Assembly (NCBI GenBank): GCA_945829235.1
Contig: CALZUA010000029.1
Coordinates: 1 to 38,798 of the forward strand
Source of the DNA: an uncultured Clostridia bacterium
GTDB lineage: Bacteria; Bacillota; Clostridia; Oscillospirales; Ruminococcaceae
Direction of reading: 5' to 3'
DNA length: 38,798 bases
The position numbers and the translations under genes were made by a program. The notes beneath the pieces were generated by a model. That model had not been told where the DNA came from. It worked only from the letters and a program-made list of their open reading frames with translations, and did no database searches. Position 1 is the first letter of the stretch, and each line of letters begins with the position of its first letter. Shown one piece after another: positions 1 through 38,798 of the stretch.

Positions 1-2
1 TC

Positions 3-314
3 CCCTACTGGACGGCAGAAAAGCACGGGAAGAAATACCGCCTGATGTATCAGGTCTACACCCACCCAAAGTACAGAGAATACGGCAAGAAATTCTTTGC
101 GGGAGTTGATAAGCGTTATACCGAATATGCCAAAAGCCTTGAGGTCAAGCTGGGTATTCCGCACGAGAAGCTAACGCCGCTGATATTTATTCTGGTAAGA
201 GCTTGCGTGCATTACGCGCTGTTTGAGGACGAATTTTACCTGAAATCACAGCTAGCCGTGCTCAAAGAAACCCTTGAGCTATTTATCACGAAATACAACC
301 CGAAAGCACTGTAA
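3..314 (+). CDS. TetR/AcrR-like regulator, C-terminal part (cut by window start)
   Basis: The frame is open from base 3 to a stop at 314, so this is the 3' end of a gene that begins before the window. The visible ~103 residues are helical and include a YREYGKKFFAGVDKRYTEY segment and a hydrophobic LIFILVRACVHYALFEDEFY stretch. This resembles the C-terminal ligand and dimer domain of a TetR-type regulator. The DNA-binding HTH would lie upstream and is not seen, so the family call is inference. The stop is 39 bases before the Ntn hydrolase, which may be co-transcribed or be its target. Confidence 0.5.
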   Translation, partial: PYWTAEKHGKKYRLMYQVYTHPKYREYGKKFFAGVDKRYTEYAKSLEVKLGIPHEKLTPLIFILVRACVHYALFEDEFYLKSQLAVLKETLELFITKYNPKAL

Positions 315-353
315 TAACCGGTGTTAATATCGAATTGAAAAGGAGAAAAAGTT

Positions 354-1475
354 ATGAGTAAAGTGAAGAAACGTATTCTGATTGTTTTGCTTGCAATTCT
401 GGCGGTCGTTTTAGTCGTCTTTCTTGTATTTTTTGGACTGTATTTCACCAGAATCCAGACTGTCGGAAGCATTGAAAAGCTTACGAATTACGAAGATGGG
501 TTCAATCTCTATCGCATGGATGTCAAATACGATTACAGCCTTGACAGTATAATCAATTACGGCATTAAGGACGACCAAACGATGATTGATGCAATTCTGA
601 AAGAGGCTCTTCCGCTGTTGCCTGTGAGTATCAAAGCGCCCAAGTTCGGCTGTACGGCGTTTACTCTGACCGATACGGACGGCGACGTTCATATGGGACG
701 CAATTATGATTTCAGCAAAAACACTTCCGCTATGTTGGTTTACTGTGCTCCAAAAGACGGATATAAGTCTATTGCCTTTGCCGCGCTTGACAATGTTTCA
801 GCAAATGTTCCCGATGCGAATATCAAAAGTAAGCTGGCAAGCCTCACAGCTCCATTTATCTGTCTTGACGGTATGAACGAGAAGGGCGTGTCTATCGCTG
901 TGCTGACGCTTGACAGCGAGCCTGTACACCAGAACACTGGCAAGCCTGTCATTTCAACTACTCTTGCAATTCGTCTCGTGCTTGACAGGGCGGCAACAAC
1001 AGAGGAAGCGGTCGAGCTTATGCGAAGCTATGATATGTTCGCTTCAAGCGGCAGAGATTACCATTTCTACATAACCGATGCATCGGGTGATGGCAGAGTA
1101 ATAGAGTATGACATTAACGGTGAACCGAGAGAGCTTATAGATACTCCGTCAGAGGCGGTTACTAATTTCTTTATTCGTCATAAAGATGAGGTTGAACCAA
1201 ATCGGAAAAACGGTATCTTAGGTCACGGCAAGGAGCGTTATGATGCTGTATTGCAGGTGTTTGAGAATGAAAAAGGTAATTACACAAATGATACCGTGTG
1301 GAACGCATTGAAATCGGCGGCACAAGACCCAAAACCCAATGACATCACAAGCAACACACAATGGTCTATCTCATATAACAATACCGAACTTTTTGCCGAT
1401 ATTGCCATTCGCCGTCACTGGAACGATGTAACACATTGCGAACTGGAAAGCAAGGTCACAACGCCGATAAAATGA
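354..1475 (+). CDS. Membrane-anchored Ntn hydrolase, choloylglycine hydrolase / linear amide C-N hydrolase family
   Basis: This 373-residue protein probably hydrolyses linear amide bonds (bile-salt, penicillin V or N-acyl amide type); the substrate cannot be told. Residues about 7-31 form a signal anchor, so the catalytic part should lie outside the membrane. Cys100 in GCTAFTL is the expected N-terminal nucleophile. Arg116 and Asp119 in GRNYDF lie 16 and 19 residues later, the spacing of the family's C-R-D signature. A late RDYHFYITDASGDGRVIEYD segment also fits. The nucleophile sits about 100 residues from the start, so processing before Cys100 would be needed to expose its amino group. The start has an AGGAGA site about 8 bases upstream. 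The TetR-like gene precedes it closely. Confidence 0.8.
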   Translation: MSKVKKRILIVLLAILAVVLVVFLVFFGLYFTRIQTVGSIEKLTNYEDGFNLYRMDVKYDYSLDSIINYGIKDDQTMIDAILKEALPLLPVSIKAPKFGCTAFTLTDTDGDVHMGRNYDFSKNTSAMLVYCAPKDGYKSIAFAALDNVSANVPDANIKSKLASLTAPFICLDGMNEKGVSIAVLTLDSEPVHQNTGKPVISTTLAIRLVLDRAATTEEAVELMRSYDMFASSGRDYHFYITDASGDGRVIEYDINGEPRELIDTPSEAVTNFFIRHKDEVEPNRKNGILGHGKERYDAVLQVFENEKGNYTNDTVWNALKSAAQDPKPNDITSNTQWSISYNNTELFADIAIRRHWNDVTHCELESKVTTPIK

Positions 1476-1765
1476 GTGGTATAGGGCAATAAAATGATGG
1501 GAAACGCCCCCAAACACGCCTAAAAAATCTCCTTTATTTTCCCTGCAAGGTACAGCGGAATATGGTTTTCTCCGAGCTTTTTCAGTATACATTTCTTTGA
1601 ACTGAAATAGGTCGGGAAAACCGCATACCGCCGGAAGCTTCGCGAAGAGCTTAAAGGTTCTCTGGAGCACAAACTCTTGACCTTAATCAGGATTATTCGC
1701 TCATCGCAAAAATTGCGATAAATTCTTGCAAATTCAAATGATATGTAACAGGAGGCGAATATGCT
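1476..1765. other. Intergenic region with a possible minus-strand gene remnant
   Basis: There is no intact gene here. On the minus strand, about 1520-1640 reads as a plausible protein C-terminus (a YFSSKKCILKKLGENHIPLY segment, then a stop at 1520), but no start, RBS or upstream homologous part is visible. It could be the 3' end of a deleted gene or chance. The plus-strand GGAGG at 1751-1755 belongs to the next gene. Confidence 0.25.
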
Positions 1766-2167
1766 TTGGAAGATATCAGAGCGCTTTTTGAAAAGTATTT
1801 GAATGACTACAATCAGTCGTGGTACAACAAGAATATTGAAAAATTGAGTGAGTTCTATGACGTTGAACACAACGAGCTCATTTACTTCGATAATCACAAG
1901 GGCAATGACACCTACACGCTTCGGGAACATTTACAGTTGGTTTCCGAGTTTTTCCGAAACGGTAAGCAAACGGAATCCGGAGCGGTTGAAGAATTGATTA
2001 TCGAGCAATTCAATGTTTTTTCAACGCAGGACGCCGCCTGCCTTTGTTTTATAGCTCGATACAAGAGTTTCCCGAGGCCTGGTATTCGGACGACAATGTA
2101 CTTGGAAAAGTTGCAAAAATCTTGGAAGGTTAAACACGTTCATTGCTCGTTTGAACCGACAGACTGA
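1766..2167 (+). CDS. SnoaL/NTF2-like small protein
   Basis: A 133-residue protein with the layout of an NTF2-like (SnoaL) fold: an N-terminal helix pair (ALFEKYLNDYNQSWYNKN), a loop with acidic and His residues, then beta-rich segments ending in WKVKHVHCSF. Such proteins are small enzymes or binding domains; no specific reaction can be given. The start is taken as TTG at 1766 because GGAGG at 1751-1755 is well placed. The nearby ATG at 1761 opens a different frame that stops within 15 codons. A strong hairpin terminator follows, so this is a single-gene unit or the end of one. Confidence 0.55.
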   Translation: MEDIRALFEKYLNDYNQSWYNKNIEKLSEFYDVEHNELIYFDNHKGNDTYTLREHLQLVSEFFRNGKQTESGAVEELIIEQFNVFSTQDAACLCFIARYKSFPRPGIRTTMYLEKLQKSWKVKHVHCSFEPTD

Positions 2168-2188
2168 AATTCATCAAACAAAAAATTT

Positions 2189-2217
2189 GGAGCAACCGCG
2201 CGGTTGCTCCGTTTTTA
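2189..2217 (+). terminator. Rho-independent terminator
   Basis: A near-perfect GC-rich hairpin (GGAGCAACC / GGTTGCTCC around a GCGC core, 2189-2210) is followed by a T run. It ends the SnoaL-like gene. Confidence 0.85.
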
Positions 2218-2358
2218 TAACGAAAATACCCGATTAGCGAATATCAAAAGGAAAGAGCGAAAATCCACAAATATGTACTCACTACTCCCCCGCAGTTCTG
2301 CAAAGCGCAATCGCCAGCGTCTTCGACTGTAACAAACGTCCCGACTACGCTTGCGGAA

Positions 2359-2484
2359 ATGCTTGAAGATGAGATGAAAAGCGGCAGAAAAGGCGGGATT
2401 TATCACAAGATTCAGGTTGAGCTGACCTATAATTCAAATCATATGTATTATAACGGTCTGAAACGCCGAAACGAACAGCATTGA
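2359..2484 (+). pseudogene. Fic family protein, N-terminal scrap
   Basis: A 41-codon frame begins at ATG 2359 and reads EMKSGRKGGIYHKIQVELTY followed by NSNH. This matches the N-terminal region of Fic/DOC proteins, where the run normally continues as N-H-I-E-G-S. Here it diverges immediately after the NSNH and stops at 2482. The catalytic Fic motif (HPFREGNGR type) is absent. It looks like the left edge of a deleted Fic gene rather than a functional peptide. No convincing RBS is seen. Confidence 0.5.
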
Positions 2485-2508
2485 CTGCTTTAACAGTCCC
2501 CATTTTTA

Positions 2509-4539
2509 TCAGAGATTAAATTCAGCGATAAGACTTTTGAGAAGGGCTGCTTGTCCCGAAAGTTGCTCGGAAGCTGCGGCGCTCTCCTCCGCGGTTGCGG
2601 AATTTGCCTGTACAACGCCGGAAATCCGATGAATATCGCTGTTTACGCGGCTGACCATTTCCGTTTGTTTTTCGCTTGAGTCGGCGATATTGTCAACGAT
2701 GTTTTTCACGGAAAGCGTGTACTCATTAAGATGAAGAATTGCCTGCGCAGTTTCAGCGGTGATGTCCGCGCCATTGTTTACCGCTTCAATCGAGCTGTCA
2801 ATAAGCGCGGTTGTGTCTTTTACCGCTTCGGCTGATTTCGCGGCGAGATTTCTTACCTCGTCGGCAACAACCGCAAATCCCTTGCCCGCTTGACCTGCTC
2901 TTGCGGCTTCAATAGCGGCGTTCAGCGCGAGAATATTTGTCTGGAAAGCAATATCTTCGATTGTCTTGATGATGTTGCTGATTTTTCCGGCGGTATCGTT
3001 GATGTTTTGCATAGCCTCGGTTAGACTGTCCATCTTGTCGTTCACTTGGGTAACATAATCCGATGTTTTTTCGATAAGAGAACGCGCCTCTACGCAATTT
3101 TGGGTGTTGGTGTGAACCTGACTGTCGAAAGTGCTGATATTCTGCGCCAGTTCATCGATAGAGGCGGTCTGCTCAATAGTACCGTCAGAGAGCGTCTGCG
3201 CGCCGTCTGCAACTTGAACAGAGCCACTGTTTACCTGTTCTGCCGCCTCGGAAATATCACCCATAACGTTGAGCAGACTGCTGCGGATTTGGTTCAGGTT
3301 TTCCAGCAGTTTGCTGAATTCACCGAAATAATAGCTTGTGTTAAGTTCCGTGTCAACGGCAAGATTTTTATTCGCCATTTCTCCGAGTATTCTCCCGATA
3401 TCGTCCACTGCATTTTTCAGATTTGTGCACAGCAAATCGGACGCTTTTGCGATGTGACCGATTTCATCATCTCTGACAGCAAGTTTTTTAATTTCTACGG
3501 AGTCATCAAGCTGAATGTTTCCCAGTCTGTTGATTGCATTTTCAACGGTTTTTATCGGACGAACAGAACGCCCTATTACCATATAAACAATAACCGAAAG
3601 AATAAGCGCACTGCCGATGCAGATTAACAAAAGCGTTATTCTCAGGCTGTTTGACGCGGCAAACACCTCGCTTGTGCTGTCGGCGATGATGAAAACCCAG
3701 CCCTGCGAGGAAATGCTCTTGAAAGCGGCGATGTTATCCTCGCCGTTTTCGTTGTACTGTAAATAATCGCATACATCTTCGGAGCTGTCCTTAACCTTGG
3801 CGATAATATCGTTTACATACTTTTCTTCGGCAACGGTTGCGATTTTTTCGCTGTCGGGGTGGAAAATATACTCGCCTGTTTTGGCATTTACAAGATAATA
3901 CCGCGCGGACTGAAGCCCGTCAAGAGCAAGCCCGTTTAACGTATCCACAAGACCGCTTGTCAGAATAGCTATTCCGCCGAAACCCATATAATCGCCACTG
4001 TTGTTCTTAACAGCCTTATACATAGAGATAACTTGATTTCCGCTTGCAGGCGAAATCAATACACCCGTATTGTAAACTCCGTTCGCTGCTGTCATTGCAT
4101 CTTGAAGCGGCTTGCGTTTTTCCTCGCTCGGACGGGTAACAAGACCGATTGCTCCCGCATTTGTATGAGCCAGAGTTGTTGTATCCCAACTGCTTATATA
4201 AATACCCTCAAGATTGGAAATGTCTTTGCCGAAATCCTCGGTATATTTCTGCGCGGCAGAGATATATTCGGGATTAGTTTTGTCTTTTAGAAGATTGTTA
4301 ATCTGGTCGGCTTTCACATACGCAATAAGCGTGTCTTCTGCGGATTTTATGTAGTTCTCGATAATCTCGGAACGGTCGATTGCCGCTGTTTTTATGTTGC
4401 TCACGGCGCTGTTGTTCATAGCGCTCGACAGCGAGTAATTGACAAACAGGAACAGCACAAGAAAAACCGCAATTTGTACAACGAGAACAGCCAAAGTTAC
4501 TTTTAGTCCGATTTTGCAGATTTTGTCTTTGATTTTCAT
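2509..4539 (-). CDS. Methyl-accepting chemotaxis protein
   Basis: A 676-residue transmembrane chemoreceptor. Residues about 12-36 form the first membrane helix. A periplasmic-type dCache-like sensing region follows (about 40-295), containing [20 protein letters not shown]. The second membrane helix is about 298-322, then a HAMP region and a long cytoplasmic signalling domain. The hairpin tip, [20 protein letters not shown], is the highly conserved CheA/CheW contact region. There is no C-terminal pentapeptide for CheR. The start has an AGAGGG site. It is divergent from a LysR regulator with overlapping promoters, so that regulator may control it. The ligand is unknown. Confidence 0.95.
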
Positions 4540-4568
4540 AAAAATCCCTCTTTTAAGTTATTTCTTAT

Positions 4569-4597
4569 ATTATATCATAATAATGGTTGAAAGTAAA
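4569..4597 (-). promoter_or_regulatory. Sigma-A promoter of the chemoreceptor gene
   Basis: On the minus strand TATAAT (4569-4574) lies 17 bases after TTTACT (4592-4597). Its -35 box overlaps by one base the -35 box of the divergent LysR promoter (4587-4592), so the two would compete for polymerase. Confidence 0.6.
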
Positions 4598-4615
4598 ATA
4601 AATTTATGTTATAAT
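4587..4615 (+). promoter_or_regulatory. Sigma-A promoter of the LysR gene
   Basis: TTGAAA (4587-4592), a 17-base spacer and TATAAT (4610-4615), about 40 bases upstream of the start codon at 4658. Confidence 0.75.
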
Positions 4616-4657
4616 AGATAACGAAAAGTTATCAATACATATTACGGGGGAGTTCTT

Positions 4658-5566
4658 ATGAATACATTTCAGCTGGAATGCTTTTTGACCGTTGCGGAAA
4701 CGCTGAATTTTGCAAAAGCCGCGCAAATACTGAATATTACGCAGCCTGCTGTTACCAAAAACATAAAAAGTCTTGAGGACGAGCTGAACACGCGGCTTTT
4801 CAGACGTTCTACGAGAAATGTGGAGCTGACGAGAGAGGGAAAACTGCTGATAAACGACGCGCAGATTATTATCAGGACAAGCCGCCGCGCGAAAAAAAGA
4901 TTTAGCGGCAACGATGAAGAATTAACGAATTTTACAATTGGAGTTAGATTGCTGTCTCATATAAAGTTCCTTACAGAACCACTGAGAGAGCTGCTAGAAA
5001 AATACGATAAGATTTATCCGCAGCTCCATATTGAAACCACGCCAAAGCTTTTAAGAGCGCTATATGACGAGCAGATTGATGTTGTGTTCGATACCGAAAA
5101 CAAGATAACAAGCTATTACAATATCACCTTCACGCAATTGTTCAAGGAACGAATTTTATGTATTTGCACCGAAAAGTTTCCCGTGTACAATTATGAAAGC
5201 ATAACCGTTGATGAAATCCGTTCCCTCGTTCATTGCCCGATAATCCTGTTGACCGCGCCGCAGTCGTTTAAGGAAATAACAGACCCCGAAAAAGCATTTG
5301 TCGGCAACAGGACGCAGTCTATTGTTCATTTATGCTCGACTGCGGAAGAAGCCTGCCTGCTTACGGAGGTCGGCTGCGGAATAGCTGTAATCCCCGAAAG
5401 AATCGCCCCAAACAGCCCGAATTTGCACAAAATTCCGGTTTCCGACTGCAAGGAAATTTCGTTTGGAGTATATTATAAAAACAGCGGTTCAAATGAAATT
5501 GCCAGAAAATTTGTCGAGAATATAAATCGTCATCTTTCAAAAGAAATTCACAAAAGTTCTTTATAA
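4658..5566 (+). CDS. LysR-family transcriptional regulator
   Basis: A 302-residue regulator of normal LysR length. The N-terminal winged HTH (residues about 1-60) is clear: FLTVAETLNFAKAAQILNIT followed by QPAVTKNIKSLEDELNTRLF. The rest is a periplasmic-binding-protein-like effector domain, about 90-295. The start has a GGGGGAG site about 6 bases upstream. It is transcribed away from the chemoreceptor gene, a typical LysR arrangement that makes the receptor a candidate target besides autoregulation. The effector is unknown. Confidence 0.93.
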   Translation: MNTFQLECFLTVAETLNFAKAAQILNITQPAVTKNIKSLEDELNTRLFRRSTRNVELTREGKLLINDAQIIIRTSRRAKKRFSGNDEELTNFTIGVRLLSHIKFLTEPLRELLEKYDKIYPQLHIETTPKLLRALYDEQIDVVFDTENKITSYYNITFTQLFKERILCICTEKFPVYNYESITVDEIRSLVHCPIILLTAPQSFKEITDPEKAFVGNRTQSIVHLCSTAEEACLLTEVGCGIAVIPERIAPNSPNLHKIPVSDCKEISFGVYYKNSGSNEIARKFVENINRHLSKEIHKSSL

Positions 5567-5740
5567 GAACGAATTCCGGATGTTTTCCAGTAAAATCCAC
5601 TTCCCCACAGTCGCGCAAATATGGAGCACAACAATTTTTAGGCTCTGTGTTCTAGAATTTTTCCTTGCAAAATCAATAACAAATTCTATCAATAGATATA
5701 ATTTGCTTCTATCTGTTGCCGGTTTTCAAACAATACTAAA

Positions 5741-5751
5741 ATTGCTATACT
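5741..5751 (+). promoter_or_regulatory. Extended -10 promoter of the XRE gene
   Basis: TATACT at 5746-5751 preceded by TG one base upstream gives an extended -10; the -35 region (about 5723-5728) is weak. It is 27 bases from the start codon. The rest of the 5567-5740 gap shows no gene. Confidence 0.45.
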
Positions 5752-5777
5752 GAAAAAAGAAGAAATGGAGAAAAACT

Positions 5778-6146
5778 ATGGATATGTCTAATACGGCAAT
5801 CGGCGGAAGGATAAGGCAAGTGCGCGAGGAACGAGGTTATTCTCGTGAGAAATTAGCCGAGCTTGCGAATATTTCAGCAGATTTTTTATGGGAAGTCGAA
5901 GCAGGACGCAAGAGTATGAAAGTACAGAATTTGGGAAGAATAGCGCAGGCTTTGTGCGTTTCAACAGACTATTTGATTTACGGCACAACTCCCTACAAGG
6001 AAAACACAAAGCTCAATTCTATGATTTCGGCAATGCCCAAAGATATACACAAGCAAGCCGAAAAGCTGATGTTTGTCTTTGCAGACGCTTTCCGTATTCA
6101 TAATCAAAGTAAAAGCAACGACAATAATAATAAAGAAAGGCGTTAA
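5778..6146 (+). CDS. XRE-family HTH regulator
   Basis: A 122-residue protein with a Cro/C1-type HTH at about residues 10-66 (GGRIRQVREERGYSREKLAE, then a VEAGRKSMKVQNLGRIAQAL recognition region). A polar tail ends in an Asn/Lys-rich stretch. It has a GGAG site; ATG 5778 is preferred over the second ATG two codons later because of spacing. The stop is only 12 bases before the decayed CocE hydrolase, so the two were probably an operon. Its own function may remain although its partner is broken. Confidence 0.85.
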   Translation: MDMSNTAIGGRIRQVREERGYSREKLAELANISADFLWEVEAGRKSMKVQNLGRIAQALCVSTDYLIYGTTPYKENTKLNSMISAMPKDIHKQAEKLMFVFADAFRIHNQSKSNDNNNKERR

Positions 6147-6158
6147 ACGGGAGAAAAA

Positions 6159-7178
6159 ATGATAACTGTTAAAGAGAATGGAATGATTATTGAATTTGAT
6201 TGTGAAATCCTGATGCGTGACGGCACAATTATTCGATATGACGTTTACCGTCCCAACAAGGAAGGACAATACCCGTGTATTACGACTTATGGTCCTTACA
6301 GCAAAGGAATGCATTTCTCTCAAGGATATAGCTTGTTCTGGCACGATATTAAGGAAAAGTATCCGGAAATTCTCAATGGTACCAGCGGAAAATATATGAA
6401 TTGGGAAACCGTTGACCCTGAAAAATGGATTTCCGAGGAATATGCAATTGCAAAAATTGACTCCCGCGCTGTGGACGCTCGGAAGGGGTTATTGACAATT
6501 GGACGATTCAGGAAGCAGAAGATTATGCAGAATGCATTGAGGAAATTGCTTCTTTACCCTGGTGTGACGGAAATATAGCAGGGCTTGGAATTTCTTACTA
6601 TGCCATTATGCAATGGGCAATAGCTGCACAGCGTCCTCCTTATCTTAAAGCGATTATCCCATTCGAGGGTGTATGTGATCTTTACAGAGAATTTGCACGA
6701 CACGGCGGCATTGGGTCTGATTTTGTAAATGCCTGGTATCCCCTACAGGTCGCCGCGGTTCAAAATGGCCTTGGAAAATACGGACAGGTCGGGAAAATCT
6801 CCAGAAACTACTTGTCGGGACCCAAAACCCTGACGAAAAAAACTCATTAAGAACAGGAGAAACTATTTTGAAGAGATTGAAGAAAACGAGCTGATTGATG
6901 CATATGTTTATCAGCGCAGGCTTATCGATTTGTCAAGAATAGAAATTCTCGTTTTATCTTGCGGAAACCGGGGCGGAAACGCTCTGCACCTTCGCGGCAA
7001 TACAGAAGGATATCTAACTATTCCTTGAATTTTACACCGATTACGCAGGACAATGCAAAAAGATTTTCTGGTTCACTATCTGAAAGGAAAAGCGTTTTCC
7101 GGCACAACATCGGTATATTCCGAAGCCGAAAATCGCCCGTATCTTCTTTTGCCTGTTATCCCGAGCAAAAAAGCTTAA
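6159..7178 (+). pseudogene. CocE/NonD-family hydrolase, decayed by several frameshifts
   Basis: Fragments in successive frames rebuild a CocE/NonD alpha/beta hydrolase (X-Pro dipeptidyl-peptidase / cocaine esterase family). The N-terminus is intact through MRDGTIIRYDVYRPNKEG and ends in IDSR. Restoring one missing G near 6466 gives RGCGRSEG, then DNWTIQEAEDYAECIEEIAS and the nucleophile elbow GLGISYYA at about 6580-6600. Further shifts occur near 6790-6840, near 7020 and near 7075. The last readable piece ends LLLPVIPSKKA at 7178. The total of about 340 codons is well short of the usual 550-650 residues, so the end is also deleted. This is real gene death, not a single sequencing error. Confidence 0.8.
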
Positions 7179-7181
7179 AAC

Positions 7182-7225
7182 AGCGCCGCACAACTAACGC
7201 AATAATTGTGCGGCGCTGCCTTTAA
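7182..7225. terminator. Bidirectional terminator
   Basis: A 12-bp perfect stem AGCGCCGCACAA / TTGTGCGGCGCT (7182-7193 and 7206-7217) lies between the converging hydrolase remnant and the GH3 gene. The A-rich left flank and T-rich right flank suit termination in both directions. Confidence 0.75.
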
Positions 7226-7241
7226 ACTTTATTCCGAAATA

Positions 7242-9320
7242 TTATAAATTTATTTCTGCGCTGACGCACTTTGTTCCGCACAATTTTTCACTGATTTCAT
7301 CAGGCTGATGAGTGCCTGCGTATAAAGTAAACCTGTTGCCGAAGCGTTTGCGCTCGCCGTTTTCGTCAACAGCGGTAAATGCTCTTTCCAATACGGGAAT
7401 TTCCACGATTTTTTTCTCGCCCGATGCAAGCTTTACTCTCTTGAAACCGCACAGGCTCACATTTGACACAGCGTTTTCACAATAGTCCTTGATATAAAGC
7501 TGAATAACGTCCTCCACTGCATTATTGCCCGTGTTTTCGGCGGTCACAACAGCCTTGCCTGCCTTATATTCAACCGATGTGCAGACAATTTTTCCGTAAG
7601 TCAGACCGTATCCGAAAGGATACAGCACGTTATTTTCCGCATAACGGTAGGTGCGGTTTTTCATCGAATAATCGGTGAAGTCGGGGAGCATATCGGAACG
7701 CTCGTAGAATGTTACGGGCAGCTTGCCCGAAGGTGAAACGTCGCCGAAAAGTATCCCCGCAAGTGCCGTGCCGCCTTCCGAGCCGGGATACCACGCGTGG
7801 ATAAGCGCGTCCGGCTCACATTCGGTGTTCACCGAGCTTCCTGCGGCGCACACAACGACAACCGGCTTTCCCGTCTGCATTATCTTATCTATTAGGATAC
7901 GCTGACATTCGGGCAGACGCAAATCATTTTTATCTCCCGAAGAAAACTCGTTGCCCGTATCGCCCTCTTCGCCCTCAATGGTGGAGTCGAGTCCAACGCA
8001 AAGTACAACAAGGTCGGCGCAATCCGCAGCGGCGAGCGCCTCGGCATATCTGTCGCCTGCCTGTGCAAGTCCCGAGGTTCTGTCTTTATAAAGGTGACAA
8101 CCCTCGGCGTAAATCACCCTGCCCGCAAAACGCTCTCTGATACCGTCAAGGAATGTAACATACTTGTCCGCAGTACCGTTATAGTTGCCCTCCAGCGCAA
8201 TTCTGCTGTCGCTGTTTGGACCGATAACCGCAATTGTCTTTAGCTTGCTTTCATCAAGCGGTAGTATGCCGTTGTTTTTCAGCAATACCATGGACTTTTG
8301 AGCACATTTCAGCGAAACCGCCTTGTGCTCATCGCAGGCGACAACGGTATAAGGTATATCATCGTATTCTGTTTTATCATCGAACATACCAAGTCTTATT
8401 CTTGTTCTCATAAGGTGAATGCAGGCGTTTCGGATATGCTCCTTTGTGATAAGTCCCTTGTTAAGTGCGGAAAGGAGATACACATAAGTGCAGCCGCAGT
8501 TTACATCGCATCCCGATTTTATGGCAAGAGCCGCAGATTCAACCGGACCGAATGTAAGACCGTGATGCTCATGGAAATCGCGTATTGCCCAGCAATCGGA
8601 CACAAAGTATCCGTCAAAGCCCCACTCGTTCAGCTTGGACATAAGAAAACTGCTCGCGCAGGAAGCCTCGCCGTTTACACAGTTATATGCGCCCATTACG
8701 CCCTCAACGTGAGCTTCTCTGACAAGTGCTTCAAATGCCGGAAGATAGGTTTCTTCAATATCCTTTTTGGAAACCTCGGCATTAAACTCGTGACGCAATG
8801 CTTCGGGACCGCTGTGAACAGCAAAATGCTTGGCGCAAGCGGCAGCTTTCATTGTTTTTCCTTCACCCTGCAAGCCTTTTACAAATGCTTTACCGTTTTC
8901 TGCGGTCAGATACGGGTCTTCGCCGTAGGTTTCATGTCCTCTGCCCCAGCGAGGGTCACGGAAAATATTGATATTGGGCGCCCAGATGGTCAGTCCCTTG
9001 TATATATCTCTGTCACCGTATTTTGTATATGCATTATACTTTGCGCGAGCTTCCTCGGCGGTTATCTCCGCGACCTTACCGGTAAGCTCCGTATCAAACA
9101 TAGCCGCCAGACCGATAGCCTGCGGAAACATTGTGGCTATACCCGAACGCGCCAGACCGTGAAGTCCCTCGTTCCACCAGTTGTATTCGGGAATACCCAG
9201 CCTTTCTACGGCAAGAGCGTCGTATCTGAGCTGAGAAGCCTGCTCCTCCACCGTCATTGCATCGGTTAACGCAACCGCTCTTTCTTCTGCGCTGAGGGAG
9301 CTGTCAAGATATTTTTCCAT
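7242..9320 (-). CDS. Glycoside hydrolase family 3 (beta-glucosidase / beta-xylosidase type)
   Basis: A 692-residue GH3 enzyme removing non-reducing-end sugars from beta-oligosaccharides. No signal peptide is seen, so it acts in the cytoplasm on imported oligosaccharides. The TIM-barrel domain has YNWWNEGLHGLARSG at about 46-60, the substrate-binding KH of AKHFAVHSGPE (K164, H165) and the nucleophile Asp242 in YFVSDCWAI. The alpha/beta sandwich (about 340-560) and a C-terminal fibronectin-III-like domain (about 590-680) complete the usual layout. The NWWNE...LHG wording is common in the xylosidase-like branch, so glucose versus xylose specificity is open. It has an AGGACA RBS and is divergent from a GH1 gene. 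Confidence 0.93.
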   Translation of the reverse strand: MEKYLDSSLSAEERAVALTDAMTVEEQASQLRYDALAVERLGIPEYNWWNEGLHGLARSGIATMFPQAIGLAAMFDTELTGKVAEITAEEARAKYNAYTKYGDRDIYKGLTIWAPNINIFRDPRWGRGHETYGEDPYLTAENGKAFVKGLQGEGKTMKAAACAKHFAVHSGPEALRHEFNAEVSKKDIEETYLPAFEALVREAHVEGVMGAYNCVNGEASCASSFLMSKLNEWGFDGYFVSDCWAIRDFHEHHGLTFGPVESAALAIKSGCDVNCGCTYVYLLSALNKGLITKEHIRNACIHLMRTRIRLGMFDDKTEYDDIPYTVVACDEHKAVSLKCAQKSMVLLKNNGILPLDESKLKTIAVIGPNSDSRIALEGNYNGTADKYVTFLDGIRERFAGRVIYAEGCHLYKDRTSGLAQAGDRYAEALAAADCADLVVLCVGLDSTIEGEEGDTGNEFSSGDKNDLRLPECQRILIDKIMQTGKPVVVVCAAGSSVNTECEPDALIHAWYPGSEGGTALAGILFGDVSPSGKLPVTFYERSDMLPDFTDYSMKNRTYRYAENNVLYPFGYGLTYGKIVCTSVEYKAGKAVVTAENTGNNAVEDVIQLYIKDYCENAVSNVSLCGFKRVKLASGEKKIVEIPVLERAFTAVDENGERKRFGNRFTLYAGTHQPDEISEKLCGTKCVSAEINL

Positions 9321-9372
9321 AGTGATTGTCCTTTCATAGTGACTGTTCTGATTTAATTATATTCTTTCCTAA

Positions 9373-9401
9373 ATTATATACAATGTGCCTTGTTTTGTCA
9401 A
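9373..9401 (-). promoter_or_regulatory. Consensus sigma-A promoter of the GH3 gene
   Basis: On the minus strand TTGACA (9396-9401), a 17-base spacer and TATAAT (9373-9378) give a full consensus promoter about 50 bases before the start codon. Confidence 0.85.
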
Positions 9402-9405
9402 TATA

Positions 9406-9437
9406 TTATCCTGCTAAAATACTGACTTATCCTGCTA
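9406..9437. promoter_or_regulatory. Direct repeat operator upstream of the GH3 -35 box
   Basis: TTATCCTGCTA occurs twice (9406-9416 and 9427-9437), exactly 21 bases apart, starting 4 bases beyond the GH3 -35 box. Two half-sites on the same helix face beside a promoter resemble the arrangement used by AraC-type regulators. No such regulator is in the window. Confidence 0.55.
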
Positions 9438-9477
9438 TTGAGATATTGGTAATTTGGGAATTAGTGAAATGTGTCAG

Positions 9478-9497
9478 TGATAATGCAGAAATTATCA
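9478..9497. promoter_or_regulatory. Inverted repeat in the GH3-GH1 intergenic region
   Basis: TGATAAT and ATTATCA form a perfect 7-bp dyad around GCAGAA. It lies between the two divergent promoters and is a possible operator. The rest of 9438-9558 is AT-rich with no gene. Confidence 0.35.
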
Positions 9498-9580
9498 TTG
9501 TAAAGTGAATTTAAATCGATTATGATTAAATTACAGTGCTTAAACCGGCAGTTAATGAATGAAACACTTAAAACTTTGGG

Positions 9581-9609
9581 TTGATTTTTGTGGAAAAATA
9601 TTGTATAAT
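9581..9609 (+). promoter_or_regulatory. Sigma-A promoter of the GH1 gene
   Basis: TTGATT (9581-9586), a 17-base spacer and TATAAT (9604-9609). This predicts a leader of about 155 bases before the GH1 start codon. Confidence 0.75.
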
Positions 9610-9643
9610 AAATATATAACCCATTACACAAATAGCCCAAATG

Positions 9644-9731
9644 TGCAGATTCAAATGCGATCTGCATTTTATGCGGCAGTTCAAAACGAGAATGCAAATT
9701 ACAACGTCCGAATACCGCAAGCATATTGCGG
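9644..9731 (+). promoter_or_regulatory. Two inverted repeats in the GH1 5' leader
   Basis: TGCAGAT / ATCTGCA (9644-9650 and 9660-9666) and CCGCAA / TTGCGG (9715-9720 and 9726-9731) both lie downstream of the promoter and upstream of the RBS. They could be roadblock operators or leader RNA hairpins. Neither is followed by a T run, so simple terminators are unlikely. Confidence 0.4.
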
Positions 9732-9771
9732 ACAAGGAAAAATAAAAGCTATTATTGAAAGGAAGGATTTT

Positions 9772-11118
9772 ATGAGCTTCAGAAAAGATTTTGTTTGGGG
9801 AGCGGCTACCGCTGCATATCAAATCGAGGGTGCATTTGACGAGGACGGCAAAGGAAGAAGCATCTGGGACGAATTTACCCATTCCGAGGGAAAAATCTAC
9901 GACAACAGCACAGGCGATATTGCCTGCGACCATTATCACCGCTATAAGGAAGATGTAAAGCTTATGGCGGAGCTTGGGATAAAGGCGTATCGCTTTTCCA
10001 TATCGTGGAGCAGGATACTTCCCGAGGGAACGGGTGCGGTAAATCAAAAAGGCATTGATTTTTACAATGACCTGATAAACGAGCTTCTGAAATACGGTAT
10101 AGAGCCGTATGTTACGTTGTATCACTGGGATTTGCCCTATGCGCTTCATCTAAAAGGCGGCTGGCTGAATGATGATATTTCTGACTGCTTTGAGCTGTAC
10201 ACAACAATAGTTGCGGAAAGCTTCGGCGACAGAGTTAAAAATTTCATCACCTTTAACGAGCCGCAGATTTTCATAGGCTTCGGATATTCCGAGGGCAACC
10301 ACGCTCCCGGACATAGTCTTTCCGACAAAGAGCTTCTGCGAATTAGTCATAATGTACATAAGGCTCACGGTAAGGCTGTCCGAGTGCTGAGGGAAAATGT
10401 GCGCGATGTAAAAATAGGCTTTACAATAGCTACAACTCCATCTGTTCCACTGTCCGATAAGGATATTGAAACTGCCGAAAATTCGTATTTCAGCTGCGGC
10501 AAAGGTAATTTTGTGTTTTCCGAGAGCTTCTGGTTGGACCCTATCGTATTCGGAAAATATCCCGATGAACTTATGAACGCATACGGGGATATCTTCCCTG
10601 AAAAATCCGCAGAGGATATGAAGCTCATCTCCGCACCCATTGATTTTATCGGGCTGAATATTTATACGGGAAAACTCGTAAAAACAGACGAAAACGGTTC
10701 AGCCGAAATAGTTCCCTGTCCTGCGGGACACCCTCGGACGGCTATCGGCTGGGATATAGTCCCTTCGTCATTATTTTGGGGAACAAAATTCCATTACGAC
10801 AGGTACGGGTTGCCAATTTATATTACCGAGAACGGAATGTCCGCTCACGACTGCATCTCACTCGACGGAAAGGTACACGACCCCAACCGCATTGATTATC
10901 TCAACCGCTATCTCCTTGAACTGAAAAAATCTGCAGAAAACGGAGCGGATATTCGTGGTTATTTTCAGTGGTCACTGCTCGATAACTTTGAATGGGCAAA
11001 GGGCTACAGCGAGCGTTTCGGAATGATATTTGTTGATTATCCCACACAAAAACGCATTGTGAAGGATTCGGGATACTGGTACAAAACTGTAATTGAAAAC
11101 AACGGTGAAAATCTGTAA
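9772..11118 (+). CDS. Glycoside hydrolase family 1 (beta-glucosidase / 6-phospho-beta-glucosidase family)
   Basis: A 448-residue GH1 enzyme, the normal length of a bacterial beta-glucosidase. It begins MSFRKDFVWGAATAAYQIEG, the family's conserved N-terminus, so ATG 9772 is the start; it has a strong GGAAGG site. The acid/base Glu163 is in TFNEPQ and the nucleophile Glu353 in YITENGM. The sugar-binding YRFSISWSRI and the late LLDNFEWAKGYSERFGM are also present. It is cytoplasmic. With the divergent GH3 enzyme it probably finishes degradation of imported beta-glucan or cellodextrin fragments. No PTS genes are nearby, which favours plain glucosidase, but this is not proven. Confidence 0.94.
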   Translation: MSFRKDFVWGAATAAYQIEGAFDEDGKGRSIWDEFTHSEGKIYDNSTGDIACDHYHRYKEDVKLMAELGIKAYRFSISWSRILPEGTGAVNQKGIDFYNDLINELLKYGIEPYVTLYHWDLPYALHLKGGWLNDDISDCFELYTTIVAESFGDRVKNFITFNEPQIFIGFGYSEGNHAPGHSLSDKELLRISHNVHKAHGKAVRVLRENVRDVKIGFTIATTPSVPLSDKDIETAENSYFSCGKGNFVFSESFWLDPIVFGKYPDELMNAYGDIFPEKSAEDMKLISAPIDFIGLNIYTGKLVKTDENGSAEIVPCPAGHPRTAIGWDIVPSSLFWGTKFHYDRYGLPIYITENGMSAHDCISLDGKVHDPNRIDYLNRYLLELKKSAENGADIRGYFQWSLLDNFEWAKGYSERFGMIFVDYPTQKRIVKDSGYWYKTVIENNGENL

Positions 11119-11168
11119 TTAAGCAAACGAGAAAATCGCAAGCTCCATTACAGGCTCTCCTTCCCTGC

Positions 11169-11340
11169 TTATTCAATCTGTAAAGCCTTTCTAAAATATT
11201 CGTTGATTGTGACCGGTTCGCGTCCGAGAGTATTCGTAAGTGTGAATGCGTTCCCCCAAAAGCTATTTTCGTTGTAATGACGGAACATTGCGAGAGCCGT
11301 CTGTCCTTCGTAGCTAAAGAAGCTTTCAAATTCCGATGAA
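11169..11340 (-). pseudogene. NAD(P)-binding (NmrA/SDR-like) protein, C-terminal remnant
   Basis: The minus strand reads FFSYEGQTALAMFRHYNENS, then FTLTNTLGREPVTINEYF and a stop at 11169. This is a plausible C-terminus of an NmrA-like NAD(P)-binding protein. No N-terminus is present. To its right, on the plus strand, a second scrap reads GEIYIGAVEKTRERK and stops at 11397. Two unrelated gene ends meeting here indicates a deletion junction. HxlR regulators often neighbour NmrA-like genes, so the first scrap may be a lost relative of the gene at 12041. Confidence 0.45.
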
Positions 11341-11419
11341 CAGGTTTCGGGTGAAATCTATATCGGTGCGGTTGAAAAAACAAGAGAGCGTAAATAACTT
11401 ACAAAGATAGGTCGATACT

Positions 11420-11755
11420 CTATTTTACCGAAGCCTTATACCCCTCTCCCCAGCTCTGCATAGCGTCAAGAATAGGCTTCAGACTTTTACCAAGTTCCGT
11501 AAGGGAATATTCAACCTTCGGCGGCACTTCTGCATAAACCTTACGGCTCACAAGTCCGCTTTCCTCCATATCCCGAAGCTGTGCGGTCAGCACCTTCTGC
11601 GATACGCTTCCGATAGATTTTTTCAGCTCGCCGAAGCGCTTTGTGCCTGTAATCAGGTCACGGAGTATCAGCACCTTCCACTTGTCACCGATAAGGGTAA
11701 GGGTTGTTTCAACGGGACAGGAGGGCAATTCTTTAATCGTTTTCTGTTCGCTCAT
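11420..11755 (-). CDS. HxlR-family transcriptional regulator
   Basis: A 111-residue single-domain winged-HTH protein of the HxlR/YodB group. CPVETTLTLIGDKWKVLILR and the LKKSIGSVSQKVLTAQLRDM recognition region are diagnostic. The N-terminal Cys of the family (SCPVE) is present; in YodB-type members it senses thiol-reactive electrophiles. The start is placed at the MSEQK methionine (11755), which has a perfect AGGAGG, rather than eight codons upstream. It is divergent from an NAD(P)-binding protein, the usual HxlR target type, and GTAAC-containing palindromes lie between them. Confidence 0.93.
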   Translation of the reverse strand: MSEQKTIKELPSCPVETTLTLIGDKWKVLILRDLITGTKRFGELKKSIGSVSQKVLTAQLRDMEESGLVSRKVYAEVPPKVEYSLTELGKSLKPILDAMQSWGEGYKASVK

Positions 11756-11782
11756 AACAAGCCTCCTCAAATGTATCAAATA

Positions 11783-11791
11783 GTAACTTAC
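11783..11791. promoter_or_regulatory. Putative HxlR operator at its own promoter
   Basis: GTAACTTAC, a 9-base palindrome with one central base, lies just downstream of the hxlR-type gene's -10 box, where binding would block transcription. Confidence 0.45.
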
Positions 11792-11797
11792 ATTCTA

Positions 11798-11826
11798 ATT
11801 ATACCATACTGCTCAAAACAAGTCAA
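11798..11826 (-). promoter_or_regulatory. Sigma-A promoter of the HxlR gene
   Basis: On the minus strand TTGACT (11821-11826), a 17-base spacer and TATAAT (11798-11803). Confidence 0.8.
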
Positions 11827-11878
11827 TAAAAATTTTTTCGGGCAGAAAAATGCTCTCAAACCCCTATTTCAAACAATC

Positions 11879-11894
11879 GTTACCCTGCGGTAAC
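11879..11894. promoter_or_regulatory. Putative HxlR operator, GTTACC-CTGC-GGTAAC
   Basis: A perfect 6-bp dyad around CTGC, sharing the GTAAC half-site with 11783-11791. A further GGTAAC follows near 11914. All are upstream of the NAD(P)-binding gene's promoter. Confidence 0.45.
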
Positions 11895-11941
11895 CGTCCA
11901 TTAGTATCATTTTGGTAACTATATCACAAAAAAGTGCGTAC

Positions 11942-11970
11942 TTTACAAGCCGACTGCATTGTGGTATCAT
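11942..11970 (+). promoter_or_regulatory. Sigma-A promoter of the NAD(P)-binding gene
   Basis: TTTACA (11942-11947), a 17-base spacer and TATCAT (11965-11970), about 65 bases before the start codon. Confidence 0.65.
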
Positions 11971-12040
11971 ATAGACAAGGAAAGAGAAACAGCGCTGAAA
12001 TCTTCCGAAAAGCAAAACCATATTTCAGGAGGATAATACT

Positions 12041-12670
12041 ATGAAAATCGCAGTTATTTGTGCAAACGGAAAAGCAGGTCAGCTTATCGTAAAGGAAGCT
12101 GTAGAAAGAGGTCTTGATGTTACCGCCGTTGTAAGAGGTGAGAACAAGTCTGCCGCAAAGAAAGTTATCGTAAAGGATCTGTTTGACCTCACCGCCGATG
12201 ATCTCAAGGGCTTTGACGCAGTTGTTGACGCATTCGGTGCATGGGCGCCTGATGTTCTGCCGCAGCACTCCACATCTCTCAAGCACCTTTGCGATATTCT
12301 CAGCGGAACAGATATACGTCTGCTGGTAGTCGGCGGTGCAGGAAGCCTCTATGTAAATCCCGAGCATACAGTTCAGGTTATGGACGGTCCCGATTTCCCG
12401 GATATGTTTAAGCCTCTTGCAGCCGCACAGGTCAAGGCGCTCGAAGAGCTGCGCACAAGAAATGATGTGAAGTGGACATTCCTCAGCCCCGCGGGAGATT
12501 TCCGTGCAGACGGTGACAGAACAGGCAAATATATTCTCGGCGGTGAGGAACTGACGCTGAACTCCAAGGGCGAGAGCGTTATCAGCTATGCGGATTACGC
12601 AATTGCAATGGTTGACGAAATAGTAAAGGGCAACAATATTCAGAAGCGCATCAGCGTAGTTTCGGAATAA
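12041..12670 (+). CDS. NAD(P)-binding (NmrA/SDR-like) oxidoreductase
   Basis: A 209-residue atypical short-chain dehydrogenase-like protein. The N-terminal MKIAVICANGKAGQLIVKEA is a Rossmann nucleotide-binding loop of the GxxGxxG class in which the first Gly is replaced (ANGKAG). LLVVGGAGSLYV and the later LSPAGDFRADGDRTGKY segment are typical of the YwnB/NmrA-like group. Substrate unknown; a role in electrophile or redox response is inferred from the divergent HxlR gene. It has an AGGAGG site. The next gene starts 72 bases later with only a weak hairpin (about 12681-12700) between them, so read-through into the macrodomain gene is likely. Confidence 0.85.
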   Translation: MKIAVICANGKAGQLIVKEAVERGLDVTAVVRGENKSAAKKVIVKDLFDLTADDLKGFDAVVDAFGAWAPDVLPQHSTSLKHLCDILSGTDIRLLVVGGAGSLYVNPEHTVQVMDGPDFPDMFKPLAAAQVKALEELRTRNDVKWTFLSPAGDFRADGDRTGKYILGGEELTLNSKGESVISYADYAIAMVDEIVKGNNIQKRISVVSE

Positions 12671-12742
12671 AATGAAAACAGGGGCTGTCGGGAACGGCAG
12701 CCTTTGTGCATCCCGTGAATGCGGTAGAAAAGAGGTTGTAAT

Positions 12743-13516
12743 ATGACGCAATCCGAAATGAGAATAGTCCTCATCAACAAGCTGTTGGAAGAACAGCCGC
12801 AGTACAAGGAAACGCCTGTTCCGAAATCCGAAACGGAGCAAAAACGACTGCTCCGCGCCCTTATGAATATCCGCAGACCGCACCCAATCGGCGATGATTT
12901 TCTTAAGTTGCAGGACGAATATCTGCAAGTTGAAACTATGAAAAAAGGGATAACGGATTTGTCCGACCTTACACCGATATGCGGCGATATTTATTTGTGG
13001 CAAGGGGATATTACAACGCTTCGCTGTGACGCAATAGTCAATGCGGCAAACTCCGAAATGCTGGGCTGTTTCTGTCCCTGTCACGGTTGTATTGACAATG
13101 CGATACATACCTTTTCGGGCATTCAGCTTCGGCTGGAATGTGCAGAGATTATGAGAAAGCAGGGCTATTCCGAGCCTGTTGGCAGAGCAAAGCTCACAAA
13201 AGCCTACAATCTGCCCTGCAAATTTGTTCTGCACACGGTAGGTCCATTTATCGGCGGCGAAGTCACAAGAAATGACGAAGAACAGCTTGCTTCCTGCTAC
13301 CGCTCATGCCTTGCACTTGCGGAGGAAAATGGAATTGCAAGTATTGCTTTCTGCTGTATTTCTACGGGCGAGTTCCATTTCCCGAACAGAGAAGCCGCAG
13401 AAATTGCGGTGAGAACAGTTACGGATTTTAAGGAAAATACCCATAGCAGAATTAAGGTGATATTCAATGTATTCAAGGACACAGACTACGAAATTTACAG
13501 GGAGCTTTTCGGATAA
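12743..13516 (+). CDS. Zinc-type macrodomain (ADP-ribosyl hydrolase) linked to a class M sirtuin
   Basis: A 257-residue macrodomain protein expected to remove ADP-ribose from modified protein. An N-terminal helical extension (about 1-75) is followed by the macrodomain: GDITTLRCDAIVNAANSEML gives the conserved D-I-T and N-A-A-N ADP-ribose contacts. A Cys/His cluster, GCFCPCHGCIDNAIH (C111, C113, H114, C116), follows directly. That cluster marks the zinc-containing macrodomains that occur beside SirTM sirtuins. FCCISTGEFHFPNREAA is the second substrate loop. Its 3' end overlaps the sirtuin gene by 50 bases, so the pair is co-translated. It forms the eraser half of a writer/eraser pair. Confidence 0.9.
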   Translation: MTQSEMRIVLINKLLEEQPQYKETPVPKSETEQKRLLRALMNIRRPHPIGDDFLKLQDEYLQVETMKKGITDLSDLTPICGDIYLWQGDITTLRCDAIVNAANSEMLGCFCPCHGCIDNAIHTFSGIQLRLECAEIMRKQGYSEPVGRAKLTKAYNLPCKFVLHTVGPFIGGEVTRNDEEQLASCYRSCLALAEENGIASIAFCCISTGEFHFPNREAAEIAVRTVTDFKENTHSRIKVIFNVFKDTDYEIYRELFG

Positions 13517-14336
13517 CATAAATCGGCTTTCCAATGAAATACGAACCGCTGACGCTGTTCTGATAGGCGCAGGAGCAGGACTTTCCGCGTCATCGGGCTT
13601 TACGTATAGCGGAGAGCGGTTTGAGAAATATTTCAGCGATTTCCGCGAAAAATATGGCATTACGGATATGTATTCGGGCGGATTTTATCCCTTTGAAACG
13701 CTAAAGGAATACTGGGCTTGGTGGTCAAGGCATATATTGATAAACCGCTATGACGCGCCTGTCGGAAAGCCTTACAGTGACTTGCTGAAGCTGGTTGAAA
13801 GCAAGGATTATTTTGTGCTGACAACCAATGTTGACCATCAATTTCAGAAAGCCGGCTTTGATAAAAAGCGGCTTTTCTATACGCAGGGAGATTACGGCTT
13901 GTGGCAATGCGGCAAAGCCTGCCACAACAAAACCTATGATAACGAAGCCGCTGTTCGCAAAATGACAGCGCTTCAAAAGGATATGAAAATCTCCGATGAG
14001 CTTATCCCGAAATGCCCCGTATGCGGTGCGCCAATGACTATGAACCTGCGCTGTGACGATTTATTTGTGCAGGACGAGGGTTGGTATGCTGCCGCAAAAC
14101 GATACGAGGATTTTGTCAGCAAACACAGCAATTCACATATCCTGCTTCTTGAACTTGGCGTGGGCTTCAACACGCCTGTTATCATTAAATATCCGTTTTG
14201 GCAGATGACAGTGCAGAACCCAAATGCTGTCTATGCTTGCGTAAATCTCGGGGAGTGCTATTGCCCTGCCGAAATACAAAATCGGGCGATTTGCATTGAC
14301 GGGGATATAGGGGAGATTATTGAGAAGTGCTTGTGA
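13467..14336 (+). CDS. Class M sirtuin (SirTM), protein ADP-ribosyltransferase
   Basis: A 289-residue sirtuin-fold protein. LIGAGAGLSASSGF is the NAD-binding loop and TTNVDHQFQKAGF carries the conserved Asn121 and Asp123. Where ordinary deacetylase sirtuins have the catalytic His, the sequence reads FYTQGDYG, with Gln140. That substitution is the hallmark of SirTM enzymes, which ADP-ribosylate protein instead of deacetylating. Zinc-binding pairs are WQCGKAC (C148, C152) and CPVC (C183, C186). The start at 13467 lies inside the macrodomain gene with an AAGGTGAT site. In described systems the target is a lipoylated GcvH-like protein with its ligase; neither gene is in this window. Confidence 0.9.
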   Translation: MYSRTQTTKFTGSFSDNINRLSNEIRTADAVLIGAGAGLSASSGFTYSGERFEKYFSDFREKYGITDMYSGGFYPFETLKEYWAWWSRHILINRYDAPVGKPYSDLLKLVESKDYFVLTTNVDHQFQKAGFDKKRLFYTQGDYGLWQCGKACHNKTYDNEAAVRKMTALQKDMKISDELIPKCPVCGAPMTMNLRCDDLFVQDEGWYAAAKRYEDFVSKHSNSHILLLELGVGFNTPVIIKYPFWQMTVQNPNAVYACVNLGECYCPAEIQNRAICIDGDIGEIIEKCL

Positions 14337-14364
14337 ATTGCCAAAAATTAAGCACAACAGCAAA

Positions 14365-14396
14365 AACAGGCTCTCCGTTTAACCAGAGAGCCTGTT
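14365..14396 (+). terminator. Hairpin terminator after the sirtuin gene
   Basis: An 11-bp perfect stem AACAGGCTCTC / GAGAGCCTGTT flanked by A-rich sequence on the left. It separates the plus-strand ADP-ribosylation genes from the converging zinc-ribbon genes. Confidence 0.7.
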
Positions 14397-14557
14397 ATCA
14401 TATTTATGGGTCAGTAGCGTTTTAGGCAGTCAAATCCCCGAGCTTCGGAACTGCCCGTTGTCGGGTTTTCCGCAGGACGGTCAAACCCAAGTTTCACTGT
14501 CAAAATACACAGCAGAATTATTTTCAATATTATCAGACATAACAAACTCCTAAATAC
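14397..14557. other. Short region with a possible minus-strand small ORF or scrap
   Basis: The minus strand has a frame of about 35 codons ending at 14411 (LGFDRPAENPTTGSSEARGF, then DCLKRY). No clear RBS or ATG is visible. It may be a remnant of a longer gene. Nothing else was recognised. Confidence 0.2.
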
Positions 14558-15160
14558 TTATTTCAAATAGGGATTCTTGCCGCCGCATTTTGTGCAGAAA
14601 AAGTGCTTGTCGCCGTTCTTGTTTCCGCAGTTTTCGCAGTACCACGGCGATGAAAAATAATACGCTAACAATTCACATAGAATATATGCTAAAATCATAA
14701 AAGATGTAACAATTATATAGCTACCCCACTCTTCCCCAGAGATTGTCACCATGGAATAAAATAAATTCAAAAGAGATAAAGCAGTCGGACAATTCGGGAA
14801 AAATTTACGAATTATTTTATATGAGAAAAAATAAATTGAGGATAAAGCGGCATATATTGTAACCCAAATCATATTAAAAAATAAAGAGTCTTTATTTTCC
14901 GTAAAGAACAATAAAAAGAATAAAACTATCAGATTTGCAATCCCAAAGAGTATCGAACGTTTAAATCTGATATGAAGAAAATACAATACTGTCGATAAAA
15001 CAGTAATTATAGAAAGACAAAACTTGCTAATCTTCGAGCCGCTAAAAAAGTCTTGATTATTGATTATTCCGTTATACAAAAACCACCCTGCCACAACGGC
15101 GGTTACAACCAAAAAGACAATATTTGTGGCTTTTTTGAGCTTTGCTTGTTTTTCGCTCAT
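14558..15160 (-). CDS. Multi-pass membrane protein with C-terminal zinc ribbon
   Basis: A 200-residue protein with about five hydrophobic segments (residues about 12-30, 42-62, 68-86, 92-112 and 125-165). It ends in a cytoplasmic-type zinc ribbon, CENCGNKNGDKHFFCTKCGG (two CxxC pairs). Family unrecognised beyond the ribbon. The stop of the gene before it is 13 bases upstream, so the two zinc-ribbon membrane genes form an operon. A role in sensing or scaffolding is possible but not shown. Confidence 0.65.
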   Translation of the reverse strand: MSEKQAKLKKATNIVFLVVTAVVAGWFLYNGIINNQDFFSGSKISKFCLSIITVLSTVLYFLHIRFKRSILFGIANLIVLFFLLFFTENKDSLFFNMIWVTIYAALSSIYFFSYKIIRKFFPNCPTALSLLNLFYSMVTISGEEWGSYIIVTSFMILAYILCELLAYYFSSPWYCENCGNKNGDKHFFCTKCGGKNPYLK

Positions 15161-15172
15161 ATTTTCACCACC

Positions 15173-15673
15173 TTATTCTCTCGGTTTTCCGCAATTATAG
15201 CAGAAACCCGAATCAGCGTCATTGTTTTTTCCGCAACCGGTGCAAGTCCATTTTCCCGATGTAATAATTTGTTCGATATATACCGCTTCCGCTTGAGGTG
15301 TTTCCTGAGAAGATGCGGGCGCTATATTGTCATCTGTTACTTGTACTCCATTGTTAGCTTGCTGAACAGATTGATTGCTCTGAACGCTGTAAACCTGCTT
15401 CTTGCTCAATATACGCTGACCGCCGCATACCGCATTTCGGATATCGGCAACATTATCGAGAAACTCAATAAATATACCCCATAATGAAAACAAAACAAGG
15501 ATAAGTACTATACCTCCGAACAGAATAACAGCGCCAAACCAAGAATTATCGACACCGCCCGGACCTTCAGATTTCTGACTGAATCCCCAGATAGCGCCGA
15601 CAATTACTGCTATACACGAAAATGCCAGACTTATGATGAATACCGCCTTGTTCAACTTACGCCAAAAGCTCAT
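15173..15673 (-). CDS. Two-helix membrane protein with C-terminal zinc ribbon
   Basis: A 166-residue protein starting MSFWRKLNKAVFIISLAFSC. Two membrane helices (about 10-32 and 52-78) are followed by a Gln/Asn/Ser-rich linker and a zinc ribbon CTGCGKNNDADSGFCYNCG near the C-terminus. ATG 15673 is chosen because GGAGG sits 8 bases before it; an ATG five codons upstream overlaps that RBS. It is first in a two-gene operon with the next zinc-ribbon protein. Confidence 0.65.
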   Translation of the reverse strand: MSFWRKLNKAVFIISLAFSCIAVIVGAIWGFSQKSEGPGGVDNSWFGAVILFGGIVLILVLFSLWGIFIEFLDNVADIRNAVCGGQRILSKKQVYSVQSNQSVQQANNGVQVTDDNIAPASSQETPQAEAVYIEQIITSGKWTCTGCGKNNDADSGFCYNCGKPRE

Positions 15674-16200
15674 ATTTTTTACCTCCAAGATTTTTGTTCA
15701 TAATAATTATAAGACAAAATTCGCCAAAATTCTATTGACATTATATATATTGATGCGATTTTTTGGCAATTATGAACAACAGCGAGATACTCACTTCTCG
15801 CTGTTTACACATATTTTCAGAGAAAAACCACAAACCCAAACGTGTTGAAAAAGTAAATTGGTTCTTCTGTGTTTGGGGACGCTTCACCATAAGCATAGCT
15901 CACATTTGGCTTAACAAAGCCTTTTGTAGGCTTTTCTTTTTGCCAAAAATTCGGCTTGTCGGCTATTGCGGATTTTCGAGATGCACGCTTTAAGCTTCCA
16001 TCTTGCGACTGTCGAGGAAACCGAAAGCCCCGTCCATAGCTTCGGCTACTCTCGCCTGTGCGTTTTGGAACTGATGACAATACACATTCAAAGTATTCAC
16101 ACATCTAATTCTTCCACCAAACCGCCTAAACAAGCGGTTTCTTTGTCCTTGTCCACAACAAGACATTTCTTGTAATGTGTCACAAGCCATCTCAAAAGCC
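15674..16200. other. Gene-poor region with an orphan hairpin and unclear remnants
   Basis: A hairpin AGCGAGA / TCTCGCT (15781-15802) followed by a short T run looks like a terminator without an obvious gene. Between about 15990 and 16190 the minus strand reads a stretch VNTLNVYCHQFQNAQARVAE ending at 15990, and an overlapping frame reads CLVVDKDKETACLGGLVEEL. Both have protein-like composition but no good starts. They may be scraps of a mobile-element gene. I do not recognise the family. Confidence 0.3.
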
Positions 16201-16229
16201 TTGATTTTTCCAACGTTCTATGCTATAAT
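16201..16229 (+). promoter_or_regulatory. Sigma-A promoter of the zinc-ribbon kinase operon
   Basis: TTGATT (16201-16206), a 17-base spacer and TATAAT (16224-16229) with an extended TG upstream of the -10. Confidence 0.8.
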
Positions 16230-16263
16230 GTATATAAAGATTTTTTGTGTGGAGGTGAGCGTT

Positions 16264-17094
16264 TTGCCGCGTATTAACGGGAAAAAGCGTTGCGCGAATT
16301 GTTTTTGCGAAATAAAATCCGAGCCGTGCCCGAATTGCGGATATTCCAAAAACACATCTGCGTCCGACGCGGAAGCACTTCCGCATGGAACAAAACTCGC
16401 GGAAAAGTATATCGTTGGAGGCGTTATCGGGTGCGGCGGCTTCGGAAAAACTTACCTTGCTCTTGACATAAAAAGTGACAAAACACTCGCGATAAAAGAA
16501 TACTTTCCTCCGAATATCGCCGTAAGAAAGCGCAAAACGCTCACGGTCAAGCCGATTAGTGAGAAAAAGAGCAGCGTTTACAGCAACGGTCTGAGGCACT
16601 TTTCCGAGGAGGCGGAACAAGTTTCGCGCTTCAACGGCAACCCAAATATCGTCAACTTTTTCGAGTGCTTTCGTGAAAACGGTACGGCATATTGCGTTAT
16701 GGAATTTCTCTCGGGGATAACGCTTGAAAAATACGTTGAAAATCACGGCGCGGCAAGCGTCGAGCAGTGCGTGTATCTTGCGGAAAAGCTCGCTTCGGCA
16801 CTCGTTGCGATACATAGTGCGGGACTGCTTCACCGCGACATCGCGCCAGATAATATAATGCTGTGCTCTGACGGTAAGGTAAAGTTGCTTGATTTCGGCG
16901 CGGCGCGAAAACCGTCCGAGGAAACATCGCTCACCGTGATGATGAAAACGGGATTTACTCCCGTGGAGCAATACTCCGACGGTGCGGAGCTTACCGCAAA
17001 GACCGATATTTATGCGCTTGGAATGACGTTGTTTTACGCGCTTACCGGTAAAAAACCGAAAAAGCGTTTTCGCGCGAATGGAAAACGACCGTGA
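16264..17094 (+). CDS. Zinc-ribbon Ser/Thr protein kinase, N-terminal part (frameshifted at 17059-17063)
   Basis: This frame encodes a zinc ribbon (CANCF...CPNCG, residues 10-26) followed by a Hanks-type kinase: glycine loop GCGGFGKTY (about 56-64), ATP-anchoring Lys78, catalytic HRD (190-192), and DFG (210-212). All catalytic residues are present. The TTG start at 16264 is used because GGAGGTGA lies 5 bases upstream. The frame ends at 17094 inside the kinase C-lobe, just after DIYALGMTLFYALTGKKPKK. Removing one A from the five-A run at 17059-17063 joins it to the next frame (17078-18367), giving one protein of about 700 residues. An uninterrupted gene was clearly the ancestral state. Confidence 0.85.
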   Translation: MPRINGKKRCANCFCEIKSEPCPNCGYSKNTSASDAEALPHGTKLAEKYIVGGVIGCGGFGKTYLALDIKSDKTLAIKEYFPPNIAVRKRKTLTVKPISEKKSSVYSNGLRHFSEEAEQVSRFNGNPNIVNFFECFRENGTAYCVMEFLSGITLEKYVENHGAASVEQCVYLAEKLASALVAIHSAGLLHRDIAPDNIMLCSDGKVKLLDFGAARKPSEETSLTVMMKTGFTPVEQYSDGAELTAKTDIYALGMTLFYALTGKKPKKRFRANGKRP

Positions 17095-18367
17095 TTTTTC
17101 CGAAAACCTGTGGGCTGTGACCGCGAATTTCAGGAACATTGTCGAAAAGGCGGCGGCGATAAACTCTGCGGAGCGTTTCGAGAGCGCCGCGGAGTTTCTG
17201 AACGCGCTGTCGGATACGAAAATACGCGGCGAAGGGTTTTCTTTGTCGAGCGAGGAATTTTTCCCGCAAAATACGCATAAAGTCACCAAAGATATCCGCT
17301 CCCCGAAAACGCGTTATTTTTTGGGCGGACTGTGCGCAGGAATTTTGCTTTGCGGCTCGGCTTTAACTCCCGTAATTATCTTGAATAAACCGCGCATCGA
17401 AAGTTCCCGGACGCAACAGGAACAATCTTCGGCAACAAGCTCCCAAGCGCAACAAGAAGAATCCTCGGTAACGCCCGCTTTACCTTTTACGATGGAGTTC
17501 AGCGACTTTGAGGGGAGTTTCAGCAGTCAATATGTCGGCAAAATATCCAAAAATATATTAAGGAGCTTCGGCGGCGATGTGAAAATTACGCTGGATATTG
17601 AAACCGTGGCGGATTTCGTCAACTTCCCCGAGGTTTATCTAATTTACCCCGTTGACAGCGGCGGCTCAAATATGATACGCACCTGTGCCGCATTCGGTGA
17701 ACAGCGCACCGCCGATGTTTCGGGTGCTGTGGCGATAGAACAGGACGCGCGGCAATTCTCATTTGTGCTGACGAGCGAAGGAATAGGAAAGCTGAATGGC
17801 GGTTTCGGCTTTGAAACGTACCACGTCGCAATAAAGTCCATAACTCTTGAAGCAGCGGACGGAGAGTACAACAGCTTTGAGCTGCAAAACGGCGAACTTC
17901 CCGAAAATAGCACGGCGAATTATTCTGTTTCCACAGGAAACGGCGGCAGAGCTACGATATCGGCGGAACTTGACGAACAATATTATGTCACCGATTGGGG
18001 CGGGAATATGACAAACTATATTCCGGTTTCCGCATTCGACTGCTTCAACGGCGACATAAAATTAACGTTTCAAATCGAGTATTCTCCGAAAATGCCAAAA
18101 GAGGACAATCAATACCAGATGCTGTATCTACAAACGTTCGGCCGTTTGGGAAATCACATCTTCGAGTTCGCCGAGACGGTTCAGACCTATGATGAAAACG
18201 GCTCTGCGCTTATCACGAGAGCGCAAAACCTCGGCATTTTTCCCGCATTTGACTGCACGGAATGTTCGGTTATTCTTCCAAAAAATATCGTTGGGAAAAT
18301 CTGCGGCGGTCTTGGATTTACGGGGGATAATATGATAATAAAAAGCGTTGTTATTGAGAACGCGTGA
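17078..18367 (+). CDS. Zinc-ribbon kinase, C-terminal part: C-lobe end, membrane helix and extracellular domain
   Basis: This continues the kinase at 16264 after a one-base shift. It begins with the last C-lobe helices (FRNIVEKAAAINSAERFESA matches the family's R-x-x-x final helix). Then come a cytoplasmic linker, a membrane helix at about residues 75-100 (YFLGGLCAGILLCGSALTPV), a Ser/Gln-rich stalk and about 300 residues of extracellular beta-rich sequence. Two similar modules are visible there, each ending near FxFETYHVAIKSI or GGLGFTGDNMIIKSV. That suggests a duplicated carbohydrate-binding-like sensor. If the frameshift is real, this part would not be made as a kinase. ATG 17078 is an internal codon, not a believable start. 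Confidence 0.75.
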   Translation: MENDRDFSENLWAVTANFRNIVEKAAAINSAERFESAAEFLNALSDTKIRGEGFSLSSEEFFPQNTHKVTKDIRSPKTRYFLGGLCAGILLCGSALTPVIILNKPRIESSRTQQEQSSATSSQAQQEESSVTPALPFTMEFSDFEGSFSSQYVGKISKNILRSFGGDVKITLDIETVADFVNFPEVYLIYPVDSGGSNMIRTCAAFGEQRTADVSGAVAIEQDARQFSFVLTSEGIGKLNGGFGFETYHVAIKSITLEAADGEYNSFELQNGELPENSTANYSVSTGNGGRATISAELDEQYYVTDWGGNMTNYIPVSAFDCFNGDIKLTFQIEYSPKMPKEDNQYQMLYLQTFGRLGNHIFEFAETVQTYDENGSALITRAQNLGIFPAFDCTECSVILPKNIVGKICGGLGFTGDNMIIKSVVIENA

Positions 18368-18376
18368 GGAGAAAAT

Positions 18377-18772
18377 ATGCTTACATCGGATATCGAAAAA
18401 AAGCTCGAACGTGATGAGAAATTTGACGAGGAACTTATCAAGGAAAACCTTTGCCCCGAGCTGAAAGATTTTTTGACCGCTTGTATGGAACGCGCGGGAA
18501 TTTCACGGGCGGAGCTGATTTGGGCACTTGATATGGACCGCAATTACGGCTATCAGGTATTGAACGGCACGCGCATTCCGACGAGGGATTGTCTTATCCG
18601 AATAGGCTTGCTGCTGGGGCTGTCCGTTGAGGATTTTCAGCGTATGCTGAATATTGCCGGAAGGTCTTCGCTGTATGTAAAAAATATGTTCGACGCGAAG
18701 GTGTTTTACGCGATAAAGCACAAAATGAGCTACGAAACAGCCGTGGATTTTATCTGGGAAAACACGAAATAA
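18377..18772 (+). CDS. HTH protein paired with the zinc-ribbon kinase
   Basis: A 131-residue protein with an XRE-like fold in the middle: FLTACMERAGISRAELIWAL, then a GYQVLNGTRIPTRDCLIRIG recognition-type segment at about residues 55-75. It starts 9 bases after the kinase stop with a GAGGAG site, so it belongs to the same operon. It is a candidate substrate or transcriptional output of the kinase, by position only. The C-terminal third (VKNMFDAKVFYAIKHKMSYE) is of unknown function. A strong terminator follows. Confidence 0.7.
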   Translation: MLTSDIEKKLERDEKFDEELIKENLCPELKDFLTACMERAGISRAELIWALDMDRNYGYQVLNGTRIPTRDCLIRIGLLLGLSVEDFQRMLNIAGRSSLYVKNMFDAKVFYAIKHKMSYETAVDFIWENTK

Positions 18773-18778
18773 AAACAA

Positions 18779-18812
18779 AGCCGCCCTTGAGTTTTTACGC
18801 TCGAGGGCGGCT
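18779..18812. terminator. Bidirectional terminator
   Basis: A 13-bp stem (AGCCGCCCTTGAG / CTCGAGGGCGGCT, one G-T pair) lies between the converging HTH gene and the LRR protein gene. Confidence 0.85.
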
Positions 18813-18832
18813 ATTTCTTTCAATCAGTTCAA

Positions 18833-20332
18833 TCAGTCACGATACAATTCTGCTATATTGAGTTTATCAATCGGTGACCAATCCTTAATCTTGTTATCTG
18901 TAATACTGAGCCAATTAAGTCCCGTGCAGGTTGAAAGGGCGCTTATATCGGTATTCCCGCAATTATGCAATTCCAACATTTGAAGCTTTTTCATTCCCTT
19001 AATTGCGGAAATATCCCTGATATTGCAGTTGTCAAAGCCAAGCTCCGTCATTCCTTTGTTCTTGGAGATGGGAGAGATATCCGTTACATAGGTGTCGTTA
19101 AGCCAAATTTTCTCTATCGTGGAGAAATTGCTGAATACCGAGATATCCTTTATCGGATTGTTGTTCATAACAACTATCTTCAGATTCGGGAGCTTTTTCA
19201 TAAAGGAAATGTCGCTTATTTTATTATCCTTTGCGTCAATCTCCTCGAGCGAGGTTATGCTCTGCAAAACCGAGATATCCGTGAGATTGTTTCCACTGAG
19301 TTCCGCACGAGTGAGGTTTGTCAGATACTTAATGTTTTTGATATCGCTGTCGCGCAGCCCCTTGTTGCTCAAATCAAGAAATGTTGTAGAAACGGGATAG
19401 GTTGTTCCTGCGATTTCAACTTCCTGCCGTGTTGATGAGCTTGACGGCTTGGAGCTTGACGACGTGTTATTTCCCGAATAGCGAAACGCATCTTTTTCAT
19501 CCCAGAGTTTATCATCAAAACTGTCGGAACCATTGTAGAACTCCAGATTTCCGCTTGCCGAGAAATCAAAAGTCAGTCCGTCATTCGAAACTTTTCCATT
19601 AATAGAAATCTCCATTTTCTCGTTCGGCTTGAAATCTCCGACAATAATCTCGGCGCGGTCATAATTGCCGGAGTATGAATACTCAAATATTTCAGCTCTC
19701 GTTGATGAATCAATATAATCGAACCAAACACAAACCTTATTTTTATCTTCGCTGCTTAATGTGTCGTATGTAGTGTTTGCGGTAGGACAACTTGGGTCTT
19801 TATCGGTTAAGAACAACGCTGCTACGATGTACATCTCGGTGCCCTTTTTCCCTACAAAAGCAGCAAAATTTCCATCAGTTCCCGTATCCACCCTACAGTA
19901 ATCAAAGCTAGCAAGTTCCAAAGGGATACTCTCGCCGTTTACGGTCATCACAGGCTGTCCCGTCTGAACAGTCTGCGAAGAGCCGCCGGACGGTCCGACT
20001 ATACCGCCGATGCCGGAAGTCTGCCCCGATGAACCGCCGCTGTTGTTATTGCCGTTGCCCTTATAAAAGAACAGGAAGAACACCACAACCGCCGCGATAA
20101 TCACAACCGCCACCGAAGCCACTATCGCAACAATCGCGCCCGTCCCGAGCTTTTTGCGCTGTTTGGGCTGAGCCGCTCCAACGTTGTTTGGCTGAACGTT
20201 TACAGCATTGCTAGGCTGAGTATTCACAACATTGTTGACAGGAGCAGCGTTTTCGCCTGATACCGGCGTGCCGCAATTTGTGCAGAACGTTGAACCGTCC
20301 TCAAGTTTTTGCCCGCATTTTCTACAAAACAT
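18833..20332 (-). CDS. Zinc-ribbon, single-pass membrane protein with C-terminal leucine-rich repeats
   Basis: A 499-residue protein. The N-terminal zinc ribbon (CRKCGQKLEDGSTFCTNCG, 3-21) is followed by an Asn/Gln/Pro linker, a membrane helix at about 70-92 and a Gly/Ser stalk. Then comes a beta-rich domain of about 180 residues and, from about 320 to the end, seven or eight internalin-like leucine-rich repeats with the N-x-I-x-D-I-S rhythm (NNLTDISVLQSITSLEEIDA). The repeats would face outside and bind a ligand. The N-terminal two thirds is a close paralogue of the next gene (20365-21240), which has no repeats. AGGAGG precedes the start. Function unknown; an extracellular sensor or adhesin is inferred. 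Confidence 0.8.
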   Translation of the reverse strand: MFCRKCGQKLEDGSTFCTNCGTPVSGENAAPVNNVVNTQPSNAVNVQPNNVGAAQPKQRKKLGTGAIVAIVASVAVVIIAAVVVFFLFFYKGNGNNNSGGSSGQTSGIGGIVGPSGGSSQTVQTGQPVMTVNGESIPLELASFDYCRVDTGTDGNFAAFVGKKGTEMYIVAALFLTDKDPSCPTANTTYDTLSSEDKNKVCVWFDYIDSSTRAEIFEYSYSGNYDRAEIIVGDFKPNEKMEISINGKVSNDGLTFDFSASGNLEFYNGSDSFDDKLWDEKDAFRYSGNNTSSSSKPSSSSTRQEVEIAGTTYPVSTTFLDLSNKGLRDSDIKNIKYLTNLTRAELSGNNLTDISVLQSITSLEEIDAKDNKISDISFMKKLPNLKIVVMNNNPIKDISVFSNFSTIEKIWLNDTYVTDISPISKNKGMTELGFDNCNIRDISAIKGMKKLQMLELHNCGNTDISALSTCTGLNWLSITDNKIKDWSPIDKLNIAELYRD

Positions 20333-20364
20333 AATTTTTCCTCCTAAATATTATGTATTTTGCG

Positions 20365-21240
20365 TCAATTTCCACTTGACGGCTTGTTATTGCCCGAATT
20401 GCGAACCGACTTAACTATTGACTCGATTTTATCTATGAACTTTTCGGGGTCATGGTAGAACTCCAAATCTCCGCTTGCCGAGAAATCAAAAGTCAGACCG
20501 TCTTCCGAGGCTTTACCGTTAATAGAAATCACCATTTTCTCGTTCGGCTTGAAATCGCCAACGCTCACCTCTGCGCGGTCAAATCCGCCGTCGTATGAAG
20601 CCGCATAGATTTCAGTCCCCTTTGATGAATCCATATAATTGAACTGAACGGCAACCGTATCTTCATATTTGCTGCTTAAAGTGTCGTATGTAGTGTTTGC
20701 GGAAGGACAGGTGGGGTCTTCATCGGTTAAAAACAACGCTTGTACGCTGTACAATTCGGTGCCTTTTCTTCCCATGAAAACAGCCGCATATCCATAATCC
20801 CCCGTATCGACTTCGGTATAAGCAAAGCCCGAAAGCTCCAAGGGAATATTCTCTCCGTTTACGGTCATCACAGGCTGTCCCGTCTGAACAGTCTGCGAAG
20901 AGCCGCCGGACGGTCCGACTATACCGCCTATGCCGGAAGACTGTCCCGATGAACCGCTGTTTCCGCCCTTATAAAAGAATAGGAAGAACACCACAACCGC
21001 CGCGATAACGACAACCGCCACCGAGACCGAAATTGCAACAACAGCGCCCGTCCCGAGCTTTTTGCGCTGTTTAGGCTGAGCCGCTCCAACGTTGTTTGGC
21101 TGTGCGTTTACAGCATTGTTTGGCTGAGCATTTTCAGCGTTGTTGACAGGAGCGGCGTTTGCGCCTGATACCGGCGTGCCGCAATTTGGGCAAAACGTTG
21201 AACCGTCCTCAATTTTTTGTCCGCAATTTCTACAAAACAT
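20365..21240 (-). CDS. Zinc-ribbon single-pass membrane protein, paralogue of the LRR protein
   Basis: A 291-residue protein with a zinc ribbon (CRNCGQKIEDGSTFCPNCG), an Asn/Gln/Pro-rich linker with repeated QPNN-V/A-N-A-Q units, a membrane helix and an extracellular domain. That domain shares long runs (VGPSGGSSQTVQTGQPVMTV) with the 18833-20332 product. The start is ATG 21240, with AGGAG upstream; a longer frame has no RBS. The DNA is also very similar over both 5' halves, so the pair is a recent tandem duplication or has undergone gene conversion. Confidence 0.75.
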   Translation of the reverse strand: MFCRNCGQKIEDGSTFCPNCGTPVSGANAAPVNNAENAQPNNAVNAQPNNVGAAQPKQRKKLGTGAVVAISVSVAVVVIAAVVVFFLFFYKGGNSGSSGQSSGIGGIVGPSGGSSQTVQTGQPVMTVNGENIPLELSGFAYTEVDTGDYGYAAVFMGRKGTELYSVQALFLTDEDPTCPSANTTYDTLSSKYEDTVAVQFNYMDSSKGTEIYAASYDGGFDRAEVSVGDFKPNEKMVISINGKASEDGLTFDFSASGDLEFYHDPEKFIDKIESIVKSVRNSGNNKPSSGN

Positions 21241-21254
21241 ATTATTTTCTCCTA

Positions 21255-22238
21255 TCAATAATGTCCCGTGCCGCCGCATGAGCCGCACTTGCCGTTTGAG
21301 CAGTATTTGCACTGCCCCGTGCCGTTGCAGCCGCTGCAGGTCACATATTCCGAGCCGTTTCCGTAGGTGGTAACGGAAAACCTGCCCAAGCCGTGACAGA
21401 TCGTGCAGATGCGACTGCCGTTACAGATGCAACAATAGCCTGTTCCGTTGCACTCGCCGCAGACGTTTGCGCCGTTGTATCCTCCGTTATTCGTGACTGT
21501 GCCTGTGCCGGTCGCGGTGCTGGAGGCTTTGTATGCCGAACTTCCGGAAGCTGAAATACTTGTTGTGCGTCCGTTAATGTAAACATTTCCCGAAATCATA
21601 TACTGAGCCGATTGATACGGATTTACACTGTAAAGAGTTACCGACAAATTTCCGAAAACCTCAGGATGATTCCTCGAATCGTACTCGTAGTAATCCGACC
21701 CCGAAGCAAGAATAATATCAAAGATAATGCCGTTAGCCGACACATTATTTCCGCTGTAGCTTGCACCGCTCACGCACAAATTTTCCGGCAGAACCGCCAT
21801 AAACGCCATCGTATCGCTGCCTTCGGTATAAGATACAACAAAATAATGTCCATACGCAGAGTCGTAGGTATATGCAAACTCAGCGCCCTGAACCGCTGTT
21901 CCGTTTAAGGTAAGCGTATTTGTCGTCACAGGCTGCTGGGGAATTCCCGAAGATGTTCCGCCGGGCAAATTTCCCGTATTGCCGGATTGTGAGAATCCGG
22001 GATTTGTGATATTACCCGCAGGAGCATTTCCGCCGGGCTTCAGCACAAGAATAAGCACCGTGATGACAATAGCGGCAACCGCTAAAATTACCGCGGGAAT
22101 AACTATGTACTTCAACGGAACAGGCTTTTTCGCCACAGCGGCGCTTGTGCTCATTACAGCAGGAGTAAACTGTGCTCCGCAATTCTCGCAGAACGCCGCG
22201 TTGTCCTTAACTTCGCAACCGCATTTTTCACAAAACAT
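21255..22238 (-). CDS. Zinc-ribbon membrane protein with DnaJ-like cysteine-rich C-terminus
   Basis: A 327-residue protein: zinc ribbon (CEKCGCEVKDNAAFCENCG), membrane helix at about 50-72, Gly/Asn/Thr stalk, a beta-rich domain at about 105-240, and a C-terminal run of CxxCxGxG-type repeats (CGECNGTGYCCICNGS, then CSGCNGTGQCKYCSNGKCG). The DnaJ-like zinc fingers are without a J domain, so this is not a co-chaperone in the usual sense. ATG 22238 has AAAGGA upstream. It lies 14 bases before the next zinc-ribbon gene, so it is in the same operon. Confidence 0.75.
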   Translation of the reverse strand: MFCEKCGCEVKDNAAFCENCGAQFTPAVMSTSAAVAKKPVPLKYIVIPAVILAVAAIVITVLILVLKPGGNAPAGNITNPGFSQSGNTGNLPGGTSSGIPQQPVTTNTLTLNGTAVQGAEFAYTYDSAYGHYFVVSYTEGSDTMAFMAVLPENLCVSGASYSGNNVSANGIIFDIILASGSDYYEYDSRNHPEVFGNLSVTLYSVNPYQSAQYMISGNVYINGRTTSISASGSSAYKASSTATGTGTVTNNGGYNGANVCGECNGTGYCCICNGSRICTICHGLGRFSVTTYGNGSEYVTCSGCNGTGQCKYCSNGKCGSCGGTGHY

Positions 22239-22324
22239 AAAAATCGTCCTTTCCAATTTTGTTTTGGTATAAATACTGCCTTTATGTATATAATGTCAAT
22301 AGTTTTTTGGTGATTTTGTCGGAA

Positions 22325-22351
22325 TTATCCAAAATAATCTATACAGAACAT
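22325..22351 (-). pseudogene. Vestigial start of a deleted zinc-ribbon gene
   Basis: GGAGG, the same 8-base spacer and ATG-TTC-TG as at the start of the 22369-23511 gene recur here, but the frame stops after 8 codons (MFCIDYFG). It is the left end of a lost tandem paralogue. The remaining gap to 22239 contains a TTGACA (minus strand, 22294-22299) without a clear -10. Confidence 0.55.
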
Positions 22352-22368
22352 ATTCGTTTCCTCCAAAA

Positions 22369-23511
22369 TCAAGTGTAACCGTCGCCGCCGCAACTTGTGC
22401 ATTTCTTGTAGCCTGTGCCGTTGCAACCCGACGCGGTGCATCTGATACTTCCGCCGCCGTTGCATCTCGGGCAAACCACATCTCTTTTCTGCGCGTAAGA
22501 GTAATAGGTTTTCGTGCCGTGGCAGGACGGGCATTGCTGATAGCCGTTATCGCATTTTGTACATTTTACCAAGCCTTTTCCTCGGCATACGCCGCATTGG
22601 TGTCCCCCGGGTTTAACCGTACCGCCGCTTGAACCGCCGCTCGAGTTGCCTCCCGAAGACGAGCTTGGCTTTTCGCCGAGAACGGTATGAGCCACGCTCT
22701 CGACAATGCACTCCGTGCCACCCCCGCTCATTTTCACATAGAAATACCACTTCATCTCGCCCGTTGATGGGTAAAAGTCAATTATCGTAAACTGCGCGTC
22801 TTTAAATACATTTCCGTATTTTTCCCATGTGAAAGAATAATTGTAGCCCTTGCTAGTATAGAACCCTTGCTGCATTATTTGATTGACATATTGTTCTTTC
22901 ATATCCGAGAGGCTGTATGTTGTTCCTTTCCCCCAGCCGCTCTGCGATTGCAAATCAAATTTTATGAAACAATCCGAGCCGGACGCGAGACCGTCAACGT
23001 ACACATAGAAAGAGTTGTCGTACTTGCCCGTATGTTTTGCGTTTTCGGCGGGCACGGTCATTTTCTTCGTGTTATTGCACAAAATGTTCGCATTCCCTTT
23101 ATCGGGTACGGTGAACGTGTTGCCTGTCTTGGACGATTTATAGGTTTCTTTCGGCGTTTCGGGAATTGTTTGCTGCGGCTTGCTTGAGCTGCTAGACTGC
23201 GGCTTGCTTGTCCCGCCGCCAATATAGCCGCCGCTGTTATTGTACGGGTTTTCGTAGCTTGGGGAGTTGTTAAGCGCGATTATCGGTAAAGCTATCACCA
23301 CCCCAAACGCCAGTATCGATACTATCATCGCAATACGGTTTATCAATCTCTTGTTGACGGGCTTTTTCGCGGGCTGAGCGTTCATCTGCACCTGCGGCAT
23401 TTGTGTCCGCGCGTCAGATTGCGTTTCAATGCTACGCGAGGTCTGCGCCCCGCAAAACTCGCAGAACCGTGAACCGTCGTTTATCTGTTTTCCACAGTTT
23501 GAACAGAACAT
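22369..23511 (-). CDS. Zinc-ribbon membrane protein with DnaJ-like cysteine-rich C-terminus
   Basis: A 380-residue protein with the same plan as its neighbour. The zinc ribbon (CSNCGKQINDGSRFCEFCG) is followed by a membrane helix at about 55-78, a Ser/Lys/Pro stalk and a domain of about 130 residues (TGNTFTVPDKGNANILCNNT onward). A C-terminal set of four CxxCxGxG-like fingers follows (CGVCRGKGLVKC, CPSCHGTKTYYSYAQKRD, CPRCNGGGSIRC, CTSCGGDGYT). The start is ATG 23511 with GGAGG. It is the most upstream intact member of the tandem zinc-ribbon family. Confidence 0.75.
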   Translation of the reverse strand: MFCSNCGKQINDGSRFCEFCGAQTSRSIETQSDARTQMPQVQMNAQPAKKPVNKRLINRIAMIVSILAFGVVIALPIIALNNSPSYENPYNNSGGYIGGGTSKPQSSSSSKPQQTIPETPKETYKSSKTGNTFTVPDKGNANILCNNTKKMTVPAENAKHTGKYDNSFYVYVDGLASGSDCFIKFDLQSQSGWGKGTTYSLSDMKEQYVNQIMQQGFYTSKGYNYSFTWEKYGNVFKDAQFTIIDFYPSTGEMKWYFYVKMSGGGTECIVESVAHTVLGEKPSSSSGGNSSGGSSGGTVKPGGHQCGVCRGKGLVKCTKCDNGYQQCPSCHGTKTYYSYAQKRDVVCPRCNGGGSIRCTASGCNGTGYKKCTSCGGDGYT

Positions 23512-23529
23512 ATTCGTTTCCTCCAAAAG

Positions 23530-23590
23530 TCAAATATAACCAACTCCGCAGTGCGTGCATTTCTTGCACCCCGACAGCAATATAACCTCT
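23530..23590 (-). pseudogene. C-terminal remnant of a zinc-ribbon/DnaJ-like paralogue
   Basis: The minus strand reads SGCKKCTHCGVGYI and a stop at 23530, matching the tail of the 22369-23511 product (KKCTSCGGDGYT). The stop is followed by the same GGAGG-spacer-ATG junction. The rest of this gene is missing; AT-rich sequence with an extended -10 (TATAAT near 23613-23620, minus strand) lies upstream. Confidence 0.5.
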
Positions 23591-23774
23591 CGCTTTTGCG
23601 TATAATTATAATCTAATTATAGCATAATTGACAAAATTTTGTTGTGCAAAATCGCATTGTTTTGTTGTGATACTTAATAAAAATGTCGTGTTAAATTATA
23701 TTTTGTGTGCGGGTTTGCATTATTCGTTTGTATGTTAAAACGAGCCTTAGCCTATATTCAATGCCGGAACTCAA

Positions 23775-23910
23775 AAAAGTGAGCGTTACTGCTTTTCAGC
23801 GGTAACGCTCTTTGTTGTAGCTACTTTGTGAGGTGTGTCCTTTCGGGAAGTTTACGGTTGTAGTCGAGTTAGAGTGCTACTTTACGGCGCATCTCTACGC
23901 CCTTATTATA
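23775..23910 (-). ncRNA. Candidate small RNA with its own promoter and terminator
   Basis: On the minus strand TTTACT (23929-23934), an 18-base spacer and TATAAT (23905-23910) would start a transcript near 23898. About 90 bases later comes a strong hairpin GAGCGTTACCGC / GCAGTAACGCTC (23781-23810) followed by a T run. No convincing ORF lies between; a frame from an early ATG stops after seven codons. The 5' end can form a short GGCG/CGCC stem. This is a complete small transcription unit, with unknown role. Confidence 0.4.
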
Positions 23911-23979
23911 TCACTTTTTGCATTTTAAAGTAAAGATGTATAAATACGCTTTCCCTGCACTCCACTGAATTTGCGCAGA

Positions 23980-24008
23980 TTGACAAAATTTGTTTTTTAG
24001 CTTATAAT
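23980..24008 (+). promoter_or_regulatory. Consensus sigma-A promoter of the ECF sigma operon
   Basis: TTGACA (23980-23985), a 17-base spacer and TATAAT (24003-24008), about 70 bases before the start codon. Confidence 0.85.
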
Positions 24009-24079
24009 TTTTATGAAAGCATTGAAATTTTCTGCGAAAAAAGTGTTTGTAATTATAGGAAGCACCGAGGAGGAATTGT

Positions 24080-24640
24080 ATGGAGGATTGCGAAATCATC
24101 GAGTTGTTCTTTGACCGTAGCGAAGCGGCTCTCCGCGATGTTTCACGAAAATACGGGCTTTACTGCAAAACTATCGCGCGGAATATTCTCAATAATTCCG
24201 AGGAAGCAGACGAGTGTGTAAACGAAACATATATTCGCGCGTGGGAGTCCATTCCCCCGAAAAGACCTCCGGTGTTACGCGCGTTTCTGGGACGTATAAC
24301 GAAAAATCTCGCGCTGAACAGAGTGCGTTCCCTTAAAACCGAAAATCGCGGCGGCGGTGAAACGGATTTGTCGTTTGACGAACTTGACGATTTTGTTTCG
24401 GGTGAATATTCCGTTGAAATTGAGGCGGAGCGCAAAGAGATTGTTGCCGCGTTAAACCGGTTTCTGGACAAACTTCCCTCGCGTCAACGTCAACTGTTTG
24501 TCGGGATATACTGGGGCTGTTTTAATATCGCGCAACTCGCTGAACAACACGGAATGTCACCGAGCGGAGTTTCCGAAAACATTGCAAAAACGCGAAAACA
24601 ACTCAAAAAATATCTGTCGAAAAGAGGTTTTGATATATGA
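24080..24640 (+). CDS. ECF-type RNA polymerase sigma factor
   Basis: A 186-residue sigma-70-family protein with region 2 (NNSEEADECVNETYIRAWES, about 38-57) and region 4 (LPSRQRQLFVGIYWGCFNIA, then QLAEQHGMSPSGVSENIAKT). Region 3 is absent, as in ECF factors. GAGGAGG precedes ATG 24080. Its stop overlaps the start of the next gene (ATGA), the coupling expected for a sigma/anti-sigma pair. Its target promoters are not known. Confidence 0.9.
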   Translation: MEDCEIIELFFDRSEAALRDVSRKYGLYCKTIARNILNNSEEADECVNETYIRAWESIPPKRPPVLRAFLGRITKNLALNRVRSLKTENRGGGETDLSFDELDDFVSGEYSVEIEAERKEIVAALNRFLDKLPSRQRQLFVGIYWGCFNIAQLAEQHGMSPSGVSENIAKTRKQLKKYLSKRGFDI

Positions 24641-25238
24641 CAAAGGAGCAATTTCTGAGCATTGTGGACGATATCGATGACAAGTTTATCGATGAAATAG
24701 CCGATGTTCCCGAACAGCCGCTGGTTATTTATCAGCACGGAGAACATTTTTCGTTTCGCAGAATTGCGGTTTCAGCGGCAGCGGTTTGTGCAATATCGGC
24801 GGGAATTTTTGCGGCTGTAAAGTTGTACGGAACGCGCATTGTTGCGCCGAATGACAGCGTGATTTCGGGAACTTCGTCCGTTATCGAAAGCGAACCCGAG
24901 CCGATATCCGCAGAGCCCGTTTTCACGAGCGCAAAGGCAATATCGGTGAGTTTGAAATTACTCTTTTCACCGATGAAAATGCACCCGTATTTACCGTAGC
25001 CGTGACGAAAAAAGATGATAAGCAATACGCAGCCGTAGAGATTGAGTGCAGAGGTGTTATCTCTCTTGCAGTGTACCGCGAGGGTGAAACGCGGGAATGT
25101 ATCGGAAGAATTGCCGTTGATAACGGCGCTCACACCTTGCAGATTGATTATGATAAACAAGCCGAAATCGGCGATGAATTTGTCCTCTGCGTTTGGGGAA
25201 AACAATCCGGACAAGCAAGCGGAAAATGGATACCGTAA
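24637..25238 (+). CDS. Anti-sigma-factor-like membrane protein (frameshifted near 24936)
   Basis: Two frames join into one product of about 200 residues. The first (24637-24999) encodes a cytoplasmic head (EQFLSIVDDIDDKFIDEIAD), a membrane helix at about 44-62 (RIAVSAAAVCAISAGIFAAV) and a Ser/Glu/Pro stalk. Adding one base in the AAAGG at 24933-24937 continues it in the second frame as GNIGEFEITLFTDENAPVFT and on to KWIP at 25238. The single-helix layout and coupling to the ECF gene suggest an anti-sigma factor. No ZAS-type HxxxCxxC motif is present. With the deletion the extracellular part is lost. Confidence 0.65.
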
Positions 25239-25258
25239 AATAATTGGGGGAATATATT

Positions 25259-25744
25259 ATGAAAAAAATAACAGCATTTGCAATGGGGATAGTTATGCTT
25301 GTCGGCACACTTTCCGGTTGTATTTCCGAAACGAGAGACACCGATTTGGAACGCATTGATGTAAGCGACCTCTCCGGCGTTTCCAAACCGAATATTGCAC
25401 CGATAGAGTTTGGCGACAACAGCGTAAATTCGGGTGGTTCGCAAACTGCGGAAATTGATTTTTCTGAAGCGGAATATAGTGTTTGCATTGCTGAGTTTGG
25501 GGAATATGATACCGAAAAGGTCAAATCAGCAATATTGGGCAATATAGATATAACTCCCGAAATTATAAGACGTGATAAAAATGAATATCCGATTTATAAG
25601 TGGGATAAGGACGATTTATCTCTTATTATCAATAATAACTCTCCCAATGTTGAGCTTGTTGGAAATGTGTCAATGTTGGCTGAAACCCTTCTTGATAAGC
25701 CCACAAAAATTACGATGGAAATATTGAACTCTACGAGCATCTAA
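25259..25744 (+). CDS. Lipoprotein, N-terminal part (frameshifted at 25705-25709)
   Basis: The start MKKITAFAMGIVMLVGTLSG followed by Cys21 is a lipoprotein signal with a clear lipobox, so the mature protein is anchored outside the membrane. GGGGGA precedes ATG 25259. After ETLLDKPTK the frame goes astray and stops at 25744. One extra A in the five-A run at 25705-25709 would continue the protein as NYDGNIELYEHLNENLDF into the next frame. The joined protein would be about 394 residues. It is third in the ECF sigma operon. Confidence 0.7.
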   Translation: MKKITAFAMGIVMLVGTLSGCISETRDTDLERIDVSDLSGVSKPNIAPIEFGDNSVNSGGSQTAEIDFSEAEYSVCIAEFGEYDTEKVKSAILGNIDITPEIIRRDKNEYPIYKWDKDDLSLIINNNSPNVELVGNVSMLAETLLDKPTKITMEILNSTSI

Positions 25745-25779
25745 ATGAAAATCTTGACTTTTGCACAAGAGAAAATGCC

Positions 25780-26442
25780 GTGGCAAACGTTGTGAATATT
25801 CTTGCCAAGTTTGGAGTAAATATTTACAAAAATGCAGAAGTATATGCATTACATCAGAGCGATATGCAAAAAGTCGTTGATGAAAAATGTGCGGAAGGAA
25901 CATTTTACGATTTTAATTCATACTTAGAAGATGGTGAGTTGAAGCCCATTACATCATACGTTGTTGATAAATCGGATGAGTGCTATTATATGGTTTTTCA
26001 TGAGGAATACGGTGGAGTTCCGCTATACAATGATAATCTTGGCTATAAGTCAATAAAGGATTTGACAATATTTCATCCGGAAATTACTGCTGTTTATTGT
26101 TCGGATGGGTTGGTGGGGCTAAGTGTTGATCAATACCGCAAGATTGAAAAAATAACGCAGCTCATTCCTCCCGAAGCGGCGGCGCAGGTTGTTCAACGTA
26201 AATACGCAAATGTCATGGGGATTGAAAAAATTGAGTTTGACAAGCTGGAACTAATGTACGTTATAACTCCAAATTACATTGACGGGAAAATAAACATAGC
26301 TAAAGCGAAGATGATTCCGGCATGGGTATGCACAATAAGAAAAACAGGTATTACGGTTAATAAGCAGACAGGGTGTGAAGAACCTATGGCTGATAAAAGG
26401 CGTATCATAATTGATGCCCAGAATGGAGTGGAGATAATATGA
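25780..26442 (+). CDS. Lipoprotein, C-terminal part (continues 25259 gene after frameshift)
   Basis: This frame is meaningful from about 25708 and forms the larger, C-terminal part of the lipoprotein. It includes CYYMVFHEEYGGVPLYNDNL and LIPPEAAAQVVQRKYANVMG, then ends with a repeated-strand PepSY/YycI-like look (IPAWVCTIRKTGITVNKQTG ... RRIIIDAQNGVEII). No RBS precedes GTG 25780, so it would not be translated on its own. The DUF-level family is not recognised with certainty. Its stop overlaps ATG 26439 of a truncated membrane-protein gene. Confidence 0.65.
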   Translation: MANVVNILAKFGVNIYKNAEVYALHQSDMQKVVDEKCAEGTFYDFNSYLEDGELKPITSYVVDKSDECYYMVFHEEYGGVPLYNDNLGYKSIKDLTIFHPEITAVYCSDGLVGLSVDQYRKIEKITQLIPPEAAAQVVQRKYANVMGIEKIEFDKLELMYVITPNYIDGKINIAKAKMIPAWVCTIRKTGITVNKQTGCEEPMADKRRIIIDAQNGVEII

Positions 26443-26521
26443 CAGCGTTCCTGAAAGCGTTCACAACGGATTTAAAGCAAAGCTTGTTTTCTCCGAGCTT
26501 TTGGGTAAGAGGTTGAATATC
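26439..26521 (+). pseudogene. 5' end of a membrane-protein gene cut by the IS element
   Basis: ATG 26439 overlaps the lipoprotein stop and reads MTAFLKAFTTDLKQSLFSPS, then FWVRG and a stop. That is a typical cytoplasmic N-terminus of an ABC-2-type permease or similar multi-pass protein, just before its first helix. The IS256-type element begins at 26522. The right flank does not continue it, so the rest of the gene is missing. Confidence 0.45.
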
Positions 26522-27988
26522 GAACCGTGTAAATGCCAATAATACCCACAAAAAAGTGAGGTATTGCACATGAAAAGAACACACGGATTAGATGAAAGAG
26601 AAATGGAACTGGTAAATCTGCTGATGGCGGATTGCCGGACGACAGGAGATATTCAGGCAAAGTTGAAACAGCTTTTTGCCGGGACGATTGAGCAGATGCT
26701 TGAGGCAGAAATGGACGAACATCTCGGCTACGAGAAGAACTCTGCTGCCGGAAACAGCAGAAACGGTTACGGCAAAAAGACGATAATCAGCGATTATGGT
26801 GAGTGCAAAATCGCTGTTCCTCGCGACAGAAACGGCGAATTTGAGCCAAAAGTCATCGAAAAACGACAGACAAGAACCGACGAGATTGAACAGAAAATCT
26901 TGCAAATGTATGCGAAAGGTATGTCACAACGTGACATCGAAGATACGTTAAAGCAAATCTACGGAACCGAGATTTCGCAAGGGTTAGTTTCGAGGATAAC
27001 CGACAAAATCTTGCCCGAAGTCAACGAGTGGCAAAACCGTCCGCTTGAGGCGATTTACCCGGTGGTTTTCTTCGATGGAATCGTGTTCAATTCACGCAAA
27101 GACAACAAAATTGTCACGAAATGCGTGTACTCTGTTCTCGGCATAAACATGGAAGGTCAGAAGGAAATTCTCGGTACTTGGATATCCGAAAACGAGTCTG
27201 CAAGTTTCTATGCGAGCATCTGCGCAGACCTCAAGAACCGCGGTGTGAAAGACATTTTCATCGCCTGTCACGATAACCTTACGGGGCTTTGTGATGCGAT
27301 AAACTCGGTTTTTCCGAAGACAAAAAATCAGCTCTGCATAGTCCATCAGATACGCAACAGCTGCAAGTTTGTTCCGTACAAAGACCGCAAGTCAGTATGC
27401 GCTGACTTGAAGAAAATTTACGGTGCGGTAAATCTTGATGACGCTGAATTTGCCAAGGAAGAATTCCGCGAGAAGTGGGATAAGAAGTACCCGAATATCC
27501 TGAAATCCTGGGATAAAAACTGGGCTGAATTGACCGTATTTTTCGAATATCCGCAGGAGATTCGGAAGATAATATATACAACGAATGCCGTCGAAGGTTA
27601 CCACAGAATGGTGCGGAAATTCACCAAATCCAAGTCGATTTTTCCGACCGATGACGCTATTCGCAAGGTCGTTTATATGAGCGTTGTGGAGATTTCAAAG
27701 AAGTGGACTATGCCTATACGAGACTGGGGACTGGCATACTCGCAATTTGCGATTTTCTTCGAGGATAGGTTCGCAGCCTGACGGCTGACGAGGGCTCTGC
27801 CCTCGTGCTCCCGAGGTTTATCCGCTTTAGGAATATCCGGTGAAAAATGCAAAGGCAGCAACATTCCTGCTGCTGTCCTTCACCGTTTTATTCCACAGCC
27901 TGCATCGGGTCGCTCCCCAGCGTTGCCCTGTTTGGCTACATTTTTAGTATTGGTACGTTTTGGGGGATTATTCGCGTTTACACAGTTC
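26522..27988 (+). mobile_element. IS256-family insertion sequence
   Basis: A 1467-base element bounded by imperfect inverted repeats. The left end reads GAACCGTGTAAATGCCAATA; the right end, on the opposite strand, reads GAACTGTGTAAACGCGAATA. The similarity continues for about 31 bases with a few mismatches. It contains one transposase gene and a downstream region (27782-27988) with a perfect ACGAGGGC/GCCCTCGT hairpin (27788-27806). No matching 8-9 base target duplication is visible, so flanking deletion or an old insertion is likely. Confidence 0.85.
26570..27781 (+). CDS. IS256-family (mutator-type) transposase
   Basis: A 403-residue transposase of normal family length. Conserved blocks include EMDEHLGYEKNSAAGNSRNG near the N-terminus, the DDE-domain start VVFFDGIVFNSR (first Asp), ISENESASFYASICADLKNR, FIACHDNLTGLCDAINSVFP (second Asp region) and QLCIVHQIRNS. 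The catalytic Glu region is TTNAVEGYHRMVRKFTKSK. ATG 26570 is preferred over the TTG two codons earlier; GTGAGG lies 9 bases upstream. It appears intact and could be active. Confidence 0.95.
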   Translation: MKRTHGLDEREMELVNLLMADCRTTGDIQAKLKQLFAGTIEQMLEAEMDEHLGYEKNSAAGNSRNGYGKKTIISDYGECKIAVPRDRNGEFEPKVIEKRQTRTDEIEQKILQMYAKGMSQRDIEDTLKQIYGTEISQGLVSRITDKILPEVNEWQNRPLEAIYPVVFFDGIVFNSRKDNKIVTKCVYSVLGINMEGQKEILGTWISENESASFYASICADLKNRGVKDIFIACHDNLTGLCDAINSVFPKTKNQLCIVHQIRNSCKFVPYKDRKSVCADLKKIYGAVNLDDAEFAKEEFREKWDKKYPNILKSWDKNWAELTVFFEYPQEIRKIIYTTNAVEGYHRMVRKFTKSKSIFPTDDAIRKVVYMSVVEISKKWTMPIRDWGLAYSQFAIFFEDRFAA

Positions 27989-28004
27989 TTTTTTCAGACC
28001 CAAC

Positions 28005-28031
28005 TACTGCGCAAGAGATGTTCTCGCGCAG
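28005..28031. terminator. Hairpin between the IS element and the precursor gene
   Basis: CTGCGC / GCGCAG with a few more pairs inside (AGA/TCT) forms a stem. It is followed by TTTGTTC on the plus strand and has no T run on the minus strand. It may be the old terminator of the sigma operon. Confidence 0.4.
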
Positions 28032-28055
28032 TTTGTTCATTATGTGGTTAAGCAA

Positions 28056-28373
28056 TCAGCCCCATGAATCGTTGAGTTTGTTCGCCGCTTTCTGGCCAAA
28101 AAACATAGCAGTGGTGATATATGCAAAGAATTGACCCCATGTTCTTTTACGACCGCGCGCGTCATAAAGTCCGCCGCTTACTGCATCAAGAGCGTTCGCG
28201 TCAAGCTCGTCGCTCTCAAGCTCCGACTTCAGCTTCTCAATGTGCTCATCGGTAAGCTCTACGCCGTTATCCTTGAACAGCTTCTGAACCTCGCTTTTCT
28301 CCTCAATCGCGCTGAGCTTTGCCATGAACTCGTCGTTCTGCAGAAGTTCCTTCATCTTTTCTTCGTTTGTCAT
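28056..28373 (-). CDS. Nif11-type leader peptide precursor A
   Basis: A 105-residue precursor. The leader (1-68) has the Nif11-like pattern NDEFMAKLSAIEEKSEVQKL, DNGVELTDEHIEKL and the cleavage region DELDANALDAVSGG. The 37-residue core starts after GG and has a basic N-terminal part (LYDARGRKRTWGQ), a hydrophobic middle (FFAYITTAMFFG) and ends NDSWG. It contains no Cys, so neither lanthionine nor disulfide bridging is possible. GGAGG lies 8 bases before the start. It has its own non-sigma-A promoter element, shared with the two other precursors. It is a secreted peptide, possibly a bacteriocin or signal, by inference. Confidence 0.85.
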   Translation of the reverse strand: MTNEEKMKELLQNDEFMAKLSAIEEKSEVQKLFKDNGVELTDEHIEKLKSELESDELDANALDAVSGGLYDARGRKRTWGQFFAYITTAMFFGQKAANKLNDSWG

Positions 28374-28428
28374 TGTTTTTTCCTCCGTTATTGTTATTTT
28401 GTTTCCGGCGTTATTGCCGTTCGTTTAT

Positions 28429-28457
28429 GTATACACCTTGGCGGCGTATGTGTTACA
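28429..28457 (-). promoter_or_regulatory. ECF-type promoter of precursor A
   Basis: On the minus strand TGTAAC (28452-28457), 17 bases, GTATAC (28429-28434). The start codon lies 58 bases from the -10 edge, as in the other two copies. A 5' hairpin CGGC/GCCG (28406-28409 with 28416-28419) follows. Confidence 0.7.
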
Positions 28458-28467
28458 TTTTCGTTTT

Positions 28468-28803
28468 TTACTTGGAAAGTATCTGTCTGATTCCGCTGAC
28501 TGTAGTTGATACGCAACCGTATGCGCAAAACGCTGTCCATGCTACTGTAACAGCACCTACTGCCAAGAGAGATAAGAATCCGCCGCTAACATTCTCAAGA
28601 GCATTTTCGTCAAGCTCGTCTGCTTCGATTATACCCTCAGCCTCTGCGAACTCCTTTACTACCTCGCTTATCTCCTCCATGCTTCCGGTTACGCCATTCT
28701 TTCTGAAAAGCTCCTCAAGCTCCTCGCGGGAAGATACCGCCTTCATGTTCTCCACGAACTCTTCATTGCTAAGTACTGCGATTACACTTTCTCTGGTTGT
28801 CAT
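28468..28803 (-). CDS. Nif11-type leader peptide precursor B
   Basis: A 111-residue precursor. The leader (1-75) contains LSNEEFVENMKAVSSREELE, RKNGV and the cleavage region DELDENALENVSGG. The 36-residue core is hydrophobic (FLSLLAVGAVTVAWTAF), holds two Cys in FCAYGC and ends RQILSK. The start is the ATG at 28803, preceded by GGAGGAAAAAAC, identical to precursor A and C; longer frames upstream lack an RBS. A membrane-active peptide is likely from the composition. Confidence 0.85.
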   Translation of the reverse strand: MTTRESVIAVLSNEEFVENMKAVSSREELEELFRKNGVTGSMEEISEVVKEFAEAEGIIEADELDENALENVSGGFLSLLAVGAVTVAWTAFCAYGCVSTTVSGIRQILSK

Positions 28804-28858
28804 TGTTTTTTCCTCCGTAAATTTAATTTCTGTTCCGGTGTTCTCACCGTTCATTTGT

Positions 28859-28887
28859 GTATACACCGTATCGCCGTATGTGTTACA
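28859..28887 (-). promoter_or_regulatory. ECF-type promoter of precursor B
   Basis: On the minus strand TGTAAC (28882-28887), 17 bases, GTATAC (28859-28864). Hairpin CGGTG/CACCG (28836-28849) follows in the leader. The rest of 28888-29013 shows no gene. Confidence 0.7.
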
Positions 28888-29013
28888 TTTTTTCACAAAA
28901 CATTTTCTTGTTTCTCCAAAAAGTATCTCTTTTATATAAACTATAATTTTTATTGTGTTAAAAACCATTCTGAACCGGCGAACACTTTTGATTTTACAGG
29001 ATTGTAAAATTAC

Positions 29014-29044
29014 AAAAAATCCTGCCAACAAACTGTCGGCAGGA
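29014..29044 (-). terminator. Terminator of the exporter operon
   Basis: On the minus strand a TCCTGCC...GGCAGGA hairpin is followed by six Ts. It ends the operon sigma-HlyD-ABC-ABC before precursor B. Confidence 0.85.
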
Positions 29045-29106
29045 CTATCTTTATTCGGAAAATCAACAACCACGTCAACGTCCTAAACAAAAATTCAAAA
29101 CGTTTT

Positions 29107-31662
29107 CTATGCCATCTGACGACTTGCAAACTGCCGGAAAAGACCTTCCTTCTGCATAAGCTCAGCGTAGGTTCCCTGTTCGGCAATTCTTCCTTTGTCC
29201 AATACGATTATTCTGTCACAATTTATAACCGTACTAAGTCTGTGCGCAATAACCAATTTCGTTGCCGGTATTCTTTCAAGAGTATCGGTTACTGTTCGTT
29301 GCGTTACATTATCAAGAGCGCTGGTTGCTTCATCAAAAAACAAAATCTTAGGCTTGGAGATAAGGGCGCGAGCAATCAGGATACGTTGCTTCTGACCGCC
29401 GGAAATTGTTCCGCAATTCTCGCTGAGCACGGTATTCAATCCCATCGGCATCTCATTGATATCTTCCATAAGTCCGACCGATTTCACAGCTTCTTCTACG
29501 TCAGCCTTGCTCGCTGACGGTGAAGTTATTGCAATATTTTCAAAAATGCTCCCCGAAATCAGCTTTCCGTCTTGAAGAACAACGCCTATCTTTTTCCTCA
29601 GCTCCCTTTTGTCAAGACTTTCAATATCCTTGTTATCATAAAAAACTTTTCCACTTTTGGGCTTCTCAAATCCCAGCAGTATTTTCAGAAGTGTGGATTT
29701 TCCGCAACCGGACGCTCCCACAATTCCTACATATTCTCCCGCTTTGATATTCAGAGAAAGTCCGTCAATCGCATTTGGCGAGTCATCGGAATACGAAAAA
29801 ACTATGTTGCTTATTTCAATTTCACCGGTAATGTTGCCGGGAAGTTCTTTTGCATCGTCATATTCCGGCAATGCCGAAAGAATAGGTTCAAGTCTGTCAA
29901 TTGCCGGTCTGAGCCGCCTTATCTGAAGCATTCCGTCAACCAACTGAGCTACCGCGGCAGAAAAAGAACCGAAAACGGTATTGAACGCAATAAATTCGCC
30001 AATGCTTACCTTCAACTCGGATTTCACTACAATTATATAAAACACTATTGAGAAAATACTGCCGGCGGCAAGTGAAATCACGCTTCCCAATTCTGCTATT
30101 TTGCCCGAAACCTCTTTTCGTACACGCAGGCGGCTGTATGGTTTCAGGAATTCATATATTGCTCGGTCTTCTACTCCGGCAATTCTTATCTTGGATATAC
30201 CACCGACAAACTGGTACATTATCGAGGAGGTGCTTCCCTCCAATTCCGCGCAGGCAAAATCGTGCTTTAGCGACAGGCTGTTGATTATATAATAAACCGC
30301 CGAATAAACCACAGTCATAAGCAATCCTATCCACATCAATTCTGCCGAATACAATCCCATTCGTACAAGGCAGATAACAAGATTTATAATTGCCGCTATG
30401 CTTACAACCATCACGGTTACACACGAAGCCACTATTCCCGATGCCGCCATAACTCTTTGTGCAAGGTCTGCCGATTCAAATTGTCTGAAAAAGCTCTCCG
30501 GCAAATTGAACAGACGGTCATATACCGCATTCTGAAAATCATACGAAATATGATGTGCTATCTTATACTGCGAAAGATTTTTCACCACGGAAAACATTAC
30601 ATTTGAAGCCAAGAACGCGGTCATCAAGCCGCCCAGCTGAAACAATATGCTTTCAGCGCCAAGCGGTATAAACTCGTCATACAGCTTCTGGCTTATAATC
30701 GGTACAATCAATCCGATAAGTGCAACAACAACGGAAAGCACAAGCAAAATCACAGCGTCGGTTGCCTTTAGGCTTGCAATTCCGAAATGAAAAATATCCT
30801 TAAAACCAAGTTTTTTCGTTGGAAGCGGCTTGCATATAACGTATGCATTCACATCATATTTCTCGGCATTTTTTGCAGTAATCTTTTTCCGTTCACCGTT
30901 TTTGGGATTATAAGCTTCATAGGAATGTCCGCCTTTTGGAAAAAGCGCAACCGGCGTTCCGTCAGCGAGAAACGCTACCATTTCCCCCTGATCGTTTTTG
31001 TACCAGTTTTCTTCGAGAATTACCTTGCGATAGGAAAAGTGAGATACTCTGGCAATATCCGAAAGCTGAGGTTCATCGCCGTATGCCTGTTTTACCTTCT
31101 CGTATGGAGCAATTGTTATCCGCTTCTTGCGGCAGATTACAGAAATGCAGTCATACAGCGGTTTCCCGATTTTATCACCAAGCTGTGCTTCGCTGTTTTT
31201 GCTGAACGAATCCTGTATCAGTTCCAGTATCTTACGCGCAGTCTGTTCCCTGTCGCGCTGGCTCTTGATAATAAAACTGTCCTCGGCAACTGTATTTATC
31301 CTATATTGGTCTACAAGTCCTCCGTTGAATCCCTCAACCTCATAATTCCTGATACCTGCTTTCTTCGCGAATTTTTCACAAAGAATTTTTGTTGCACCAT
31401 TCTCAATGATTTCAAGACTTGCCGTTTCAGCCGCCGCAAAGCAAAAACGCCAAGAATTGCCGTCAATGTCATTGTAGCAAAATCCCGGAATTACCTCTCC
31501 GACTGTTGCTTTATAGCAAAAAGACCTGCGCCCCGGTTTTCCGTTAATTACCGGAACAATGTACATAAGAACTTCTCCGTTGCTCACACGATATGCGTTT
31601 ACAGACGATTCGGTTATATAAACACCGCCGCCCTTGAGCAATACAGAATTATCTTGTTTCAT
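29107..31662 (-). CDS. NHLM peptide export ABC transporter, ATP-binding/permease protein (no peptidase)
   Basis: An 851-residue half transporter. The first ~290 residues form a cytoplasmic domain peculiar to this NHLM subfamily (SDIARVSHFSYRKVILEENW), in place of a C39 peptidase. The membrane domain of about six helices runs from about 300 to 590. The ATPase has Walker A GASGCGKST, signature ISGGQKQR and Walker B ILFFDEATSALD. Its start overlaps the previous ABC gene by 14 bases, so it is made together with it; the two probably form a heterodimer or act in sequence. It is last in the exporter operon. Family: NHLM bacteriocin system ABC transporter. Confidence 0.9.
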   Translation of the reverse strand: MKQDNSVLLKGGGVYITESSVNAYRVSNGEVLMYIVPVINGKPGRRSFCYKATVGEVIPGFCYNDIDGNSWRFCFAAAETASLEIIENGATKILCEKFAKKAGIRNYEVEGFNGGLVDQYRINTVAEDSFIIKSQRDREQTARKILELIQDSFSKNSEAQLGDKIGKPLYDCISVICRKKRITIAPYEKVKQAYGDEPQLSDIARVSHFSYRKVILEENWYKNDQGEMVAFLADGTPVALFPKGGHSYEAYNPKNGERKKITAKNAEKYDVNAYVICKPLPTKKLGFKDIFHFGIASLKATDAVILLVLSVVVALIGLIVPIISQKLYDEFIPLGAESILFQLGGLMTAFLASNVMFSVVKNLSQYKIAHHISYDFQNAVYDRLFNLPESFFRQFESADLAQRVMAASGIVASCVTVMVVSIAAIINLVICLVRMGLYSAELMWIGLLMTVVYSAVYYIINSLSLKHDFACAELEGSTSSIMYQFVGGISKIRIAGVEDRAIYEFLKPYSRLRVRKEVSGKIAELGSVISLAAGSIFSIVFYIIVVKSELKVSIGEFIAFNTVFGSFSAAVAQLVDGMLQIRRLRPAIDRLEPILSALPEYDDAKELPGNITGEIEISNIVFSYSDDSPNAIDGLSLNIKAGEYVGIVGASGCGKSTLLKILLGFEKPKSGKVFYDNKDIESLDKRELRKKIGVVLQDGKLISGSIFENIAITSPSASKADVEEAVKSVGLMEDINEMPMGLNTVLSENCGTISGGQKQRILIARALISKPKILFFDEATSALDNVTQRTVTDTLERIPATKLVIAHRLSTVINCDRIIVLDKGRIAEQGTYAELMQKEGLFRQFASRQMA

Positions 31663-33817
31663 GAGTTTCCCCTTCGTTATTGTTTATAAAGCTCCGATAC
31701 AAACCATCAACATTGCAAAGCTCCTCGTGTGTTCCGCTTTGCTCAATTCTGCCGTGCGACATAACTATTATCCGGTCACAATCTCTTATTGCACTTAATC
31801 GATGTGCAATAATTATACAAGTACAACCTCTTCGCTTAATGTTGTCGATAATCTGCTTCTCCACAACTGGGTCAAGAGCACTGGTTGCCTCGTCCATTAT
31901 GAGTACCGTGGGATTTAGCACAAGCGCTCTTGCAATTTCAAGGCGCTGACGCTGTCCGCCGGACAGGTTTGCAGCGCCCTCCGACAAACGGTAGTCATAA
32001 GCGCCGGGCTTCTGCGTAATTAAATCATGTATGCAAGCGTCCTTTGCCGCCGCAATCATATCCGCCTCGGAAACGTTGCTGTTCCACATAGTGAGGTTAT
32101 CGCGAATAGTGCCGGAAAAGAGCGTTATGTCTTGACTTACCGTTGAAATGCTTGCATTCAGCACCTCGTTCGGTATCTCCTTTGCCGGAATACCGTCGAA
32201 CAACAACTCGCCGCTCCATGGTGCATATAGTCCGCTGACAATTTTTGATACCGTTGACTTTCCGCAACCCGATGAACCAACAAACGCAATCGACCTGCCG
32301 CACTCTGCCTTACAGCTGAAATCCTGTATTAAAGGCGGCTTTAAACTGCTGTATCCAAATGAGATGTTTCGTAATTCCACAGAGCCGTTCAGTTTGGTTC
32401 GTAAACCCTGATTCGGAGTTTTATCTGTAAATTTTTCATCAACAGAATAGTTTTCAATGTCCTCCACACGGTCTATATCCGCCTTAACCGCTTGAAAACT
32501 CTTTACAAATCCAACCATTTTCTCCACGGGTTCAGAAAAAGAACCAAACAGCGTCGTAAATGCAACAAGCTGACCGATTGACATTTTCCCGTTGATTACA
32601 AGATATCCTCCTGTCAGGAGTATAGCCGCATCAGCGGCAATTTTCAGCGCCGATGGAATTGCATTTGCAATCTGCTGATAACGGCTGAGCTTCTGTTCAA
32701 GACAAACCGCTTTGGCATTATATCCCAAAATTCGTTCAATATATGCCGATTCCGCGCCGGAAGCTTTCAGAGTACTTGTTATCTCAAGTCCCGCACAAAC
32801 AGCACCGTTTAGTTTGCCGTTATCCTGACGAAATTTTATTGAAAGCTCGCCAAGCTTGTGAGAAGTAATCCGCGTTATCAAAATATTTATCAGTGCGCTT
32901 ACAACGGCAATTGCAGAAAGCAGAGGGCTGTAAATTATCAGCATAATGAGATAAAATACAACTACCACCATATCCAAAATTGTTTCTGCCAAATCGCCTG
33001 TCAGAAAGTCGTTTATGCCGGTGTTACTTGAAATTCTGTTTACAATATCGCCTGCGTATCTCTGGTCAAAAAAGCTTATCGGAAGCCGAAACAAGGAATA
33101 GAGAAATTTCCGCGAGGACAACAATGCCATCTTTTTCTGTAGCTTTAACAGCACTCTGCTTCGATAGAGCGTCAGTCCAAACTGAATGACAATTATAACA
33201 GCCATTGCAATAATAAGCTGCCAGAACCAGTCTGTGTTTCCCGATATAAGCACATCGTCCAGAATAACTTGACTTAGCATCGGAAGCGCAAGTCCCGGAA
33301 AAACCAACAATAGCCCCGCGAACAAGGTTTGTGCAACCGCACCGTATTGTCCCGAAAGACGCTCTGAAAAAATACCGCCTATATTGCTTTTCTTTTTCTC
33401 TTTCTTAAATTCCGATGTGGGAGAAAACGTTAAAACAATGCCTGTAAAACTGCTGTCAAGCTCTTCCATTGAAAGAACTCTTCTGCCGACAGCCGGATCG
33501 TTTATCACGGGCTTTTTTCCGCGAAAGCCCTCGAAGACAACAAAATGATTGAAATTCCAGTGGATAATGCAAGGGGGCGTCAGCTTTTTCAGCGCTTCCG
33601 GCTCTTTTCTGTAACCGTGACACTCAAGTCCGTATTTTTTTGCCGCGCGCATTATGTTTCCCGCATTGCAACCATCGCGGGATACTCCTGTTTCAATTCG
33701 CATCTGCTCAAGCGCAAGATGTTTGCCGAAATAGGCAAATATCATTGAGAGTGAAGCCGCTCCGCACTCCGTTGCTTCCATCTGATATACTGTCGGAGTT
33801 CTTGCATATTTCTTCAT
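31649..33817 (-). CDS. NHLM peptide export ABC transporter with C39 leader peptidase
   Basis: A 722-residue peptidase-containing ABC transporter. The N-terminal C39 domain is intact: catalytic Cys in MEATECGAASLSMIFAYFG, His in IHWNFNHFVVFEGF and Asp in INDPAVGRR. It should cut the leaders after GG while exporting the core. The membrane domain runs from about 155 to 450. The ATPase carries GSSGCGKST, LSGGQRQRLEIARAL and VLIMDEATSALD. ATG 33817 shares a base with the HlyD-like stop (TGATG) and has GGAGG upstream; a longer frame lies within the HlyD gene. Substrates are most likely precursors A, B and C. Confidence 0.93.
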   Translation of the reverse strand: MKKYARTPTVYQMEATECGAASLSMIFAYFGKHLALEQMRIETGVSRDGCNAGNIMRAAKKYGLECHGYRKEPEALKKLTPPCIIHWNFNHFVVFEGFRGKKPVINDPAVGRRVLSMEELDSSFTGIVLTFSPTSEFKKEKKKSNIGGIFSERLSGQYGAVAQTLFAGLLLVFPGLALPMLSQVILDDVLISGNTDWFWQLIIAMAVIIVIQFGLTLYRSRVLLKLQKKMALLSSRKFLYSLFRLPISFFDQRYAGDIVNRISSNTGINDFLTGDLAETILDMVVVVFYLIMLIIYSPLLSAIAVVSALINILITRITSHKLGELSIKFRQDNGKLNGAVCAGLEITSTLKASGAESAYIERILGYNAKAVCLEQKLSRYQQIANAIPSALKIAADAAILLTGGYLVINGKMSIGQLVAFTTLFGSFSEPVEKMVGFVKSFQAVKADIDRVEDIENYSVDEKFTDKTPNQGLRTKLNGSVELRNISFGYSSLKPPLIQDFSCKAECGRSIAFVGSSGCGKSTVSKIVSGLYAPWSGELLFDGIPAKEIPNEVLNASISTVSQDITLFSGTIRDNLTMWNSNVSEADMIAAAKDACIHDLITQKPGAYDYRLSEGAANLSGGQRQRLEIARALVLNPTVLIMDEATSALDPVVEKQIIDNIKRRGCTCIIIAHRLSAIRDCDRIIVMSHGRIEQSGTHEELCNVDGLYRSFINNNEGETHETR

Positions 33818-34665
33818 CAAGAATTGCCTCCGTTCAGATTTCCGAAAATCTTTGAGATTGGGGCATATTCTCCGGTAATTATTTTCGCCGAGAAAAGTGT
33901 ACCGTTGCCAACAGCAAGCTTTTTGCCGTTCGCGTTCGTCCAAAAGAAACCGTTTTCCGAACCGGAATCGGTCTTTATTTCACACACAACCGATACCACG
34001 GGTCCCGATGAAATAAAAATATCAGCAAGCTGGTTATCAACACCAAGAACGTAAGCCATATTGTTTACACCGACAGCATATTCACCGATAGAAACAACAG
34101 TTCCCGTCATGTGACCGTCCCGCTGATTGTCAACGCCCGCAGGATAAATCTGTATTTCCATTCCGCTGTGTATTTTTCGAGCTTCGGTTACGGGAACAAA
34201 ACATAATGCCAAGAGTTTTCCGCTGACAGACGGTGAGTATCTCGCAATCTCATAGCCGGGATATACCTCGGTTGCCGGTATAGTTTCATTTCCCGAGGAA
34301 CAAAGCAACGTTGTCAAAGTACCGTCTTCGGGTGCAGTAATATCCGTTATCGCGCCCGTGCTGCTGCGGACGCGGGCAATTGTATCACCGGCAGAAAAAC
34401 TGCCGCTCGAAACCGTAACCTCTTCGATTATGCCAGCGGATTTTGCATAGATTGCGCAACTGTTTTCCGGCGGCACGATAATGCCATTTACAGTGAGCGT
34501 TTCCGGCAATGTTCCGAAGCAAGCCCATACAACCGCCGCGGCAATTATCAAAGCCACGCCGATAAGTGCAAGCCATGACATTGATGAAGTAACCTGAACG
34601 GCTTTGTCAAGCTGTTCGGGATTTGCCATTTTTTCTACCATTGATTTTCTGAAAAGCTGTTTCAT
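33817..34665 (-). CDS. NHLM secretion protein, HlyD-like membrane fusion protein
   Basis: A 282-residue single-pass protein: membrane helix at about 31-52 (LALIGVALIIAAAVVWACFG), then a beta-rich and lipoyl-like region (IYAKSAGIIEEVTVSSGSFS, APEDGTLTTLL). It has no long coiled coil, as expected for Gram-positive export. It links the exporter outward through the cell envelope. It starts 3 bases after the sigma gene and overlaps the peptidase transporter by one base. The order HlyD-C39 ABC-ABC is the standard NHLM arrangement. Confidence 0.88.
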   Translation of the reverse strand: MKQLFRKSMVEKMANPEQLDKAVQVTSSMSWLALIGVALIIAAAVVWACFGTLPETLTVNGIIVPPENSCAIYAKSAGIIEEVTVSSGSFSAGDTIARVRSSTGAITDITAPEDGTLTTLLCSSGNETIPATEVYPGYEIARYSPSVSGKLLALCFVPVTEARKIHSGMEIQIYPAGVDNQRDGHMTGTVVSIGEYAVGVNNMAYVLGVDNQLADIFISSGPVVSVVCEIKTDSGSENGFFWTNANGKKLAVGNGTLFSAKIITGEYAPISKIFGNLNGGNS

Positions 34666-34668
34666 TTA

Positions 34669-35199
34669 TCAAAGCTCCAGTTCTATGTTGTTTTTGCTGA
34701 AATAATCGCGCAGCGCGGTCATTGCACGGGTTGTCGTAACGCGAACGTTAACCGCTGTCATACCGGTTGCTTCAGCGATTTCATTTGAATTCATATTCTT
34801 AAAATATTTCATAATTATCAGTTCACGCTGACGTTCGTTAAGGGTTTCAAGTGCGTCTTTAAGTACCGTTCTCATTTGACTTAAATATTCCGCCTCAACA
34901 ACGGTATCTTCAAGCTTCTCTTCGGAAGCAACCTCCTCGGCTATTTCCTCACTGTTCTTATGGTCACGATAGTAGTTCTTTATTCTGTTATTCAATATCA
35001 CGAACAGCCAAGTCTGGAATGAAGCTTTTGTTTCATCAAACTTGTCAAAATTCTCATAGCATTTCGCAAAACAATCCATAGTGATATCCTCTGCGTCCTG
35101 CATATTTTGAATTTTCTTCACGGTATAATTTACCGCGATATTAAAATACTTTTTATAATACTCCGAGAATTCTTCATCCAAAGTTTTGGCTATCCTCAT
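34669..35199 (-). CDS. ECF-type sigma factor heading the export operon
   Basis: A 176-residue sigma factor. Region 2 is MQDAEDITMDCFAKCYENFD and TKASFQTWLFVILNNRIKNY; region 4 is LNERQRELIIMKYFKNMNSN and EIAEATGMTAVNVRVTTTRA. The ATG at 35199 has GAGGTGGG in front; a TTG four codons upstream lacks an RBS. It is first in the operon with the exporter. No anti-sigma gene is adjacent; control may come from the upstream kinase module. It is the prime candidate to read the TGTAAC-N17-GTATAC elements before the precursor genes. Confidence 0.9.
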   Translation of the reverse strand: MRIAKTLDEEFSEYYKKYFNIAVNYTVKKIQNMQDAEDITMDCFAKCYENFDKFDETKASFQTWLFVILNNRIKNYYRDHKNSEEIAEEVASEEKLEDTVVEAEYLSQMRTVLKDALETLNERQRELIIMKYFKNMNSNEIAEATGMTAVNVRVTTTRAMTALRDYFSKNNIELEL

Positions 35200-35259
35200 A
35201 ACCCACCTCAATTATATGTATTTTTATATACAGCTTCATTTAGAAACGAAACCATATAT

Positions 35260-35288
35260 ATTATATCACACATCAAGCTGTTTTTCAA
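35260..35288 (-). promoter_or_regulatory. Sigma-A promoter of the sigma/exporter operon
   Basis: On the minus strand TTGAAA (35283-35288), 17 bases, TATAAT (35260-35265), about 60 bases before the sigma gene start. It differs from the precursor promoters, so the operon is not simply autoregulated. No gene lies in 35200-35426. Confidence 0.8.
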
Positions 35289-35333
35289 TAATATTTCCCA
35301 AAAATTGCATTAAATAGTCCTTTTTTTACGAGA

Positions 35334-35369
35334 AAACCCGCCGCGGCATTTTTCAGCAACAGCGGGTTT
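35334..35369 (-). terminator. Terminator of precursor C
   Basis: On the minus strand AAACCCGC...GCGGGTTT closes a large loop, with a T-rich tail. It separates precursor C from the sigma operon promoter. Confidence 0.6.
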
Positions 35370-35426
35370 GTCTTCATTCTATACCGATAAAAGCGGGGTT
35401 AAAAGCAACTGCACAAGCCGTAGCTT

Positions 35427-35768
35427 TTACCATCTGCATTTGGGAATATACTTAACGTATCTGCCGCCGGTGAGCATATTGAACCCTACCGCGCAAAAGC
35501 CGTAAACAAGATTTGTAGCAAGCTTTGCTGCGTCCTTGAAAAAGTTTCCGCCGGCAACGTTGTCCAGCTCCTCAACCGAGCACTCACCCTCGTACTGCTC
35601 CTTGCCCGCTTCATAAGCCGCCTTCACGTCCTCAAGAGAAACGTCAACGCCGTTGTCGTTAAGGCAACGGTGGATTTCCTCCATCGTCTGCGCCTGCTGC
35701 ATTTTAGCCATAAATTCCTCATTGTTGGAAAGCTCTCCAAATCTCTTTGCCGATGCCTCTGTAATCAT
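35427..35768 (-). CDS. Nif11-type leader peptide precursor C
   Basis: A 113-residue precursor. The leader (1-74) has SNNEEFMAKMQQAQTMEEIH, NDNGVDVSLEDV and the cleavage region VEELDNVAGG. The 39-residue core reads NFFKDAAKLATNLVYGF, carries two Cys (C92 and C111), has a second internal GG, and ends YIPKCRW. The start is ATG 35768 with the same GGAGGAAAAAAC as the other precursors. It lies upstream of the exporter operon and downstream of the kinase operon, with its own ECF-type promoter. Confidence 0.85.
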   Translation of the reverse strand: MITEASAKRFGELSNNEEFMAKMQQAQTMEEIHRCLNDNGVDVSLEDVKAAYEAGKEQYEGECSVEELDNVAGGNFFKDAAKLATNLVYGFCAVGFNMLTGGRYVKYIPKCRW

Positions 35769-35823
35769 TGTTTTTTCCTCCTGTATTATGTTTTTGTTTT
35801 TGGCTTTATTGCCTTTCATTAGT

Positions 35824-35852
35824 GTATACACACGAACAACAGGAGTGTTACA
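35824..35852 (-). promoter_or_regulatory. ECF-type promoter of precursor C
   Basis: On the minus strand TGTAAC (35847-35852), 17 bases, GTATAC (35824-35829). A leader hairpin GGC/GCC (35802-35813) follows. The 17-base spacer differs from copies A and B, yet its length and both boxes are the same. Confidence 0.7.
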
Positions 35853-35912
35853 TCTTAAAAAAAATTCCGATTACCGCAGTTTTGCAGGTCATACAGCATC
35901 TTTCTTTCGTTA

Positions 35913-36062
35913 TCAGAAATCCTCTTTATCCAGCTTCTTGAGCAATTTCTTCGCCTTTGCTGACGATGCCGCAAAATATATCACTGCAAACAGGAACGAC
36001 AAAGCGGATAATGCTATCCCGCCCCAGAACATCAAAAAGCCCGTTGTAAGCTCTATTTCCAT
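35913..36062 (-). CDS. 49-residue single-helix membrane protein coupled to the kinase
   Basis: The frame starts at ATG 36062, one base after the kinase stop (TGA-T-ATG). It encodes a short acidic head (MEIELTTGFLMFW), one hydrophobic helix (GGIALSALSFLFAVIYF) and a Lys-rich cytoplasmic tail (AKAKKLLKKLDKEDF). GGAG lies in the kinase's last codons. Tight coupling and good topology signals support a real gene. Family unknown; it may be a small regulator or anchor for the kinase or exporter. Confidence 0.6.
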   Translation of the reverse strand: MEIELTTGFLMFWGGIALSALSFLFAVIYFAASSAKAKKLLKKLDKEDF

Positions 36063-36063
36063 A

Positions 36064-38139
36064 TCAATTCTCCTTTATCATACCAAAAGATTTAAGCGTT
36101 TCTATGGTGCTACGAAGTGTGTCCATATCAGGGTCGGAAACGCTTTTTCCGTCATACAGCTCCTCGGCTTTCAGATAGTATTCGTATGCTTTCCGATAGC
36201 TTTGCTCGGCCGCAGGTTTTTCCTGCTCCTGAGAAATACAGGTGTAGCAGTAATTCATATACACCCAGTAATCCTCCGCTTGATTTTTCATAATATCCAG
36301 CAACGCCGTGCAACGGTCATAATCCTTTAATTTGGAATACAAAATGTTAAAGTAATTTTTTTGGAGAGTGTAGCTTAATTTTCCCTCCTTCAAAACATCA
36401 TCGTAGCAACTTGCCGCTTTAACATAATATTCTTTTTCTCCGGTTTTCTCTCCTTGCTGAACATACTCATAAGCAAGCATTTCGGTTACAACACGGCTGT
36501 ATTTCTCGGCAACAAGCTCCCTCTGCTGTTCCAGAAGCGCTAACATTCGGGAATTCTTGCCGGAGAGCTTGTTTGCTTCATCTCCGGTCATCTTATATGC
36601 AACCAGTATTGTGCGGTATCTGATATAATCATCATTGGTTGTATTGAGCGCACTCTCAAAGCCGGAATAGGCCTTTTCATATTCGCCTTTTGACCAGCTT
36701 ATTTCACCTCGAAGCATATCCAGCTGATCATCGCTAAGCCCATTGTTCATCGCAAGCTTCAGCTCTGTTTCCGCCTCGTCAATGTGTCCTGTTCTCGCAT
36801 AGGCAATGGTGATATCGCGATAACATTCGGGAGTGCTGTTGTTGTAAAACAACGCCTTTTCATACAGAGTAATCGATTTTAGATAATACTTACTGCTCTC
36901 GTCTTTATCATCACTTTTTTCCGCAAGCTCAAATGCGCTGTCCGCACTCAGCATATACATATCCGCCAAAATACGGTCGGTATTATTTGAGTCGGCAAGC
37001 ATTTCCGGAGTTATCACACTCTCGGCATATTCCGCACATTCCTCATACTTTTCCTGAGAACGAAGAATTTTCTCGGTAAAATAATATGGCTTAAGCCGTG
37101 TAGGATAAAGCTTTTCGGCGCGTTCAATAACAATTTCGGCGTTCGCCATATCATTCTGCTTGATAAAATCCTCTGCCCGATTTATATATTCGGTGAATTT
37201 TTCATCGCGCTCTTTTTCCATCACACCGCTTCCCTGATAACTCAAAAAAATACCGCCGACAACAAATACAGCCGCCACGGCAGTTACTATCTCTCTGCGA
37301 ATTTTCAAGGCAACATATCTCTTGTCGAGCTTGTTTACATTCCGCAGTGCTGTCAGCATTTCTTCCGCAGAACGATATCTTTTTGAGGGATTTAGTTCCA
37401 TAGCCTTGCTCACGATATGCACGATACCGTCCGAAGCCTGCGGAACCAGCTCTGTCAGCGGCTTTACATTATATGCCGTATCCGGACGTTCTCCGGTTAT
37501 TATATAGTACAAAAAAGCACCCATGCTGTAAATATCCGAGCGCTCATCTATGTACATTTTCGCTTTCCCTATCGGGAGATTTCCCTCTATTCCGCGGCTG
37601 ATATCCGCAAGCGGAATGCCAAGCTGTTCCGGAGGCGCATATCCCGGCGTTCCTCCTATTGCTTGACTTCCGTTTTTATCGAAAAGCAATGAAACATTAA
37701 AATCTATCAAACATATATCGTCATTTTTGGTAAGCATAATATTTTCGGGCTTTATATCACTGTGGATTACAGCAGGCTTGCAACTATGCAGATACTTTAC
37801 AGCTTCACATAACTGTATTGCATATTTTAGAATCTGCTTTTTTGTAAACCTTGTTCCGTTACTGACAAGCTTGCCAAAATCAGAGCCGTCTATATATTCC
37901 ATCACCGTATAGGTTTCGCCGTCTTGTTCAATAAAATCATATACCTGAGGAATATACGAGTGCTTAAGCCCTTTTATCAAGTCAACTTCCGTGCGGTTGG
38001 AGGCAACAGGCTGTCCATTATGCTTTATTTGCTTTATAACAACATATTTATTCAGCCTTTTATGAAAAGCTTTGTATACAGTACCTCCGCTTCCCTGACC
38101 TATAACCTCGCAAATGCTGTATGTTTGGTCATCAAGCAC
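36064..38139 (-). CDS. Transmembrane Ser/Thr protein kinase with TPR sensor domain
   Basis: A 691-residue PrkC-like kinase. The kinase domain (about 7-270) has glycine loop GQGSGGTVY, Lys36 in VVIKQI, catalytic loop VIHSDIKPENIML (Asp128) and metal-binding DFN (146-148), then GTPGYAPPEQ. The usual HRD is HSD and DFG is DFN; the essential Lys and both Asp remain, so activity is plausible without the usual activation-loop Arg. One membrane helix (about 281-302) leads to an extracellular domain of about 380 residues built from TPR-like helices (EKALFYNNSTPECYRDITIA). The start is GTG 38139 with GGAGG. It overlaps closely with both neighbours, forming an operon. Confidence 0.9.
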   Translation of the reverse strand: MLDDQTYSICEVIGQGSGGTVYKAFHKRLNKYVVIKQIKHNGQPVASNRTEVDLIKGLKHSYIPQVYDFIEQDGETYTVMEYIDGSDFGKLVSNGTRFTKKQILKYAIQLCEAVKYLHSCKPAVIHSDIKPENIMLTKNDDICLIDFNVSLLFDKNGSQAIGGTPGYAPPEQLGIPLADISRGIEGNLPIGKAKMYIDERSDIYSMGAFLYYIITGERPDTAYNVKPLTELVPQASDGIVHIVSKAMELNPSKRYRSAEEMLTALRNVNKLDKRYVALKIRREIVTAVAAVFVVGGIFLSYQGSGVMEKERDEKFTEYINRAEDFIKQNDMANAEIVIERAEKLYPTRLKPYYFTEKILRSQEKYEECAEYAESVITPEMLADSNNTDRILADMYMLSADSAFELAEKSDDKDESSKYYLKSITLYEKALFYNNSTPECYRDITIAYARTGHIDEAETELKLAMNNGLSDDQLDMLRGEISWSKGEYEKAYSGFESALNTTNDDYIRYRTILVAYKMTGDEANKLSGKNSRMLALLEQQRELVAEKYSRVVTEMLAYEYVQQGEKTGEKEYYVKAASCYDDVLKEGKLSYTLQKNYFNILYSKLKDYDRCTALLDIMKNQAEDYWVYMNYCYTCISQEQEKPAAEQSYRKAYEYYLKAEELYDGKSVSDPDMDTLRSTIETLKSFGMIKEN

Positions 38140-38140
38140 C

Positions 38141-38797
38141 TTAATTCGCCTCCTTGTTTTGACGTTTTTTCAATTCGCTGAGTTTTTCCCATATCTTATC
38201 GCTGTTTGTCTTTCGGAAACCTGTTTCCAGCACCTCGATTGCTTCCTTATTCTTTCCCTGAGCCGTGTAAACCTCTGCCCTGCCAAGATAGCCGTTCTCA
38301 TTCATCGGATAGGATATTATTATTTTATCAAACTCCGTTGCCGCAAGTTCGTATTGCTCTTCAGCAAGATACCTTTGCGCCCGCTCAATATTGGCTTTGT
38401 CACCACCGAAAAGAATACCAGATGCAAATATCCCCGCCACAATCAATATTACCGCAACAACAATTGCTATTATGATTATCTTGTTGGATTTCCTTTTCCT
38501 AACGGTTTTACTAACCGAACCTTTCTGAATTTGCTTTTCCGTTTCCGCATTTGTTGCTGTAGCCTTTGGAATGAATACCGTTTCAGCCTCAGATGGTTTC
38601 TCTGCTGTCGGTGATTTCGGCAGAAGAACCGTTTCGGTTTCGGACGATTTTGCTGTTACCGCGGATTTCGGCAAGAGAACCGTTTCGGTTTCGGAGGATT
38701 TCGCTGTTACCGCGGATTTCGGCAAGAGAACCGTTTCGGTTTCGGAGCATTTTGCTGTTACCGCGGATTTCGGCAGAAGAACCGTTTCGGTTTCGGA
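38141..38797 (-). CDS. Repeat-bearing TPR membrane protein (cut by window end)
   Basis: The frame is open to the window edge, so the N-terminus is missing. The visible ~218 residues begin with four copies of a 17-residue unit (SETETVLLPKSAVTAKS) and a degenerate fifth (SEAETVFIPK). A basic stretch, a membrane helix (KIIIIAIVVAVILIVAGIFA) and a short extracellular TPR-like domain follow (RAQRYLAEEQYELAATEFDK). The stop is one base before the kinase GTG. The cytoplasmic Thr-rich repeats look like a multi-site phosphorylation tail. Part of the upstream protein may carry another domain such as FHA or zinc ribbon; it cannot be seen. Confidence 0.7.
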   Translation of the reverse strand, partial: SETETVLLPKSAVTAKCSETETVLLPKSAVTAKSSETETVLLPKSAVTAKSSETETVLLPKSPTAEKPSEAETVFIPKATATNAETEKQIQKGSVSKTVRKRKSNKIIIIAIVVAVILIVAGIFASGILFGGDKANIERAQRYLAEEQYELAATEFDKIIISYPMNENGYLGRAEVYTAQGKNKEAIEVLETGFRKTNSDKIWEKLSELKKRQNKEAN

Positions 38798-38798
38798 G
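38613..38798 (-). repeat. 51-bp tandem repeat coding for 17-residue units
   Basis: The shared core TCCGAAACCGAAACGGT (minus strand) recurs with its start at exactly 51-base steps (plus-strand marks 38628, 38679, 38730, 38781). The array runs off the window. Copies are nearly identical in DNA, showing recent expansion that keeps the reading frame. Confidence 0.9.

Follow-up and report, generated by a model that had tools for sequence, protein, structure and literature searches.

NHLM exporters are present in many gut and rumen Clostridia, judging from record titles, and, to our knowledge, little is known about what turns them on. Expression of sublancin and other GG peptides involves ECF sigma factors, in systems that, unlike the island described here, are not of the NHLM type and have no kinase module. 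Among the closest described systems are the NHLM/Nif11 systems (Haft et al. 2010, PMC2887384), for which the available portion of the source gives the same exporter families (TIGR03794, TIGR03796 and TIGR03797) and Nif11-type leaders; in the main text, no word begins with 'sigma', and 'kinase' appears once, for a large enzyme next to TOMM precursors in Burkholderia. Another comparison is offered by the kinase-activated ECF43 sigma factors, in which, according to the available parts of PMC13147305 and PMC8103513, the DxxD/DAED motif of region 2.2 is typically replaced, with a Thr acceptor. The pairs PknT-EcfP of Vibrio (both sources) and PknS-EcfK of Xanthomonas citri (PMC13147305), the latter with a Kinase-TM-TPR receptor, share with the present locus the tie of an ECF sigma factor to a secretion system.

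A search of the available literature found no description of an NHLM exporter combined with its own sigma factor, a shared promoter element and a kinase operon, and the initial annotation likewise knew of no system joining these parts. Compared with the NHLM/Nif11 systems, as far as the available portion of PMC2887384 presents them, a sigma factor, the small protein S69, STAS and TIR/FHA proteins and a kinase are added here, and no modification enzyme is seen in the island. We call this system a variation on NHLM export in an apparently undescribed combination.

The whole stretch of DNA analysed (the window; 38,798 nucleotides) is contig C29. The same DNA is found on contig C27, so that the island was assembled twice; the overlap spans 38,781 bases and contains 3 mismatches, which cluster close to the first bases of the window. 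The gene list given by the initial annotation (precursors, exporter, sigma factor and kinase operon on one strand) was borne out, all genes lying on the minus strand; three promoter-like elements had been overlooked. The features are as follows.

28056..28373, minus strand: precursor P1, with Nif11-like leader, GG and core LYDARGRKRTWGQFF... (TIGR03798 24.5 bits, below cut-off)
28429..28457, minus strand: predicted ECF promoter of P1, TGTAACAC-N13-GTGTATAC
28468..28803, minus strand: precursor P2, 111 aa, with GG and a hydrophobic class-II-like core
28859..28887, minus strand: predicted ECF promoter of P2, same element
29107..31662, minus strand: ABC2, NHLM permease/ATPase, 851 aa, TIGR03797 above cut-off
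31649..33817, minus strand: ABC1, C39 peptidase/permease/ATPase, 722 aa, TIGR03796 above cut-off
33817..34665, minus strand: HlyD-like adaptor, 282 aa, TIGR03794 above cut-off
34669..35199, minus strand: ECF sigma factor of 176 aa that retains the DAED motif
35260..35288, minus strand: sigma-A-like promoter (TTGAAA-17-TATAAT, with TG) upstream of the sigma/exporter operon
35330..35372, minus strand: hairpin and U-tract 3' of P3, likely terminator (bounds by eye)
35427..35768, minus strand: precursor P3, with GG and a core ending in KCRW
35824..35852, minus strand: predicted ECF promoter of P3, same element
35913..36062, minus strand: TM49, a 49-aa membrane protein also found 3' of kinase relatives
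36064..38139, minus strand: Ser/Thr kinase with TM and TPR, PF00069, catalytic loop HSDIKPEN
38141..38798, minus strand: 3' part of a repeat protein, with SETETVLLPKSAVTAK-type repeats (51-nt unit), TM and TPR

Gene calls were mechanical, and S69 (on contig C1) as well as the TIR/FHA and PP2C genes of one related locus (L115) were at first hidden by spurious frames. The NHLM exporter is complete, its three proteins passing the NCBIfam cut-offs in profile searches, which used slightly longer starts than listed for P2, P3, ABC1 and the sigma factor: ABC1 scored 982 bits (TIGR03796, cut-off 853.3), ABC2 758.7 (TIGR03797, 709.4) and the HlyD-like protein 167.2 (TIGR03794, 156.2). The description of the precursors as Nif11 peptides holds in part: their leaders are Nif11-like and end in GG, but all three fall below the TIGR03798 cut-off (24.5, 16.2 and 27.1 bits for P1, P2 and P3 against 32.3) and are not assigned to Nif11. 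With PF07862, P3 scored 16.6 bits against 23.8, and P1 and P2 were not listed; P2 reached 17.6 bits with the Bacteriocin_IIc profile, below cut-off. No modification enzyme was recognised by profile searches among the ten proteins of 28056-38798, and the island by itself is not classed as a RiPP locus, although such an enzyme may be encoded elsewhere.

The repeat-TPR gene is truncated at the contig end, and its 5' part lies on contig C1, joined to the window by an exact overlap of 55 nt. The joined operon reads S69, STAS, TIR-FHA, Thr-repeat TPR protein and kinase. The kinase is of the Hanks type (PF00069, 150.2 bits against a cut-off of 31.7), with IKQI, HSDIKPEN and, where DFG is expected, DFN, which we take to be the catalytic Lys, Asp and Asn motifs. 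It is not a PASTA kinase of the PknB/PrkC type (NF033483, 145.9 bits against 450), TPR standing in place of PASTA. Relatives of TM49 (59-78% identity) lie 3' of kinase relatives in four genomes (G006, G030, G015 and G019).

Each of P1, P2 and P3 is preceded, 55 nt upstream of its ATG, by TGTAACAC-N13-GTGTATAC, which was absent from 100 shuffles. Across the genome, the element occurs at 8 distinct sites (11 with the duplicate contig), with 0 in the control. One heads the kinase operon on C1, four lie upstream of precursors and three upstream of Zn-ribbon/TM/TPR or BspA-LRR proteins; one of the eight is 411 nt away from its gene. A looser pattern gave two extra matches (C16 and C21), which were not counted, and one control match. 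Chance origin of the element was rejected, since no control, whether shuffled sequence, reversed pattern or permuted matrix, gave more than 1. The sigma-A-like promoter is the best (11/12) of 28 matches in a scan that was near chance overall (shuffle mean 20.7). The hairpin after P3 is absent from the sites listed by that scan; the fold of 35320-35400 has a z of -3.44.

For comparison, we used the best 80 of at least 422 confirmed exporter relatives, which comprise a related group of 41 loci (ABC1 identity of at least 54%) and a distant group of 39 (below 51%). S69-STAS-TIR/FHA is present in 10 of these 80 loci, all in one exporter clade (17 rows, support 98/97). Six of the ten also have a Ser/Thr kinase, not always of one type, and the other 70 loci have none; the six kinase loci among the best 80 thus all belong to the related group (6 of 41, against 0 of 39 in the distant group) and always have S69, STAS and TIR/FHA as well (Fisher p 0.026, uncorrected, the tally profiles having been seeded from these same loci, mostly related ones, a bias that favours the related group). 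Contigs are unequal in size, and absences in short ones mean little. With an RsbW profile from one seed, none of the ten S69-STAS-TIR/FHA loci gave a match, and an RsbV/RsbW/RsbU partner switch was not recognised there. The check named by the initial annotation, conservation of the kinase operon beside the exporter in related genomes, had a mixed outcome, the kinase not being a constant neighbour: in G019 and G015, kinase relative and exporter are on different contigs, and in G006 (73% complete) and G030, kinase relatives are present next to FHA and PP2C genes and no exporter of the window's clade was found. Across the genus, 10 of 43 genomes pass the TIGR03796 cut-off, many matches being ordinary ABC transporters; counting every sigma-like or kinase match was rejected, as many ECF and kinase matches in the genus are unrelated.

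A matrix trained on the window's species and its nearest relative, G019, was applied to the same best 80 loci. Above a score of 21, a limit chosen post hoc after the first matrix results, the 41 related loci hold 12 sites, spread over 10 of them, and the 39 distant loci none, against 0 with reversed and a mean of 0.05 with permuted matrices; L098, G019's own locus, was part of the training, and leaving it out reduces the related count to 11 sites, in 9 of 40 loci. At the first limit, 16.9, the related group had 16 sites, in 12 of its 41 loci, and the distant group had 3, each in a different one of its 39 loci. Ten of the 12 sites above 21 are upstream of a precursor or S69, and eight begin 7-54 nt 3' of the ABC2 stop; the site in L114 is directed away from any gene. 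Four of the ten S69-STAS-TIR/FHA loci (L103, L109, L125 and L129) lack a site above 21, and for L125 and L109 none was present anywhere in the genome. Flavonifractor An112 has, on one strand, SIG-HlyD-ABC1-ABC2-site-S69-STAS-TIR/FHA-PP2C-kinase.

The genome-wide matrix scan of nine relatives yielded 24 sites (control 1), nine of which were already among the 12; eight of the other 15 are upstream of a Nif11-like precursor or a kinase. G019 has the window's kinase-operon gene order with the same element, and a site in this genome leads to a precursor, behind which lies a TM-TPR protein with RCC1-like repeats (named by eye). In G432, six of nine sites are upstream of GG precursors (5 genes) and one is upstream of a large secreted protein. 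The element offers a way to locate peptide genes that do not lie by the exporter, of which one Oscillospiraceae genome has five. A one-mismatch site in G435 lies 35 nt before another kinase. In G015, where a related exporter is present, two one-mismatch matches lie upstream of a protein of secreted type (361 aa) and one of membrane type (427 aa); the matches in G001 and G025 have no clear promoter position. One of four matches in G308 precedes a Nif11-like precursor, the others being chance-like, and four of the five family genomes with a single match (G402, G370, G112 and G398) showed nothing convincing on reading. G298 and G060 have exporters 54-55% related, and the stretches or genomes examined there contain neither a sigma factor nor the module nor an exact copy of the element. 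What the sequence itself shows are the genes and the element, together with where in the genomes the element occurs and how it is conserved.

Because of the distribution of the element and the module clade, exporter, peptides and kinase probably form one sigma regulon. A housekeeping-type promoter would drive the ECF sigma factor together with its NHLM exporter, and the sigma factor would read TGTAACAC-N13-GTGTATAC promoters, turning on the Nif11-like precursors, surface BspA/LRR proteins and the operon S69-STAS-TIR/FHA-TPR-kinase-TM49. ABC1 would cut the leaders after GG and export the cores. The kinase, its TPR part outside, would phosphorylate the Thr repeats of the TPR protein, the FHA domain would read them, and PP2C, where present, would reverse the modification. 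That this sigma factor reads the element, that the peptides are exported and each phosphorylation step are inferred. One promoter signature would thus tie together precursor genes, exporter and a kinase/FHA/TIR signalling operon, defining a candidate sigma-promoter pair. Neither an anti-sigma factor nor any other control of the sigma factor was recognised.

The initial annotation had the kinase control peptide release through the sigma factor. The association recurs, and the element is shared in the window's genome and G019, but the direction is unproven: region 2.2 of the sigma factor keeps DAED, and the kinase operon itself has a sigma-type element. Since it carries this promoter, the kinase would most likely be a feedback or state sensor of the regulon, not a one-way input; feedback seems as likely as kinase control of release through the sigma factor. 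Feedback of the kinase on the sigma factor, if real, would represent a kind of ECF control that the ECF43 scheme does not cover. Direct phosphorylation of the sigma factor, as in PknT-EcfP and PknS-EcfK, with an outside signal leading one-way to peptide production, appears improbable. In its favour, the kinase has the Kinase-TM-TPR layout of PknS (in the available part of PMC13147305), no anti-sigma gene was recognised beside the sigma gene, and kinase and sigma genes lie within about 1.2 kb of each other in the window and L125 and about 3-11 kb apart in L100, L114, L115 and L129. Yet region 2.2 reads NMQDAEDITMD, the acidic motif that ECF43 sigma factors, as the available parts of both sources describe them, replace, and ECF43-type control was rejected on this ground; a kinase gene nearby, as in ECF43 neighbourhoods, is found in the window yet in only 6 of the 41 related loci, a minority also of the 21 related loci whose sigma factor is of this type (all among the best 80). 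The sigma-type promoter of the kinase operon and its FHA, TIR and STAS partners further set it apart from those pairs.

A standard NHLM bacteriocin cluster under a regulator of its own, next to an unrelated kinase operon, would accord with the kinase relatives of G006 and G030 that lie away from any exporter of the clade and with the separate contigs in G019 and G015. We consider this unlikely, given the element common to both in two genomes, the kinase tally of related against distant loci (6/41 against 0/39 of the best 80, p 0.026 uncorrected) and the one-mismatch site close to another kinase in G435. A regulon serving cell-surface remodelling or adhesion, with the peptides as accessory signals and not bacteriocins, is a minor possibility: it would account for the three own sites before Zn-ribbon/TM/TPR or BspA-LRR proteins, the RCC1-like protein behind a G019 site and the secreted protein in G432, against which stand the four own sites and six of nine G432 sites before precursors and the class II bacteriocin-like character of P2, though below cut-off.

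Within the proposed sigma regulon, S69 stands first, or adjoins the first precursors, in element-headed operons of the exporter clade. It is a small protein family without a Pfam or NCBIfam match among the members tested, and it resembles the end of a GG leader (E-L-S-x-E-x-L-x-x-V-S-A-A), with AA in place of GG in 12 of 13 rows and AG in one. Among 109 distinct Nif11-like leader frames, 89 have G-G/S/A at that position and 4 have AG or AS; the other 16 fall outside the search pattern, several of them showing GG. The tail of S69 is conserved, often with YxxF...R/K. With AA instead of GG, S69 should dock on the C39 domain without normal cleavage, and its tail would signal exporter occupancy to the sigma/STAS/TIR-FHA/kinase machinery. 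That S69 is such a pseudo-precursor coupling sigma factor to export is a speculative reading; if true, peptide export would gate the sigma factor through S69, in a switch whose logic resembles that of FlgM in flagellar systems.

Partner-switch NHLM loci, recognised by eye (C3 of the window's own genome, G030, G034, G040 and G041), share the NHLM exporter and ECF sigma factor and have a small S69-like protein immediately upstream of the sigma gene. They differ in having STAS with RsbU/RsbW-like proteins near the exporter, with no TIR/FHA or kinase seen there, and, in contrast to the window, the 39 distant loci of the best 80 lack a strong element. In support of the pseudo-precursor reading, proteins matching the S69 profile lie directly upstream of a sigma gene in L049, L050 and L173, where they overlap it or are separated from it by 2 nt, and proteins of 59-61 aa, S69-like by eye only, have the same position in L053, L054, L056 and L057.

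The gene content initially read at window positions 28056-38798, namely GG-leader precursors, a peptide exporter, an ECF sigma factor and a kinase operon, was borne out: the entire set was found on one strand, all three transport proteins pass the NCBIfam NHLM cut-offs, and the Ser/Thr kinase passes that of Pfam. Transcribed from the minus strand, the island consists of the 3' part of a repeat/TM/TPR gene, the kinase with TM and TPR regions, a 49-aa membrane protein and the precursor P3, followed by the ECF sigma factor, the HlyD-like protein, ABC1 with a C39 peptidase, ABC2, and the precursors P2 and P1. Against the Nif11 leader model, the matches of P1-P3 all stay below the cut-off. Three further features lie nearby in the window:

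18833-23511, minus strand: four zinc-ribbon membrane proteins in tandem, similar in appearance
24080-24999, plus strand: a further ECF-type sigma factor, then a membrane protein, by eye perhaps its anti-sigma
26564-27781, plus strand: a 405-aa transposase-like ORF, presumably IS256-type, adjoining the downstream edge of the island

The window is the whole of contig C29, the end of which interrupts the repeat gene. The start of this gene, which encodes a zinc ribbon together with the initial SETETVLLPKSAVTAK repeats, is found at the end of contig C1; C1 and the reverse-complemented window share 55 identical bases, the last of the one and the first of the other. Upstream, C1 encodes a TIR-FHA protein, a STAS protein above the Pfam cut-off, and a 71-aa protein of a small family, S69, whose tested members gave no confident match in Pfam or NCBIfam. 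The join is supported by the related genome G019, where the same order, S69-STAS-TIR/FHA-repeat protein-kinase (5' part), occurs on a single contig; in its TIR-FHA protein, FHA and, barely, TIR_2 (29.6 versus 28) pass the Pfam cut-offs. S69 through the kinase would form one operon across C1 and the window. Almost the entire window recurs in reverse on another contig, C27; the two copies overlap over 38,781 bases and differ at 3 of them, each close to where the window begins. This would reflect either assembly redundancy or a recent duplication.

A promoter-like element, TGTAACAC-N13-GTGTATAC, is located upstream of each of P1, P2 and P3, 55 nt from the ATG, with no copies in shuffled sequence. 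TGTAAC followed by GTGTATA at ECF spacing resembles known ECF promoters. Allowing up to two mismatches, the genome contains 11 sites, or 8 once the C27/C29 duplicate is removed; of these, 7 are perfect and 1 has a single mismatch. A reversed control pattern gives 0. Nif11-like precursors follow four of the 8 (P1-P3 and a further one on C1), the S69-kinase operon follows one, and zinc-ribbon or BspA/LRR proteins follow three, with a distance of 411 nt in one case. A looser pattern yields 12 sites (control, 1); the extra sites on C16 and C21 differ in spacing and were left uncounted. The sigma/exporter operon has a candidate sigma-A-like promoter, matching at 11/12 positions; it is the top hit in a scan whose total barely exceeds shuffles (28 versus 20.7). 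A strong hairpin (z -3.44) separates this operon from P3.

Of the 43 genomes searched in the genus, only the window's own (10 sites, counting the duplicate) and G019 (1 site) carry the element without mismatch, and these two have the closest exporter; one mismatch extends this to 5 genomes (control, 1), and 7 of 396 genomes sampled from the family contain an exact 14-base match (control, 1). A matrix built from the ten sites of these two genomes was run over the best 80 of 422 ABC1 loci, divided into related (identity at least 54%) and distant (below 51%). At the first limit, 16.9, it detected 16 sites in 12/41 related and 3 sites in 3/39 distant loci; above 21, a limit chosen only after viewing that result, 12 sites remained in 10/41 related loci, including that of G019 (L098), which had supplied matrix sites, and none in the 39 distant ones (reversed control, 0; permuted matrices, mean 0.05). 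Ten of the 12 lie upstream of a Nif11-like precursor or S69, the exceptions being L114 (wrong orientation) and L116 (contig end), and 8 start 7-54 nt past the ABC2 stop. Nine relatives' genomes, selected for their loci, contain 24 sites with at most one mismatch, in 7 of the 9 (control, 1); none is present in those of L125 (Schaedlerella) and L109. Nine of the 24 had been found by the matrix above 21. Six others, in G432, are spread over four contigs and precede GG precursors, five genes in all, one site at a distance of 381 nt, and G435 has one upstream of a precursor and one 35 nt before a kinase; behind the other seven, there is no precursor or kinase gene. The G432 precursors at L250, L255, L258 and L260 form a GG family with His/Tyr/Arg-rich cores such as ...HYHYGPYCVTVRYRNCRW; P3 of the window likewise ends in CRW.

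The signaling genes were tallied in all reading frames of the same loci, using profiles seeded mostly from, and thus favoring, the related group.

Signaling genes at exporter loci (best 80 of 422): related; distant
Sigma factor: 21/41; 10/39
S69: 11/41; 1/39
STAS: 20/41; 7/39
TIR: 9/41; 1/39
FHA: 8/41; 0/39
PP2C: 5/41; 0/39
Kinase: 6/41; 0/39
RsbU: 8/41; 6/39
RsbW: 5/41; 7/39

Uncorrected Fisher p values are 0.003 to 0.055 for sigma through kinase and above 0.5 for RsbU and RsbW. The module of S69, STAS and TIR or FHA is present at 10/41 related and 0/39 distant loci of these best 80 of 422; the 6 kinase loci all belong to these 10. In a 49-row ABC1 tree, the 10 loci and the window belong to one 17-row clade (98/97), and the module label requires 6 gains or losses (shuffled mean 10.2; 0/500 as low). 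The six remaining rows are G019, with its module on other contigs, and five whose stretch ends inside ABC2 or within ~4 kb past it. Flavonifractor An112 encodes, on one strand, sigma-HlyD-ABC1-ABC2-element-S69-STAS-TIR/FHA-PP2C-kinase. The related exporters of G298 and G060 lack the module at their loci. There (L235, L236), ABC1/ABC2 (54-55%) adjoin contractile tail-sheath-like genes, named by eye, and neither sigma nor the S69 module was recognized beside the exporter.

The exporter-linked kinases differ in type: that of Schaedlerella resembles the island kinase (38% over 351 aligned columns), and those of L100 and L109 resemble (38% and 36%) the first part of a second kinase in the window (16264-18367, plus strand), a zinc-ribbon Ser/Thr kinase in two overlapping frames. 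The kinase is thus a recurrent, not strictly inherited, feature.

From the genes, the element and its distribution, all directly observed, we infer that the ECF sigma factor would read the element and that the NHLM exporter would cleave the precursors and export the cores. Exporter, peptides and kinase operon probably constitute one sigma-controlled regulon. It is rather unlikely that the kinase operon is an unrelated neighbor of an ordinary NHLM cluster, but this explanation gains slightly, at the expense of the regulon, because the score limit was fixed after the first scan and 4/10 module loci (L103, L109, L125, L129) lack a strong element, L103 having a weaker variant by eye. Literature searches, with most subscription journals outside their reach, found no description joining NHLM/Nif11 export with a sigma factor and kinase, none of FHA, STAS and TIR domains with a sigma factor, and none of a Nif11 ECF promoter regulon or an NHLP bacteriocin with a sigma factor; for Nif11 together with a threonine kinase, the only item concerned RpoN in Bradyrhizobium.

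Within the putative regulon, feedback or state sensing by the kinase is favored over one-way input because the kinase operon itself carries the element. The sigma factor keeps DAED, so activation of the ECF43 type is not expected. In the repeat protein, the repeats and the TPR part lie on opposite sides of the membrane segment, and the repeats contain T-x-x-[V/L] (TETVLL in the window's species; DPPTMLLG, APTMMLN and SATVILPK in relatives), the type of site bound by FHA domains once phosphorylated; an FHA protein is encoded in the same operon. The STAS serine at the position phosphorylated in SpoIIAA is kept, by eye, in 8/11 distinct related-group rows, L117 included. In the TIR motif SHNCRRE, the acidic position, which has catalytic meaning, is by eye retained in five rows, but the window's species, G019 and L129 have lost it, suggesting that TIR in these three is probably a scaffold.

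At L050 (13419-18015, contig C3 of the same genome), roughly a dozen Nif11-like leaders, similar to one another but differing in their short cores, lie beside a partner-switch-like NHLM locus. At L116, ABC2 is followed by a gene (11040-12029) that, judging by its motif, we take to be radical-SAM-like, so some NHLM loci of this group may modify their peptides.
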